The translations under genes and the position numbers were made by a program. Shown here in pieces: positions 1 through 64,000 of a stretch of DNA of 64,000 bases. How positions within the stretch are numbered: the first letter of the stretch is position 1; every line of letters starts with the position of its first letter. Origin of the DNA: Paralichthys olivaceus (lineage: Eukaryota > Chordata > Actinopteri > Pleuronectiformes > Paralichthyidae). Below the pieces are notes generated by a model, which saw only the letters and a program-made list of their open reading frames with translations, made no database searches and had not been told where the DNA came from. Location of the stretch: contig NC_091107.1 in the NCBI RefSeq assembly GCF_024713975.1, forward strand, positions 14,373,501-14,437,500, given 5' to 3'.

Positions 1-791
1 AAGCAAACATTTTTTGGGAGCCACTAGTCGAATTCTAGAAAAGGAAGAGTTTACTTTGAAAGCAAGTACAATCTGTAGCGTCAGAAAAAATGTATCAATA
101 TAGCAGTATAAATATTAAAAACTCAAATAAATTACAAGTAAAAGTTCTGAGTAAATGTACTCTCTACCACTGCTGTCAGGCTGAGCTTCAATGACCACAC
201 TTCCTATTGTTCCTATATATTCATTAAAAACTCACTATAGGCCAGATTTTCTAATTCACTCTCTTTATCAGTTCTTACAGAATCATAATGGAACGTTTGT
301 GTGTGTGTGTGAGAAATATACCAGTACACCATCTCAGACTTGACTGATAAAACAACCAAACTAAATTCCTCTCGCATCATGTAAGACCATTAAAAGTGTA
401 AATAGGTGGACTCATCATACTTTACAGTTCAGACCCTCTGATGACATTATTTAATTTCAAAATAATCACATTTGCAGTGAGACGAATGAGGCAACAACTT
501 TATTTAATTCCTAATTTTTCAGTGGTTTTGGCTCCTTTCTGCCCTCCGACACCTCGGCTGGCATTAAAATAATTTATCTCATCTACAGAGCATATTAACT
601 TCATTATGAACTGCTGTTATGCAAATTAGCCCAAGACTCTTCAGACGAACCCCTCTGACTTCATGAACTGTTCGGAATGAAGATTTTGAAATTAAACTCA
701 TTCATGGCGGCTAAGAGGTTTATATCCCTACTGAACTGAACCCTAATGTAATCCCATATATGCAGAGCTCCTGTGAGCTGATCCCCCTCAC
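1..791. other. Presumed intron of the left-hand minus-strand gene
   Basis: This stretch lies downstream, on the minus strand, of the donor site at 790-791 and so should be intron of the unidentified gene that leaves the window to the left. It is AT-rich with a short GT run near 297-311. No further exon with convincing splice sites was recognised. Confidence 0.4.
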
Positions 792-1039
792 CTCTTTTTG
801 CTTCCCTCTTGGTCCCTCTGCCTCCAGTCCAAACGGCTCTTACGATACAGCAGGTTCATGTCGCTGCGGGGTCGCTCCTCCTCGCACCCGATCACAGTGC
901 AGTGTAGCTGCTTGCTTCGCCTCTCTATGTCACGCAGGAAATGCTCGACTGCCACATCCTGGGCTGAGCCAGAGCTCATGGTATAGAAGAAGACTCTGGA
1001 GAGGGGGACGTATGGCAGAGGCGGCCTCCTCCAACTCAC
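792..1039 (-). CDS. First coding exon of an unidentified minus-strand gene
   Basis: A 248-nt open exon. On the minus strand it is preceded by a pyrimidine-rich acceptor (TTTCTTCTTGTTTAG) and followed by a GTGAGG donor after AAG-AG, leaving phase 2. The open frame runs through the whole exon. The likely start is the ATG at 979-977, in good context (ACC before ATG), giving an N-terminus that opens MSSGSAQDV and continues with a charged region rich in Arg, Glu and Lys that includes HFLRDIERR and LLYRKSRLDW. No signal peptide or membrane segment is visible, so a cytosolic or nuclear protein is likely. I do not recognise the family. If translation began further upstream, the sequence before that Met (for example PLPYVPLSRVFFYT) would also be coding. 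The GC-rich non-coding exon near 16.8-17.1 kb with a good minus-strand donor is the best candidate for exon 1. The rest of the gene lies left of the window. Confidence 0.6.
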
Positions 1040-3370
1040 CTAAACAAGAAGAAACAAGGGCAATGTTTCAGCTCATTAATCATTAAAAAACATGTTGAAC
1101 TGCTTCCCTGGGCTTCAACATTGTAATGTGGCGACACACTCTGAAACCCAGATAACCCCCGAAAGAACTGGCCGAACTTAAGGGGAGTCATAGCTTATCA
1201 TTCTCTCTCTGTCATAACAAACAGTCCTGCCCATTACTCCAACTGGCAGCCTTCAGAGCAGAGACAAGGTGATGCATGGTGATGGAGGGCACAGTTTTGT
1301 TTACGCTTACCTCGAGTGTATCACATGAAAACTATTTATTCTTTCATTATCCAGTTATGAATATTTGAGTAAGCATGGTAACTCAGCTGCAGAGCGTCAC
1401 TGGCTGCAGGCCCTGGGATGGCCTAGCTAAGCCTGTCTGCTAGCCAGACGGTAATGTGGTTTGTCATATGTAGCGCATGAACAACTTCACGCTCACCCCA
1501 TGAGAAGTCAGGCTTGTTGTGGGGCAGATATCTGAGAATACAGTATTTTCATGGTGGAGAATGTGAGTGTGCGATGCAATTGGCTGAGAGAAGCACAGCT
1601 GTCAGCTGATGCGTGTTTACAGAGGGTTTTTTCCCTCGTCATGAACAGAAACAGGGCTTGAATGTTTGTGTTTTTTTGGTAGTGGACACTGGAGCATTAT
1701 TGTCGCTGCTTCTGGCATCAGTTTGTTTTGAACTGAACACCATTGCTGATTAACGCAAGTCAAGCAGTCACTTTCATGAGATGCAATAAGTCAATGGTCA
1801 GGTTTTCAGTCTCAAAGAAAAATAAAGGAAAAATATCCAAAGGAAAGTGTGTCAACTTGTTGATATATATATATATATTTAAATCACTAGCTTGCATTCA
1901 CATGTTACAATGGAACAGCATGCCAGTCCAGGGTAATGAGCTCTAAAAGCATTCATGTCTCAGGATAAAAGCAGCATGAAATATGAATAAAAAATATATA
2001 ACATTTACATTTTCTAGCTATTCTAATTCTGTGCATATTCAGAACCACTTAAACCTCCAGCTACAGAGCATGTTCACTGCTATTATAAATCTCATGCATG
2101 CTTCACTATTGAGGACACAAAAAAAAACAAGAACACATTGATAGCATCAGGCACTGTCTCCTGGGCCAGGCAGCATGTTGAGCTGTGTAGCTGTGTGTGA
2201 TTCTTTTGTCACGGCTCAGCGTGTCATCCAGTGTGTCAGCGTGGTCACTGCTATTCTTGTATCATCGCAGCCCCGGCCACAACCTCGACCACTGCCGCCG
2301 CCATGCTTGCTGACTCAATGTTAATTAGGTTAGGGAGCTGCGACTGTAGGTTGGGATTCTGTTAACGGGAGCTTTGATTTGGGTTTCTAGGATCTGGCAG
2401 CTGAGCAGGCAGCCCTGCAATTGTCGCATTACATGCAGTGGGTTGCTGTGCAATTATCTGAGCTGACAAGAGCAGGAGATCTCTGTCTTACAACTGCAGA
2501 CAGGCTCGTCTCAAACTGGGCAACAAACATCATTTTTTACAGACACACAAAACATGGAGCACACCGATACAAGTTGGCTGTGATCTAAAGTGTTCCCTAG
2601 AGTCGCTCTCAATCCCAAATAGATTCCAAGCATTTAACGAGTTGTTTCAGGAGCATCTGTAGGGTCAGAAGTCACTTCAACTCCTCATTAGAAGCAGGAG
2701 GCAGATGGAGCTATGATTCATACAACGCAATCGGTATGCAGAGCTGCAGACTACTCATTCATGCACATAAGCAAACAGATCACACACACACATACTCAAA
2801 TCCCCCCAATACATGCTAAACACATGCATACACACATGGTGTAAAAAATTAATTACAAATGCTCAGCAGTTGATTTAGAGTGTGACTTACTGATGATAGG
2901 GAATTTAAATCATTAGAACATCAACCTAAAATTTAAAAAAAAATTTGTGCATAAGAAAAAAAAGCATGATGTTCGACCATACATTTAAGTGTCTGAATTT
3001 AACGCTTCTGGAACACTTTGTGCTGCAGCCCTCAGCCCTCCAGCCTTCACCTCAGCGGACAGGGTTCTGTAGTGTTCCTGCGCCTCACTATGAGCGAGGC
3101 GTAACGCTGCAGAGTGGAGGGGAACATCGCAGCACAGCACTGACCTGGCCTTCATGTAGGGGGCAGTATCTCTACAGAACACATCCAAAATACCTATTTA
3201 ACTAGAATAGCACTCATTAGAGCACATACCTCCACTTAGGTCCAACAGTCCCCCCTTAAATATGTTCCCTTAATTTTTTTTATTTAGATACATGATATAT
3301 TATTTGGGAAAAAAATATGAAAAAACACTCTGTCTTACAATGTTAGGTGGGTTTCTTCACTGACCCCTAC

Positions 3371-3692
3371 CTCAGGTTCAGTGTGTAGAATTTAGTGACA
3401 GCTAGTGGTGAAGTTTCATGTTGCAGCCAAACACCCCTCACCTCACTCTCCCCTTCTAAACATGAAAGAGGTGTTTAATTTGTCGAGTCTGGGCTACTGT
3501 TAAAAACATTGCGGCCTCCGTAGAGAGGACCCACTCTCGATGTAAATATAAAGTATATAAATATAAAGGACCCATTTTAGATTAAAGAAAACAACAATTG
3601 TCCAATTTAGATGAAACACACTAGGATTTTTTTATATTCAATTTCTGCTGATAAATCTCTTTCACCTGAATCTTACACACTGGACATTTAAA
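3371..3692. mobile_element. Short terminal-inverted-repeat element (MITE-like), copy 1
   Basis: The left end (GGTTCAGTGTGTAGAATTTA) is an inverted match to the right end, which reads CTGAATCTTACACACTGGAC near 3666-3686. The interior lacks a transposase frame. A second copy lies at about 41454-41780. The structure fits a non-autonomous DNA transposon; the same sequence type is common in teleosts. Confidence 0.6.
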
Positions 3693-3757
3693 TGTGGTTT
3701 CATGAGGGGACTGTTGGTCCTCGGTGGTTGTGTGCTCTACTGAGTGTCATTCTGGTA
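3693..3757 (+). repeat. 3' fragment of interspersed repeat family A
   Basis: It matches the end of the fuller copy at 3996-4340: a GGGGACTGTTGG block followed by GTGTGCTCTACTGAGTG. It abuts the inverted-repeat element just upstream. Confidence 0.5.
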
Positions 3758-3995
3758 TATACATGTATTTGCCTTTGCAAAGCTGCTTGAATAGAATCAA
3801 TTCAATTTTAGGGGCAGATACAGCTGAACATGTTTATAAAGACATCATCTTCTGCAAATCCATCCCTCGGACTAACAATCTACTCAAGTCTGTTAGTGTA
3901 TTACTACATCCAAACTTTGCACCTTAGAAGTGACAGTAAGTAAGGTCAGTAGGAAATAGGATTTTGTGCATGAACAGATGTTTACAGATCACTCT

Positions 3996-4340
3996 GCCAA
4001 AGAGGTTATGTTTTCATCCAAGCCCGTTTGTTTGTTGGTTTCCATGTTTGTATTCTTAGCAGGATTACTCAAAAAAACACTTATCAGATTTTCAGTGAAA
4101 CTTGTTGGAAGGATGTGGTATGGGTCAGGGAAGAAGCCATTAAATTTTGGTGCTTATCGGAATCAGTGACGGATCCAGGAAGTTTTCCAAGTAAATAATT
4201 AATTGATCGGGAAAAAAATCAGGTACATTTTGGGAAGTGATATCTATGAGTGTGTGAAATTTTGTGCAGCTTGATTGAATTTAAGGGGATTGTTGGCCCT
4301 TGATGGAGGTGTGCGCTCTACCATTCTAGTAAGTGATGTA
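3996..4340 (+). repeat. Interspersed repeat family A, near-full copy
   Basis: The copy shows the family landmarks in order: GAGGTTATGTTTTCATC, a TTTGTTTGTTGG run, AGCAGGATTACTCAAAAA, GGAAGGATGTGGTATGGGTC, a CATTAAATTTTGG block, ATCTATGAGTGTGTG, and a closing GGGGATTGTTGGCC. Related copies in this window lie at 3693, 6170 (reverse), 20047, 21850, 24285 and 38120. The family is widespread in fish genomes; its class is not clear from the sequence. Confidence 0.6.
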
Positions 4341-5636
4341 CTTTTCTATATTTTGAAAACACAAGATATTGCCCTATGCCTGGGTTTATTCAGTTTCTCC
4401 CTAAAATCAGAGCCATTTCTGTCGAACCACTGTGCAGAATCATATCTCAACCATGTAGCCATATAACACAACACAGTCAGCGCGCTGCAACCAGACACAC
4501 CGCTGCAGCTCAGCAAGAAGGAGTAAGAGGCAGAGGGGAAGCTGCGTACAAGGAAAGAGCAAAATGTTCAGGGGAGGAATGAGCAGCTTGAGACGCACAC
4601 GGCTAGAGCAAAGGAAGGATCGTGGCTGAAGGAAATGAGACAGAAGGGGGCAAAGGAGAAAAAAGGGGGAACCCATAAATTGAGTCATAAAGGGATCACC
4701 CAAGCTGGAGATACACAGGATCCAGCTGAAAACAGACTGGAGACAGGCTGAGGGAATATCAAAGCTGGGAATATGAGAATGGCGGGAATAAGCAAATGGA
4801 GGCAAGTGCGAGGCGGAGAGGATAGAAAAACATTGAAAGGCAGCCAGACTACAAGAATGGGGGAGGGAGGTGAAATCAAGCCTCTTACACTAGTCGCTGT
4901 GTGTGGTCTCCTAGCAACACTGTCAGCCATGCATCTCTTCCTTAGCTACTGAATATGCACAAAGCAGGATGTCAGTCTCATCATACGTGATGTACCCGGG
5001 GTTAAACTCCTGGGCCACTGCATTTGTAGGTACCTGCACCTCAGAAGTGACGGAAGAATCTGTATATCAAATAGAAAACATGTGACCCTGTTGCTAACAT
5101 TAATGATCTACTGAGCAACATTGAGAAATTACATGGCCCCCTACTTTTTTAATGTTTTCAGTGTCAGCTGTATTTCACTTTAGCTGCTGTGTGAAATTAG
5201 CAAGGCAAATATTTAGCACAAACCTCAGATTAATGTGTTTGCAGTAGAGTAACATTTTATTACCTGTAACAGGGGAATTGGGCATTAAAGTGAAATATAA
5301 GAGCTTGCATTTGGAGAATATCTGCAGCTACTAGAACATGGACTCTATTAAATCATAGCTGGTTCCTCTCAAAGAAAATCACAGATTTACTTGCAAATGT
5401 GTTTCTTTTCAAACTTCCACATGCGCCTGATAGTGAGACCAAAACCATCATACAGATAATAATTCAGTAGATAAACATGGCTCATTGCTTCTTTCAGGCT
5501 TAAACCCATGTAGGTTTTTGTATGAGACAGCTACATGGCTCTGATGACCTAATGTGTCCCATCACACTGCTGACTACATGCACATCCGATTTTTCTTTTT
5601 GTTTGAGACATTTTACCAAATACCCTGCAATAAGCT

Positions 5637-5725
5637 CGGGACCTATCAAGGGCGTACCCTGCTTCTCCTCAAATGTCCCCACGACCCGCAAAGGATAAGC
5701 GATATAGATAATGGATGGATGGAAT
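5637..5725 (+). repeat. 3' tail of a common fish interspersed repeat ending in ATGGATGG
   Basis: The core GACCCGCAAAGGATAAGCG, then ATATAGATAATGGATGGATGG, is the recognisable tail of a very common teleost repeat, probably LINE-derived. A reverse-oriented relative lies at 10525-10805. Confidence 0.55.
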
Positions 5726-6169
5726 AACCCGTAAACAGCAGAGGCGTGTGTGACGTGACAAGATGCATCATTTCATCACAGTGAAATGGCTGACAAAGCA
5801 GAACCAGCCTTCAGTGTATAAATGTGAAGCAGGGCTGAGAACGAAGGCCCATAGAGGCTTTGTTTGCTTGTCTCACAACCTTGATGATGTTATTTTGTAA
5901 CATGAACATATGGATGAAATCTACTTCCTCACATTCAAATGCTCATATTTGATCTGAGACAATGCACAGCATGGGCAATTACTGCAAATATGGGTCATCA
6001 TTATGATCGTAACAATGATGATGACTATTGTGAACATAAATAACCATGGTATACAAACAAAGAAATGTAATAGAGGGATACTATCTTACAGTAGGAAATC
6101 GTATAAGACCCAACAGGCCGCTTAAATTCTATTAAGACGTAACAGATTACACACACTCAGGATGTTACT

Positions 6170-6400
6170 TCCCCTTTATGTCTGACGTTTTTCACCAAGA
6201 TCCATGAATCAGTCCCTGGAAAAATCTGTGAAAATGTCAGCAATCGCCCTATCTCACAATGTTCAAGAAAGAGAAACAGAATTCCTGGATCTGCACCGTA
6301 AATGTATGGGTTCTTTCTTGACCCATATCTCATCCTTCCACAAAGTCTGGTGGTAATCCCTTTAGTAGTTTTTTCTGTATTCCTGCTAACTAACAAAATA
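6170..6400 (-). repeat. Interspersed repeat family A, reverse copy
   Basis: Read on the minus strand it contains the family landmarks, including a GGAAGGATGAGATATGGGTC block and the region around GGATCCAGGAATT. The first third (TTATGTTTTCATC) is missing or degenerate. Confidence 0.5.
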
Positions 6401-6418
6401 TTACATCAAAGGAAAAGG

Positions 6419-6892
6419 TTTGACATTTTGGAACTTATGTTCTCTTGCAGGGAGTTGGATGAGACGATTGATGCCAGTTAGCTTAGCTTAGTACAAAGAC
6501 TAGAACGGAGGGGAAAGAGTGAGTCTGACTGTGTCAAAGTGTAACAAAATAAATAACATGATGTCTTTTGTTTGATAAGTACAAAAAACGTAATATATGT
6601 GGTGATGCAGTGGGATATTTGGATATATGTCAGACTATTTTTGGCTACTGATGCTGTGACTTCTTATCGTCTCTGCTGGTGGTCTGGTAACTTTTTGTAC
6701 AGATACATAAACAAAGATACAGCTTAGAGAGTAACTAGCTGTTTCCCCCTGTTTTTAGTCAGTGTGCTAAGCTAAGTTAGCCAGCTACTAACAGTACCTT
6801 CATAGTGTATATGAAAATGATGTTTGTCTTCTCATCTAAGTTCTTGGCTAAATTAAGAGACCATAAGCTTATTTTTCGAAAATGTCAAAATA
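6419..6892. mobile_element. Non-autonomous element with inverted ends
   Basis: The left end TTTGACATTTTGG is an inverted match to the right end, which reads CGAAAATGTCAAAA. Inside are duplicated TTAGCTTAGCTTAG-type blocks near 6480 and a CTAAGCTAAGTTAGCC block near 6768, in opposite orientation. No transposase is encoded. The structure is that of a MITE-like or palindromic element, a type common in teleosts. Confidence 0.5.
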
Positions 6893-8035
6893 CATTACTC
6901 ACAGTTCTACTGAATCTTTGTAATCTGAATATTTAAACAACAAAAGTACAGTAAATAAACTGAAAATAAATAATGCAGAGTGTGCTGCGAAAAAGTGACT
7001 TGTTGGATTTACATAAGAAAACTTTGTGCCGACAAAAAAACGAACATGCTCGCAAGAGATGATAATGGCCAGATGTCTCACACTTCCTGCTCACACAAGC
7101 TCAACTTGCAGCGAGAGATACTGTGCTAAAAATTGGGCCCGACGGATAATTTATGCTCTATCACACTGTTTACGATTACCATTTACCAGAACTGTTCTCT
7201 TGTGGACAGGATATCTCTTAATGCATCTGAACACAGACACACTCAAACATTTCAGAACATGCACAGTATCACTATCAATAATATAGTGTAGGGTTCACCT
7301 ACTGTCGATGGTGGTAAACTGCAGCCTATTAAGGATACATGAGTTAAATTTGCTTAATTTTCTTACAGGACGACACTGTGTTTGATGTTTCTGTTTTGGG
7401 TTCTAATGCCATGTCTGTTTATTTGAAGAGCTGAGCTTTTGAACCTCTTAAGACCAAAAACCTTGAAAAGTTTTGATCTCTGCAGCCCAGAAAACATTTG
7501 AAGCAACATATTGCTTAGTGGGTTTTCACACGCCGGCTACGACACAAGCAAACCAAGCAACAGTCATCTGAGGTAAAATCCTCCCTTGCTCAAGCCCGTC
7601 TCTGTCTCACTGTTGTGTGCACGGCGACACAAGCAACCAGCCAGATGCTACTGGTGGTTTACTGTTACTGGCAGTTGCTATGGGAGTCCTCCTCTCCTTC
7701 CTTTATGTTGTTTTCTTCACTATCATTGGCTTCAGGTCGCTCCTCTAATCTCCAGATACAGAAAAATTGTTGATATTCTGATTTACAAACAAAGCTCAAA
7801 GGCAGTGTGCTAATCTGAAAAATGAAAAACAAAAACAACCTGTGAGCATTTTTCTTCCCGCCTGATTAACATGCATTTCAAAGTGTGTTGTCTTAAGTAG
7901 AACTTTGAGATTACTCAAATATTTCCTGTCTCTGTGTCTTTTTCCTCTCTCTTTATGTACGGCTGTTGTGTGCTGAATGCTCAACAATATTGCATTGTGC
8001 AGTGAAAAGCCTGTGGCTGATGAGGATGGACAGGA

Positions 8036-8074
8036 GGCGGAGGAGGAGGAGGAGGAGGAGGAGGAAGAGGAAGA
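8036..8074 (+). repeat. GAG/GAA purine microsatellite
   Basis: An almost pure run of GAG and GAA triplets. It accounts for the poly-Glu frame seen there. Confidence 0.85.
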
Positions 8075-10524
8075 TGTAGGAGCTGATGTATCACTCCAGG
8101 CCAGGGGGTGGAAGAGAGGCGGAGAGGAATTTTGCAGAATTTTTCTCTTGACCTCTTTCTCGTGTTTTGGAATAAAAACAAAACCTCAGTATGAACACAT
8201 TCAGATCAAATCCTAACAACAAGCTGCGTCATTCAACAAAAAAACTGGAGGTCAAAAACCCAAACACACTCCTTTAAATATACATGCACAGGACACTTCA
8301 CACACTTTGGATTCTCCTCCTTGGCGTTGTACAAACTGAGTGACCACTAAATCTTTCATGAACTGCAACCAAAAATATCCCACAAAAAAGCTTTCGCTGT
8401 TCCGCTCCTTGCCCCGTGCTACCAGGACACAGCCTCGGGCCACAGCAAGCTTACAGAGGTGCTCGATGTTTGTCTCAGCTCGACACCTTTTCTGCCAACA
8501 AATGTATCTATTACTGTCTATTACGGCATGCGTGTGCATAAGTAACCATCTTTACAACACGTGAGGCATGAATAGTTCAAAAGTGAAGCGCTGTTGGTTC
8601 CGAGTTTGTAACCTGCTATCAAGTCAATACAAACATAAATAAACACCTTGTTTCCCACCTAAGCTTGCCCTTGCCTTTATCATCTTCTGCTGGAATCTGC
8701 AGTAACCAAGGTGACCCATTGCACTTAGCAGGACACTTACAGCCCTTATACAACACTGGATTGATTTTCATTCAGTCTTTGCTGTTTACTCTCTCTATTG
8801 CACACATAAGGTTCAAAATGTTGGGGAAATACTACATCATATCACAGAATAACGAAGCACCCATGGAGGCAGACTTTGCCCTGGGAACGACAGACTTTGA
8901 GAGACAAAGAGGAAAAAAAGAAAAGAAGATTGAGCAGCGGAACCAAAGGAACGCCATGTGCTGGGTACTCCAAACGTGTGCAGAATGAGCTGTGCCGCTG
9001 GATGTGGTATAAGGAGTGCAAAAAAATTGCTGCGTTCAAATGTTTCTGCAGGGCTCCCTCATGATAGTGTGTCTTTCAAAAAAAATAAAAAATATTCAGC
9101 ATTGCACATAAGCAAACTCTGAGTTTGTCCACTGTATTAAGTCTCTATTTTGTTTGATCTTTGTATTTGGCTGCTGAATCCCAGACAGTGAGGTATAGTG
9201 CTGCGGGGAAAAGAGCGAGAATTGAAAAAGCCCCTTCGTGCTCGTGCATGAGGGGAAGAGCTCCTCTGTACAGCTGCACACGCTTCACTGAGCCAGTTAC
9301 CCTCCCTGACCAGGATCTGACTTATTTTAGATGTGGATTACCTAGCAATATTGCCTTCCCTTCCTCCCCTGACAGTTTCTTCAGTTTTAAAGAATTTCAT
9401 CTTTAGAAAACTTTAATTTATGTAATGATGCTGCAGTGCACTTTAGAGCCGAGCTGCATGTTTAAAACATGGAAGTAAGAAATCTCTAATGTTTTCTCAT
9501 GCTATACAACCCCTGCAGACCATATGAACCAGAGCTGAACCGGTTTTCTGACTACTGCTTCTAATTCCAGAGTCGTTATTTGATTCACCCATTAAAAGCT
9601 AAAAACATCATAGCCTGCAGCAGTATAGGCTGTCCCTGCCCCTAAATGACAAACCTCATAAACTATTCAGCAACAAATTAAGCAAAGCCCAATAGCCCAG
9701 AGTGAAACAAGGATCAGCTGAACATCACACTTAAAACGAGACATGATTTGCCTCACAGCAGCTTGTAGAGGGCTTGACTCATAACTTTCTCCTTGTACTT
9801 GCTGCCTCAGAAAGCCAAAGTACCAGGAAAGTAACACGAACAACTGGCTGATTATGGAAAGAAAAAAATCAAATAAATACTTCACATACACAAGAAAAAA
9901 AATCGGAATTGTCTGAATAAATCACGTTGATTCTATTATCATAAACCTTGCAGAGCTGCCTTTTGATTGAAAGATGAAGCCGCGTGCGTTGGTGTGATTT
10001 GCAAAGCCAGGTATGGGCCACAAGTGGTCTCCCAGCATTTGAATCATCCTACTCCTTGTGCTCAAAATCCCCTGGATAAGCGAGTCATAGTGTAGGCTGC
10101 ACAGGATAAGCACACACGCACACATGCCCACACACAACTCTCCCACTCATTCACTTCATCACATACAGATCACGTCTCTTATGGCCTGGGCATTTGTACC
10201 CCACTGTGTTTACGAGCATGATAGAAAACACAGGATGAGAGATTTTTTTTAAACGTATTTCAATAGCATCAAGAGTTTGTGCGACAACTTTAATTGCTCG
10301 TTAAGAATTTACACCGACACTGCTGAGGGTTTTCTTTTTTATATGTGAATAAAATCACACGAGGCACTTTGGAGAATTGTTGGAAATCAGTAACGAAGAC
10401 GTCTAAGAGCATTTTCACAGTCTGCACAGCGGGCTGAGAAGCAAGACAATCGGTAAAATGTAGAGGTTCATTGGCCTTACAGGTGTGACAGGCAGGTTTT
10501 CAGCTCAGAGTCTCACCCGAGCAA

Positions 10525-10805
10525 TTCCTATTCCTGTCATTCCTGCTGTTCGCCGCGCTATCTATACCGCTTATCCTTTTAAGTTTGGCGGGCGGGCTGA
10601 AGAGGTTTGGACAGGTCACCAGCGTAATGCGGAGCCCACATACAGAGACGAACAAGCATTCACACCTATGGTCAAATTAGGGTTTCCAATTAATCCAACC
10701 TTACGCATACACAGGAGAACATGCTAACTCCACACAAAAAGACCACTGGTCAAACTTCAAACCCTCTTGTTGTGAGGTGACTTTGCTAACTATTGCACCA
10801 CTGTG
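10525..10805 (-). repeat. Reverse copy of the common fish repeat also seen at 5637
   Basis: It contains CTATCTATACCGCTTATCC, GGACAGGTCACCAGCG, ATTCACACCTATGGTC, GGAGAACATGCTAACTCC and a closing block with TTGTGAGGTGAC and TTGCACCACTGTG. This is the typical block order of a ubiquitous teleost repeat, reverse oriented relative to its ATGGATGG tail. Confidence 0.65.
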
Positions 10806-10941
10806 TCACCTTCTCTGAAGTAGCATCGTTAATTTGACAACAATTGTGTAAGAAAATGCAAGTTTGAATGTATCACTTGGATTTTCAACTTAACTTACCC
10901 GATGACATCAATTGGCAATAGGCATTAATTAGTGCGGTAGA

Positions 10942-11325
10942 ACGTACAAGGGATATTCTCCATCTTGTCCTATTTTCAAAAATGAGAAAGCATGTAGTTT
11001 AGAAAGACATAGAGGTAATGATGTCTGATCTACTCAGCGGGCCACCTGGCTTTCATAGTGCTGCCATATACAGTAAGCCAGCAGCCAGTCAGATTTACCT
11101 TAAGCCTCAGCGTACCCTCAAGTTCGGCCTGTATCATTGATTACAAGGCCAAAATACTTAATGACGCTCAGGTGCACAACTGAGGTTATGTCTCTAACAT
11201 CCGCTGGTGGCCACTAACACCTGCTAACTACCTCTGGTAGTTTGTAACCTAAATTGTGCAGAGGACCTTCAAGCGTACAAGGGATATTCAACATCTTGTC
11301 CTATATTCCAAATACCGAATATTGA
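10942..11325 (+). repeat. Two direct repeats about 330 bp apart
   Basis: A block reading GTACAAGGGATATTC then CATCTTGTCCTAT occurs near 10944 and again near 11275. The sequence between is not otherwise recognised. It may be a duplication or the ends of an old element. Confidence 0.4.
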
Positions 11326-12867
11326 AACTCATTACAGGGCTATTCATGCAGTAAAAATAATTCCTAAACAAAATTGGAGAGTTGTGTCTATATCAGAGAT
11401 GCCATATAGATAAAAACAACCCTCTATAAAACCATTTCTGATCTATATGAGTGCAGAATATAGGTTTGGCTCCAAAACCCCAGAAACAACCAGAGTCTCT
11501 GTATCAGTGAGTAAAGGTTGAGCTGCAGATTTCCTTTTGCTACCACCCAGTCAAGCAGCCGGACTTCTTTTCAGTACAAATGGAGATTGCTCTGACATTT
11601 ACAACACACATAAGTATCTGAAGTCACTGCGCACAACCACCTATTTCACACACTGTTGCTGAACCCGGAGTTTTTGCTGGTTTACTGTGACCTTTCGGAA
11701 TGTCGCAAACGATGAATTACCACAGTGAGATGCTTCAAAGACCATTATGCTCCACATCAGTTTCAGACCCGTGTCTCCACATGACACAGTGAGAATTAGG
11801 ACAGTGTTGTTTACGGAACACTATGTATATGTCTCACTGTTTGCAACTTCACTGTCACAACCATTACATTGCTACCTGCTAATAATTTAGTGAACATTTT
11901 CACGGCCTCCTGAAGGTCTTTAGAATAAATGTGGCACATTAATGAGAATGGGGACATTAACACAAGATGCTGGACCACTTCCACATCCATTTATGCATGC
12001 CTCGACATGTATAATTCAAAACTGAGCTACAGTCTTAATTCAAGAACCTGCCAATTGCTTTTCTCAAATAATGACACCGATATGACTTTCTTTGGTGCTT
12101 TTTGAGGATAAAAAACGATGAATGGCACAGATAAATATCTGTAAATATATTTATTTTCTGTTGCAAATACAAGTTCTCTGTGTGGAAGAGACTGCATGGA
12201 CAGAGATAAATACTCAAGGTGGTCATTAACATGGCTTCAGACGAGGACCTCTTTGCCTACAAGAGAGGAGGAACTGTTGGTTCCCAACTTTATTTATTTT
12301 GCATGGTACCATGCAAATGACTACGGAAGGTTTAATGAGAAGAAAACAGGGGAATGAACAAAGATGAGTTGCCTCAAGGATATCATTACCACACATCATT
12401 ACTCTTGACTACACACCGCAGCAGAGACTGGCTGCTGTAAGACACTTACAGCCCAGAATGGAAGCATTTAAAGGGAACATTGAATCTGGATTTGCACTGG
12501 CTAATTTGGCCACATAGGTCCCCAGACATCCGTCGGTCAGACAAGGGATGTGCATGTATGACCTTTCACAGTCTGGAGCACGCTGCGCGCCAAAATTGTG
12601 CACTAACAGGGCTGCAGCGGTAGCTTCTAAACACAGCAATATGGAGTCAGTGGTCATTTAGAGAGCAAAAGCATCCCTTCCCTTCCTCCCTCCTCAGAAG
12701 GTCCAGTTCGTCAAGGTCGCAGCAGAGATTTTTTCTTTTGTCAGACGCTGCATTAAATGCTTAGCAGGAAAAAAAAAGAAAGTCATGAGACCAAAATAAA
12801 TGGCAATCATTTCCGAAGTAGAGAGGACAATCAGAATGCCATTATTCTGTACGGGATTACATTTTTT

Positions 12868-13020
12868 TCTCTCTCTTTATTGGACAGTTTGAGTAAAGAG
12901 CCAGGAGAGACAGAAGACAAAGGGGGGTGATATCTAACAATGTCCAAGACTGGATTTGTACCCAGGGTATGGCTGGTAAATGGCATGCCCTTTAATCAAG
13001 GAGCTACCAGAGGCAACCTT
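12868..13020 (+). repeat. Short interspersed repeat resembling a common teleost element
   Basis: It runs from CTCTTTATTGGACAGTTTGA through a GACTGGATTTGTACCCAGG block to GGAGCTACCAGAGGC. The block order is that of a repeat frequent in percomorph fishes. The class is uncertain. Confidence 0.4.
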
Positions 13021-16000
13021 TACCTTCAGTCCTATTAATAACTCAACACTTTGACTGAGTCAAGAGCAAGAAAAAGTTGATTTGAGCCACAGGAAACAAT
13101 TGGTTTAGTGATGAGATTGATAGAAGGTTGGGATGTGATAAAGAACAAAAAATACGTAAGGGTAGTTTGCACAATTTGAACTATATTTGTCACAGTGTAA
13201 ATTAAAGACAACCCACCAAATACAATGGTTTCTCTGTTTGTGAAAACAATTGTGTCAATTGAAACATTTGCGTGAAAATAACTCTCATGACCTAGTGATG
13301 ATATCAGGGTTATCTAAGCTTTTTTCTTTGACATTAAGAACTCATAATACATATGTTACAAACTGGGAACATGAGTTTTAATAGGAAGTGTGTTGCTATA
13401 ATGAAGTGCATTGTGGGACATGTTGGATCCAGCCACACTACTGAATAAACATCAGGATATCTCTGCCTTTGATGTTTCAGTCTTTTGTAACTTGTCTCTC
13501 TCTCTCAAGATTTCACCTCTGAACACATTTTCAGTTCTTTGAAAGAAACAATGTATCAGTTTGCTAATTGCCAAAAGTCTGCAAGGAATCTAACAGCAAA
13601 ATAAAACAAAGGGAGACCACCTCGAATATTCACAGTGGTTTGTCAATAGATTAACCTGCTGATTCACAAAAATACACAGTAGCTGTGCAAAATATCTAAG
13701 CACTAAAATGTATCAACGAAGTTCATACAAGGTGCTGTGGACAGAAGAATTCAAATTCAACTTGAACACAGTTCTCCTCTGTAAAGTCACGTATAGTTTG
13801 TTTGTATTTAGCCTTTCCAAGCATCTTGGAGAAGTTCTTGTTCTTCCTGTTACTAACAATAGTCTTCATGACTCTGTCTGAATATCTGGGCTCATTGTCA
13901 GGCTGCAGAATTCAATTGAGACTGATGGTTCTACCTGACATTTAAGAAAATGAACTTGTACCAAAAACCAGTCATTTGTATTTTTTGACTGATTGTCATT
14001 GAAATGTTTAATAAATCGGTGTTACTATTGCATTTAATAAAGAGAAGCAGAATATCCCTCCATATGAGAGACTCGAAGGTGACAATGTGCTGCATTTGTT
14101 ACAGTTTTTGCTCAAAATTATTATTCAACCAACTGAGTAATCTTTTCAGCTCTAGTGGACTGTTTAATCACCTTGACTCATATGTTATTTACTCAGCATG
14201 TAAATAGAGGGGGAGGTGATGCAAAGGGATGGAAAACTGGGGCAAAACTCAATACACAACTTGTAGGGGCGAACTAAACATCAAAAAAGTAAATTTGACA
14301 AAATCAGAAACATCCTTTATCATCTCTAAATTGCCTCAGACAGAGCACAGAGAATCAAGATGGTGAATCCACAGATGGAAGAAGCACCTGCTCTTCTCCT
14401 CAAAAACAACAACTAACAATGCACACTAAAGCAGGCTAAACATAACCACAGCAGTGTTGATCCTGAAATGCCTGCACAAGCAGCCAGTGGTAGCCATTTT
14501 TGTATTATTCTTCCACCAACCTATTGACCTGCTGTTAATCAAATTCTGGGGAAACTGTTTGGGTGCTACAGGAAATCCACAAGCACAAAAAATAAATAAA
14601 TGAGAAAAAAAATCCATTACTTCTCATCCAGACAGGGGTATCCACTCAGCTATAGAGAAATGGGCTTAAGATGTCAGCATCTGCCACATCTGTCTCACAT
14701 TCATCAGTCCCCTCGCTCACTGTCTTCCAGCCACATCAGCTACTCTCCTCTCTGGACATGTGTTGGTCCTCTCACGCCCTCAGGCCAAGCACATTTGAGT
14801 ATTTAATCACTCTCCATGTCCCATCCCCTTTGGAATCAGACACAATGCACAGTGCCGGTAAGAGCAACCACTTCATAGAGAAAAAAAATCAATCCTTTTT
14901 TGAAAATACCGGTTTATTTTCATTCTCTCTGTTAATACTCCACAACAGTGAGCTCTGCCCAATGTCATTGCTTCTTAGCCCAAGTCAGTCATTTCTCATA
15001 CATTAATATATCTTAATAGCTCTACATTGTGATTTAGCAGGATAAATCTTCAAGGACTAAAAGGGCTCCAATGAGAAATATACCATTTATTTGCACACTG
15101 CACAAACTGACCGAGCTGCCACGCAGAGTTACGGTTTCCCGATTTAATCACATTTCTGGATTGAATTTGGGTTCACCAGAAGAGCAACGACGGCTAACGA
15201 CAAGGGCCGTTCACCCTGTTTTTCGTCTGAATTCAAGACACACTGCACAGTGTGTGTGTGGCTCACAGCCTGCACCCACTGACCCCACACTCACAGCTGC
15301 TCTCACCCATCTCTGCTCTCCTCTAGCTGTACCGGCTAAATCAAACAGCACAAGAGACACTCGCATATCGGGGCCTGTTTACCTGTATGCTGTTAATCTA
15401 AACATGATATCTTTGAAGATTGTCTTTTTTTTTTGTCATATTCAGCTCCAAGGTCAAGCGAGACTGGATGGTAATTAGTCTCAATCCAATTTCAAGCGGA
15501 TTGTGAAGTATCCAAGATGGCAGAGAATCATCCCTAAAGAGGAATCATCACATTCAAACAGGAGGGTCTGTATTACTCCTGTGAGAAAGCACTTATGTGA
15601 CATTTTAAACCATTTAAATTTTTTGATTTTGACAGACTGGATCACCTGACAAATGAAGATTTCATGTTATTGTCCAGGCAGGGAGTCTAAGCCATATTTG
15701 AAGATAGTAAAGCCAGGCAGCTAAAAACATCTTTGCATGAAGTTACTACAATAAAATCTTTGTTTCAACAGCCTACTGAGGACTAGCTGTTTTTCTTTTT
15801 CAAGCATTTGTGATGTGAGATCTCTCAATGGGAGTGATGCTGGTTTTGAATCACTGTCACGCCCCTGAATGTAGAGACTAGACTAATCTTGAATTAACGT
15901 TTAATTCTCTCCTCCCAGAGAGATGGTTGGTTTGGATTACAGATCGGATACTGCAGCAGTTGATCAGGTGTTAGTCACTTGATTGTTTTCCTTGTACATA

Positions 16001-16106
16001 TATTAAAAGAAAATATATGGATGTGGCTGCCTCTCCTCCATCCAGACGTGCCTCTCCCTCTCCCGCACCTCGCGCCAACACCTCCTCATCACCTGGCTGC
16101 GCGCAA

Positions 16107-16108
<2 letters not shown>

Positions 16109-16178
<70 letters not shown>
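16109..16178 (+). repeat. (AC)35 microsatellite
   Basis: Seventy bases of uninterrupted AC dinucleotides. This produces the poly-Thr/His and poly-Cys/Val frames at this place. Confidence 0.97.
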
Positions 16179-16180
<2 letters not shown>

Positions 16181-16816
16181 AGAGAGATCACACATTACTT
16201 GCATGTTCACAATCAGAGGAACTACAGCCCATGCACACGCACAGATATACAAGCCAGCCATACTCCCATTCCACTGTGTAAACACACAGATGCTCCCTCC
16301 ATCACGGCCTTACGCAGAGCCAGCCTCCGTCCACTGACGCGGCTGTCAGTGCCGCTGTGGAGGCATTCGCTCCAGCATCACCAGTCAGCTGATGGAGGCT
16401 TGTTTTTAGGTGAAATATTTATGAGGGCTTGTCACGACTGGACTTAAACGCGTTGGCTGCGTGTGGTCGCAGTGCGCGGCGCTCTCCTCCTCGTATTGCC
16501 CATCTCTTCTTGTGTTTTGGGGGATGAAACGCAGGCCCAACATTAAACGAGGCTTTCAAGGTTGAATCATTCGCCTTGTGAGCGCACAGATGCTCGCTGT
16601 CAACCTCGCGTTTCTCGGATTTCTCCGCGTAAAAAAAAAAAAACGCCAGCACGCAGGCAGGCAGGCAGGCCCGACGTCTCCTCCGCAGTAGAGCATTGTA
16701 TTTTTCCTGCTGCTTATTAGGCAGACAGTTGTGTTTTTTCAGCGTGACAGCAGCCAGACGATGAAGGCATGATTTATGAAGCCAAACATGAACTGAATGA
16801 AGGTGTGATGTCTTAC

Positions 16817-17110
16817 CTTGGTGACTGAGCAGCCTGTGGCCGGCGCGGACGCAGACTGTGCGCGCCGAGATCCAGTTGCCCAGGCTCGTAAAAATCAGAC
16901 AACAACAAAACCACGCCGGTTGTTGATGACACAGCTGTCTTGGTGTAGACGGGAGGGAAGGAGGAGAGAGAAAAATGCCTCCCCAGACGTGTCAACTGAC
17001 GCGCAGAGGAAAAATCAGTTATTCAGACGCATATCACCGGATTTACGCCTTTTCTTGACGTGCAGGGTCTTCCATTTTTATGATAAACAGCCACACTGTG
17101 CGCACCGAGG
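16817..17110 (-). promoter_or_regulatory. Candidate non-coding first exon and CpG-rich promoter of the left-hand gene
   Basis: On the minus strand the sequence CAGTCACCAAG is followed by GTAAGA at 16816 downward, a strong donor. The preceding bases, and the flank to about 17.4 kb, are much richer in CG dinucleotides than the surroundings. A short open frame starts with ATGGAAGACCC and stops after ten codons, so the exon is probably untranslated. It is the natural partner of the coding exon at 792-1039. The transcription start cannot be fixed by eye. Confidence 0.45.
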
Positions 17111-18654
17111 CTAGGTGAAGCCTGGTCGGTGCGCGAGCTGCCCGAAAACCATCATGCGATTCAATGCGACGTTACTAAACGAACGCTCCTCTGCAGAAAA
17201 TACACGCACAGGTAGAAGGGAAAAAACACGACATCCATATGTGTTGGTTTCAAAAAAGCCTCCGACTAGACCTCCGCAAAACAAACATGTTTTCAGATCA
17301 GCCCTGGAGAGAGAGGGAGGGAGAGAGAGAGAGGACGCCAAAACAGAAATGCGCAGATTTCAGCGCGCAGTGTGTTGGTTCAAGCGCTGGGCATCTTCAT
17401 CGTGCATTTGCATCCATATCAATATTCACACAAGACTTCCTGACAGGAGACCAGTGGTGGTTTGTTGTTGAAAAATAAAGAAAACACACACACACACACA
17501 CACAGAGGTGGCTTTGAGTCCAACTGCGACGAGATGCTGTTATCTGCTTCTTTTTTTTCAACAGAGCGAAAAGAAAATCCCTTTCACAGCTTCACATTCA
17601 GCAGCAGGCTGATTCAATGAGAGTAGATGTATGTAAAGTAGAGAATATGAACTAACGCCACTACTCTTTGGACTGTTTGCAGACTTCTATGCACATTTCA
17701 ATTAACCACTGTGACAACTGTCTACCTCAGTATTTGCATGAAGTGTTTGATAAAAGGATATGAATGTGTATGAATGTATTTTTTATTTCTATTCAGATAT
17801 TTATTGACGGCACCAGTTAGAGACATGGGGAAATAAAACTTTCAGCACTGATAGCTTGTTATTTCTGCAAATTACAATTAAGCCTATGATCCTAAGATTT
17901 TTTTTAATTTAATAAACTCATCAGCTTTCTTTTTAAACTAACATGAGGTTACACATAGGCAGGACTACCATATGTGATATTATTATGGAAGTGCTGCAGT
18001 GATGTAATAGGGGATGAAAATACTATTAAGCATAAAATCATCTCGTACATAAACCCAGTGTTGAGCACCACAGATGCAAAGTAGGCTAAGCCTGCATGAC
18101 ATTTTGTTTGGACTGAATGTAGATGGCCAGTCAGTATGAAAGCCAAGAGGAAATTTACTGGCCAGAAAATAATAACAGCAAGTGAATGAGACAGAGCGGA
18201 GCCCGAAACCCAAAAGACCAAAAACATCCGAATGAAATCTTGCCTTCATGTTTTCTTGTCCTATACATAAGCATGCAAATGTAGTGTTGTTTTTTTAGGA
18301 TGAGTCACATGACCAAGGCTGACACGCCCCCTGAAGTCCAAGGGGCGACTGGTGCATATAGACAAGACAGCTGGTACATGGGAGAAGTTTGCCTTCAAGG
18401 CTTTACTGCCAGGAAGCCTGAGCACTTTCACAATGTGAAAGGGTCAATTCTTTTAAAACCCAAACCATCTTTTCAGAAACATAACCAAGCAGTTTGGTTT
18501 TGGTTTGAGGTGAGACACGAGCTCCCTCTTGAAAAACACAGACCTCTTATCACAAAGGTGAAGTCAGGGGAATCTTTGAACTGCTGCAAGTAGATCTATA
18601 CAGCAAAGTGCAGAGGGCAAAGTACAGATGGGTGACAACTGAAAGCAAAAAACA

Positions 18655-19210
18655 ACATCCTAGTAAGGTGTTGGGTCACCTCAAGCTACCAGAACAGCCT
18701 AAATGCACTTTGACATTGACTCCATGAACCTCTGGACTCCACTGAAGGCAGGAAACAGCATTTGTCAGAAAGATAATCCATTGTTAGACATTTTGATGAA
18801 GAGCACGGTTTAAGAAGTCTCTTGAAGTCCAAAAAGGCCATCATTTCAAAGTGCATCATTTTCACACTTAGTGTGTGATTAGTTCAGTAGCCTTGGCCTG
18901 TGGATGGGTGCATTGTTATCTTGGAAGCAGCCACTCCCATCAAGATATAAATGTTTCATCATAGGATAAAGCTGATAACTTAGAAGTGACCCTTCCATGA
19001 GAGAAAGGGAATCAAGTGGACCGAAACCTGAAATGGCCCCTGAGGCATAATCAAGCCATTGGATTCGGTAACTGTTCTTTTTGTTTACCACACACATGCA
19101 CTTCCCAGCTTGTTAAGAATGTGTTGAAAGAGGACTCATCTGACCATATTATTCCTTATTCGTCACATCTTGGTAGATGGGTGCTTCTAGTTTTTTTACA
19201 CAAATACACA
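18655..19210 (+). repeat. Degenerate copy of a common teleost interspersed repeat
   Basis: Recognisable blocks include GGTGTTGGGTCACCTCAAGC, CTGTGGATGGGTGCATTG, CCACTCCCATCAAGATA, ATGTTTCATCATAGGATAAA and GTGACCCTTCC, in the order known from a frequent fish repeat. Its coding potential is destroyed. It is probably a DNA-transposon derivative, but the class is an inference. Confidence 0.5.
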
Positions 19211-20046
19211 TTCATCTGTGTAATAACGGGTTTACACACTACTGTAAAAACCCTCACAATGTAATTGTCAACAGACTGTTCTTGTTGACACAGTCTCATC
19301 ACTTCCTGCATTGACATTCTTAATCAAATGAGAAGTTGTTTCTTTTTACTTTACATGTGACAATAAAATGCTTGAGCATCATGTTCATCAAATGTGCGCT
19401 TTCCTATAGATCAAAATGCAGATGTCACATTTGTCCTGTTAAAGCACTGGCCAGTAGCAAAGACTTTGAGACTGAAGCACCTCCTCAACAATGACCCCTG
19501 TTCCAAAATCACTAACATCTTTTCCTCTTGTCACCTTCACAAAAAAATCAAAAGCATTGGGCCTGCTCAACATTTTTCTACACAACACAGAGCATGACCA
19601 GTGGCTCAGGTCTTTTGTTGATTACAAATGTACACTATTTATAACAGGCACAAACAGGACCATCAAAGACTGGGCTGGTAAAAAAACTGGCTATTTTGTC
19701 AGCCCACCAGTCCAATGGTATTTTCCCTAGTGTTCCCAGTGACCAGTAAAACGCTACCGTTATGATTTCCTCCCGAACCTGTCCAGGAGCAACACCCATA
19801 AACACCACCACACTCACTAATTGCATATGGCTCACTATATATTTCTATACTTCTAAGAAAGTCATGAAAGAATTGAATGAACGAGAGACTATGAAAAGAG
19901 AGAAGTTGCTGTAACAGAAGCTGATCTGGTATTAAGCAGCCTGTGTGATTTGGGGATCAGAGGAGCTGTCCGTGGTACTGAATGGGGATACTGTGTTGTA
20001 GTGACATATTGCAGTCGTCTACTCTGTGAATTCTGTTCTTGTTTAT

Positions 20047-20105
20047 TACCTCCACCACAGAATGTATGTTTTGGCTGCATTTGTTTGTTTGTTTGTTAGC
20101 AGGCA
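20047..20105 (+). repeat. Fragment of repeat family A
   Basis: TACCTCCACCACAGAATGTATG followed by a TTTGTTTGTTTGTTAGCAGG run matches only the first part of the family. Confidence 0.4.
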
Positions 20106-21212
20106 GTGCGTGATAGAAAAAGTGCTGCATATAGAAGTGCTGTATGAATGAGACTTATGCTGTAAAGCAGAGTAGTCACCAAAACACAAGTGCTACATAA
20201 ATGTAGTCAATCTACCATGAACTTGCAAAGTCATCTGCACATAATGCAAAGCTTTCCTGTTTCCTGATATGATCCAGTTGTCGATCGTTATTTTGCTGCT
20301 GTTAGCTCAACACTTCCTCCTCCTAAAAAAAATTTAAATTAAATACTTTGTATTGTGAAACTTCTGCAGGAAATGCTGTGCTTCACTAACAGCAGCTTAA
20401 CTCAGGGGAAGCACGTAGAAGCGACCAGACTTAATAAGCAAGAACAATATTTACTGTTTCTGTTTAAATATTTAAGGTAGAAGACAAACTCAGACTTTGC
20501 TGTGAGGAAATCAGATGGTGGATTACGTTAGCGTAGTCGAAGTGACTTCATGAAAACAGAAAAAAATTATGTCAGTTCACACAGAGATGAAGGTACAGCA
20601 ATAAAGTAGATAAATAAAGAATTCTACTCAGTACTTAACAGTCAACGTTGCCATATCTATCTGTGACAGTGCTTGCTAGAGTGTCAAAGTATTGGGGGAG
20701 TGGATTTGTTATCAGCAGCTTTACATGATCTGGTCAAAGTGCATCTTGCATGTTGAAGTTGTCTGAACTGGTGAATCTGCATCCATTCAAATTTACTTGG
20801 GAATAAACTCTTTAATAAGGTAATGTACTCTGTTTTATCCTCAGCAGTGTGACCTTAACAGTTTCATGTTGTTTTAAAGATTTTCAGCCACGTGAGTTTT
20901 GTGGTGCTACAAGTACTGAGTGTTTTATTTGTGAGCAAATCAAAAATCCCACTGCCATAGGTTTGCCTGTGGGCTTGTTCATAAGTTAGTCATTTGATCA
21001 GGCCTGCAAGTCTTCAAATCTATGTATTCCAGAAAAAAAGATGGAAAGCACAAGTTGGAATTCAGCTAACTCATGCAATCTGATCTCTATAAAGACATCT
21101 ATTATAAATGTAATAACTCAATTAGAGAAAAGAACCTTTGTCTTTTGATAAAAAGTGCAGTTTTAAGTATCATTAATTGCTGAACTGATGTTGTGGTCTT
21201 CAGGTTGCAGGA

Positions 21213-23984
21213 ATGACTAAAGTAAAAAGTCAGTGGAAGGCGTTTATAGAGGTTTTAAGTACTCTGAAGTTTGTAGTGACCTTTCTCTTCTTAGGTAAGA
21301 CCCCACCACACTTATCCTTAATGAACTTGTATAACATGATACTTCATTATTTATTCAACTTGTATCTGTGCTTATTCAATCTCTTGTGCCCCTAAAATAT
21401 ATGTTCTCGCACTATCAATCACAGGGCTGGCTTCTTATATCTTGTTCGTGTATCTTATGTTTACCTCGCTGTGGCCACTCCCCACTCTGTATTTCATATG
21501 GATGGTGATGGACTGGCACACTCCTGAAAGAGGTAAAGGAAATGACACCATTCAAGCATCCATGAACATAGTAGAATCCCAAATGTCAGTTTCATTCTAC
21601 ATATATGTTACAGGAAGGTTGTAAACTGGTCATAGTGGAACATTAACTCAATGAAGTTCACTCGAATAAGTTGTGCTGTTGATGGACTATTTTCCCATGA
21701 TGCATGGCACAAAGGAAACATAAATAAAACAAAAACAACCACAGTTGTGTAAGCACTACAAACAATTAAACATTTTTGAGATTGCTTATTTCTATTACAG
21801 TTACAGGATGAAACGTGTCACTCACTGTGCAGCAATTCCATACAACATATTAATTACCTCTGCCAGGGAGTTTATGCTTTCATCAGCATTTGTTTGTTTG
21901 TTAGTTACCAGGATTTTGCAAATACTACTGGAGGGATTACCATGAACCTTGGTGGAAGGATGTGGTATATGTCAGAAAAGAACCCATTAACTTTTGGTGC
22001 AGGTCCAGATGATAGGGCCTTTGTTCTAATTCTCACCCATTTCCCAGGGAATAATTCATAGTACTTGCTGGAAAAAAATTAGGACACATAGGAATCAGAT
22101 ATCTATGAGTCTGTGTAACTTGGTGCAGCTTGATTGAATTTGAGGGGACTGTTGGACCCTGACAGTCCTATGTGATATGATGAGCTCTAATCTGTATAGT
22201 TAGAGCAGGAAGTGCTATGAAACAGGGACACACTCAAGAGTCTCTAAGATTTGTAACATCTCCATCAGGGGGCAGAAGAACATCATTTGTGAGGAAGTGG
22301 AGGGTGTGGGAGCATGTCAGAGACTTTTTCCCCGTCAAAGTAAGTTTGGCTCTTTAATCACCTGAACCGTTTGAACAAATGGATGATGTGGCAGTGATTC
22401 AATGTATCCAATGTCAAAGATATTTATGGGAACCTGGACATTATCTGCAGTGATTCTTTATTCAAGAATATTTACCGATATGGCAACACATCGAAGAGTG
22501 AGACATCGTTTTTATGAAGCACCTTCAATCACCACACTTTCATCAAATCACTTCATTATCTCCAAGAACAACTAAACTGTTTTAAATCTCATTTTCCCCG
22601 ATAGAATAATTCTACAGTGAAACTGGGCTTGGATTTTTTGTAAATCAGAGATTGACGCTCTTAATCCTCCTGTGCCTATATTTTTGCTCAGTTGGTGAAG
22701 ACAGCCGAGTTGAGTCCGAACAAGAACTACATCTTAGGCTACCATCCACACGGCATCATGGGCGCTGGAGCGTTCACCTGCTTCGGCACAGATAGCTGCG
22801 GCTTCTTGGAGGTGTTTCCTGGGGTTCGACCCACCCTGGCTGTACTGGCCGGGCTCTTCAGGATACCATTCTTTAGGGATTACATAATGACCGCAGGTAT
22901 TTATAACGCGTTCAGCAAAAGGGCTGAACTATTCTGTCTCTTTGTCTGATAAGCAGTTTATATGAGGTCAAATCTGATTAGAGGCCGACTCTGGCACTGG
23001 ACCATTAGGTTACTGATGCAGTTATGCAGCTACAATATCTAATATTTATTTTTTAAGTATATGTACCAGAGAAAAAGCAAAAACACAGTTTACTTTGTCA
23101 CACTGCAAATGAAGGTGGAATAGTATTTACATGCAACTGTTGGAACTGTCACATCAAACATGATTTTAATCTTACAACATTTTATTTTGTCTTGCTGTTT
23201 AAAATTTTCTTGAAAACAGAACAATGGTCTTCAGCTGAAGCAAACTTATGTTACTCTCTTACTTTGTCTGATCAGGCCTTTGTCCAGTCAGCAAACAGAG
23301 CCTTGAACACCTCCTTACAAAGAGTGGCAAGGGAAATGCAGTGGTGATTGTGATAGGGGGCGCTGCTGAGTCCCTGGCGTCCACTCCTGAAATGAACACA
23401 GTGTTTGTGAAGCAGAGAAAAGGATTTGTCAGGGTGGCCCTTGAGTTTGGGTGAGCACACTCAAAAACACAAAAGAAATAACACTTGTCAGCAGGTTTCA
23501 TTGAACTCACATGTAACCAGCAGACAGCTGCTTCACACTCTGCTTTAATCTCTGATGATCTTTCTCAGGGCGGATCTGGTGCCTGTTTACTCCTTTGGGG
23601 AGAATGAACTGTTTAAGCAGGTGATTTTCTCGGAGGGCAGTCTGAGTCGCAGGTTACAGGACCTGTTTAAAAACATTGTGGGTTTTGCCCCATGTCTATT
23701 TGTTGGTGAGCACTTTGCGATCCTGCCTTACAGGATTCCAGTCACCACTGTGGGTGAGTATTTCTTTATTCTGCAGATAAGCCTTATTTGCTGTGCTGTC
23801 CATTCCACTCTAAAAACTGTCTCTTCCAGTGGGAAAACCCATCTCAGTCCCAAAGCGGGTTACACCTACGGAGGAGGAGGTCGACCACTATCACAGAGTT
23901 TACATCGAGGCCCTGTCCAAGTTATTCCACGAGCACAAGGTCAGCTGTGGCCTCCCTGAGACTCACAAGCTGCGGATCATTTAG
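21213..23984 (+). CDS. mogat3: Acyl-CoA:monoacylglycerol acyltransferase, DGAT2 family (MOGAT3-like)
   Basis: Seven coding exons: 21213-21294, 21425-21532, 22269-22339, 22692-22896, 23276-23450, 23569-23753 and 23830-23984. They join in frame to 981 nt (326 residues), with GT-AG borders throughout. Members of this family acylate monoacylglycerol or diacylglycerol with acyl-CoA at the endoplasmic reticulum in triacylglycerol synthesis. A hydrophobic hairpin spans residues 17-50. The catalytic HPHG motif is at residues 105-108. Further family marks are FRDYIM, CPVSKQSL, IGGAAESL, RKGFVRVAL and VPVYSFGENE. The opening of exon 4 (LVKTAEL) and the tail (HYHRVYIEALSKLF, CGLPE) resemble MOGAT3 more than DGAT2, but subfamily assignment is by memory of family sequences. 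Oddly, the stretch between GFAPC and LPY is about six residues shorter than usual, lacking the GRGLFS-type segment. The start is the first ATG in a frame with the hydrophobic N-terminus. Its tail-to-tail neighbour is srrt. Confidence 0.88.
21850..22180 (+). repeat. Interspersed repeat family A inside mogat3 intron 2
   Basis: It starts TTAATTACCTCTGCCAGGGAG, with a TTTGTTTGTTTGTTAG run, GGTGGAAGGATGTGGTATATG, ATCTATGAGTCTGTG and GAGGGGACTGTTGGACC. It is a near-full copy. Confidence 0.55.
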
Positions 23985-24159
23985 ACATTTGAACTGCCAC
24001 ATGAACCGGGTAGCTATTTTCTGCTTTAAATGTGGCTGATAATGTCGCTCTGAGAGATGGACTTGAATTTAAACAACAGATTGACCAAGGAAATTCCTGT
24101 CTTCGTACTGTACGTTCTGGATGAATTGGAAAGTAAAGCACAAATGTGCCTTATGTAAC

Positions 24160-24165
24160 AATAAA
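24160..24165 (+). terminator. Polyadenylation signal AATAAA of mogat3
   Basis: The hexamer lies about 175 bp after the mogat3 stop codon and is the first AATAAA on that strand after it. Confidence 0.6.
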
Positions 24166-24284
24166 GATGTGATGCCCATTATGATAGGAATGATGCATTC
24201 AATGTTATGTTATATTTGACAGATTTGATTAGATATTACATTATGAAATTTGGCCTGTGTTGGCATTGTTTTCTGTTTTCATGG

Positions 24285-24450
24285 TTATGTCTGCCAAAGA
24301 GCTTATGTTTCATCCCCTGTTGGTTTGTTTGTAAGCAAGATTAAAACTACTGGACTGATTACCACAAAACTGGAGGGACGTGATTGGTATGGGTCAGGGA
24401 AGCAACCATTTAATATTGTTGTGGATCTGGACCAGGGGGTGGATCAAGGA
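24285..24450 (+). repeat. Interspersed repeat family A, partial copy
   Basis: It runs from TATGTCTGCCAAAGAGCTTATG through GGAGGGACGTGATTGGTATG to GATCTGGACCAGGGGGTGG. The 3' third is missing. Confidence 0.5.
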
Positions 24451-25020
24451 ATATTACACGATAATCAAAACGAGACTGAAACTGTGCTGTTATTATTCTT
24501 TTTAACCTGTGATTTATAAAGTATGGAAATGATGCTGCTTTATGCTATATTTTTTATTATATTGTCACATATTCTGTAGACCGAGAGGCAGCATTTATGT
24601 TATTTTCCTTCAACAGATCATAATTGTTCTTGCACTCAAGCAAAACCTCTGTGGTTTACTAATGTGCACTGTGCAGACGTGTCAAATGATATGTTTAGCA
24701 GACGTCCACGTTGGTTCAACTGTTTGCCCAGCAGAGGGCAACCATTCCTCACACCTTCCTCAACTCCTTTACCAGGAGGGTTGAAAGTCTGGGAACAAGA
24801 GGCCACAATGAAAATGTGCTTCACCATATCTAGAGACAAAAACACACCACAACTAAATTAAAGTGTTTTCTATCACAGTAATCACAAAAATTAAATTGTT
24901 CCATGCAAACATCCTAAATTCCTGGTTGGTTTCAGCTGCTTTTCTAAATATTTTTTTGGCTCTCATCTGTCTAATGTTAAAGAAATTACAGTTTACTTGA
25001 TAAATAATTAATACATATTA
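24451..25020. other. Spacer between the convergent mogat3 and srrt genes
   Basis: AT-rich sequence with no supportable exon. The short plus-strand frames here lack splice sites and family features. Confidence 0.5.
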
Positions 25021-25038
25021 ATATAGTTAGAACATAAT

Positions 25039-25044
25039 TTTATT
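25039..25044 (-). terminator. Polyadenylation signal AATAAA of srrt
   Basis: On the minus strand AATAAA lies about 150 bp downstream of the srrt stop codon, giving a short 3' untranslated region. Confidence 0.6.
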
Positions 25045-25190
25045 GAGGAAGCAGTTTACAGCAGAAGGTAGCTCAAGTTGCACAGTAATTACAAAATGCA
25101 ATTTAAGTAAAGAAATAATCGAATCACTAGGTAAAGCAAGCAGAGCACAACACTGGTAAAGTTCGAGACGGACAGGACCAAGAGAACCTT

Positions 25191-28100
25191 CTAAAAGAAA
25201 TCCATATCATCTGGTGCGTCCAGGTCACGATATTCAATGATATTGCGTGGGTCACCTCTTGACATTCTGAGATGGTTAACAGAGCATGGAGGAGAAAAAA
25301 GAAAGGGGTATAGAAATTATCATAAAATAATGGAGGTTCAAAACTCTCCAAAACCAGAAGATAAAGACCGCTCATAGCAAAGTAAAGATCACACGTACAG
25401 TGGTCTCACCTAATGTTGCGTGGCTTTCCCAGGTAGCCACCTTGTCCGCGGAAGTTGTCATAGTTGCCTCTGCCACCTCCGTATTGGTTAGGAGGATAAG
25501 GAGGTCCACCAGCTGAAACATAGCAGTGATAACAAAATTTTGGTCTGACTGACAAACACTCCTGCTGATGACAAAACAAACAGTGCAGTCAGCGATCGTA
25601 CCTCCATATCCCATCAGTGGTGGACGAGGTTGTCCAAAGCCCCCTGGACCCTGAAGACCTTGAGGAGGAAAGGGCATGTTGGGAGAAAGCAAACCTATCG
25701 TAATAAAAAAATACAAATTTGGACAAAACATGATGTTATTCTTCAAGTTTTGCTGTGCCACAGTGCACACATTTCTTCAGACAGTTTATGTTGAAGAGCT
25801 ACAGTCTGAGAATTTGAGTTTATTAGACCTTGACCTGGAGTTGGAAGAGGAGGAATTTTCATTTCTGGCAGCGCTGGTCGCTTGGCATCCATCAGGAAGT
25901 TGTTAAAGAACACTACTTCCTTTTTCACTTCTTCAATTTTGTCCCCATGTTTGTTCAGGATGTGCTTCCGCACAAACTCTGGGCCCTGATAATTAATTTG
26001 AAATGCACAATAAGAATCAGGCAACAAAAAAGAGAATGTCAATGCAATAACACAGGTAATGTACAACTCCTCTAGATTTTGAAAATAAGAAGATCTAAAT
26101 CACATCACAACTTCTGATATCTTAGCATAAGAAGCCCTCACCTTAAATTTTTTGCCACTCAGTGGGCACAGCCATTTGTCCTTTCCCAGCTCCTGAGTGT
26201 TGGCCAACACAAACTTCTCCACCTCGTCCTCTGGATCCTTACGGCCCATCTTCAACGCCTCTTCCTCTGACAGAATTTCCTTTAAACTGAACAAAGGACT
26301 AAGCTTCTCCTCAATCATCTTCTGCCACTGTTGCACTAATGGGGGGGAAAGTGCAGTTTTAAAATACAGTTATAATATAGGCTATAATTTATAGCCTCAA
26401 ATAATTTTATTTATAAAAGAAAATTGGCCTTAACTCATGGAGACACCACTACATTAATATACAAAATATATTCTTACTATACTATATCAATTTGTACATT
26501 TTGGAGCAAAGCATTCATGCAAAAAACATCCAGACTGATAAAAAATATCTGTTAAGAAAGGTCAGCAAAATTGTAAATAGTAAATTGTGCACAACATGAA
26601 AGAGGAAAATCTGTCTTTGCATCACAGCTGCTGCTGCTGCTGCACATCAACACGTGTCGAGGAACAAACTGACCTTCTCCGTGTGTGATGCGGTTTGGAG
26701 GAATGGGTCCACGAACATGGATCATTCCACAGCGATTGGGCATTTCATCCTCACTCGGGTATTCACAGGTGTTATAGTAGTCAATTGAATGCACAACACG
26801 CAGATACAAGATCAGATGGTCCAAAACCTAGAAATAGAGATCGAACATAGAGAAATCTTATTGAGAATGACTATAAAGGTTTTATAATTTACTCAAATCC
26901 ACCTGTTCTAGTCAGGCATGTGAATGTCAAAGTAAATGAGAAAGGGCAGACCATAAACTGAAGACACTAATAATACAATTAATAGGTATTTGTTCTGTAT
27001 ATATTCCATGTATAGTTTACTTATAATGACAGAAGTCAAACCTTAGCTAATTTCTCATCCCTTTCCACAGTCGTCTCTGCAGGGTTTCCTTCCTTGATGC
27101 TCTCCTCAGGATCCATCCCACTCCCAGAGCCCAGCAGCTCCTCCTCCTCAGCACTCACCTCCTCTATCAGGTACTCAGTGATATTCTTCAAAATGGGATT
27201 CTGAGCTGGCAACTGTGGATTACCAAACCACAGACCAATGAATAAATCAGTGACAGAACACAGTTTAAACTGTGCACATGTGCTTGATAACCAGTGCAGT
27301 ACCTCAGTGCTCTGCCCCTCCTCCTGTGGCTTGTTGCTCCACAGGTCTCCTTTCTCATCCAAAGCATGAATGAGCTTGGCAGCCAGCTTGATGTCATTGC
27401 GGAGCACCTGCTTGTGCTGAGTGATGCCATTTACATTGCGCACTCTCCGGGCCAGATCCCGGTTCACCCCTGGGGCCAGTTCACAGTCTCGCAGCTGTGG
27501 AGGTTAAAGAGTAAAACTTAATTTTTGTGAGTGTTAATAAAACTTTTCTGCTGCAGCTTTGATTCACTGACACATATTGTCAATGATTTCATTATGAGAA
27601 AATATATGAAAACAGAAGGCTCAATGCCAACAACATATTCTGCCTTACACACCCAACCCCACAGGTCACAAATACTAAAAGGTAGTAATGTAACACAAAT
27701 AATATAACAGATGAGTGGTTACAGAAAACCCTTCTGCCTGTTACAACTACTGTTAATCAAGAGCATCATTAGCTGAGACCGGCTCACTTACTCGAATGTT
27801 CTGAAGGTTCCAGCAGACCTCTTTGATATTGACACTACGGTCAAACGTTACCCAGCAACGTCTGAAAAACCTGCGACAACACAGGGTTGATTTAAACGTT
27901 GTGTTATCATGAGTAGTCTCTTCTTTCACACAATATATGACTGAATTTATCCTACAAATATTTTCAGAGTAAGAAATGTTAAAGATCTGGGGTTTGTTTT
28001 AAACCAAACCTGCGCTCTGGGTGCGGGTCAGACAGGCAAACACGCAGAAAGCCAGGGTATCGCCGGCAAAGCTGTGAGAGAAAAATTGACATTGAGTTCA

Positions 28101-31100
28101 CAATCACTATGTCTAAATCTTCTGGGGCCAATTACACTGCATTTTATGGGAAACGCACAGCAATGATCTCAGCCTTGGAAATGGTGGGAGCGATGCTCCT
28201 CATGAACAGAGAGCAGGTGCGGTGGAGAGGCCGAGGTCTGGGTGAGTCGTCTTTGGGTTTCATTTCTTCTTTCTTCTCCTCTTCTGAGTTCTCCTTTTGT
28301 TTCTCCTCTAAACCAGTATATGGAAAATAGAAAATCATTAAAGGAATGCTACGATCTATGATTACTGGGAATATGGAGATAAACAGCCACTGAAAATAAA
28401 AACATGATATCCCACTTCAGTAAATATCTTCAATGTCAGTCCCCACCTTCACCTTCTTCCTCATCCTTGTCTTCCACCACTTCCTTCTTTACAGGTTTGT
28501 CTGAGCAGTTAGAGTCTGAATCAGAGTCAGAGTCGCTGTCTGAGGCGCTGCCTTCATCATCACTGTCTCCACTGTGCTTCCTCTTTCTTCTCTGCTGGTA
28601 AATGAAGAAGAATATTTGTTTCATGTCTGTCTCTAGTTAACCGCTGAGTTTGATAATAGAAGCAACACTGACCTTCTTGGTTTCAGGCATTTCTTCTTTG
28701 GCAGCTTCTTTCTCTGTCTCCTCTTTCACATCCTCCCCTTCTACTGCAGTCACATTTTCTGTATTGGCAGAATTGCTTTCCTCCTGTGGCAGAGATGGCT
28801 GTCATCATCACAGCTACATGAAATCCTTAATGCTTGGCCAAGACTGACAGAGAGCAAAACATACCTTCTCATTCTTGTCTTTCTCTACTGAGGGTTTCCG
28901 GTCACTGTCCAGGGTTTTGAGGTCTTCTCTCTTGGGAGGTTCAGCACCCCCTGAAACAGATATTGACTTTTCCCTGCCTTCTTCCTCTTCAGATGGCAGG
29001 TCCAAGATGCGAAGGTCATGATCTGTCCCTCCTTCCATCTTTATCACAGCTGACAGCAGGGAAAAGGGTGTATACAGTAGTTCAGGCTACAACTGAGAAC
29101 AGTACCATGCTTCTCTCTTACTGACATTGTTAATGTAAAGACAAAATATTTCCACATGTTAACAGCATTCTTTAAATTGTTCAAGAGGCCCCACCTGCAT
29201 CCAGAACTTTAATGATGGCTGGGGTCTGTTCAATGTCCAGAGAGACATTATCAAACCATCCATTCTCCATCAGGAACGTGAAGACATTCACACGGTTGTG
29301 CAGGGCGCTCTGGGCCTCTGCTTTAAGTCGGCTGGCCTCATCTGGGTGGTACTTGGACCTGAACCTGTGTCCAGAATTGCAGTCCACAAAAAAGTGGGGA
29401 GGGAATGATAGGGGTTGCAATGAACAGGATACAAAAGTTAGAGAATAAACAAACATTATATTGCATCTGTAAAGTCAAAAATGTCATAACAAATATGATT
29501 AACTTTTGATTTCTTTGTATCAAAATTTCTGGATTTTTTTCCAAATCCAAACATTTGAGCTGTTAGAGGAAAAAAGGTTTTTAAAAAGCCAAATAAAACT
29601 TACAGAAGTCTCAAATGGACTCAGACCTTTGGAACTCACTGCATGAATACAGAATATCTTAAGTAAGATTGTGATTTCTGTATTTTGAATGGAATAGCTC
29701 ATGTCAGTTATTTCGGTAGGCTATATGCATGTTTTGTGTTTGTGATTATTTTAACTAATTAATGCACTTAATTAGAAAATGTTGAGATTAACTCACCAAA
29801 AAGGAGAAAACACAACAGAGAGATTATAAAATTAAACATTCACATAATTAGAATTTCACATTAAAAATGTTTATCATTGAGTGGACTACAGTTACCTTTT
29901 GTTCTGCCAGTTTAATAACAAATAAATACAGAGAAGGGGTCTCCTCTGTGAAAATGCGCTCCACTTCACCCCAATGGTGTGTCTGTTTACACACAAATTC
30001 GGTTTTGGGATTCGATTTGGTCCGAATATAAAAAGAAAATGGTGTAGAAAAAGCATAAAACAAGAAAAAAAAAGGACATCCACGCGCGGATAGTACTCGA
30101 CTGTCTGTCTAAAATCCCTGTTACTGTTTGTCTAAGAGCAACTGCATTGTGCGCAGTGCATTCCCTTGCTGTCTAAAATCGGTTCTTGCGGTTCCACTTT
30201 TTGTCATCTTCAAAAGAAACGTCGTCAACGTAGTAGTGGGATTGAAGGGGAGAAAAATGGGTTATGTCAAAACAGAACAATTGTGCATACCTGTGAAATA
30301 AGTTGAATAAGCATTAACAGACATTATACAACTGTGATTCTTGGCAAAGTTAAAGCATCAAATCAAAGAGAAAGAAAATCAACCCAAACAGTGAAGATTT
30401 GATTGACATGTAACTGAAAAAAAAAAGAAGAACTTCACTTATTTCTTTCAGTAACCTCAATATGAGAAAATTTAGAGACAGGTTGGTCATTCTGTCAGAC
30501 ATAAGCTCAATAAAAATCTATAAAACCTTCGCCCTAGCTCCTACAATACATCTTACTCAAACATAACCAGAATATTCTACTAAGGTACAATTTTGGGTTG
30601 ATTGTCTTAAGATTAACTATAGCTTCTGTAACTAAGAAATTATCAGCAGATGGTAGGCCTGATCCACATCATAAAAAAAAAAGCACTTCTATCCAAAACA
30701 GGTGAAACGCCAAAATGAGATGAGCTGTAAATAATTGGCATTCACAGATTAATCAAGGTGACTATAACAGCTATATTAAATAAATAATGCATTTGAACTA
30801 TATTAAAATCTACTTCTATTATCAAATAAGACTTGTGTAGTAAGGGCTTGTGTTATCGTACCACTCTTCATCTTTATGAGCCAAGAAGAAGTCTTGCATC
30901 TGCTGTCTGCGAAAGTCAACCTTGTACTCATTGTAGCGTTTGACAGCCTCAGTCTCATCAACAGAATCATCCAGGGAAATAAGAAACTCCTTAAAGCTCT
31001 TCATTACTGGAGGCGGAGGACCCAAATCCAAGTCATGGATATTACCAAGCCTAATGGAAGGAACAAAATGGATGTAGTTTTGGACAGGTCAGCAAATATC

Positions 31101-32055
31101 CACTTTCTTAAGGTTTTCTGTAAGTTGTGCAATGAGAGAGAGCAAATATTATATTGTGATTGTGCTGGGCCATGGTTTATTAATTTATTTCTATCAAATC
31201 TAAACTTCTACATTTTTACTTTCTCACATACTGAGGAGGAAACTTACTTTTTACTGCCAAATGTACAGTATCTTCAAACCATTATGTCTGTGTTAATCAA
31301 AATTATCCTAACATTCAATGATCAGCATGTCTAATAGTTGCAGCAATTATTGAAAAGTTAATAACAAATTTCTAAACACACATTTAACTTCAAAGCTTGT
31401 TCAACACTAATTCCATCTCTCACCTTGCCTGAATGGGGATACCATGATGAGGCTGCATTATGTGCAAATCAGGGTGGCCCCAGTGCTGTGGTGGTCCATA
31501 GCTGGGCCCTCCTCCACCACCATAGCCCATGTCATAACCCCCACGGTACGGATCTCCACCATGGTCATCCCTGCCAGGGGACACACAAAAGAATATGAGC
31601 ACCAGAAACAGCTAGTTGTTGAGATTGTGGAAGAGAGTCATTGCTGTTAATCTCACCAATCTCTTCTCATGCGTTTCTGCTGGGGACTCATGTCATGTCT
31701 AGGTGGGGAGAATCTCTCCCTACGACCTCTGTCATAATCTCGGTACTCTCCACGACTACGCCGTTCCCTGCCTCTGTCCCACTCCCTGGGAAAATGATTT
31801 TGGGAAACATGAAACAGAGAAGGAAAGTCAGTATATAATATAATAACCACTTAAATCAGCCACACTCCACAGGGTTTAACTGAATTCTATTAGGAAATGA
31901 AAATCATCGAAGATTTGCCATTTCCCCGTTCCATACCTGTCATTCCAGTCATCTCTGCGTCTGTCTTCTCTCTCTCTCGATCGGTCATAGTCACTTCGCT
32001 CCCGTCTGAATTTGTCCCTTCTCCTGCGATCGTACTCATCATCACTGTCCCCCAT
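25191..32055 (-). CDS. srrt: Serrate RNA effector molecule homolog (ARS2)
   Basis: Nineteen coding exons, in transcript order: 32055-31937, 31785-31657, 31570-31424, 31050-30862, 29364-29195, 29049-28865, 28783-28673, 28594-28453, 28307-28159, 28071-28010, 27870-27792, 27494-27303, 27212-27042, 26827-26674, 26335-26142, 25985-25835, 25694-25602, 25512-25410 and 25266-25191. They join in frame to 871 residues, close to the human protein. ARS2 is a nuclear partner of the cap-binding complex that directs capped transcripts to microRNA processing, 3'-end maturation, export or decay. The N-terminus opens [16 protein letters not shown] and is rich in Arg-Asp/Glu. A conserved helical region (residues 131-250) contains [11 protein letters not shown] and [11 protein letters not shown]. 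An acidic Ser/Glu stretch follows, then an RRM-like region ([10 protein letters not shown]), a zinc-finger region ([10 protein letters not shown] with HILNKH) and the tail [13 protein letters not shown]. The start is the ATG just after the acceptor at 32056. The exon ending at 28453 and the one ending at 25835 each have a second in-frame donor six bases away. Confidence 0.95.
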
Positions 32056-32699
32056 CTCCATGAAGAGAGAAAGCACATTCAGGTTACAATGTGGCATTAA
32101 GGCTGGATAATCAATAACCTGACGGTGAACTGGTAAATTATTGCTGATAATGTTGTTGCATCGAAACTACTGGTAGTCAAATGACCATGCGAAAAGTAAG
32201 ACATCACTAAGCTTGTGATAAACATTGTGTTATTTGAATTAACTCTTAATCGTGGTCCTTGATCTGGTCATTCAAAGTGTTGATGAGAAAAGCGGCTATA
32301 TGGAAACAAACAGTAAAATCTGAGGATACAAGTACACAGAGAAGACTAGCACAGATAGAAGAAGATAGAGCTAACATATTGGAAGTGCTGCGTCTTACTG
32401 ATAGTTAGACCTGAATATTCAAATTACAAAACGCATTTACATAACAACTAAAAACCCAACATATGCAGATATAACCACGCGTCTTGTCTATCTCAAACAA
32501 AGGGATTACGTTGCTGTAGCCTGGCTCAGCTAATGTTGTCGATATTGCTAACTATCTATATTCATATGCTAGCTACGTTAGCTAGCATGGAAATTAGCTT
32601 TAATATTGCTGCTCGTTTAGACCAATAGGGCGCTGATTTTATAAACATGACATCAACTGGATACTTTTTTGTGTAACTCCGAATGATAGAATATTACAC

Positions 32700-32840
32700 G
32701 TATCAAAAAATCACTTTAAAAACCTTGTGAAATGTTTCCTCAGCTTGTTCGAGCTCGTCTTCCTCTTCTTCGACAAACACGTTCTTTCTCGGTGTCGCAC
32801 AGCGGAAGGTTGATATCAAAACGTAGCTTTACCGCCACCA
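32700..32840 (-). promoter_or_regulatory. Probable srrt promoter and untranslated first exon
   Basis: Upstream of the acceptor at 32056 no further srrt coding sequence is present, so a non-coding first exon is expected. A locally CG-richer stretch reading TTCCGCTGTGCGACACCGAG on the minus strand, followed by AGGAAGACGAGCTCG, ends at a weak candidate donor near 32723 (CACAAG then GTTTTT). The assignment is by position and composition only. Confidence 0.35.
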
Positions 32841-35800
32841 AGCGGTTGGGAGTATGAATCACAGTTCCAGATTTTCCACTGATATTTGAAAATTCATTCT
32901 TTTTCACATTTTCCTCGAATATAATTTATTCTGCGTCAGATATTTACTGAAATAATGGGGAGAGGTTGACTATGCAAGTGAGATCATTTAACCTGGAAAT
33001 GAAATTCAAAGAGAGAAAATTGAGAAATTGATTTGGGGGAGTGGTATCTGCAATATATTACTATATTTACTTCATTATAAATGTCAAGCTTTAAGTAAAT
33101 GCTAAAAAAACATTGGAACATTTACATCAAATTTAACAAAAAGGCCTTTTTCTACAAAACCATTCTGTCACAGAAAGAAAAAGCACTGATGCAAAAAAAA
33201 CAAACAATCACTTTCAGGGTCCTGGTGTTGTGCATGCTGTCAGGGCTCACTGGGGCGCATCATTGATGTTGTTTGTCCTAGACAAGTCAAAAATATCTGC
33301 TGTGAGAGGCACATGACACTTTCGACATTAAGGTCTCAGGATGACAAAATGCTGTTGAATATTTCAACATTTACGGCCTGATAATTCTCACCAGGAGAGT
33401 AAAATACTAATCCATGGACCAGCATCTCCTTTCATTGCTCAAAGGATTGTCTGCTTTTTCATATAGGCCTTTTATTCTGCTCTATGCAGCCGAATGAGGA
33501 AGATGCTGTCTGGCACCATCTTGAGGACAGAGCGTGGTGTAGCTGTGCAGTCACTGTGTGGAGCTATATGCTGAGAATTTACTGGAGTGATGAAAGTCCA
33601 TATGCACAAAATTAGCCAAAATAACTGAGAATAGTCATCGATGGTTCTATTTAAGATTGGCTAAAATAAATCTTTATTGACACCTTTCTTACTTTGATTT
33701 TCAATAGTAGATGAGAGGGGAAAAAACTTCACAGGAAAATGATTTGTTGTTTGCGCAATATTTTGTGCTATTTTAATTTGCTCTTTTTAATAGCCGGTAA
33801 ACTGCTAAGTATGTCCCTTATTCATGCTTTTCTTTGTCCGTCCTCGGAACCTCAACTGGTGCCTCATATAATCCAGGATTACGCGTGGCCACACTTTGGT
33901 CTTCTGTGCTTCATCCTCTATGATAAAAGCAGATTCCTCTTGCTGAGGGAAGGAATAGTCTCCTTGGTATCCAACACTGGCTTCCAAAGGGCTGGAGATT
34001 AAGCGGTAAGGCGTATCCAAAAATACCTGCGAATATTTATGTTGTATACAGTGTTACTTAATGCTTATATAAAGCTACAACAGTGTTACTTCATTCTTAT
34101 ATATAGTAGTGTAACTTCATTTCACTCTTCATTTTAATGTCCCTTTGGTTTATTTTATGGAAAAAAGGCAACACTTGACAATTCAGAGACACAAGCATTC
34201 ATTAATTACACTAAAGATTTTAAAAACTACACTACAATGGCTACAAGAATGGACTGAATTCCATTAAATCAAAATAGGGTCAAATTTTGGTTCATCACAT
34301 TACATTTAAGTTTTTTAGTCATTCAAAGGACAAACGATGAGTTTTAAAACACAACAGAGATGTAAAGTGTCATGATCCATTTGTGGATTTTGTGATTTTT
34401 TGTGTTTGTTTGTTGTTTAAAGAGAAGAGAATCACAATCTGTTCTGAATGTAGCAACATGCTCAAAGAATTGCTGCATGTACCCATAAAGGTTATAATTT
34501 ATAGATTATTTTCAAATACTTTATTTGACCTTACCTTATCTTGAGGGGTCTCTTTGCAATCCAGTCGCAAAAATAAAGATAGAGTCAAGAAAAGTACGAC
34601 GGATGATCTCGGTACAGGGGAGTATGATGGCACGGATCCAGGCATCTTTCCTCACACAGTATTAGTATTATTTTCAAAATGCTGTGCACCAAAATCAAGC
34701 TCGAGGTTTCCTATGAAGAAAAGTGATTTCATGTCACTGTGCAGCTATATTTATTCTCAGCTTGTATGGAACAAGCTCAAAGAAACACCTTAGCCTGCAA
34801 CCCCTTGCATGCTTTAATTAAGCCTATGGCTAACCTATGCCTTATACCTGGAGTTTTCAAATGTTTATTCGGCTCAAATAGGAACTATTTTTCTTCAAAG
34901 CAGCAGGTGGGGTAATTAGAGGCGCATGAAAAGGTGAAACTGAATAATAGAAATGGAGCTTGTCAAGAGGGATTAAAAAGACTGAATTCATCAGATCTGG
35001 GAATTTTTATATTAATGACCTTTTAACACAAAGGCAGTAAACTCCATAAAAGGTATGTCAGCGAAAAAGCTCTCAAAAGATTAATTATTATTATTAAAGT
35101 ATTAATTACACAAGCTCTTGTATCCAATGACTTAAAACAGCTCGCACCAATAGATTTAAATATATGTCATTATGCCAAAGACCAATTACTCACCACCAAT
35201 GAAAATTAGTAATGACTACTGGATGATTTAGACCTTTCATGTTAATTTTGAGGTTAATTTAAACTTTGATTCTGTGACAGCGCCTAATAGGAGATTACTT
35301 TACTGAAACTGCACTGTCAGTAAAGTCATTTCCCATTGGGGGAAACTTTCCTGCCACTGAAACAAATAGCACAGAAAAGATTCTATATATTAAATTCTAC
35401 AATTGTAACATATTTGTAATCTTTTTTTTCTAGCTTTATTATTACTTGAAAACATGTAAAAAATGACAAACGCATACATGACATACCACTTCGCTGTGTA
35501 ATAGCTTTATTATGAAGAATTGTGTCATTAGGCCTTAGTAAGGACAGTGTTATTAATCCTTTCTCGATGAAACAGTTGGCACCACAGTCCCATTTCTGTC
35601 ATAAATTCTTCCACAAACCAACAATTTAACGTAGCATACTTTCCAGAGACTTTGTTCATCCCTCCTACGGTCTCCTCCTCACACATCAGAATTATATTTG
35701 ACACTGAACATTTATTGTTGAAGTTTGATAACCTAGACACATTCTAAAAGAAGGAAAAACGTCATTTAGTTATTACATTTTTTCATTTGCTTCAGTTAAC

Positions 35801-37429
35801 AGTCCCCAAAATTGAGACATGAGCAAAGAAATGTACAGTATGAAAGAGTGGAAGCAGACTACAAATATAAGAAAACAGCAGTTCTGCTTTACAATACAGA
35901 CTATTGCTAACAAATAAAAACAAATCCTCGATAGTGTGGAGTCTTTTAATCGACCAGCAGTGATAAAATGATGAACATTTAACAGTCCTACTGACTCTCT
36001 GCTCTTACTCTCATACATTAAAATGCAAGTTAGTGAAAACTAATCATCATATGACCCGTACAGTGTTTCCTCCAGCTCCCAATGCAGTTGTGTTGTGATT
36101 TTCTGGGAAAGTCCAAGTACAATTTTAGGGGATGCATGGTATTCCAATCAATAATATAATTCTTAAAAAACTTGGGGCACTTTTTCTCTCCGACTCTTGG
36201 TGCAACATTAAATGAATACAGAGGAAAAACTGCTCATGTGATCTCAGCAGAAATGTAGGAGTGCTTATGCTACTTATCTGTGTCACTACTCGCACTAAAC
36301 ATCTCTCTCTTGTTTGACACCATACAAAAAGGACAATTTCCAACCAGTGAACAGGGTCAAAGCTTTCAAACCAGCATTATTAAACATACGAGGAAAACTA
36401 AGGAGTGTGAATCCCGTCCCTTTCAATTTCCAAACATTTACTTACACACATGTATATAAAGGTCAATGTAAGGCAATGCTCTTTTTTCTAGGGTCCCACC
36501 ATTATTAACATGTTATCATTCTATTGTGTATAAAAACAGAAACATGTACACTAATTATTCATGACTCTGCATTTTACCGAAATATCTTAAAACCCATTAA
36601 TTCTCACTATGTTATATATTTACAACACCCACTGACCTTTCGTCTGTTGCTTTAAACCTGAGTTTATTCAACTTGACAAACTGGATAAAGCTAAAAATAT
36701 TTTTTTTAACCGACCAAGCCGCAGAATAGATAATAACGTAAAAGCAGCACAAATGTATAACATCTTTGCAATGTTCTATTTTGGCGTAATTTAATGTGGA
36801 ATTTGAGAAAAATCGAACATTTCAAAAAAACTGAAATGTAGCGTCAAGACATGTAAAATGAAAGCTAAAAGGGATTAAAAGATAAGATAAAGACAAACAT
36901 TTTCTCCTCCACTTTCACATCCAAGAAAGTGTATAAGGACTGTCAATATATATATATATATAAAGTTATGATTCAGAAAAGAGTCGTTAAACTGCCGTAA
37001 TCTTACACAGAGAACCTAGAAGATCCACATAAAGTGTGAGCACAGAATTCATTCTGTTTGGTTACAAAGTGGACATTTAAGTGGCCCATTCATTTTGTGC
37101 AGCACTAGTGGTTAGGACATCTGCTGTGATCAAGTTATGAATACAGCATGCAATAAAAAACAGAGGTCTGCGAGCAAATAGAGAAGTGCCAGAGAGAAAG
37201 TGTGTATAGAAGTGAGCTGTTTGATTTCTGATCAATGCAGCTGCTGCATGTACATTGCCTATAACAAACAGACCCCCTCTGGTTAATGAGTGAATGTTCC
37301 TGTAATGGATGTCTTAATGTCTAGCTAACCACTAAACCGCAACTTATTTTAAATCACAACAGCAAGTTTGATGACAGAAACCCTTTTTAGGTAAAACTAA
37401 GTAATCTCATTGCAGCGAAGTTCCAGCCA
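32841..37429. other. Intergenic region and probable rnf167 3' UTR; no gene recognised
   Basis: No exon with splice sites and family similarity was found. A minus-strand open frame at 33805-34020 (opening MDTPYRLISSPLEASVGY) and its plus-strand counterpart are unmatched to any family I know. The part next to 37429 should be 3' untranslated sequence of rnf167. Minus-strand AATAAA hexamers occur near 36663 and 35506. A TA run lies at about 36945-36962. Confidence 0.4.
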
Positions 37430-40400
37430 TCAGACCTCCACTCTATCTCTACCAATGAGCTGAGCAGTGTCATCATCAGTGTGATGCCTTTCCTCTCCTG
37501 CGTCATCACTTTCTGAGTCTGTGTCCTCCTCAGGGGAGTGGTAGCCCTCATAAACCAGGATTGGAGAGTCGCAGTGAGCAGGAGAGGTGAGGCACTGGGC
37601 CGTGGTGGTGGTGGTGGATGAATAGGCTCCTGGGCTCCCAGAGGGGGAACTCAGGTTGGAGGGCCGGAGCAGAGGAGTGCGCTCCGAGTCTGCTTCACCC
37701 TCTGTCCCTTCCTCCTCCCCACGTCCTCCAGTATCCTCCTCAGACTCAGACTCAGAGTGCTCTTGGTTGTTTCGAGTGACGCGCTGTTTGCACACAGGAC
37801 ACGTCTTCTTGGTCTGTGTGAGCCATGGGTCCACACACTTGCAGTGATAGGCTGGAAAGCAGAGTTTTGAGAAAGATGATGAATAAAACACAACAAGTAT
37901 AAATGTACAAAAGATAAGACATAAAATAAAATGTGCATAAACTAGGTAAGAATAGTTTTTAAAAACAGTTTCAAAATACTTGCTATGAAAGCGTTATTTT
38001 TGCCAAGCAGACATAATTACTACCAGCAGATGCAGATGGATATTTATAAATTGGATATACTGTAGTGTAGTGTTTTCTCACTGGGCACTGAATGAAAACA
38101 GAGACCACCAGAAGGTGTTGTAACTGTATAGCAGCATAACTACTGGACATATTACAACAAAACTAGTAGGGTGGATGCAGTATGGGTCAGGGAAGAACCC
38201 ATTGCATTTTGGGGCAGATCCAGATCAGGGGCAGATGCATGATTTTTTTCACTTTCTTTAACATTGTGAGATTTCTCAGAGAATTTGTGGATTATAATGA
38301 AAATAATGATATTTACTAGTCTGTGGAAGTAGGTGGAGATTCAAATAAAAAAATCCAGACCTAGTGAATTTAAATGTGTTTTCATAAGGAGACTATTGGG
38401 CTTTGGTGTTGATACTGAGAACCACTCGGTATTTCATTATTTCATCTCTCCTCTTTTCCTCACATTGACTTTGTGTCTGCTAAAAACTGTCGCTGCAGTC
38501 TCATATATTTGTGGGTATTAACGTGAATTATCATTCAAAAAATATCAATAAAAACTTGAATTCACTGACTTAATGTAATGAAGACTTAAGACCACAACAG
38601 TCACTTATATTTTATCCATTTACACAACACAATGGATAAATTATTGCGTTTTAACTCCTCAATAGATTATCTAAAAGTGGAGTGGGACATTGCTTTGAAT
38701 CTGATTTTCTTCTCAACTGAGATTATGTAAAATATTTTGGTATAAACTGTATATTTGGAAATTGGCATTAGAGGAAAAAAATTCCCAGAGTGTCTACACA
38801 CAAGTCAAGTTTTCCTTAATAGACTGAGAATGTTCACAAACAATTTGTAGTAAGTCTTAGCCAATGCAAATATTTGCTTTGGGGCCATTAACTGTCTGTT
38901 TACCTTGCAAACATCCTGCATTCTAAGAGACTCTGGCAAAGCAACTAAGCATTTTAGTCCATGCAATAACATGATATCAACATAGTAATTACTTACCATG
39001 GGAACAGGGTAAAACTCGCAGCTTGTCTCCTTCTTCATACTCATCCAAACATATTGCACAAAGATCATAATCATCCCCTGAAACATAGAAGTCATTAACT
39101 TAATCCATTCAAATGTAAGTGAATTATCAATCATAATAATTATTATTATAATAATAATCTCGTTACCTTTACTGAATTTGTGGGTTGGAATCCGCTTCAG
39201 TTGTTCCTTGGACAAACGATTTTTCCTCAGCCTTTTTCTGAAGCGCACACATCGTATAATCTGAACAATACAAAAAGACATGGTTACTTGTGGCATGAAA
39301 ATTACAGTGCTCTAACATTCAACATGGACGGATTTGTTTTTTGTGTTCATTGACCCCAGCTCTTATAGTCAGTCAGTGAGTGACAAAATATGTTAGAAAA
39401 TATGTTTTCAAGGATCTTTTAAAAGTCACAAATTTAATTACGTTTATAAAGAGCTCATAAATCCAGATTTAAAGATCATCCGATCTTTAAATTTGTAGTG
39501 TGTGGTGCCGTTGAAACCAGGAAGTGGAGCTTTGACTGAGAACTGCTTATGGTATATAAGAGTGTAATGGAGATCACATATATAAGTGGATGCTTCTACG
39601 GTTGCTAGATCAACCATGAACAGTACTGACATATTGGACCAGTTGAGACTGTTCTTAAAAATGTTCAGTAAACAAGGGAGGTGCAGGCCCCAGGGGGTAT
39701 TCACATGTCACAGAAACTAATACAGGATTAGGAGTAGTAATAGTAGTAGTAGTACACCAGTATAATGTATTAACATTTTCACAATTAATACCTCTAGTGA
39801 GATTATAGTAGTGATATAACAAGACTAATAATATACAATACAATAATTACATGAATGATTATTATTATTTAATAATTATGAATACATAATATGAGTAATT
39901 ATAGATATTAACAATTGACTTACGCTTCTTGTCGGTTGAACAAATTTAGCACATAAAGATTGGCTGAAATCATGTTATATCATTATTTTATCCACAGAAG
40001 CACACTCAAAGCTCCCCTCTCATAACTACGATCCATATACTGTGTTACACAAGTGATTGGTTCATTGTCATTTGAGTTTGAGTCAAATGAAAATCTAAAA
40101 GTGGATTTTAATGAATGTATGGCATATTGACTATCAAGTAGAATGCTTTGTACATACTTACTAAGACAACACACATCACAAGAATGATCATGCCAACTAC
40201 TCCAGTGAAGGGAATAAGGTAGTACGACAATGGAAAAGAAAACTCTGGCTTGAGGATCACATAGGCCCTGCAGACCAAGAAAAGAAACATCCATCACATT
40301 CAACCTTTTCTCTTATGTTCGTATATTAACTTCTAAACATGTTCACATGTTTTTACTTACCCTAGTTCCGGAATTATAAAATTCCTGAGAATTTGGGAAG

Positions 40401-41275
40401 CATAGAAGCTGGTGAAGACTGATGGGATCTCTATTTCCTCTGCAATAGTGTCTGAAAATAAAGAACATACAACATTAACATTATAGGCAGTTTAGTAAGA
40501 TGGTAACAAAGTTTGAAATAATGTACATCTTATATAGCACAATTACCATTGCTGTAGTTCATATTGAGCAGAGTGTCCGAATACATGTTGTGAATGACTG
40601 CAGCATTGTATCCAGCTTGCTGTGCGTGCAAGACCTGAAACCCAAAAAAGTGCTGTTTAGACCACCTTGCCTCTCAGACACAACAACATATTAATTGCCA
40701 CTCTAACACTATTGACCTTTATGTCAAAATTGCAATCATAGCGTCTGATGAGAACAATGGTTTTGGTGGTATTGGCATCAAACGATGGTGGCAATGGAGG
40801 TGGAGGGTCTATTGCTGTGCAGCCATTCAGTGGACGGGACACCACCAAAACTCCCTTACACACAAAAAGAAAACCATTATTATTATCATCATCATCATCA
40901 TCATTATAAAAGACTCTGGCCAATTTTCATTTGCATGTGCAGTTTCTCTAATGGTCTACCCTCACCATTAGCCCTTCCTTAGGAAGTGGAGATCCAAACA
41001 AGGCAGGAAGGTCCTCAAATAACATGGAGGTCATATTGCTATAATGCTGCAGAAACAATACATATACAATGTAAGAACTGAAATAATTTATAGGAGAATT
41101 TGTAATATTATGTTATATTTATGTCAAAAGACTATGAAAGTTCATGAGATAAATATCCTGGACTACTTACTGCATAGATATAGGCATGTGTGGGTGAGGG
41201 CACCAGGACGCTGCAGAAAACCAGTATGGCGACATTCAGTTGAGCTCTGAAGAACCACACACCAACGTGCACCAT
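37430..41275 (-). CDS. rnf167: PA-TM-RING E3 ubiquitin ligase, RNF167/RNF13 family
   Basis: Nine coding exons: 41275-41171, 41046-40966, 40854-40717, 40634-40547, 40451-40361, 40267-40162, 39260-39167, 39077-38997 and 37851-37430. They join in frame to 1206 nt (401 residues). The family are membrane ubiquitin ligases of endosomes and lysosomes. A signal peptide covers about residues 1-33. The luminal PA domain follows ([39 protein letters not shown]), then a membrane segment at about 180-205 ([15 protein letters not shown]) and a basic juxtamembrane stretch. The RING-H2 finger is at about 241-283 (CAIC, CSHAYHCKC, CPVC). A long Ser/Glu/Asp-rich tail with a TPLLR motif ends the protein. The juxtamembrane [12 protein letters not shown] and tail DSPILV fit RNF167 better than RNF13, but the two are close. 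An untranslated first exon probably lies near 42131-42200. Decayed pieces of this gene recur in the defensin array. Confidence 0.9.
38120..38420 (+). repeat. Interspersed repeat family A in the last rnf167 intron
   Basis: Blocks ACTACTGGACATATTACAAC, GGATGCAGTATGGGTCAGGG, CATTGCATTTTGGGGCAGATC, TTCTTTAACATTGTGAGAT and GGAGACTATTGGGC occur in family order. Confidence 0.5.
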
Positions 41276-41453
41276 CCTTGGAGGCTTACAGTCACGCTAA
41301 ACTGTGTAAGAGATAAAGCGATACAAATCATGAACAGAAGGAAAATGCTTCCAATGCTTCAAGTTGAAACTGATCATGCAGTTTAATAACAGCCTGGCAT
41401 TAACATAGAAACACAAGCGATACCAGGATGCATCAACATGTACTTTCCTGCTT

Positions 41454-41780
41454 AAAGGTTCAGTGTGTAGAATCTTGTGACATCTAGTGGTGAAGTTGTG
41501 CAGCTGAATACCCCTCAACTCACCCTCCCCTTCCCCCCCAAACATGAGAGAGAACCTGTGGTAGACTTCAGTTATCATAAAAACTGAAAAAGGTGTTTAG
41601 TTTGTCCAGTTTGGGCTCCTGATGTAGATATAAAGTATTTAAATGTAAAGGGACCATTCTCAGGTAAAGAAAAAAACAATTTTTACAATGTAGATGATTA
41701 CACACTAGTGAAAACATCATTATGATTATTTTATAATAAATTTCTGCCAATAGATAGCTTTCAACTAAATCTTAGTCTAT
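41454..41780. mobile_element. Short terminal-inverted-repeat element (MITE-like), copy 2
   Basis: The left end AAAGGTTCAGTGTGTAGAATC and the interior (ACATCTAGTGGTGAAGTTG, CACCCTCCCCTTCC, AGTTTGTCCAGTTTGGGCT) match the element at 3371-3692. The right end near 41762 (ACTAAATCTTAG) is decayed. It lies between the presumed untranslated and first coding exons of rnf167. Confidence 0.55.
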
Positions 41781-42130
41781 GGTACATGTAGTTATAAGGA
41801 AATCCAAAGCAGCAATAAACTCTCGTGTAAAGACGTGCCAGGAGAATATGGAGCAGATCTACAGATTCACCCCAAAATGTCCAAACAATAAATTGACAGA
41901 CTCTTGATTCGCTTCTAATTTAAATGTGATGATTAAATTAAATATGATTAAAAATGATCTACACGCCTTTAACATTTGAGGCCCTTATGTGGCAATATTG
42001 CAAATGTGAAACCCAGTTCTGGTTGACTCTGCTGGTCCTTTTGTTTAAGATCAAACATAAAACACGTTTAATCAACGTTATCATTTATAAATGATATAAC
42101 TTGTTAAATCGTGTAAAAACATCACAACAA

Positions 42131-42517
42131 ACCTCGTAGTCGATGTCGTCGGTGTTGTTGTGTGGTTAACTTCCTACCTCAGTAGCCTGCTAATGTCGGC
42201 GCCGTGGAGTCTGTGACTTAAGCTTTTTCCACTTGTCTCACTTTTGTTTCTGACATGTCATCGTGTAAAATCAGTAGAAGTTGATCAGTCACCCACGTCC
42301 TCTTCTCCACAATCCTATAAATCCACAAGAAAAACGACAGGAAGGAAGGATTATCGTTTTAACGTTAGCTAGCTGGTTAGTGCTAGCAGGCGTTAAGTAG
42401 CATTTACGATAAATCGACTCCTCGACCAATTGCTCTTTGTATTCTTTATGGTCTTTATATATTATTTTGTACAACTTTAGTAGTATATAAAACCAAAATA
42501 TGTTTTGTCCACCGTAA
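42131..42517. promoter_or_regulatory. Probable bidirectional promoter of rnf167 and the plus-strand exon at 42518
   Basis: On the minus strand ATCGACTACGAG is followed by GTTTGT at about 42130, a plausible donor for an untranslated rnf167 first exon that begins near 42200. The divergent plus-strand reading frame begins at 42518. The 300 bp between are a natural shared promoter. No TATA box is placed convincingly. Confidence 0.4.
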
Positions 42518-42755
42518 ATGGCTCACTCTGCCTGGGTTCCCCAAAACTCGCGTTGGCTAGCTGCGGCTAGGTTTGTGTGTTCCTGTGGTTTGTTTTTGCT
42601 TCTTGCTCCCTGCTACTTCTTCGCGCCGTGTGAAGGAAGGTTGACTCAGCGGCATCCACACCCACAGCGCCATCAGCGGCTAGACGGAGAAACAGCAAAA
42701 ATCTCGTTGCCATACACGGTGCACACGCCTGATTTTCGGCGGGGCAGTGGCTCAA
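42518..42755 (+). CDS. Orphan first exon of an unidentified signal-anchor or secreted protein
   Basis: An ATG-initiated frame of 79 codons that is open up to a GTGAGA donor at 42756 (phase 1). Residues 15-37 form a hydrophobic segment (VCSCGLFLLLAPCYFF) after a short polar start, as in a signal peptide or type II membrane anchor. A basic His/Arg/Gln-rich stretch (RHPHPQRHQR) and a polar region follow. CG content is above that of the flanks. I do not recognise the protein. No continuing plus-strand exon is evident up to 64 kb, so the gene may be broken, may read through to the stop at 42805, or may continue beyond the window with the defensin array inside its intron. Head-to-head spacing with rnf167 supports a genuine transcript start. 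Confidence 0.45.
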
Positions 42756-44475
42756 GTGAGAAAAAGGGAACTTCTCCTAATCATTTATTTAAGAACATTT
42801 TTTAGAACAAAAAGTTAGTAAAACATCTATGACATACTTGACAATTTATTTTACTACCCTAACACTCACGCACTTGTTAAATACTCAACAGTTCACACAG
42901 AGACAATGGTCTTCTTTGGTATTCACAAGGTAGACAGAGCAGACAACAACAAAGGAAACAACAAAGCATCTTGATGTATTTCGATGTATCACATCCATAA
43001 TTTCCTATATTACATGGCTGCTTTTTCATCAGTCAATATTAGTTAATAAAATCAGTCAAATATGAACTCCCTTTTTATTTAGAAAATGCTTTAAAAAGTA
43101 GTATAGACTGTTCCTGTTATTACAAGAAATGTCCACAGCTCTGTCCACAGGAGTCATGGAGGGAGGGAGGGTAGAGACTATAGTCTAATCTCCCTGATAT
43201 TTAGATATTTTATTTAATCGATATATTTGTTGACAGGGAAGCTGTTATTAAAAAACAAAAACACACTAGAAACTAGAAACTTTCTCTTGAGGAATAAAAA
43301 GAACATACATGTGTGCACGTGTATGAGCAACAATGTGTCTTAAATGAATATAAAATTTGTTATGGAAGCCTGTTGGATCAAAATACAAGGTTTGATGGAA
43401 AATCGTGTCTCATATTACAAGTTACAAGTTACATCTCAAGACATGCAGCTACAATCAGTCAGGTCCCTGTTTACTTCATCTACAGGCCACATGACTGGAT
43501 TCCCTGTTTACTGGTGCATGTAAGCTGCCAGAGACTGCATGGCCTCCAGCGAGGGTCCACTACAGAACAGTTGCAGTTCAAACCTTATCAAGATCCATCA
43601 GAGGGCAACATGTGGGGCTGAGAGGATATTAGTCAAGGCAATTCAGATATCAGGCAGTGGTTTCTCCAATACTGCCCTCAAGAGGTACGATCACTCTACT
43701 GTCACATACAACAACATTCACTGTTCTCGCTCTTTCATCCCAATCAGAATTGGGGTTTATTGTCTAGTAGGTTTATTTATATTTAAATCAATGCATAATT
43801 TGCTGTGGTGTGTTTATGCAAGTATAAATATAAAAAAAAAAAGGAAACAAATAAAATGTGAAAATATTCAAAGCAAGCACCAGGGAAGGTATTATGAAAT
43901 ATGTTGTAAATAAACAGTAGAGAATGGACATGACATTGTACAACTAAGTTCAACGAAGGATTACCTCTGCAAATGAATACTGAGATGTGTAATGGCCACT
44001 GGTTGATACTTATAAATGATTCATCAGTGAAAGTAGGCAGAAGTAAATACAAACATACAAATTCACAATAACTGATACGCCACATTATCTAATGCGCATT
44101 CACAGTAATGGCAACAGCAGCAGCAGTGGTGCAGGTTCAGTGTTTTGTGGACTGAGTCTCACAGTCGCTCTTTACCTGCTGTGGATCAATTACTGCAGGG
44201 CAATTTTACAGTTTCAGAAAGAAAAGCAGCAACCAGCATCACCACAGACCAAGCAAATAGCCCATTCCAAAGACTGACAAAAAATAATCTTTGGTAAATA
44301 ATGTATATATATATATAATATATAAACATATTACTCAGGAGTCCTGGGCTATTTTGGCTGATTTTATTCAGTTATTTGACATTGTGAAGTCCACAGAGAG
44401 AAAAGCCAAAACATCCACAACAATATTGTATAACAATACAACTGTCTGTCCCATCTTCGGTGATACTTGGCTGAT
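42756..44475. other. Spacer between the orphan exon and the first defensin gene
   Basis: Mostly AT-rich sequence without supportable exons. A small minus-strand frame at about 43525-43585 ends in QSLAAYMHQ and a stop codon. It looks exon-like but has no clear acceptor. A polyA-like tract lies near 43830. Confidence 0.4.
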
Positions 44476-44880
44476 TCATGGTCTTTGTACGCAACATCTA
44501 AGAAAGAAATAATGTTTATTTTAATTCCATGAGAAAATAAATATACAATATATATTTATGTGCTGCATACGGACATCTGAACTTACAGATGGTCCATCTC
44601 ACAGCTCATCTTTCCAGGGGAGTATTCTGTTGACAGGCAACTGTGTCTACAGATTCCATCCAACCAGGAGCATAGCATTGTTGATGCATCATTCTCTGCA
44701 ACTAAAAACACAGATAAACATGACTATGTGTTTGTTAAAATCCTTTAGCTTTCAATCTTAAACAATAAATGTAAAAATGTGCAGGTATGAGCTGCAAAAA
44801 CACGCAGAGATGTATCAATACTCACCATAAAGCAGCAAGACAACGACCAGCACCAAAAGAGCCACACGATAACGAGACAT
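44476..44880 (-). CDS. Beta-defensin 1 of the array (most divergent copy)
   Basis: Three coding exons, 44880-44826, 44701-44587 and 44497-44476, giving 63 residues. Exon 1 encodes the hydrophobic signal peptide (MSRYRVALLVLVVVLLLY). Exon 2 encodes a short acidic propeptide and most of the mature peptide. Exon 3 begins inside a Leu codon and supplies Cys-Cys-Val-Gln-Arg-Pro-stop. Cysteine spacing is C-x6-C-x3-C-x11-C-x5-CC, the fish beta-defensin pattern. The three-exon layout is also that of fish beta-defensin genes. Beta-defensins are secreted cationic antimicrobial peptides with three disulfides. A TATA-like ATAAATA (minus strand) lies at 44947-44941, about 60 bp before the ATG. Unlike the young copies, it has no Pro-Lys propeptide repeat. 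It is nearest to rnf167. Confidence 0.85.
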
Positions 44881-45224
44881 TGTTGGGTCTGAAACTACGT
44901 CTTTCTCCAAAACGATGTTAAGACCCAGGATGGTTTGTCTTATTTATCTGCTCACCTCTGAGGAGGGGAGGAGTGAAATAGGAGATATAGGAGGAAAAGG
45001 GTTGGTCTCTAATTTATTTTCAGTTGTTATTATTATGCACATTTCAGAGTATTTCTTCTGGAGCTGTGTTTGTCAACTACCTGATGATGGAAAATGTATT
45101 GCCCTGCATTTTGTTAAAAAATTAAGGGTTGCTTGTCAAGTGATGGTGTATTTCATATAAAATGCAGTGTTTACCCCGAAATATTGCATATATTTCTTTT
45201 GATTATCAAAATGCATTTATGTTG

Positions 45225-45595
45225 TCCACTACATCTTTTTTTTTTTTTACACTTTTTCTGATATGACGTGATGTTAATCCACCTCAACAAAATCACGACT
45301 GTTTGCTCTCCTGGCTCTGAAATGGTGGAATGAGTTCCCCATTGGCACCAGGACAGCAGAAAGTCTACACATCTTTTGCCGCAGACTAAAAACACATCTC
45401 TTCCGACTATACCTTAGTGATGAAGATGATCGCTAGTAACTAATTTAAAAAGAACAAAAAAAACTTATATATGCAAATTGTACTTACTTGATTCTTGTTG
45501 TTTTGGGTTTGTTCCCTCATTGTTGATGCACTTATTGTAAGACGCTTTGGATGAAAGCGTCAGCTAAATGAAATGTAATTTAATGCAACACAATC
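45225..45595 (+). mobile_element. 3' end of an L2-type LINE
   Basis: The sequence encodes a remnant resembling the conserved C-terminus of fish L2 reverse transcriptase (WWNELPIGTRTAESL, then RRLKTHLFRLYL) with a stop. It ends in the typical tail TGTAAGACGCTTTGGATGAA followed by AGCGTCAGCTAAATG and short TGTAAT units. It is heavily 5' truncated. It lies in the first, older defensin unit. Confidence 0.75.
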
Positions 45596-46399
45596 ATTTA
45601 GGTGTTCAACCATAGACTGTGTTCAACACCACAAATATCTAGTTCGAGACTTATATGAGTTTGCAATGTTTAATCAGCCCTTGCAGCTTACCATGCCAAG
45701 GAGGTTACAGGAAAAACTGGTTGTTTTCTTACAAATGGGTTCAAATCACATGCCATTACTTTATTTCTTTATAAATCATTGCAATCAGTTTATATCTTCT
45801 AAAATGAAAGTTCATGGCACAGAACATAAAACATCCATGTTTGTCATATTCTGTCATTTTGAATGCTAGTTTTGGGTACCACAACTTTCATGTGACAGAT
45901 CTGCATCTGTAAACATCTGAAGTTTGCTCCATTGGTTAAACCAGAGAAAAACCACCAGGCAAAAGGACTACTAGTTTAACCAATGGCTGTAGGTCAGATT
46001 TTGTTTACAAAAGACGGCAATATAGTTTAAGTGGAGACTTAATGATGTTGAATGGGCTCTCAACTATCCAGGACGATATCCTGTAAATATCTACATACAA
46101 TGTATGACAAAACATGTGCCTAAATATTATAAATGATTTAAAAAAAAGTCAGTTTGATACCAGATAAATTTTGTTGCAGAACAGGGGTTACACAAAAATT
46201 TGCTTTATTGCCACTGTCTGATGTAGGTCAGATATCTGCCATGATACAAATAATGATTTATAACTTCTATGGTCAAAAATAAAAGTTGAGAAATGAAATG
46301 ATTGGAAAAACAATTTGTTCAAGAGTTGTACCAGGTCCCCAATTTTGAAAAGATATGACTATAGACTATACTTTACAAAAACAATAATAATTACAAGTT
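45596..46399. other. Unassigned part of older unit A
   Basis: AT-rich sequence with no supportable coding exon. It has no close copy in the young 2.62 kb units that I could align by eye. Confidence 0.35.
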
Positions 46400-46560
46400 T
46401 CAGCTGCTTTTCAACTCTCATTCAAAAGTTCTGAACTTAAAAAGTTGTCCTTGATTGAACCATTTCACAGAAAACAGTATTTACATGCCCTTGGCCTATG
46501 AAAATATTTGCTTTTGGGGGTAATTCATTTTTTTACTGCTCTAAAACAAACTGGAAAACA
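46400..46560 (-). pseudogene. Decayed rnf167 intron-derived segment in unit A
   Basis: The blocks TTCACAGAAAACAGTATTTAC and GCCTATGAAAATATTTGC, followed by GGGG and a TTAATT-like stretch, align in order with the rnf167 intron just 3' of its RING exon (about 38810-38905). No coding exon is retained here. The match is short and the call is tentative. Confidence 0.4.
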
Positions 46561-46599
46561 CTGTCTGAATGTTTCATTGAACATGACTTATTTTGTTTA

Positions 46600-47375
46600 A
46601 TTTTATTAATTTATTACCATTAATTCTGTGAAGAATTTAAATGTATAAGCTTCAGACTTGTTGATTCTGTCACAGTCATGAACCTGTAAACTTTGTAGGT
46701 CATGTTTCCTCATCACGTCCTGAGACACAACGTTATTCAGCTCCTCTTTCACCATCTGGCAAATTTGTTTGAGTATTCTAACACTGTGTGCTTCCATCAG
46801 CATTTTGGTTTGATATACTGCCAGTCATTGTTTATTATGGCAGGATCACTGCACCACATCCTTATCTTTCTTATAATGCAAGTCAGGAAGCCTGTGGTGT
46901 GATTTCAGTCGTGCCAAAGTCAAGACATCACCCTCACTGCCAGGCATCAGTGATGTCTCACATTATGAGTCATTTGGGAGGGAAAGGGAAAGGTAAGGAC
47001 AAAATAGTCCTTAATAAAATGAGGAGTATAATTTATGAATCTTTATTTATCAAGAGAAAAGATGCTTAACCATTATTGGTACTGATAATATCGGGTTGTC
47101 CTAGCAGTGATACTAGAGACCTGCCAGGTGGTCTTCAAAATCAAAATGGGTTTTACCTCTAGGTTGTATATGTGTGTATGAAAAGTGTTTATCCCTCTTG
47201 TAGGGAGCATCAATCAAATAAATAAATATATGATGAACGGTAAATAAATATCATGGCAATCTAAGCATTAGAAGTTGATATTACGGGCCTGTGAGTGCAT
47301 GAACCATTGGACTGATTGTGAATATAGATGTTACATGCAGCAAGGTCAGGCAGGGTCAAAGGGCCTGTGTGTTTT
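46600..47375. repeat. Segment shared by older units A and B (left part)
   Basis: From about 46805 (TACTGCCAGTCATTGTTTAT) to 47160 this is nearly identical to 51075-51440 in unit B, including GTGCCAAAGTCAAGACATCA and ATCGGGTTGTCCTA. The minus-strand frame at 46606-46803 is not recognised. The last about 200 bp are present only here; in unit B a LINE occupies the corresponding place. Confidence 0.7.
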
Positions 47376-48190
47376 CTTCCCTCTTGCCTGTCTCTCTGTC
47401 CCTCCCTTGCCTCTCTCTCCCAGGTGCTGCTGCTGCTGCTGCTGCTCATGATGCTGCTGCTGCTGCTGATGATGATGATGCTGCTGATGTTGTTGATGCT
47501 GCTGCTGCTGCTGTGGCTGCTGCTGCTGCTGCTGCTGCGCATGAAGCTAATGCTGATGTTGATGCTGATGCTGATGATGGCTGCCACCTGTGCTGCATCG
47601 GTTCAGCCTATCACAACCCAGGGCTCCAGAATAAAGGGAGCAAGTCTCTTCTTGACTCGGCCTCAGATCTGCTGCTACACGTGCTGTTTTGCTGATTGCT
47701 ATTGCAACTATTTGTAAGGTTTGTGGTGAGAGGTTTGTTTGTACATTAGTTAAGTCGGCACCCTATACACTTTTGCACACACAGAGTCACTTGTATAGAC
47801 ACACTAGGGTTATTGGTTGGTGTCACCCATGGATTTGGGAGAGCTGCTTCTTTAGATGAGTTAGTTAGGTATTTTGCTTGTTTTATTTCAGAATAGACAA
47901 AAGATCATGTTGTATATTGTTAATTCATTTCAGTTTCTTTGACACCAACCACCTTGTCCTCACCTGCCCCACATTTGTAAATCCTTTTGTTTGACTTTAC
48001 ACTTGTAAGTTAATTGTCTCTGTTTATAAATAAAGTGACATAACAGGTCAGAAGCTCATCTAAAGACAATGAATCTTTTGGAAACAAACAGGAAATAAAC
48101 ACCTGCTGATTAAATCTGATTAAACTGCTGTATTGTATGAATGGTCAGACAAATCTTCAAATATTAGGACGTTGTTCTGAGGGCTGCAAT
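47376..48190. repeat. Segment shared by older units A and B (CTG-repeat part)
   Basis: It starts TTCTTCCCTCTTGCCTGTCT and carries a CTG/ATG microsatellite (47425-47580), then CGGTTCAGCCTATCACAACC and a long stretch ending near AGGACGTTGTTCTGAGG. It matches 53030-53822. Unit B lacks about 70 bp around 47740-47815. AATAAA occurs near 48030. No protein family is recognised. Confidence 0.75.
47425..47580 (+). repeat. Compound CTG/ATG trinucleotide microsatellite, unit A
   Basis: Runs of CTG (CAG on the other strand) interrupted by ATG and occasional variants such as TGG and CGC. It causes the poly-Ala and poly-Leu frames here. Confidence 0.95.
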
Positions 48191-48214
48191 CACCATAATC
48201 AATATTATGCCAGT

Positions 48215-48845
48215 CTGGCTAATAGTTTTAGATATACATTTGTAAATATATAGACTATAGTGTACAACAACTGTATGATCAACTGAATATACCATCACAA
48301 CTTTAACTTCAGAACCAGTAACTTCTATGGTTATAAAGGTTCATACACCACTCATAATTAAATTTTGGGCTCTTAATTGATTAAAAGAAAAATCACATTC
48401 ATGACAAGGGGTCATAATGAATGCAACATAAGCCATCAATGTATTTTTTATATTGCTAAAGTTGACGTGCAGGGGCACTTTTCTGCTGGTAAAAACATGC
48501 AGCTAATTCAATTAGACCAAATGGAGCAAGTTCAAGCAGCCAACTCAAGCTGCGCTGCTCCAATTATGTGACAAACATCATGTGACATACCTCACCCTCC
48601 AGAATCATCTATAATACACACTCACCCTATTTGGGGGTACATTTAAGCAGAGAAAATTTCCTATCACTCCCTTTGCTTGCCCTCGTTGCTGCGTATTGCT
48701 GCCAGTGGCTTCAGCCCCTCCACCACCCCAGCATCCACCTGAAGGCTCCAACGGGGGGTTATGAGTATTTTCTCATCACTCCCATCATATCTATGTAATC
48801 ATATCTGGGGGAGGGATTAAGTCGGAGTATAGATGCCAAACACTA
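48215..48845. other. 630 bp present in unit A but absent from unit B
   Basis: The flanks AATATTATGCCAGTCT and AACATGTTCTACTGTTGTAA are adjacent in unit B (near 53850-53870) but separated here. The segment is therefore an insertion in unit A or a deletion in unit B. It holds no recognised coding sequence. Confidence 0.6.
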
Positions 48846-49453
48846 ACATGTTCTACTGTTGTAATAAACATTTGAACATGAGTTCTGACTGAACTCTGCT
48901 ATTGAGTCAGCAAAGGGATTTTTCTTTTCAACTGAACCCAAAGCAGGAATAAAAAAGATTCACCATGTGTATGTTTATGGACCTTTCACATGTGAAATGT
49001 ATTGGTAAAGCATGCAGTCCTCCCAATAAAGTTATGATTTCTACATCTTGTGGTTTGAGAAAGCAATGCTTCCACTTTCCCAAAAAATGATCTACAACGG
49101 CCGGACATCTTATTTACCTCAAATCACAATAAGAAGCAAATATGATTAAAAGGCAAATATGAACTTAGACAGAAGTCAGAGTCAAGACAGATATAGAGAT
49201 GTATGCAAAGTAAAAAGTATGAAAGATGATGGGATACCAAACTAATTTTTAGTTATAAATATTATAAATTATCCTATGATAAGGGATTCAACATTAAATA
49301 CAAAAAAGAGAAGATGTTCAATGTAATGCTTTATTCAGCCGTTTAAGCTAAATTTAAATCAGCAACAAGTCAGCCAAAGCAATCCTCCACAACGATGTCT
49401 TCTGTCTTGTCCCATCATCTGTGGTGCTTGGGAAGTCTTGTAGCTTGGCTGAA
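48846..49453. repeat. Shared flank before defensin 2
   Basis: It resembles 53860-54240 closely (ATGAGTTCTGACTGAACTCT, ACAACGGCCGGACATCTTAT). It also resembles, more weakly, the segment before the 3' end of each young defensin copy (GATGATGGGATGCC-type block). It includes the defensin 2 3' untranslated region. Confidence 0.6.
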
Positions 49454-49865
49454 TTATTTTTTGGGTAAGCAACATATCGGGCTAAAAAAGAAATGATACA
49501 TACTTTAATTCCACAAACAAATAAATATACAATATTTATTCATTTACTGCATCTGAACTTACAAAGTTTCTCCTAAACAGGCAAAATGTCCAGCAGGTTG
49601 GTATGATGAGGGGCAACTGTCTTTACAGACTCCATGCATCTGGGAGCAAATTGAAACATTTTGGACTGCTTCATTCTCTGCAACTGAAAACAAAGAGAAA
49701 CGTTATGTATGTTTTTGTTCAAATCCTTTCGTTGTCAATTAAAAAAAAACAAACTGTAAAAATGTGCAGATATGAGCTGCAAAAACATGCAGAGATGTAT
49801 CAATACTCACCCAAAACAAGCAAGACAACGACCAGCGCCAAAACAGCCACACGATAACGAGACAT
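49454..49865 (-). CDS. Beta-defensin 2 of the array
   Basis: Three coding exons, 49865-49811, 49683-49563 and 49481-49454, giving 67 residues. The signal peptide exon matches the other copies (MSRYRVAVLALVVVLLVL). The propeptide is short, without the Pro-Lys repeat. Cysteine spacing is C-x6-C-x3-C-x11-C-x7-CC, then Leu-Pro-Lys-Lys-stop. The mature part (CSQMHGVCKDSC, then PSSYQPAGHFAC) is quite different from its neighbours, while the signal exon and introns are similar. This is the usual defensin pattern of a conserved leader and a variable effector region. A TATA-like ATAAATA is at 49932-49926 on the minus strand. It should be a secreted antimicrobial peptide. Confidence 0.85.
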
Positions 49866-50880
49866 TGTTGGGTCTGAAACTGCGTCTTTCTCCAAAACGA
49901 TGTTTAGACCCAGGATGGTTTGTCTTATTTATCTGCTCACCTCTGAGGAGGGGAGGAGTGAAATAGGAGATGTAGGAGGAAATGGGTTGGTCTCTAATTT
50001 ATTTTCAGCAGTTAGTATAATTCATATTTCAGGCAGGTTCTCCTGGAGCTTTGTTTGTCAACTACCTGATGATGGAAAATTTAAGGTTTGTCTGTCAAAA
50101 CCTGCCTCTTGATTGTAAATCTATCTAGTGATTGTGTATTTCAAATTAAAAGTTTTTCTTTGAAATATTGCAATATTTTTTTTTTTTTTTACATTTGTTT
50201 GGACAGGATTTGTTCTCTAATATGACATGCTCTTAATCCATATTTGCCTTCATATAATTGTCATGGCAACACAATCATTTAAGCGTTCAACACCTGAAAT
50301 ATCTCTGGCATAATAAAGTTCAAAACCTGTTGTTCTTTGTAGGGTTTTATCCGTGCTTGTGGTGTGGTGAAGTTGTAGATTGTAGTTAATCCAAAACACA
50401 ATTTAAAACATGATTTAATCCAAAACCTAATTTATTTTTTCAAGCACCTAATTTAAACTTGGAAAATAAGGGAAACAAAGCAATTTTTAATAGCTATGGC
50501 TGTAAACCATAATTAACAACATTGTATATTGCTGTAACGTCTTAGGACAAACTACCACCAGAGGCTTCTATTGCTGCTGACTTCAGTTCAAGCAAGTGTT
50601 ATTGATAGTCTCTATGTTGAAGATGTAAAATATTGTATCTTTAACATTTTTCTATTTATTATTTATTTATTTAGTATTACGTTGATTGATCTGCAAAATG
50701 TATGTCTTTTGGTCAATAAACTGTTGACCTTACAAAGAGTCTATGTTCGACATCTCATGCTTTTATTGAGCCCAACAGTCACACTCTCCTCCCCTCACTT
50801 TTTTTGTCCTTCACATCTACACTGATGGAAATCTGTCTGAGCAATGGAACATTTTTAACCCTCAAATAATTTGATCACTT
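49866..50880. other. Upstream flank of defensin 2 and unassigned spacer
   Basis: The first about 290 bp match the promoter flank of the other copies. The rest is AT-rich without supportable exons. Confidence 0.4.
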
Positions 50881-50896
50881 GATATTAATTATTTAC

Positions 50897-50960
50897 CATG
50901 AGAACTGGGTGTAACTCACAACTTGTCTCTTTCATACTCGTCCAAACATATTGCACAATT
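50897..50960 (-). pseudogene. Decayed rnf167 RING exon in unit B
   Basis: On the minus strand the sequence encodes [13 protein letters not shown] followed at once by a stop codon. This matches the first half of the rnf167 RING ([14 protein letters not shown]). The trailing part (CCCAGTTCTCATG then GTAAAT) matches the rnf167 exon end and donor at 38997. A stop and a lost Cys show it is dead. It is in the same orientation as rnf167. Confidence 0.8.
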
Positions 50961-50999
50961 TTTATCTCTCTCAATTCTTCATTCTTTCAATTGTGTTCT

Positions 51000-51440
51000 A
51001 AGAAAACCTCCAAAGATTGAACAATTACACAGAAAACAGTATTTACATGCCCTTCGCCTATGAAAATATTTGCTTTATGGTTTTATATACTGCCAGTCAT
51101 TGTTTATTATGGCAGAACACTGTACCACACCAGTTCTAAGTCAGCTGCAAGTCAGGAAGCCTGTGGTGTAATTTCAGTTGTGCCAAAGTCAAGACATCAC
51201 CCTCACTGCCAGGCATCAGTAATGTCTCACATTATGAGTCATTTGGGAGGGAAAGGGAAAGGTAAGGACAAAATAGTCCTTAATAAAATGAGGAGTATGA
51301 TTTATGAATCTTTATTTATCAAGAGAAAAGATGCTTAACCATTATTGGTACTGATAATATCGGGTTGTCCTAACAGTGATACTAGAGACCTGCCAGGTGG
51401 TCTTCAAAATCAAAATGGGTTTTACCTCTAGGTTGTATAC
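51000..51440. repeat. Unit B copy of the shared A/B segment
   Basis: It contains ACACAGAAAACAGTATTTAC and ATGAAAATATTTGC, the rnf167-intron-like blocks also seen in unit A, followed by sequence nearly identical to 46805-47160. Confidence 0.65.
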
Positions 51441-51459
51441 CTCTAGGTTGTATATATAG

Positions 51460-53029
51460 TATGTATATGTACAAGGCTCCGGCTGCTTTTCTGTCTGAAC
51501 TATCTGAGCTCCTCACTCCTGTCTGTGCTATGTCTCCATCCAAAATTCTGCTTTGGGACTTTAACATCCACGTTGACACCCATGGCTGCAAATTGGCTTC
51601 TGAGTTCCTGTCTTTGCTGGACTGTGCAGCATGTACAAGGTCCCACCCACAGTAAAAGTCACACATTAGACCTAGTCTGTTCCACTGGCACCCCCCTCAC
51701 CAACCTACAGTGAGTGGACCCAACCAACTCCGGCCATTGTGCTATCACATTCAGTGTTCTTGCCTCCCTGCCCAGGGACCGCCCGAGGCAGACCATCATG
51801 TTCAGGAGTATTAAGACTGTAAGCACTCCAGTTTTGTCTAACCTGATTGCTGACTACCCGACAGATTCTTCCAGCTCATCGCCTGATGACATGGTCGCCT
51901 GCTACAATACTACACCATTCCTCAGCCGTGATTCTCTTGCTCCTCTAAAAACTCGGACTATTTCATTCACTCATCCTGCCCCCTGGTTTACCTCTGAGCT
52001 TCGCTCCATGAAAGCCAATGGTCAACGGCTGGAGAGGCTTTATATAAGAACCAGCCTCACCGTTCATCAGCTTGCTATTAAGGAACATGTCATTTCATAC
52101 AAGGATGCCCCCTCTCGGGCCAGGACCCAGTACTATTCCACTCTCATTGGATCCCAACAGAACCACCACAGGGCATTGTGCTCGCCCCCCTCTCTCCCCC
52201 CACACCCTTCCGGCGACTCTGAACTCTGCTCCAAGTTTCATAGCTTTTTTCAGGCTAAGGTCAAATCGATCCACCAGCAGCTTTGGACACCTTCATCCTC
52301 CATTTTGATGTCTCTGTCACAGGATGATCTTGCCCCTGCCACATGTCCCTCCCTCTCCTCTTTTACCCCAGTTGACACTTATCAAATAACTCAGTTGGTC
52401 ACCAAGGCCAAGGCCTCCACTTGCTCCCTGGACCCCATGTCCACGGCTCTGGTCAAGGCCTGCCGCCCGTCTGTCAGCTCTCATATTACATACATTGTCA
52501 ATGCATCACTTCTGTCTGGTTCGGTACCCATCAGTTTGAAAACTGCCTTCGTCACTCCCATCCTGGAGAAGGTCGGCTTTGACCCTACTGACCTTGGCAA
52601 CTATCATCCGATCTCCAACCCCCCATTCATCAGTAAGACACTCAAGAGAGCAGTTGATGCCCAGCTCCACCATCACATGTCCACCAATGAACTTTATGAG
52701 CTATTTCATTCTGCCTACAGGGCCCACCACAGCACAGCGACTGCCCTGGTGACCTCCTGATGGCTGCTGACTCTGGCTACATCAGCATTCTGGGTCTGTT
52801 GGACCATACTGCTGCCTTCAACACGGTTTCCCACTCCATTCTTCTAACCCACCTTTCCACCCACCTTGGACTCACTGGTACTGCTCTGTCCTGGTTACAC
52901 TCCTACCTGTCTGACAGGAAACAGTTTGTCACAATTAATGGATCCAGCTCTCAACCTGCCCCAGTCAGCTACGGTGTGCCGCAAGGTTCTGTCCTTGGCC
53001 CCCTCCTTTTCACCATTTACATTCTGTGA
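51460..53029 (+). mobile_element. Truncated non-LTR retrotransposon (L2/CR1-like LINE)
   Basis: The fragment encodes, with frame breaks and stops, the end of the endonuclease domain (DFNIHVDTHG), then a 348-codon open frame at 51714-52760. The reverse transcriptase follows: GNYHPISNPPFISKTLKRAV, an [11 protein letters not shown] block with the expected catalytic Asp region altered, and [14 protein letters not shown]. It stops at 53029 before the usual YADD box, so both ends are missing. The 3' edge joins directly to the TTCTTCCCTCTTGCC sequence shared with unit A, and the left edge has a duplicated CCTCTAGGTTGTATA. It is a dead copy in unit B. Confidence 0.85.
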
Positions 53030-53850
<821 letters not shown>

Positions 53851-54833
53851 AGTCTAACATTTTCTACTGTTGTAATACACATTTGAACATGAGTTCTGAC
53901 TGAACTCTGCTATTGAGTCAGCAAAGGGATTTTTTTTTTCAACTGAACACAAAGCAGGAATGAAAAAGATTCACAATGTGTATGTGTATGGACCTTTCAC
54001 ATGTGAAGTGTATTGGTAAAGCATGCAGTCCTCCCAATAAAGTTATGCAGTTAAAAGTTAAAATTATCTACAACGGCCGGACATCTTATTTACCGCAAAT
54101 CACATGAAGAAGCAAATATGAGTAAAAGCAAAATATGAACTTGGACAGAAGTCAGAGTCGAGACAGATATACAGATGTATGCACAGTAAAATGTATGAAA
54201 GACGATGGGATACCAAACAAATTTTTTGTTTTAGTGAATTTCAGTGAATCTAAATTTCTTGAAACAATGCAACACACTGTTACATTCTGAAAGGGCAAAA
54301 ACACAGTTACTAGTCCAACTATAAATAAAAAATCTGTCTGTCTATCTGTCCTTAAACTCAAAAGGTGGGACATGCAATTAACCTTAAGTCATGCAAGTAG
54401 GGGTTAGGTTACTTTGTGAAAAGTATGTTTTCACTTCCTTCTTGTTAGGGACCCAAAATGATGGCCTGCTTCTGTCAAACATGTTTCATATGAACCACAA
54501 ATCCCATTTGGAAGCAAACATGAGTGAAAACAAAGTACTTTGAGTCAAGACAGAAATGTAGATGTTTTCACTTCAAATATAAAAGATGATGGGATGCCAA
54601 TCAAATAGTGGCAGATTTGTAGTTTTAGTTGAAAGTAAAATGATCTTCTGATGAATCATACAACTTTAAGTAAAAGAATACAAACAAGAAAAGTTGTTCA
54701 ATGTAATGTTTTATTCAACCATTGGAGCTGCATTCAAATCAGCAACACGTCAGCCAATGCAAATCCTCCACAACGATGTCTTCTGTCTGTCCCATCATCT
54801 GTGATGCTTGGCAAGTCTTGTATCTTGGCTGAA

Positions 54834-55282
54834 TTATGGTTTGGTTACGCAACATACAGTTCTGAAAAAGAAACAATACATACTTTAATTCCACCGGCAA
54901 ATAAATAGACAATATTTACTCACATGCTGCATCTAAGCATCTGAACTTACGAACTCTCTGCGGAACAGCCGAGAGCTCCAATAGAGAATTCTGTTGAGAG
55001 GCAACTGTCTTTGCAGACTCCCTGTATGGTGGAGCAATCTGCCTTAGGTCGGTCTGGCTTAGGTCGGTCTGCCTTAGGTCGATCTGCTTCATTCTCTGCA
55101 ACTGAAAACAAAGAGAAACGTTATGTATGTTTTTGTTCAAATCCTTTCGTTGTCAATTAAAAAAAAATAACTATAAAAATGTGCAGATATGAGCTGCAAA
55201 AACATGCAGAGATGTATCAATACTCACCAAAAACAAGCAAGACAACGACCAGCGCCAAAACAGCCACACGATAACAAGACAT
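54834..55282 (-). CDS. Beta-defensin 3 of the array (long propeptide)
   Basis: Three coding exons, 55282-55228, 55101-54951 and 54861-54834, giving 77 residues. The propeptide after VAENEA carries three DRPK-type repeats (DRPKA, DRPKP, DRPKA). The mature peptide starts DCSTIQGVCKDSC and has spacing C-x6-C-x3-C-x11-C-x7-CC, ending Val-Thr-Lys-Pro-stop. The third exon joins through a split Ser codon (TC + A), which brings the Cys-Cys into frame. The signal peptide has Cys at position 3 where the other copies have Arg. A TATA-like ATAAATA is at 55349-55343. AATAAA in the 3' untranslated region is at 54715-54710. Confidence 0.88.
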
Positions 55283-55529
55283 TGTTGGGTCTGAAACTGC
55301 GTCTTTCTCCAAAACGATGTTTAGACCCAGGATGGTTTGTCTTATTTATCTGCTCACCTCTGAGGAGGGGAGGAGTGAAATAGGAGATATAGGAGGAAAT
55401 GGGTTGGTCTCTAATTTATTTTCAGCAGTTAGTATAATTCATATTTCAAGCTGGTTCTCCTGGGGCTGTGTTTGTCAACTACCTGATGATGGAAAATTGG
55501 AGGTTTGCCTGTCCAAACCTGCCTCTTGG

Positions 55530-55950
55530 TTTTAAATCTATCTAGCGATTGTGTATTTCAAATCAAACGTTTTTGTTGAAATATTGCAATGTTCTTCAAT
55601 TCTCAAAGTATATGTGTATAGTCTACCACAGAGATGAAAGAAGACATTTCATTCAGTTTTACTTTATATGCAAGGACAATTTCTTCACTTTACTTTTGCC
55701 TCTCAGTGTTGAAGAAAACATGGTATTTGAGCAACAAAGAAAATGATAAACCAAGACTGGACTTGTGTCAGAACCAAAAACTACATTCACAAGGCCCTAC
55801 AGAAATAGGGTTTTCAGGACCAGAAGTATTTATGCTTAAGGACATTTCATCTCATATCCAAGACATTCAAGAAAGGTGAAACTTTGTCAAGTATCTACAA
55901 CCAAGTCCAGTTGCCATCGCTGGAACCGGTTTTGGATAAACGTGACCTAG
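55530..55950. other. Unassigned 400 bp of the young unit (copies at 58143, 60774 and 63383)
   Basis: It contains a plus-strand frame around 55634-55879 (ENDKPRLDLCQNQKLHSQG) that is open in units 1, 2 and 4 of the young array but lacks the same open start in the third. The frame overlaps others and has no family match. I regard it as probable non-coding spacer. Confidence 0.4.
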
Positions 55951-55951
55951 A

Positions 55952-56175
55952 TAACTGAGAATCTTCACAGACGACTATGTCAACCTGCCCTGAGCATATA
56001 GAAATATACGTTTTAGGTTCATTAACTATGTGTTAACCTTTCAAAAAGCCCCTCCCCTCACCAGAATCCAACAGAGTTTTATAGTAGCAGTGGAAGATGT
56101 CATTCTGTGTAATAATATGATAACGACATATTGAATATTTACCATGGGAACAGGGTCAAACTCGACCCACCACGT
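55952..56175 (-). pseudogene. rnf167 intron/RING-exon remnant, young unit 1
   Basis: Order and orientation match rnf167 at about 38815-39015. Shared blocks are ACTGAGAATCTTCACA, TTCATTAACTATGTGTTAACC, AATATGATAACGACAT and TTTACCATGGGAACAGGGT. The last covers the exon end and donor (ATGG, then GTAAAT read from the other strand). The rest of the exon diverges after about 30 bp, so no RING can be made. Confidence 0.75.
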
Positions 56176-56385
56176 TTGAAGTCAATTTGGCTGAGCAGCT
56201 TTCCAGAAGATTCCATGACAGATGGTGTTTCTGCCATGTCATTGTCTTTTTTAGTCGGTTCAAAATGTGCCTGTTGGTTTGTGTGGCATTATTTCAAAAG
56301 AAATCCATAAGATTTTTAAAAGACATTTTGTGTACAATTAGCATGTTACACCACGACAACGAGTTCAAACATCATGGACCTCGAA

Positions 56386-56525
56386 ATAAAATGACAATCA
56401 TTGCATCTGATGGGAACATTTTGTGACATTGGCATGATGCGATGGTGTCAATAGAAGCGGATGGTGTATTGATGTGTAGCCATTAAGTGGCGCGACACCA
56501 CCAAAACTCCCTTTCACTTACATAA
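56386..56525 (-). pseudogene. rnf167 PA-domain exon remnant, young unit 1
   Basis: It aligns with the rnf167 exon 40717-40854. Shared blocks are CATCTGATGGGAACATTTTG, GGCATGATGCGATGGTG, GTGTAGCCATTAAGTGG and GACACCACCAAAACTCCC. Internal deletions destroy the frame. Orientation is as in rnf167. Confidence 0.75.
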
Positions 56526-56529
56526 ATAC

Positions 56530-56760
56530 ATATTCTCACCAAAGGTGCCAATGATTGATCCCTGTGGGACACCACAAGTCAGGGGGACCCCAGAAGATGA
56601 GGCATTACCCATAACTATTACGACAGTTCTGCATGATGAATCAGATTTAAATGAGTCCAGAGCATTTTACCTGACGCCAACCCACTTTTCAAGAAGATCT
56701 AGTAGGATAGACTGATCCATGGGTATCAGAATGGAGCTCTGGGTATGCTTTTTTGTATCG
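56530..56760 (-). mobile_element. LINE reverse transcriptase fragment, young unit 1
   Basis: The minus strand encodes LDLLEKWVGV, a stop, and then CGVPQGSIIG. This is the conserved reverse transcriptase region before the catalytic YADD box in fish non-LTR elements. It is decayed and short. Confidence 0.7.
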
Positions 56761-57461
56761 TAAAATGGTAACGTATAACATTTCAACTAAGCTTGAACCA
56801 GCTCATTTTGTTATGAAATGCTTTCTTTTTGGAATTGAACTTAAAATCTTAGAAAACCCAATGAACTTCAATGAATCTAACTTTTCTTGAAACAATGCAA
56901 CACACTGTTACATTCTGAAAGGGCAAAAACACAGTTACTAGTCCAACTATAAATTAAAAATCTGTCTGTCTATCTGTCCTTAAACTCAAAAGGTGGGACA
57001 TGCAATTAACCTTAAGTCATGCAAGTAGGGGTTAGGTTACTTTGTGAAAAGTATGTTTTCACTTCCTTCTTGTTAGGGACCCAAAATGATGGTCTGCTTC
57101 TGTCAAACATGTTTCATATGAACCACAAATCCCATTTGGAAGCAAACATGAGTGAAAACAAAGTACTTTGAGTCAAGACAGAAATGTAGATGTTTTCACT
57201 CCATATATAAAAGATGATGGGATGCCAATCAAATAGTGACAGATTTGTAGTTTTAGTTGAAAGTAAAATGATCTTCTGATGAATCATACAACTTTAAGTA
57301 AAAGAATACAAACAAGAAAAGTTGTTCAATGTAATGTTTTATTCAACCATTGGAGCTGCATTCAAATCAGCAACACGTCAGCCAAAGCAAATCCTCCACA
57401 ACGATGTCTTCTGTCTGTCCCATCATCTGTGATGCTTGGCAAGTCTTGTATCTTGGCTGAA

Positions 57462-57895
57462 TTATGGTTTGGTTACGCAACATACAGTTCTGAAAAAGAA
57501 ACAATACATACTTTAATTCCACCGGCAAATAAATAGACAATATTTACTCACATGCTGCATCTAAGCATCTGAACTTACGAACTCTCTGCGGAACAGCCGA
57601 GAGCTCCAATAGAGAATTCTGTTGAGAGGCAACTGTCTTTACAGACTCCCTGTATGGTGGAGCAATCCAACTTAGGTCGGTCTGGCTTAGGTTGGTCTGC
57701 TTCATTCTCTGCAACTGAAAACAAAGAGAAACGTTATGTATGTTTTTGTTCAAATCCTTTCGTTGTCAATTAAAAAAAAATAACTGTAAAAATGTGCAGA
57801 TATGAGCTGCAAAAACATGCAGAGATGTATCAATACTCACCAAAAACAAGCAAGACAACGACCAGCGCCAAAACAGCCACACGATAACGAGACAT
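57462..57895 (-). CDS. Beta-defensin 4 of the array (short propeptide)
   Basis: Three coding exons, 57895-57841, 57714-57579 and 57489-57462, giving 72 residues. Exon 2 is exactly 15 nt shorter than in defensins 3 and 5, removing one pentapeptide. The propeptide reads ADQPKPDRPKL before the first Cys. The mature region is the same as in defensin 3 as far as I can read (CSTIQGVCKDSC to SAESSTVCCVTKP). A TATA-like ATAAATA is at 57962-57956. Confidence 0.88.
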
Positions 57896-58562
57896 TGTTG
57901 GGTCTGAAACTGCGTCTTTCTCCAAAACGATGTTTAGACCCAGGATGGTTTGTCTTATTTATCTGCTCACCTCTGAGGAGGGGAGGAGTGAAATAGGAGA
58001 TATAGGAGGAAATGGGTTGGTCTCTAATTTATTTTCAGCAGTTAGTATAATTCATATTTCAAGCTGGTTCTCCTGGGGCTGTGTTTGTCAACTACCTGAT
58101 GATGGAAAATTGGAGGTTTGCCTGTCCAAACCTGCCTCTTGGTTTTAAATCTATCTAGCGATTGTGTATTTCAAATCAAACGTTTTTGTTGAAATATTGC
58201 AATGTTCTTCAATTCTCAAAGTATATGTGTATAGTCTACCACAGAGATGATAGAAGACATTTCATTCAGTTTTACTTTACATGCAAGGACAATTTCTTCA
58301 CTTTACTTTTGCCTCTCAGTGTTGAAGAAAACATGGTATTTGAGCAACAAAGAAAATGATAAACCAAGACTGGACTTGTGTCAGAACCAAAAACTACATT
58401 CACAAGGCCCTACAGAAATAGGGTTTTCAGGACCAGAAGTGTTTATGCTTAAGGACATTTCATCTCATATCCAAGACATTCAAGAAAGGTGAAACTTTGT
58501 CAAGTATCTACAACCAAGTCCAGTTGTCATCGCTGGAACCAGTTTTGGATAAACGTGACCTA

Positions 58563-58790
58563 GATAACTGAGAATCTTCACAGACGACTATGTCAACCTG
58601 CCCTGAGCATACAGAAATATACGTTTTAGGTTCATTAACTATCTGTTTACCTTTCAAAAAGCCCCTCCCCTCACCAGAATCCAACAGAGTTTTATAGTAG
58701 CAGTGGAAGATGTCATTCTGTGTGATAATATGATAATGACATATTGAATATTTACCATGGGAACAGGGTCAAACTCGACCCACCACATTT
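58563..58790 (-). pseudogene. rnf167 intron/RING-exon remnant, young unit 2
   Basis: Same structure as the copy at 55952, here with TTCATTAACTATCTGTTTACC, which is closer to the parental intron (TTAACTGTCTGTTTACC). Confidence 0.75.
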
Positions 58791-59003
58791 GAAGTCAATT
58801 TGGATGAGCAGCTTTCCAGAAGATTCTATGACAGACAGATGGTGTTTCTGCCATGTCATTGTCTTTTTTAGTCATTTCAAAATGTGCCTGTTGGTTTGTG
58901 TGGCATTATTTCAAAAGAAATCCATAAGATTTTCAAAAGACATTCTGTGTCAATTAGCATGTTACACCACGACAACACATTCAAACATCATGGACCTCGA
59001 AAT

Positions 59004-59145
59004 AAAATGACAATCATGGCAACTGATGGGAACATTTTGTGATGTTGGCATGATGCGATGGTGTCAATAGAAGCAGATGGTTTATTGATGTGTAGCCATT
59101 AAGTGGCGCGACACCACCAAAATTCCCTTTCACTTACATAAATAC
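59004..59145 (-). pseudogene. rnf167 PA-domain exon remnant, young unit 2
   Basis: Aligns with rnf167 40717-40854 as in unit 1, with changes such as CAATCATGGCAACTGATGGG and CCAAAATTCCC. Confidence 0.72.
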
Positions 59146-59375
59146 ATATTCTCACCAAAGGTGCCAATGATTGATCCCTGTGGGACACCACAAGTCAGGG
59201 GGGCCCCAGAAGATGAGGCATTACCCATAACTATTACGACAGTTCTGCATGATGAATCAGATTTAAATGAGTCCACAGCATTTTACCCGACGCCAACCCA
59301 CTTTTCAAGAAGATCTAGTAGGATAGACTGATCCATGGGTATCAGAATGGAGCTCTGGGTATGCTTTTTTGTATC
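59145..59375 (-). mobile_element. LINE reverse transcriptase fragment, young unit 2
   Basis: Paralogue of 56530-56760 with the same GVPQGS-type block on the minus strand and a few substitutions. Confidence 0.7.
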
Positions 59376-60077
59376 GTAAAATGGTAACGTATAACATTTC
59401 AACTAAGCTTGAACCAGCTCATTTTGTTATGAAATGCTTTCTTTTTGGAATTGAACTTAAAATCTTAGAAAACCCAATGAACTTCAATGAATCTAACTTT
59501 TCTTGAAACAATGCAACACACTGTTACATTCTGAAAGGGCAAAAACACAGTTACTAGTCCAACTATAAATTAAAAATCTGTCTGTCTATCTGTCCTTAAA
59601 CTCAAAAGGTGGGACATGCAATTAACCTTAAGTCATGCAAGTAGGGGTTAGGTTACTTTGTGAAAAGTATGTTTTCACTTCCTTCTTGTTAGGGACCCAA
59701 AATGATGGTCTGCTTCTGTCAAACATGTTTCATATGAACCACAAATCCCATTTGGAAGCAAACATGAGTGAAAACAAAGTACTTTGAGTCAAGACAGAAA
59801 TGTAGATGTTTTCACTTCATATATAAAAGATGATGGGATGCCAATCAAATATTGACAGATTTGTAGTTTTAGTTGAAAGTAAAATGATCTTCTGATGAAT
59901 CATACAACTTTAAGTAAAAGAATACAAACAAGAAAAGTTGTTCAATGTAATGTTTTATTCAACCATTGGAGCTGCATTCAAATCAGCAACACGTCAGCCA
60001 AAGCAAATCCTCCACAACGATGTCTTTTGTCTGTCCCATCATCTGTGATGCTTGGCAAGTCTTGTATCTTGGCTGAA

Positions 60078-60526
60078 TTATGGTTTGGTTATGCAACATA
60101 CAGTTCTGAAAAAGAAACAATACATACTTTAATTCCACCGGCAAATAAATAGACAATATTTACTCACATGCTGCATCTAAGCATCTGAACTTACGAACTC
60201 TCTGCAGAACAGCCAAGAGCTCCAATAGAGAATTCTGTTGAGAGGCAACTGTCTTTACAGACTCCCTGTATGGTGGAGCAATCTGCCTTAGGTCGGTCTG
60301 GCTTAGGTCGGTCTGCCTTAGGTCGATCTGCTTCATTCTCTGCAACTGAAAACAAAGAGAAACGTTATGTATGTTTTTGTTCAAATCCTTTCGTTGTCAA
60401 TTAAAAAAAAATAACTGTAAAAATGTGCTGATATGAGCTGCAAAAACATGCAGAGATGTATCAATACTCACCAAAAACAAGCAAGACAACCACCAGCGCC
60501 AAAACAGCCACACGATAACGAGACAT
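60078..60526 (-). CDS. Beta-defensin 5 of the array (long propeptide)
   Basis: Three coding exons, 60526-60472, 60345-60195 and 60105-60078, giving 77 residues. The propeptide has three DRPK-type repeats as in defensin 3. After the final Cys-Cys there is Ile instead of Val (CCITKP). The signal peptide is of the standard MSRYRV type. A TATA-like ATAAATA is at 60593-60587. Confidence 0.88.
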
Positions 60527-61179
60527 TGTTGGGTCTGAAACTGCGTCTTTCTCCAAAACGATGTTTAGACCCAGGATGGTTTGTCTTATTTATCTGCTCA
60601 CCTCTGAGGAGGGGAGGAGTGAAATAGGAGATATAGGAGGAAATGGGTTGGTCTCTAATTTATTTTCAGCAGTTAGTATAATTCATATTTCAAGCTGGTT
60701 CTCCTGGGGCTGTGTTTGTCAACTACCTGATGATGGAAAATTGGAGGTTTGCCTGTCCAAACCTGCCTCTTGGTTTTAAATCTATCTAGCGATTGTGTAT
60801 TTCAAATCAAACGTTTTTGTTGAAATATTGCAATGTTCTTCAATTCTCAAAGTATATGTGTATAGTCTACCACAGAGATAATAGAAGACATTTCATTCAG
60901 TTTTGCTTTACATGCAAGGACAATTTCTTCACTTTACTTTTGCCTCTCAGTGTTGAAGAAAACATGGTATTTGAGCAACAAAGAAAATAATAAACCAAGA
61001 CTGGACTTGTGTCAGAACCAAAAACTACATTCACAAGGCCCTACAGAAATAGGGTTTTCAGGACCAGAAGTGTTTATGCTTAAGGACATTTCATCTCATA
61101 TCCAAGACATTCAAGAAAGGTGAAACTTTGTCAAGTATCTACAACCAAGTCCAGTTGCCATCGCTGGAGCCAGTTAACG

Positions 61180-61405
61180 TGACCTAGATAACTGAGAATC
61201 TTCACAGACGACTATGTCAACCTGCCCTGAGCATACAGAAATATACGTTTTAGGTTCATTAACTATCTGTTTACCTTTCAAAAAGCCCCTCCCCTCACCA
61301 AAATCCAACAGAGTTTTATAATAGCAGTGGAAGATGTCATTCTGTGTATTAATATGATAATGACATATTGAATATTTACCATGGGAACAGGGTCAAACTC
61401 GACCC
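61180..61405 (-). pseudogene. rnf167 intron/RING-exon remnant, young unit 3
   Basis: Same landmarks as in unit 1. Just upstream, this unit lacks a few bases of the TTTTGGATAAACGTGACC block present in the others. Confidence 0.72.
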
Positions 61406-61628
61406 ACCACGTTTGAAGTCAATTTGGATGAGCAGCTTTCCAGAAGATTCCATGACAGACAGATGGTGTTTCTGCCATGTCATTGTCTTTTTTAGTCGGT
61501 TCAAAATGTGCCTGTTGGTTTGTGTGGCATTATTTCAAAAGAAATCCATAAGATTTTTAAAAGACATTTTGTGTACAATTAGCATGTTACACCACGACAA
61601 CACGTTCAAACATCGTGGACCTCGAAAT

Positions 61629-61765
61629 AAAATGACAATCATTGCATCTGATGGGAACATTTTGTGACGTTGGCATGATGCGATGGTGTCAATAGAAGCG
61701 GATGGTGTATTGATGTGTAGCCATTAAGTGGCGCGACACCACCAAAACTCCCTTTCACTTACATA
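61629..61765 (-). pseudogene. rnf167 PA-domain exon remnant, young unit 3
   Basis: Aligns with rnf167 40717-40854 and is nearly identical to the copy in unit 1. Confidence 0.72.
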
Positions 61766-61774
61766 AATACATAT

Positions 61775-61995
61775 TCTCACCAAAGGTGCCAATGATTGAT
61801 CCCTGTGGGACACCACAAGTCAGGGGGACCCCAGAAGATGAGGCATTACCCATAACTATTACGACAGTTCTGCATGATGAATCAGATTTAAATGAGTCCA
61901 GAGCATTTTACCTGACGCCAACCCACTTTTCAAGAAGATCTAGTAGGATAGACTGATCCATGGGTATCAGAATGGAGCTCTGGGTATGCTTTTTT
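61775..61995 (-). mobile_element. LINE reverse transcriptase fragment, young unit 3
   Basis: Paralogue of 56530-56760 and almost identical to it. Confidence 0.7.
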
Positions 61996-62702
61996 GTATC
62001 GTAAAATGGTAACGTATAACATTTCAACTAAGCTTGAACCAGCTCATTTTGTTATGAAATGCTTTCTTTTTGGAATTGAACTTAAAATCTTAGAAAACCC
62101 AATGAACTTCAATGAATCTAACTTTTCTTGAAACAATGCAACACACTGTTACATTCTGAAAGGGCAAAAACACAGTTACTAGTCCAACTATAAATTAAAA
62201 ATCTGTCTGTCTATCTGTCCTTAAACTCAAAAGGTGGGACATGCAATTAACCTTAAGTCATGCAAGTAGGGGTTAGGTTACTTTGTGAAAAGTATGTTTT
62301 CACTTCCTTCTTGTTAGGGACCCAAAATGATGGTCTGCTTCTGTCAAACATGTTTCATATGAACCACAAATCCCATTTGGAAGCAAACATGAGTGAAAAC
62401 AAAGTACTTTGAGTCAAGACAGAAATGTAGATGTTTTTACTTCATATATAAAAGATGATGGGATGCCAATAAAATAGTGGCAGATTTGTAGTTTTAGTTG
62501 AAAGTAAAATGATCTTCTGATGAATCATACAACTTTAAGTAAAAGAATACAAACAAGAAAAGTTGTTCAATGTAATGTTTTATTCAACCATTGGAGCTGC
62601 ATTCAAATCAGCAACACGTCAGCCAAAGCAAATCCTCCACAACGATGTCTTCTGTCTGTCCCATCATCTGTGATGCTTGGCAAGTCTTGTATCTTGGCTG
62701 AA

Positions 62703-63135
62703 TTATGGTTTGGTTATGCAACATACAGTTCTGAAAAAGAAACAATACATACTTTAATTCCACCGGCAAATAAATAGACAATATTTACTCACATGCTGCA
62801 TCTAAGCATCTGAACTTACGAACTCTCTGCGGAACAGCCGAGAGCTCCAATAGAGAATTCTGTTGAGAGGCAACTGTCTTTACAGACTCCCTGTATGGTG
62901 GAGCAATCCAACTTAGGTCGGTCTGGCTTAGGTTGGTCTGCTTCATTCTCTGCAACTGAAAACAAAGAGAAACGTTATGTATGTTTTTGTTCAAATCCTT
63001 TCGTTGTCAATTAAAAAAAATAACTGTAAAAATGTGCAGATATGAGCTGCAAAAACATGCAGAGATGTATCAATACTCACCAAAAACAAGCAAGACAACG
63101 ACCAGCGCCAAAACAGCCACACGATAACGAGACAT
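62703..63135 (-). CDS. Beta-defensin 6 of the array (short propeptide)
   Basis: Three coding exons, 63135-63081, 62955-62820 and 62730-62703, giving 72 residues. The two-repeat propeptide (ADQPKPDRPKL) is as in defensin 4. It has CCITKP at the end as in defensin 5, so it mixes markers of both neighbours. A TATA-like ATAAATA is at 63202-63196. Confidence 0.88.
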
Positions 63136-63799
63136 TGTTGGGTCTGAAACTGCGTCTTTCTCCAAAACGATGTTTAGACCCAGGATGGTTTGTCTTATTT
63201 ATCTGCTCACCTCTGAGGAGGGGAGGAGTGAAATAGGAGATATAGGAGGAAATGGGTTGGTCTCTAATTTATTTTCAGCAGTTAGTATAATTCATATTTC
63301 AAGCTGGTTCTCCTGGGGCTGTGTTTGTCAACTACCTGATGATGGAAAATTGGAGGTTTGCCTGTCCAAACCTGCCTCTTGGTTTTAAATCTATCTAGCG
63401 ATTGTGTATTTCAAATCAAACGTTTTTGTTGAAATATTGCAATGTTCTTCAATTCTCAAAGTATATGTGTATAGTCTACCACAGAGATGATAGAAGACAT
63501 TTCATTCAGTTTTACTTTACATGCAAGGACAATTTCTTCACTTTACTTTTGCCTCTCAGTGTTGAAGAAAACATGGTATTTGAGCAACAAAGAAAATAAT
63601 AAACCAAGACTGGACTTGTGTCAGAACCAAAAACTACATTCACAAGGCCCTACAGAAATAGGGTTTTCAGGACCAGAAGTGTTTATGCTTAAGGACATTT
63701 CATCTCATATCCAAGACATTCAAGAAAGGTGAAACTTTGTCAAGTATCTACAACCAAGTCCAGTTGTCATCGCTGGAACCAGTTTTGGATAAACGTGAC

Positions 63800-64000
63800 C
63801 TAGATAACTAAGAATCTTCACAGACGACTATGTCAACCTGCCCTGAGCATATAGAAATATACGTTTTAGGTTCATTAACTATCTGTTTACCTTTCAAAAA
63901 GCCCCTCCCCTCACCAAAATCCAACAGAGTTTTATAATAGCAGTGGAAGATGTCATTCTGTGTATTAATATGATAATGACATATTGAATATTTACCATGG
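63800..64000 (-). pseudogene. rnf167 intron/RING-exon remnant, young unit 4 (cut by window edge)
   Basis: It ends TTTACCATGG at the last base, the same point as position 61383 in unit 3. The array therefore continues beyond the window. Confidence 0.7.

Follow-up and report, generated by a model that had tools for sequence, protein, structure and literature searches.

A tandem array of three-exon genes is the probable genomic source of anionic beta-defensins in olive flounder

Anionic beta-defensins have been known from olive flounder (Paralichthys olivaceus) since 2010. As described in later papers, the precursors of Nam et al. (2010) measure 67-77 aa with a proregion of 5-15 aa (PMC8231796), the proregion is basic and the mature peptide anionic with a pI "around 4" (PMC3978493), and the pro-piece has reported pI values of 8.75 and 8.59 (PMC8116387); this anionic fBDI group is also treated in PMC4690011. 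One anionic isoform, the fBD of Hao et al., comprises 77 aa with a 24-aa signal; it inhibits five bacteria, with antibacterial activity at 2-16 ug/mL, acts as an attractant for leukocytes, and occurs in extracellular traps (PMC8698591). Literature counts for other fish range from one to seven beta-defensin genes, and those of sea bass and seabream are reported as unclustered (PMC11541337), unlike the tandem array described here. A three-exon plan, with Cys1-4 on exon 2 and Cys5-6 on exon 3, is a feature of teleost beta-defensins (PMC3636224). The family is further marked by disulfides 1-5, 2-4, and 3-6 in a fold of three strands. In humans, the copy-variable clusters of 8p23 beta-defensins and of DEFA1/DEFA3 are likewise tandem and copy-rich, and the propiece of alpha-defensins is described as charged and offsetting the mature peptide (PMC8116387), as in the flounder array. 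The charges are reversed in flounder and the gene structure differs; the comparison is one of analogy only.

The window analyzed here is a 64-kb stretch of contig C15. Gene models were built by script from GT..AG introns, with exons kept in one frame. All six loci proposed in the initial annotation were recovered as intact three-exon genes on the minus strand, with ATGs at 63135, 60526, 57895, 55282, 49865, and 44880 (by which the genes are named below) and the most distal coding base at 44476. As had been proposed, the signal peptide starts with MSRYRV (five of six loci) or MSCYRV (one), exon 3 is shorter than 30 nt (its coding part is 28 nt, or 22 nt in g44880), and each of the six products contains six cysteines with a terminal Cys-Cys, spaced 6-3-11-7-0, or 6-3-11-5-0 in g44880. 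The gene model g63135 (62703..63135; exon 1, 63081-63135; exon 2, 62820-62955; coding part of exon 3, 62703-62730) encodes a 72-aa precursor, from which the 72-aa product of g57895 (57462..57895; exons 57841-57895, 57579-57714, and 57462-57489) differs by one residue. Precursors of 77 aa are encoded by g60526 (60078..60526; exons 60472-60526, 60195-60345, and 60078-60105) and by g55282 (54834..55282; exons 55228-55282, 54951-55101, and 54834-54861), the latter being the gene with the MSCYRV start. The two diverged genes, g49865 (67 aa; 49454..49865; exons 49811-49865, 49563-49683, and 49454-49481) and g44880 (63 aa; 44476..44880; exons 44826-44880, 44587-44701, and 44476-44497), are without the Pro-Lys repeat.

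The earlier count of at least six genes was correct for these loci but too low for the array, since beyond the window there are 12 more intact models and a single canonical defensin gene. The array comprises 18 intact gene models across 55.4 kb of C15, 6 inside the window and 12 beyond its edge, and extends past 64000 to about 101297 (coordinates above 64000 continue the window numbering along the contig). It is mostly built of 2.6-kb units, of which 15 whole units align with about 98-100% identity, as befits the recent tandem expansion that had been suggested; three whole units of 2.61-2.63 kb lie in the window (55283..63135, minus strand). Five adjacent units, together 13 kb, are identical, each over 2,616 b, and two further units differ from them by one base; according to the unit alignment, the inner units are identical and divergence is greatest in the outer ones. 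A retroelement is present in one of the whole units. Eleven of the 18 genes encode the identical 72-aa precursor of g63135. Given that 15 whole units align, that five are identical over 2,616 b, and that all 18 models have intact open reading frames, the array is beyond chance. The lineage-specific character also proposed for the expansion would rest on the literature counts of one to seven genes in other fish.

The products are beta-defensins, as initially annotated: Pfam Defensin_beta_2 (PF13841) was matched by all seven products scanned at E <= 1, with E values from 0.00015 to 0.72 (the latter for g49865). Against the curated cutoff of 22.2 bits, the main array product scored 21.5, the 77-aa form 21.2, g44880 18.8, and g49865 10.8; the only product above the cutoff among those scored (22.6) was that of a neighboring gene, gene 19, whose ATG is located 3.4 kb past the array end. 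The cysteine pattern C-x6-C-x3-C-x11-C-x5..7-CC was found in all 19 models (18 array genes and gene 19), each having three exons with the Cys1-4/Cys5-6 split. Gene 19 is canonical: its predicted mature peptide (42 aa) is identical to the corresponding segment of a beta-defensin published from sea bass, and it shares its exon plan and the signal end NEA/A with beta-defensin 1 of sea bass and seabream. In contrast, array cores are acidic, and precursor identity with gene 19 is 48%. Searches against solved structures gave only weak matches, to 1, 2, and 13 sequences at the limits used; among the 13, gap junction proteins ranked top (0.016), followed by defensin 6 (0.032 and 0.047) and a crocodile defensin (0.36).

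At E <= 10, a search of the genome with gene 19 gave 21 matches, of which C15 accounts for 19. One match fell on C21 (E 1.1), and a candidate second defensin locus on C11 (E 0.64) was rejected, there being no defensin exon around the match. A six-frame Pfam family search of the whole genome produced 26 weak single-exon matches, 17 on C15 and 9 elsewhere; none of the 26 exceeded the cutoff, and the two best lie off C15, scoring above the array exons. The type-2 defensin motif CPRR[YLF][KR] was absent from the 144 kb examined. A four-cysteine open reading frame recurring in the units (62389, 59764, 57148, and 54520) was considered as an extra defensin exon and taken as probably noncoding because a different frame is open in diverged DNA (54183 and 49207) that looks homologous by eye. 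The array had also been placed next to rnf167. This is plausible, but the RING exon at 37433-37993 is below the Pfam cutoffs, and among solved structures it is RNF13, a close paralogue of RNF167, that matches best (E 2e-12).

In 16 of the 18 array genes, that is, all except g49865 and g44880, the precursor is 67, 72, or 77 aa long with a proregion of 5, 10, or 15 aa, and the core is acidic (pI 4.32). Core net charge is -2 in these 16 genes, -1 in g44880, +1 in g49865, and +2 in gene 19; by computed charge, a cationic mature peptide, a usual but nondefining teleost beta-defensin trait, is absent in 17 of the 18 array genes. The computed proregion pI is 5.84 for 5 aa, 8.59 for 10 aa, and 10.27 for 15 aa, making the shortest form neutral and the two longer ones basic. 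The contrast goes further than the "acidic or Pro-Lys propeptide" of the initial annotation: in these 16 genes the acidity belongs to the core and the Pro-Lys proregion is neutral to basic. Judging from the repeat scan and gene models, proregion length and charge appear to be set by a 15-bp coding minisatellite in exon 2, found on the minus strand at 62912..62940 (about 1.9 copies; proregion DQPKPDRPKL), 60282..60331 (about 3.3 copies; proregion DRPKADRPKPDRPKA), 57671..57699 (about 1.9 copies), and 55038..55087 (about 3.3 copies).

The same precursor and proregion lengths and six cysteines characterize the fBDI group, its core pI of "around 4" compares with 4.32, and the 10-aa array proregion equals one of the two published values (8.59). 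The fBDI pro-piece is reported as basic, whereas the 5-aa array proregion is neutral, and the published number of isoforms or genes is five, as opposed to 18 array genes plus one canonical gene here. The peptides of the array are of an already described kind and are not new; the array is less new than first suggested, as this group has been known from olive flounder since 2010. The pI values that Hao et al. give for fBD, 5.7 (53-aa form) and 4.8 (whole precursor; PMC8698591), are lower than the 7.76 and 7.55 that we computed for the 77-aa array genes. Either none of the three 77-aa genes corresponds exactly to their isoform, or its pI was computed otherwise. With tails left off, the published fBD primers had exact sites at 16 loci (outer forward), 17 loci (inner forward), and 3 loci (inner reverse); the outer reverse primer had no exact site, matching one place with one mismatch and 15 with two. 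Our literature search found no report of the genomic basis (copy number, 15-bp coding minisatellite, or shared promoter/signal module).

The 5' module of g49865, which takes in 150 b of upstream sequence, exon 1, intron 1, and the first part of exon 2 (49686..50015, minus strand), matches that of g63135 at 327 of 330 bases, and over 200 b upstream g49865 and g44880 are 97.5% and 92.0% identical to the array. The outlying copies thus appear to join a shared promoter/signal module to divergent mature-peptide exons. Mature-region dN/dS (NG86) was 2.05 for the array versus g49865 and 1.89 for the array versus g44880, and about 1 for the array, g49865, and g44880 versus gene 19 (0.98, 1.01, and 0.93). 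In g49865, exon 2 has diverged further than intron 2 and 150 b of 3' flank taken together (p 0.00015) and, marginally, further than intron 2 alone (p 0.048); in g44880, exon 2 (64.3%) does not exceed the 3' flank (64.7%) in divergence. Positive selection on the mature peptide is not claimed, given the latter result, the dN/dS of about 1 versus gene 19, and a nonsynonymous excess that was not significant (Fisher p 0.12).

We consider it likely, with a probability of about 0.82, that the array is the genomic source of the anionic fBDI-group beta-defensins of olive flounder or a species very near to it, grown in tandem and encoding secreted host-defense peptides. This reading joins our gene models, assembly copy number, charges, and module pattern to the proregion and anionic charge known from publications and to the activity published for one isoform. 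The array would probably have arisen by tandem duplication of the neighboring canonical gene or of a shared ancestor, and we infer growth by unequal crossing-over of the 2.6-kb unit. Each gene would yield a secreted precursor that loses its 24-aa signal; the Asp-x-Pro-Lys proregion of 5, 10, or 15 aa may offset the negative charge of the core, and the six-cysteine peptide set free from the precursor, presumably with three disulfides, would act on bacteria and leukocytes. By analogy with the one published flounder isoform, the function is probably antibacterial and leukocyte attracting. Having so many near-identical copies probably increases dosage, and the two outlying copies would use much the same promoter/signal module for different mature peptides. 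A more elaborate version, in which gene conversion spreads this module onto fast-diverging mature exons while the minisatellite sets proregion positive charge against an inverted acidic core, mirroring the alpha-defensin propiece, is tentative and rather doubtful.

Reads shorter than 13 kb cannot reliably count identical units spanning 13 kb. The run of five identical units and the two others one base apart could accordingly have been expanded or collapsed in the assembly, leaving the true array shorter or longer. That copy number is partly such an artefact is unlikely: 8 of the 15 whole units (57895, 60526, 63135, 65751, 68367, 76353, 97297, and 99887) are each distinct from all others, one unit is marked by the retroelement, and only 92049/94665 and the five identical units are indistinguishable by sequence; 13 of the 18 genes remain even with each indistinguishable set counted once. 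The weak Pfam match of g49865 (E 0.72) might suggest that the two outlying genes are in decay or already pseudogenes and do not yield functional peptides, but this is quite improbable, as both retain open frames, splice sites, six cysteines, and the promoter/signal module. Core net charge is +2 in gene 19 but -2 in 16 copies, a change that might also have helped the peptides move from host defense to another role, such as reproductive or mucosal signaling, and a grouper beta-defensin is reported to be expressed mainly in the pituitary and testis (PMC3004800). Such a move is very improbable, however, given that an anionic flounder isoform has antibacterial activity at 2-16 ug/mL (PMC8698591).

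As the likely source of the fBDI group, an array of at least 18 genes beside a canonical relative in a farmed species offers a place to test how an innate defense peptide is shaped by its number of genes, by the length of its proregion, and by reversal of its charge. It contrasts with the one to seven genes usually credited to fish and with the 0 "BD" genes entered for olive flounder in one genome survey (PMC8533284 Table 2), and it is a caution that genes with exons this small can escape cDNA and gene-prediction surveys.

All six minus-strand beta-defensin loci proposed in the initial annotation (ATGs at 63135, 60526, 57895, 55282, 49865 and 44880) hold up as gene models, each with three coding exons (55, 115 to 151 and 22 to 28 nt, respectively) joined in one frame across GT..AG introns. 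Its count of at least six was too low, since 12 more intact models lie past the window edge, for a total of 18. In window numbering continued along the contig, these start at 65751, 68367, 76353, 78969, 81585, 84201, 86817, 89433, 92049, 94665, 97297 and 99887; beyond the array, a canonical beta-defensin gene (gene 19) starts at 103299. The extension was modelled in six adjacent 10-kb stretches, and a search of the 588-Mb genome (25 contigs) returned 16 matches at E ≤ 0.001, all on contig C15, where the window spans C15:14373501-14437500. An identical 72-amino-acid precursor is encoded by 11 of the 18 array genes.

The repeat unit is about 2,616 b long. Fifteen whole units were aligned, one of them after removal of an insertion. 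Five were mutually identical, and two others matched each other exactly and lay a single base from that set; units close to the array ends were the most divergent, one pair having as many as 42 mismatches. Such a pattern would be expected of unequal crossing-over accompanied by concerted evolution. The insertion (5,364 b; 68746-74109 in continued coordinates, outside the window) carries a long open reading frame, two 400-amino-acid pieces of which hit models for protease, reverse transcriptase, RNase H and integrase, identifying it as an LTR retroelement. Its two identical 477-b terminal repeats and 6-b target duplication imply a very recent arrival.

The outlying genes at 49865 and 44880 (g49865 and g44880) are separated by about 5 kb. 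The spacers flanking g49865 on both sides align with each other in several pieces, mostly at 90-97%; two long trinucleotide (TGC/TGA) arrays, at 47425-47584 and 53084-53295, occupy corresponding places in these paralogous spacers. The 5' part of g49865, running from 150 b upstream of the ATG through intron 1, shares 327 of 330 bases with the gene at 63135. The two genes then share 85 of 121 bases in exon 2, 67 of 81 in intron 2 and 134 of 149 in the 150 b downstream of the stop. Such a profile would result from gene conversion of the 5' part, from more rapid change in exon 2, or from the two combined. Divergence of g44880 is more gradual, its 3' flank being no less diverged than exon 2. Nonsynonymous and synonymous change did not differ significantly.

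The six cysteines have beta-defensin spacing in all 19 models. All seven products scanned hit the Pfam Defensin_beta_2 profile at E ≤ 1, but among the five scored with cut-offs shown, gene 19 alone passed. In a six-frame genome search, weak sub-cut-off matches to this profile on two other contigs (C4:21189215-21189277 and C16:8231155-8231214) outscored the array exons; they are possibly due to chance. The mature core is acidic in 16 genes (net −2, pI 4.32), with net charges of −1 in g44880, +1 in g49865 and +2 (pI 8.30) in gene 19. In the same 16 genes, an Asp-x-Pro-Lys repeat spanning 5, 10 or 15 residues separates the signal from the core; in the window copies it is encoded by a 15-bp minisatellite, and the proregion pI rises with length (5.84, 8.59 and 10.27, respectively). 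After its 24-residue signal, gene 19 is identical over 42 amino acids to a European sea bass precursor, as excerpted from PMC11925980.

The array peptides themselves are already known. Excerpts describe olive flounder beta-defensins as an anionic group of 67-77 amino acids with 5-15-residue proregions (PMC8231796, citing Nam et al. 2010), as five peptides with pI around 4 (PMC3978493), as five gene copies (PMC4690011), and as having basic pro-pieces of pI 8.75 and 8.59 (PMC8116387). The array agrees in length, proregion size and core pI, and reproduces one of the two pro-piece values. Primers for flounder fBD, from the excerpted text of Hao et al. (PMC8698591), were compared without cloning tails against 144 kb: exact sites were found at 16 loci for the outer forward, 17 for the inner forward and three for the inner reverse primer, whereas the outer reverse primer matched best with one mismatch at 54744 and with two at 15 sites. 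Taken together, these agreements make it very probable that the genes belong to olive flounder or a very close relative. The pI values computed by Hao et al., 5.7 (53-residue form) and 4.8 (whole), differ from ours (7.76 and 7.55), which counts against a perfect match.

On the low-coordinate side, the array is flanked by SRRT/ARS2 exons, plus-strand DGAT2/MOGAT-type acyltransferase exons (22665-23956) and a RING protein that, among solved structures, matches RNF13 best. The far side holds a CNKSR-type exon and, just past gene 19, two single-exon olfactory receptor genes with open frames of 323 and 321 amino acids (3310-4278 and 8901-9863 of the adjacent stretch L013, outside the window). Excerpts of PMC11541337 place defb2 of seabream between spag7 and mepce and describe the beta-defensin genes of seabream and sea bass as not clustered.

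We found no published account of the array in open-licence literature on fish beta-defensin clusters, copy number, structure and expansion, flounder isoforms and genome, flatfish duplication and fBDI, most of it judged by listing entry. A genome survey (PMC8533284) gives 'BD' as 0 for Paralichthys olivaceus, suggesting that genes of this kind are overlooked. Array genes would yield a secreted precursor that, once its signal is removed, may have its charge offset by the proregion until the three-disulphide peptide is released. This peptide would then act on bacteria and recruit leukocytes, as reported for one flounder isoform in the excerpted text of PMC8698591. Judging from the sequence, the many near-identical copies suggest a role in dosage. 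The array is of a known kind, of which it offers a large and clean example, and the idea of charge tuning is testable.
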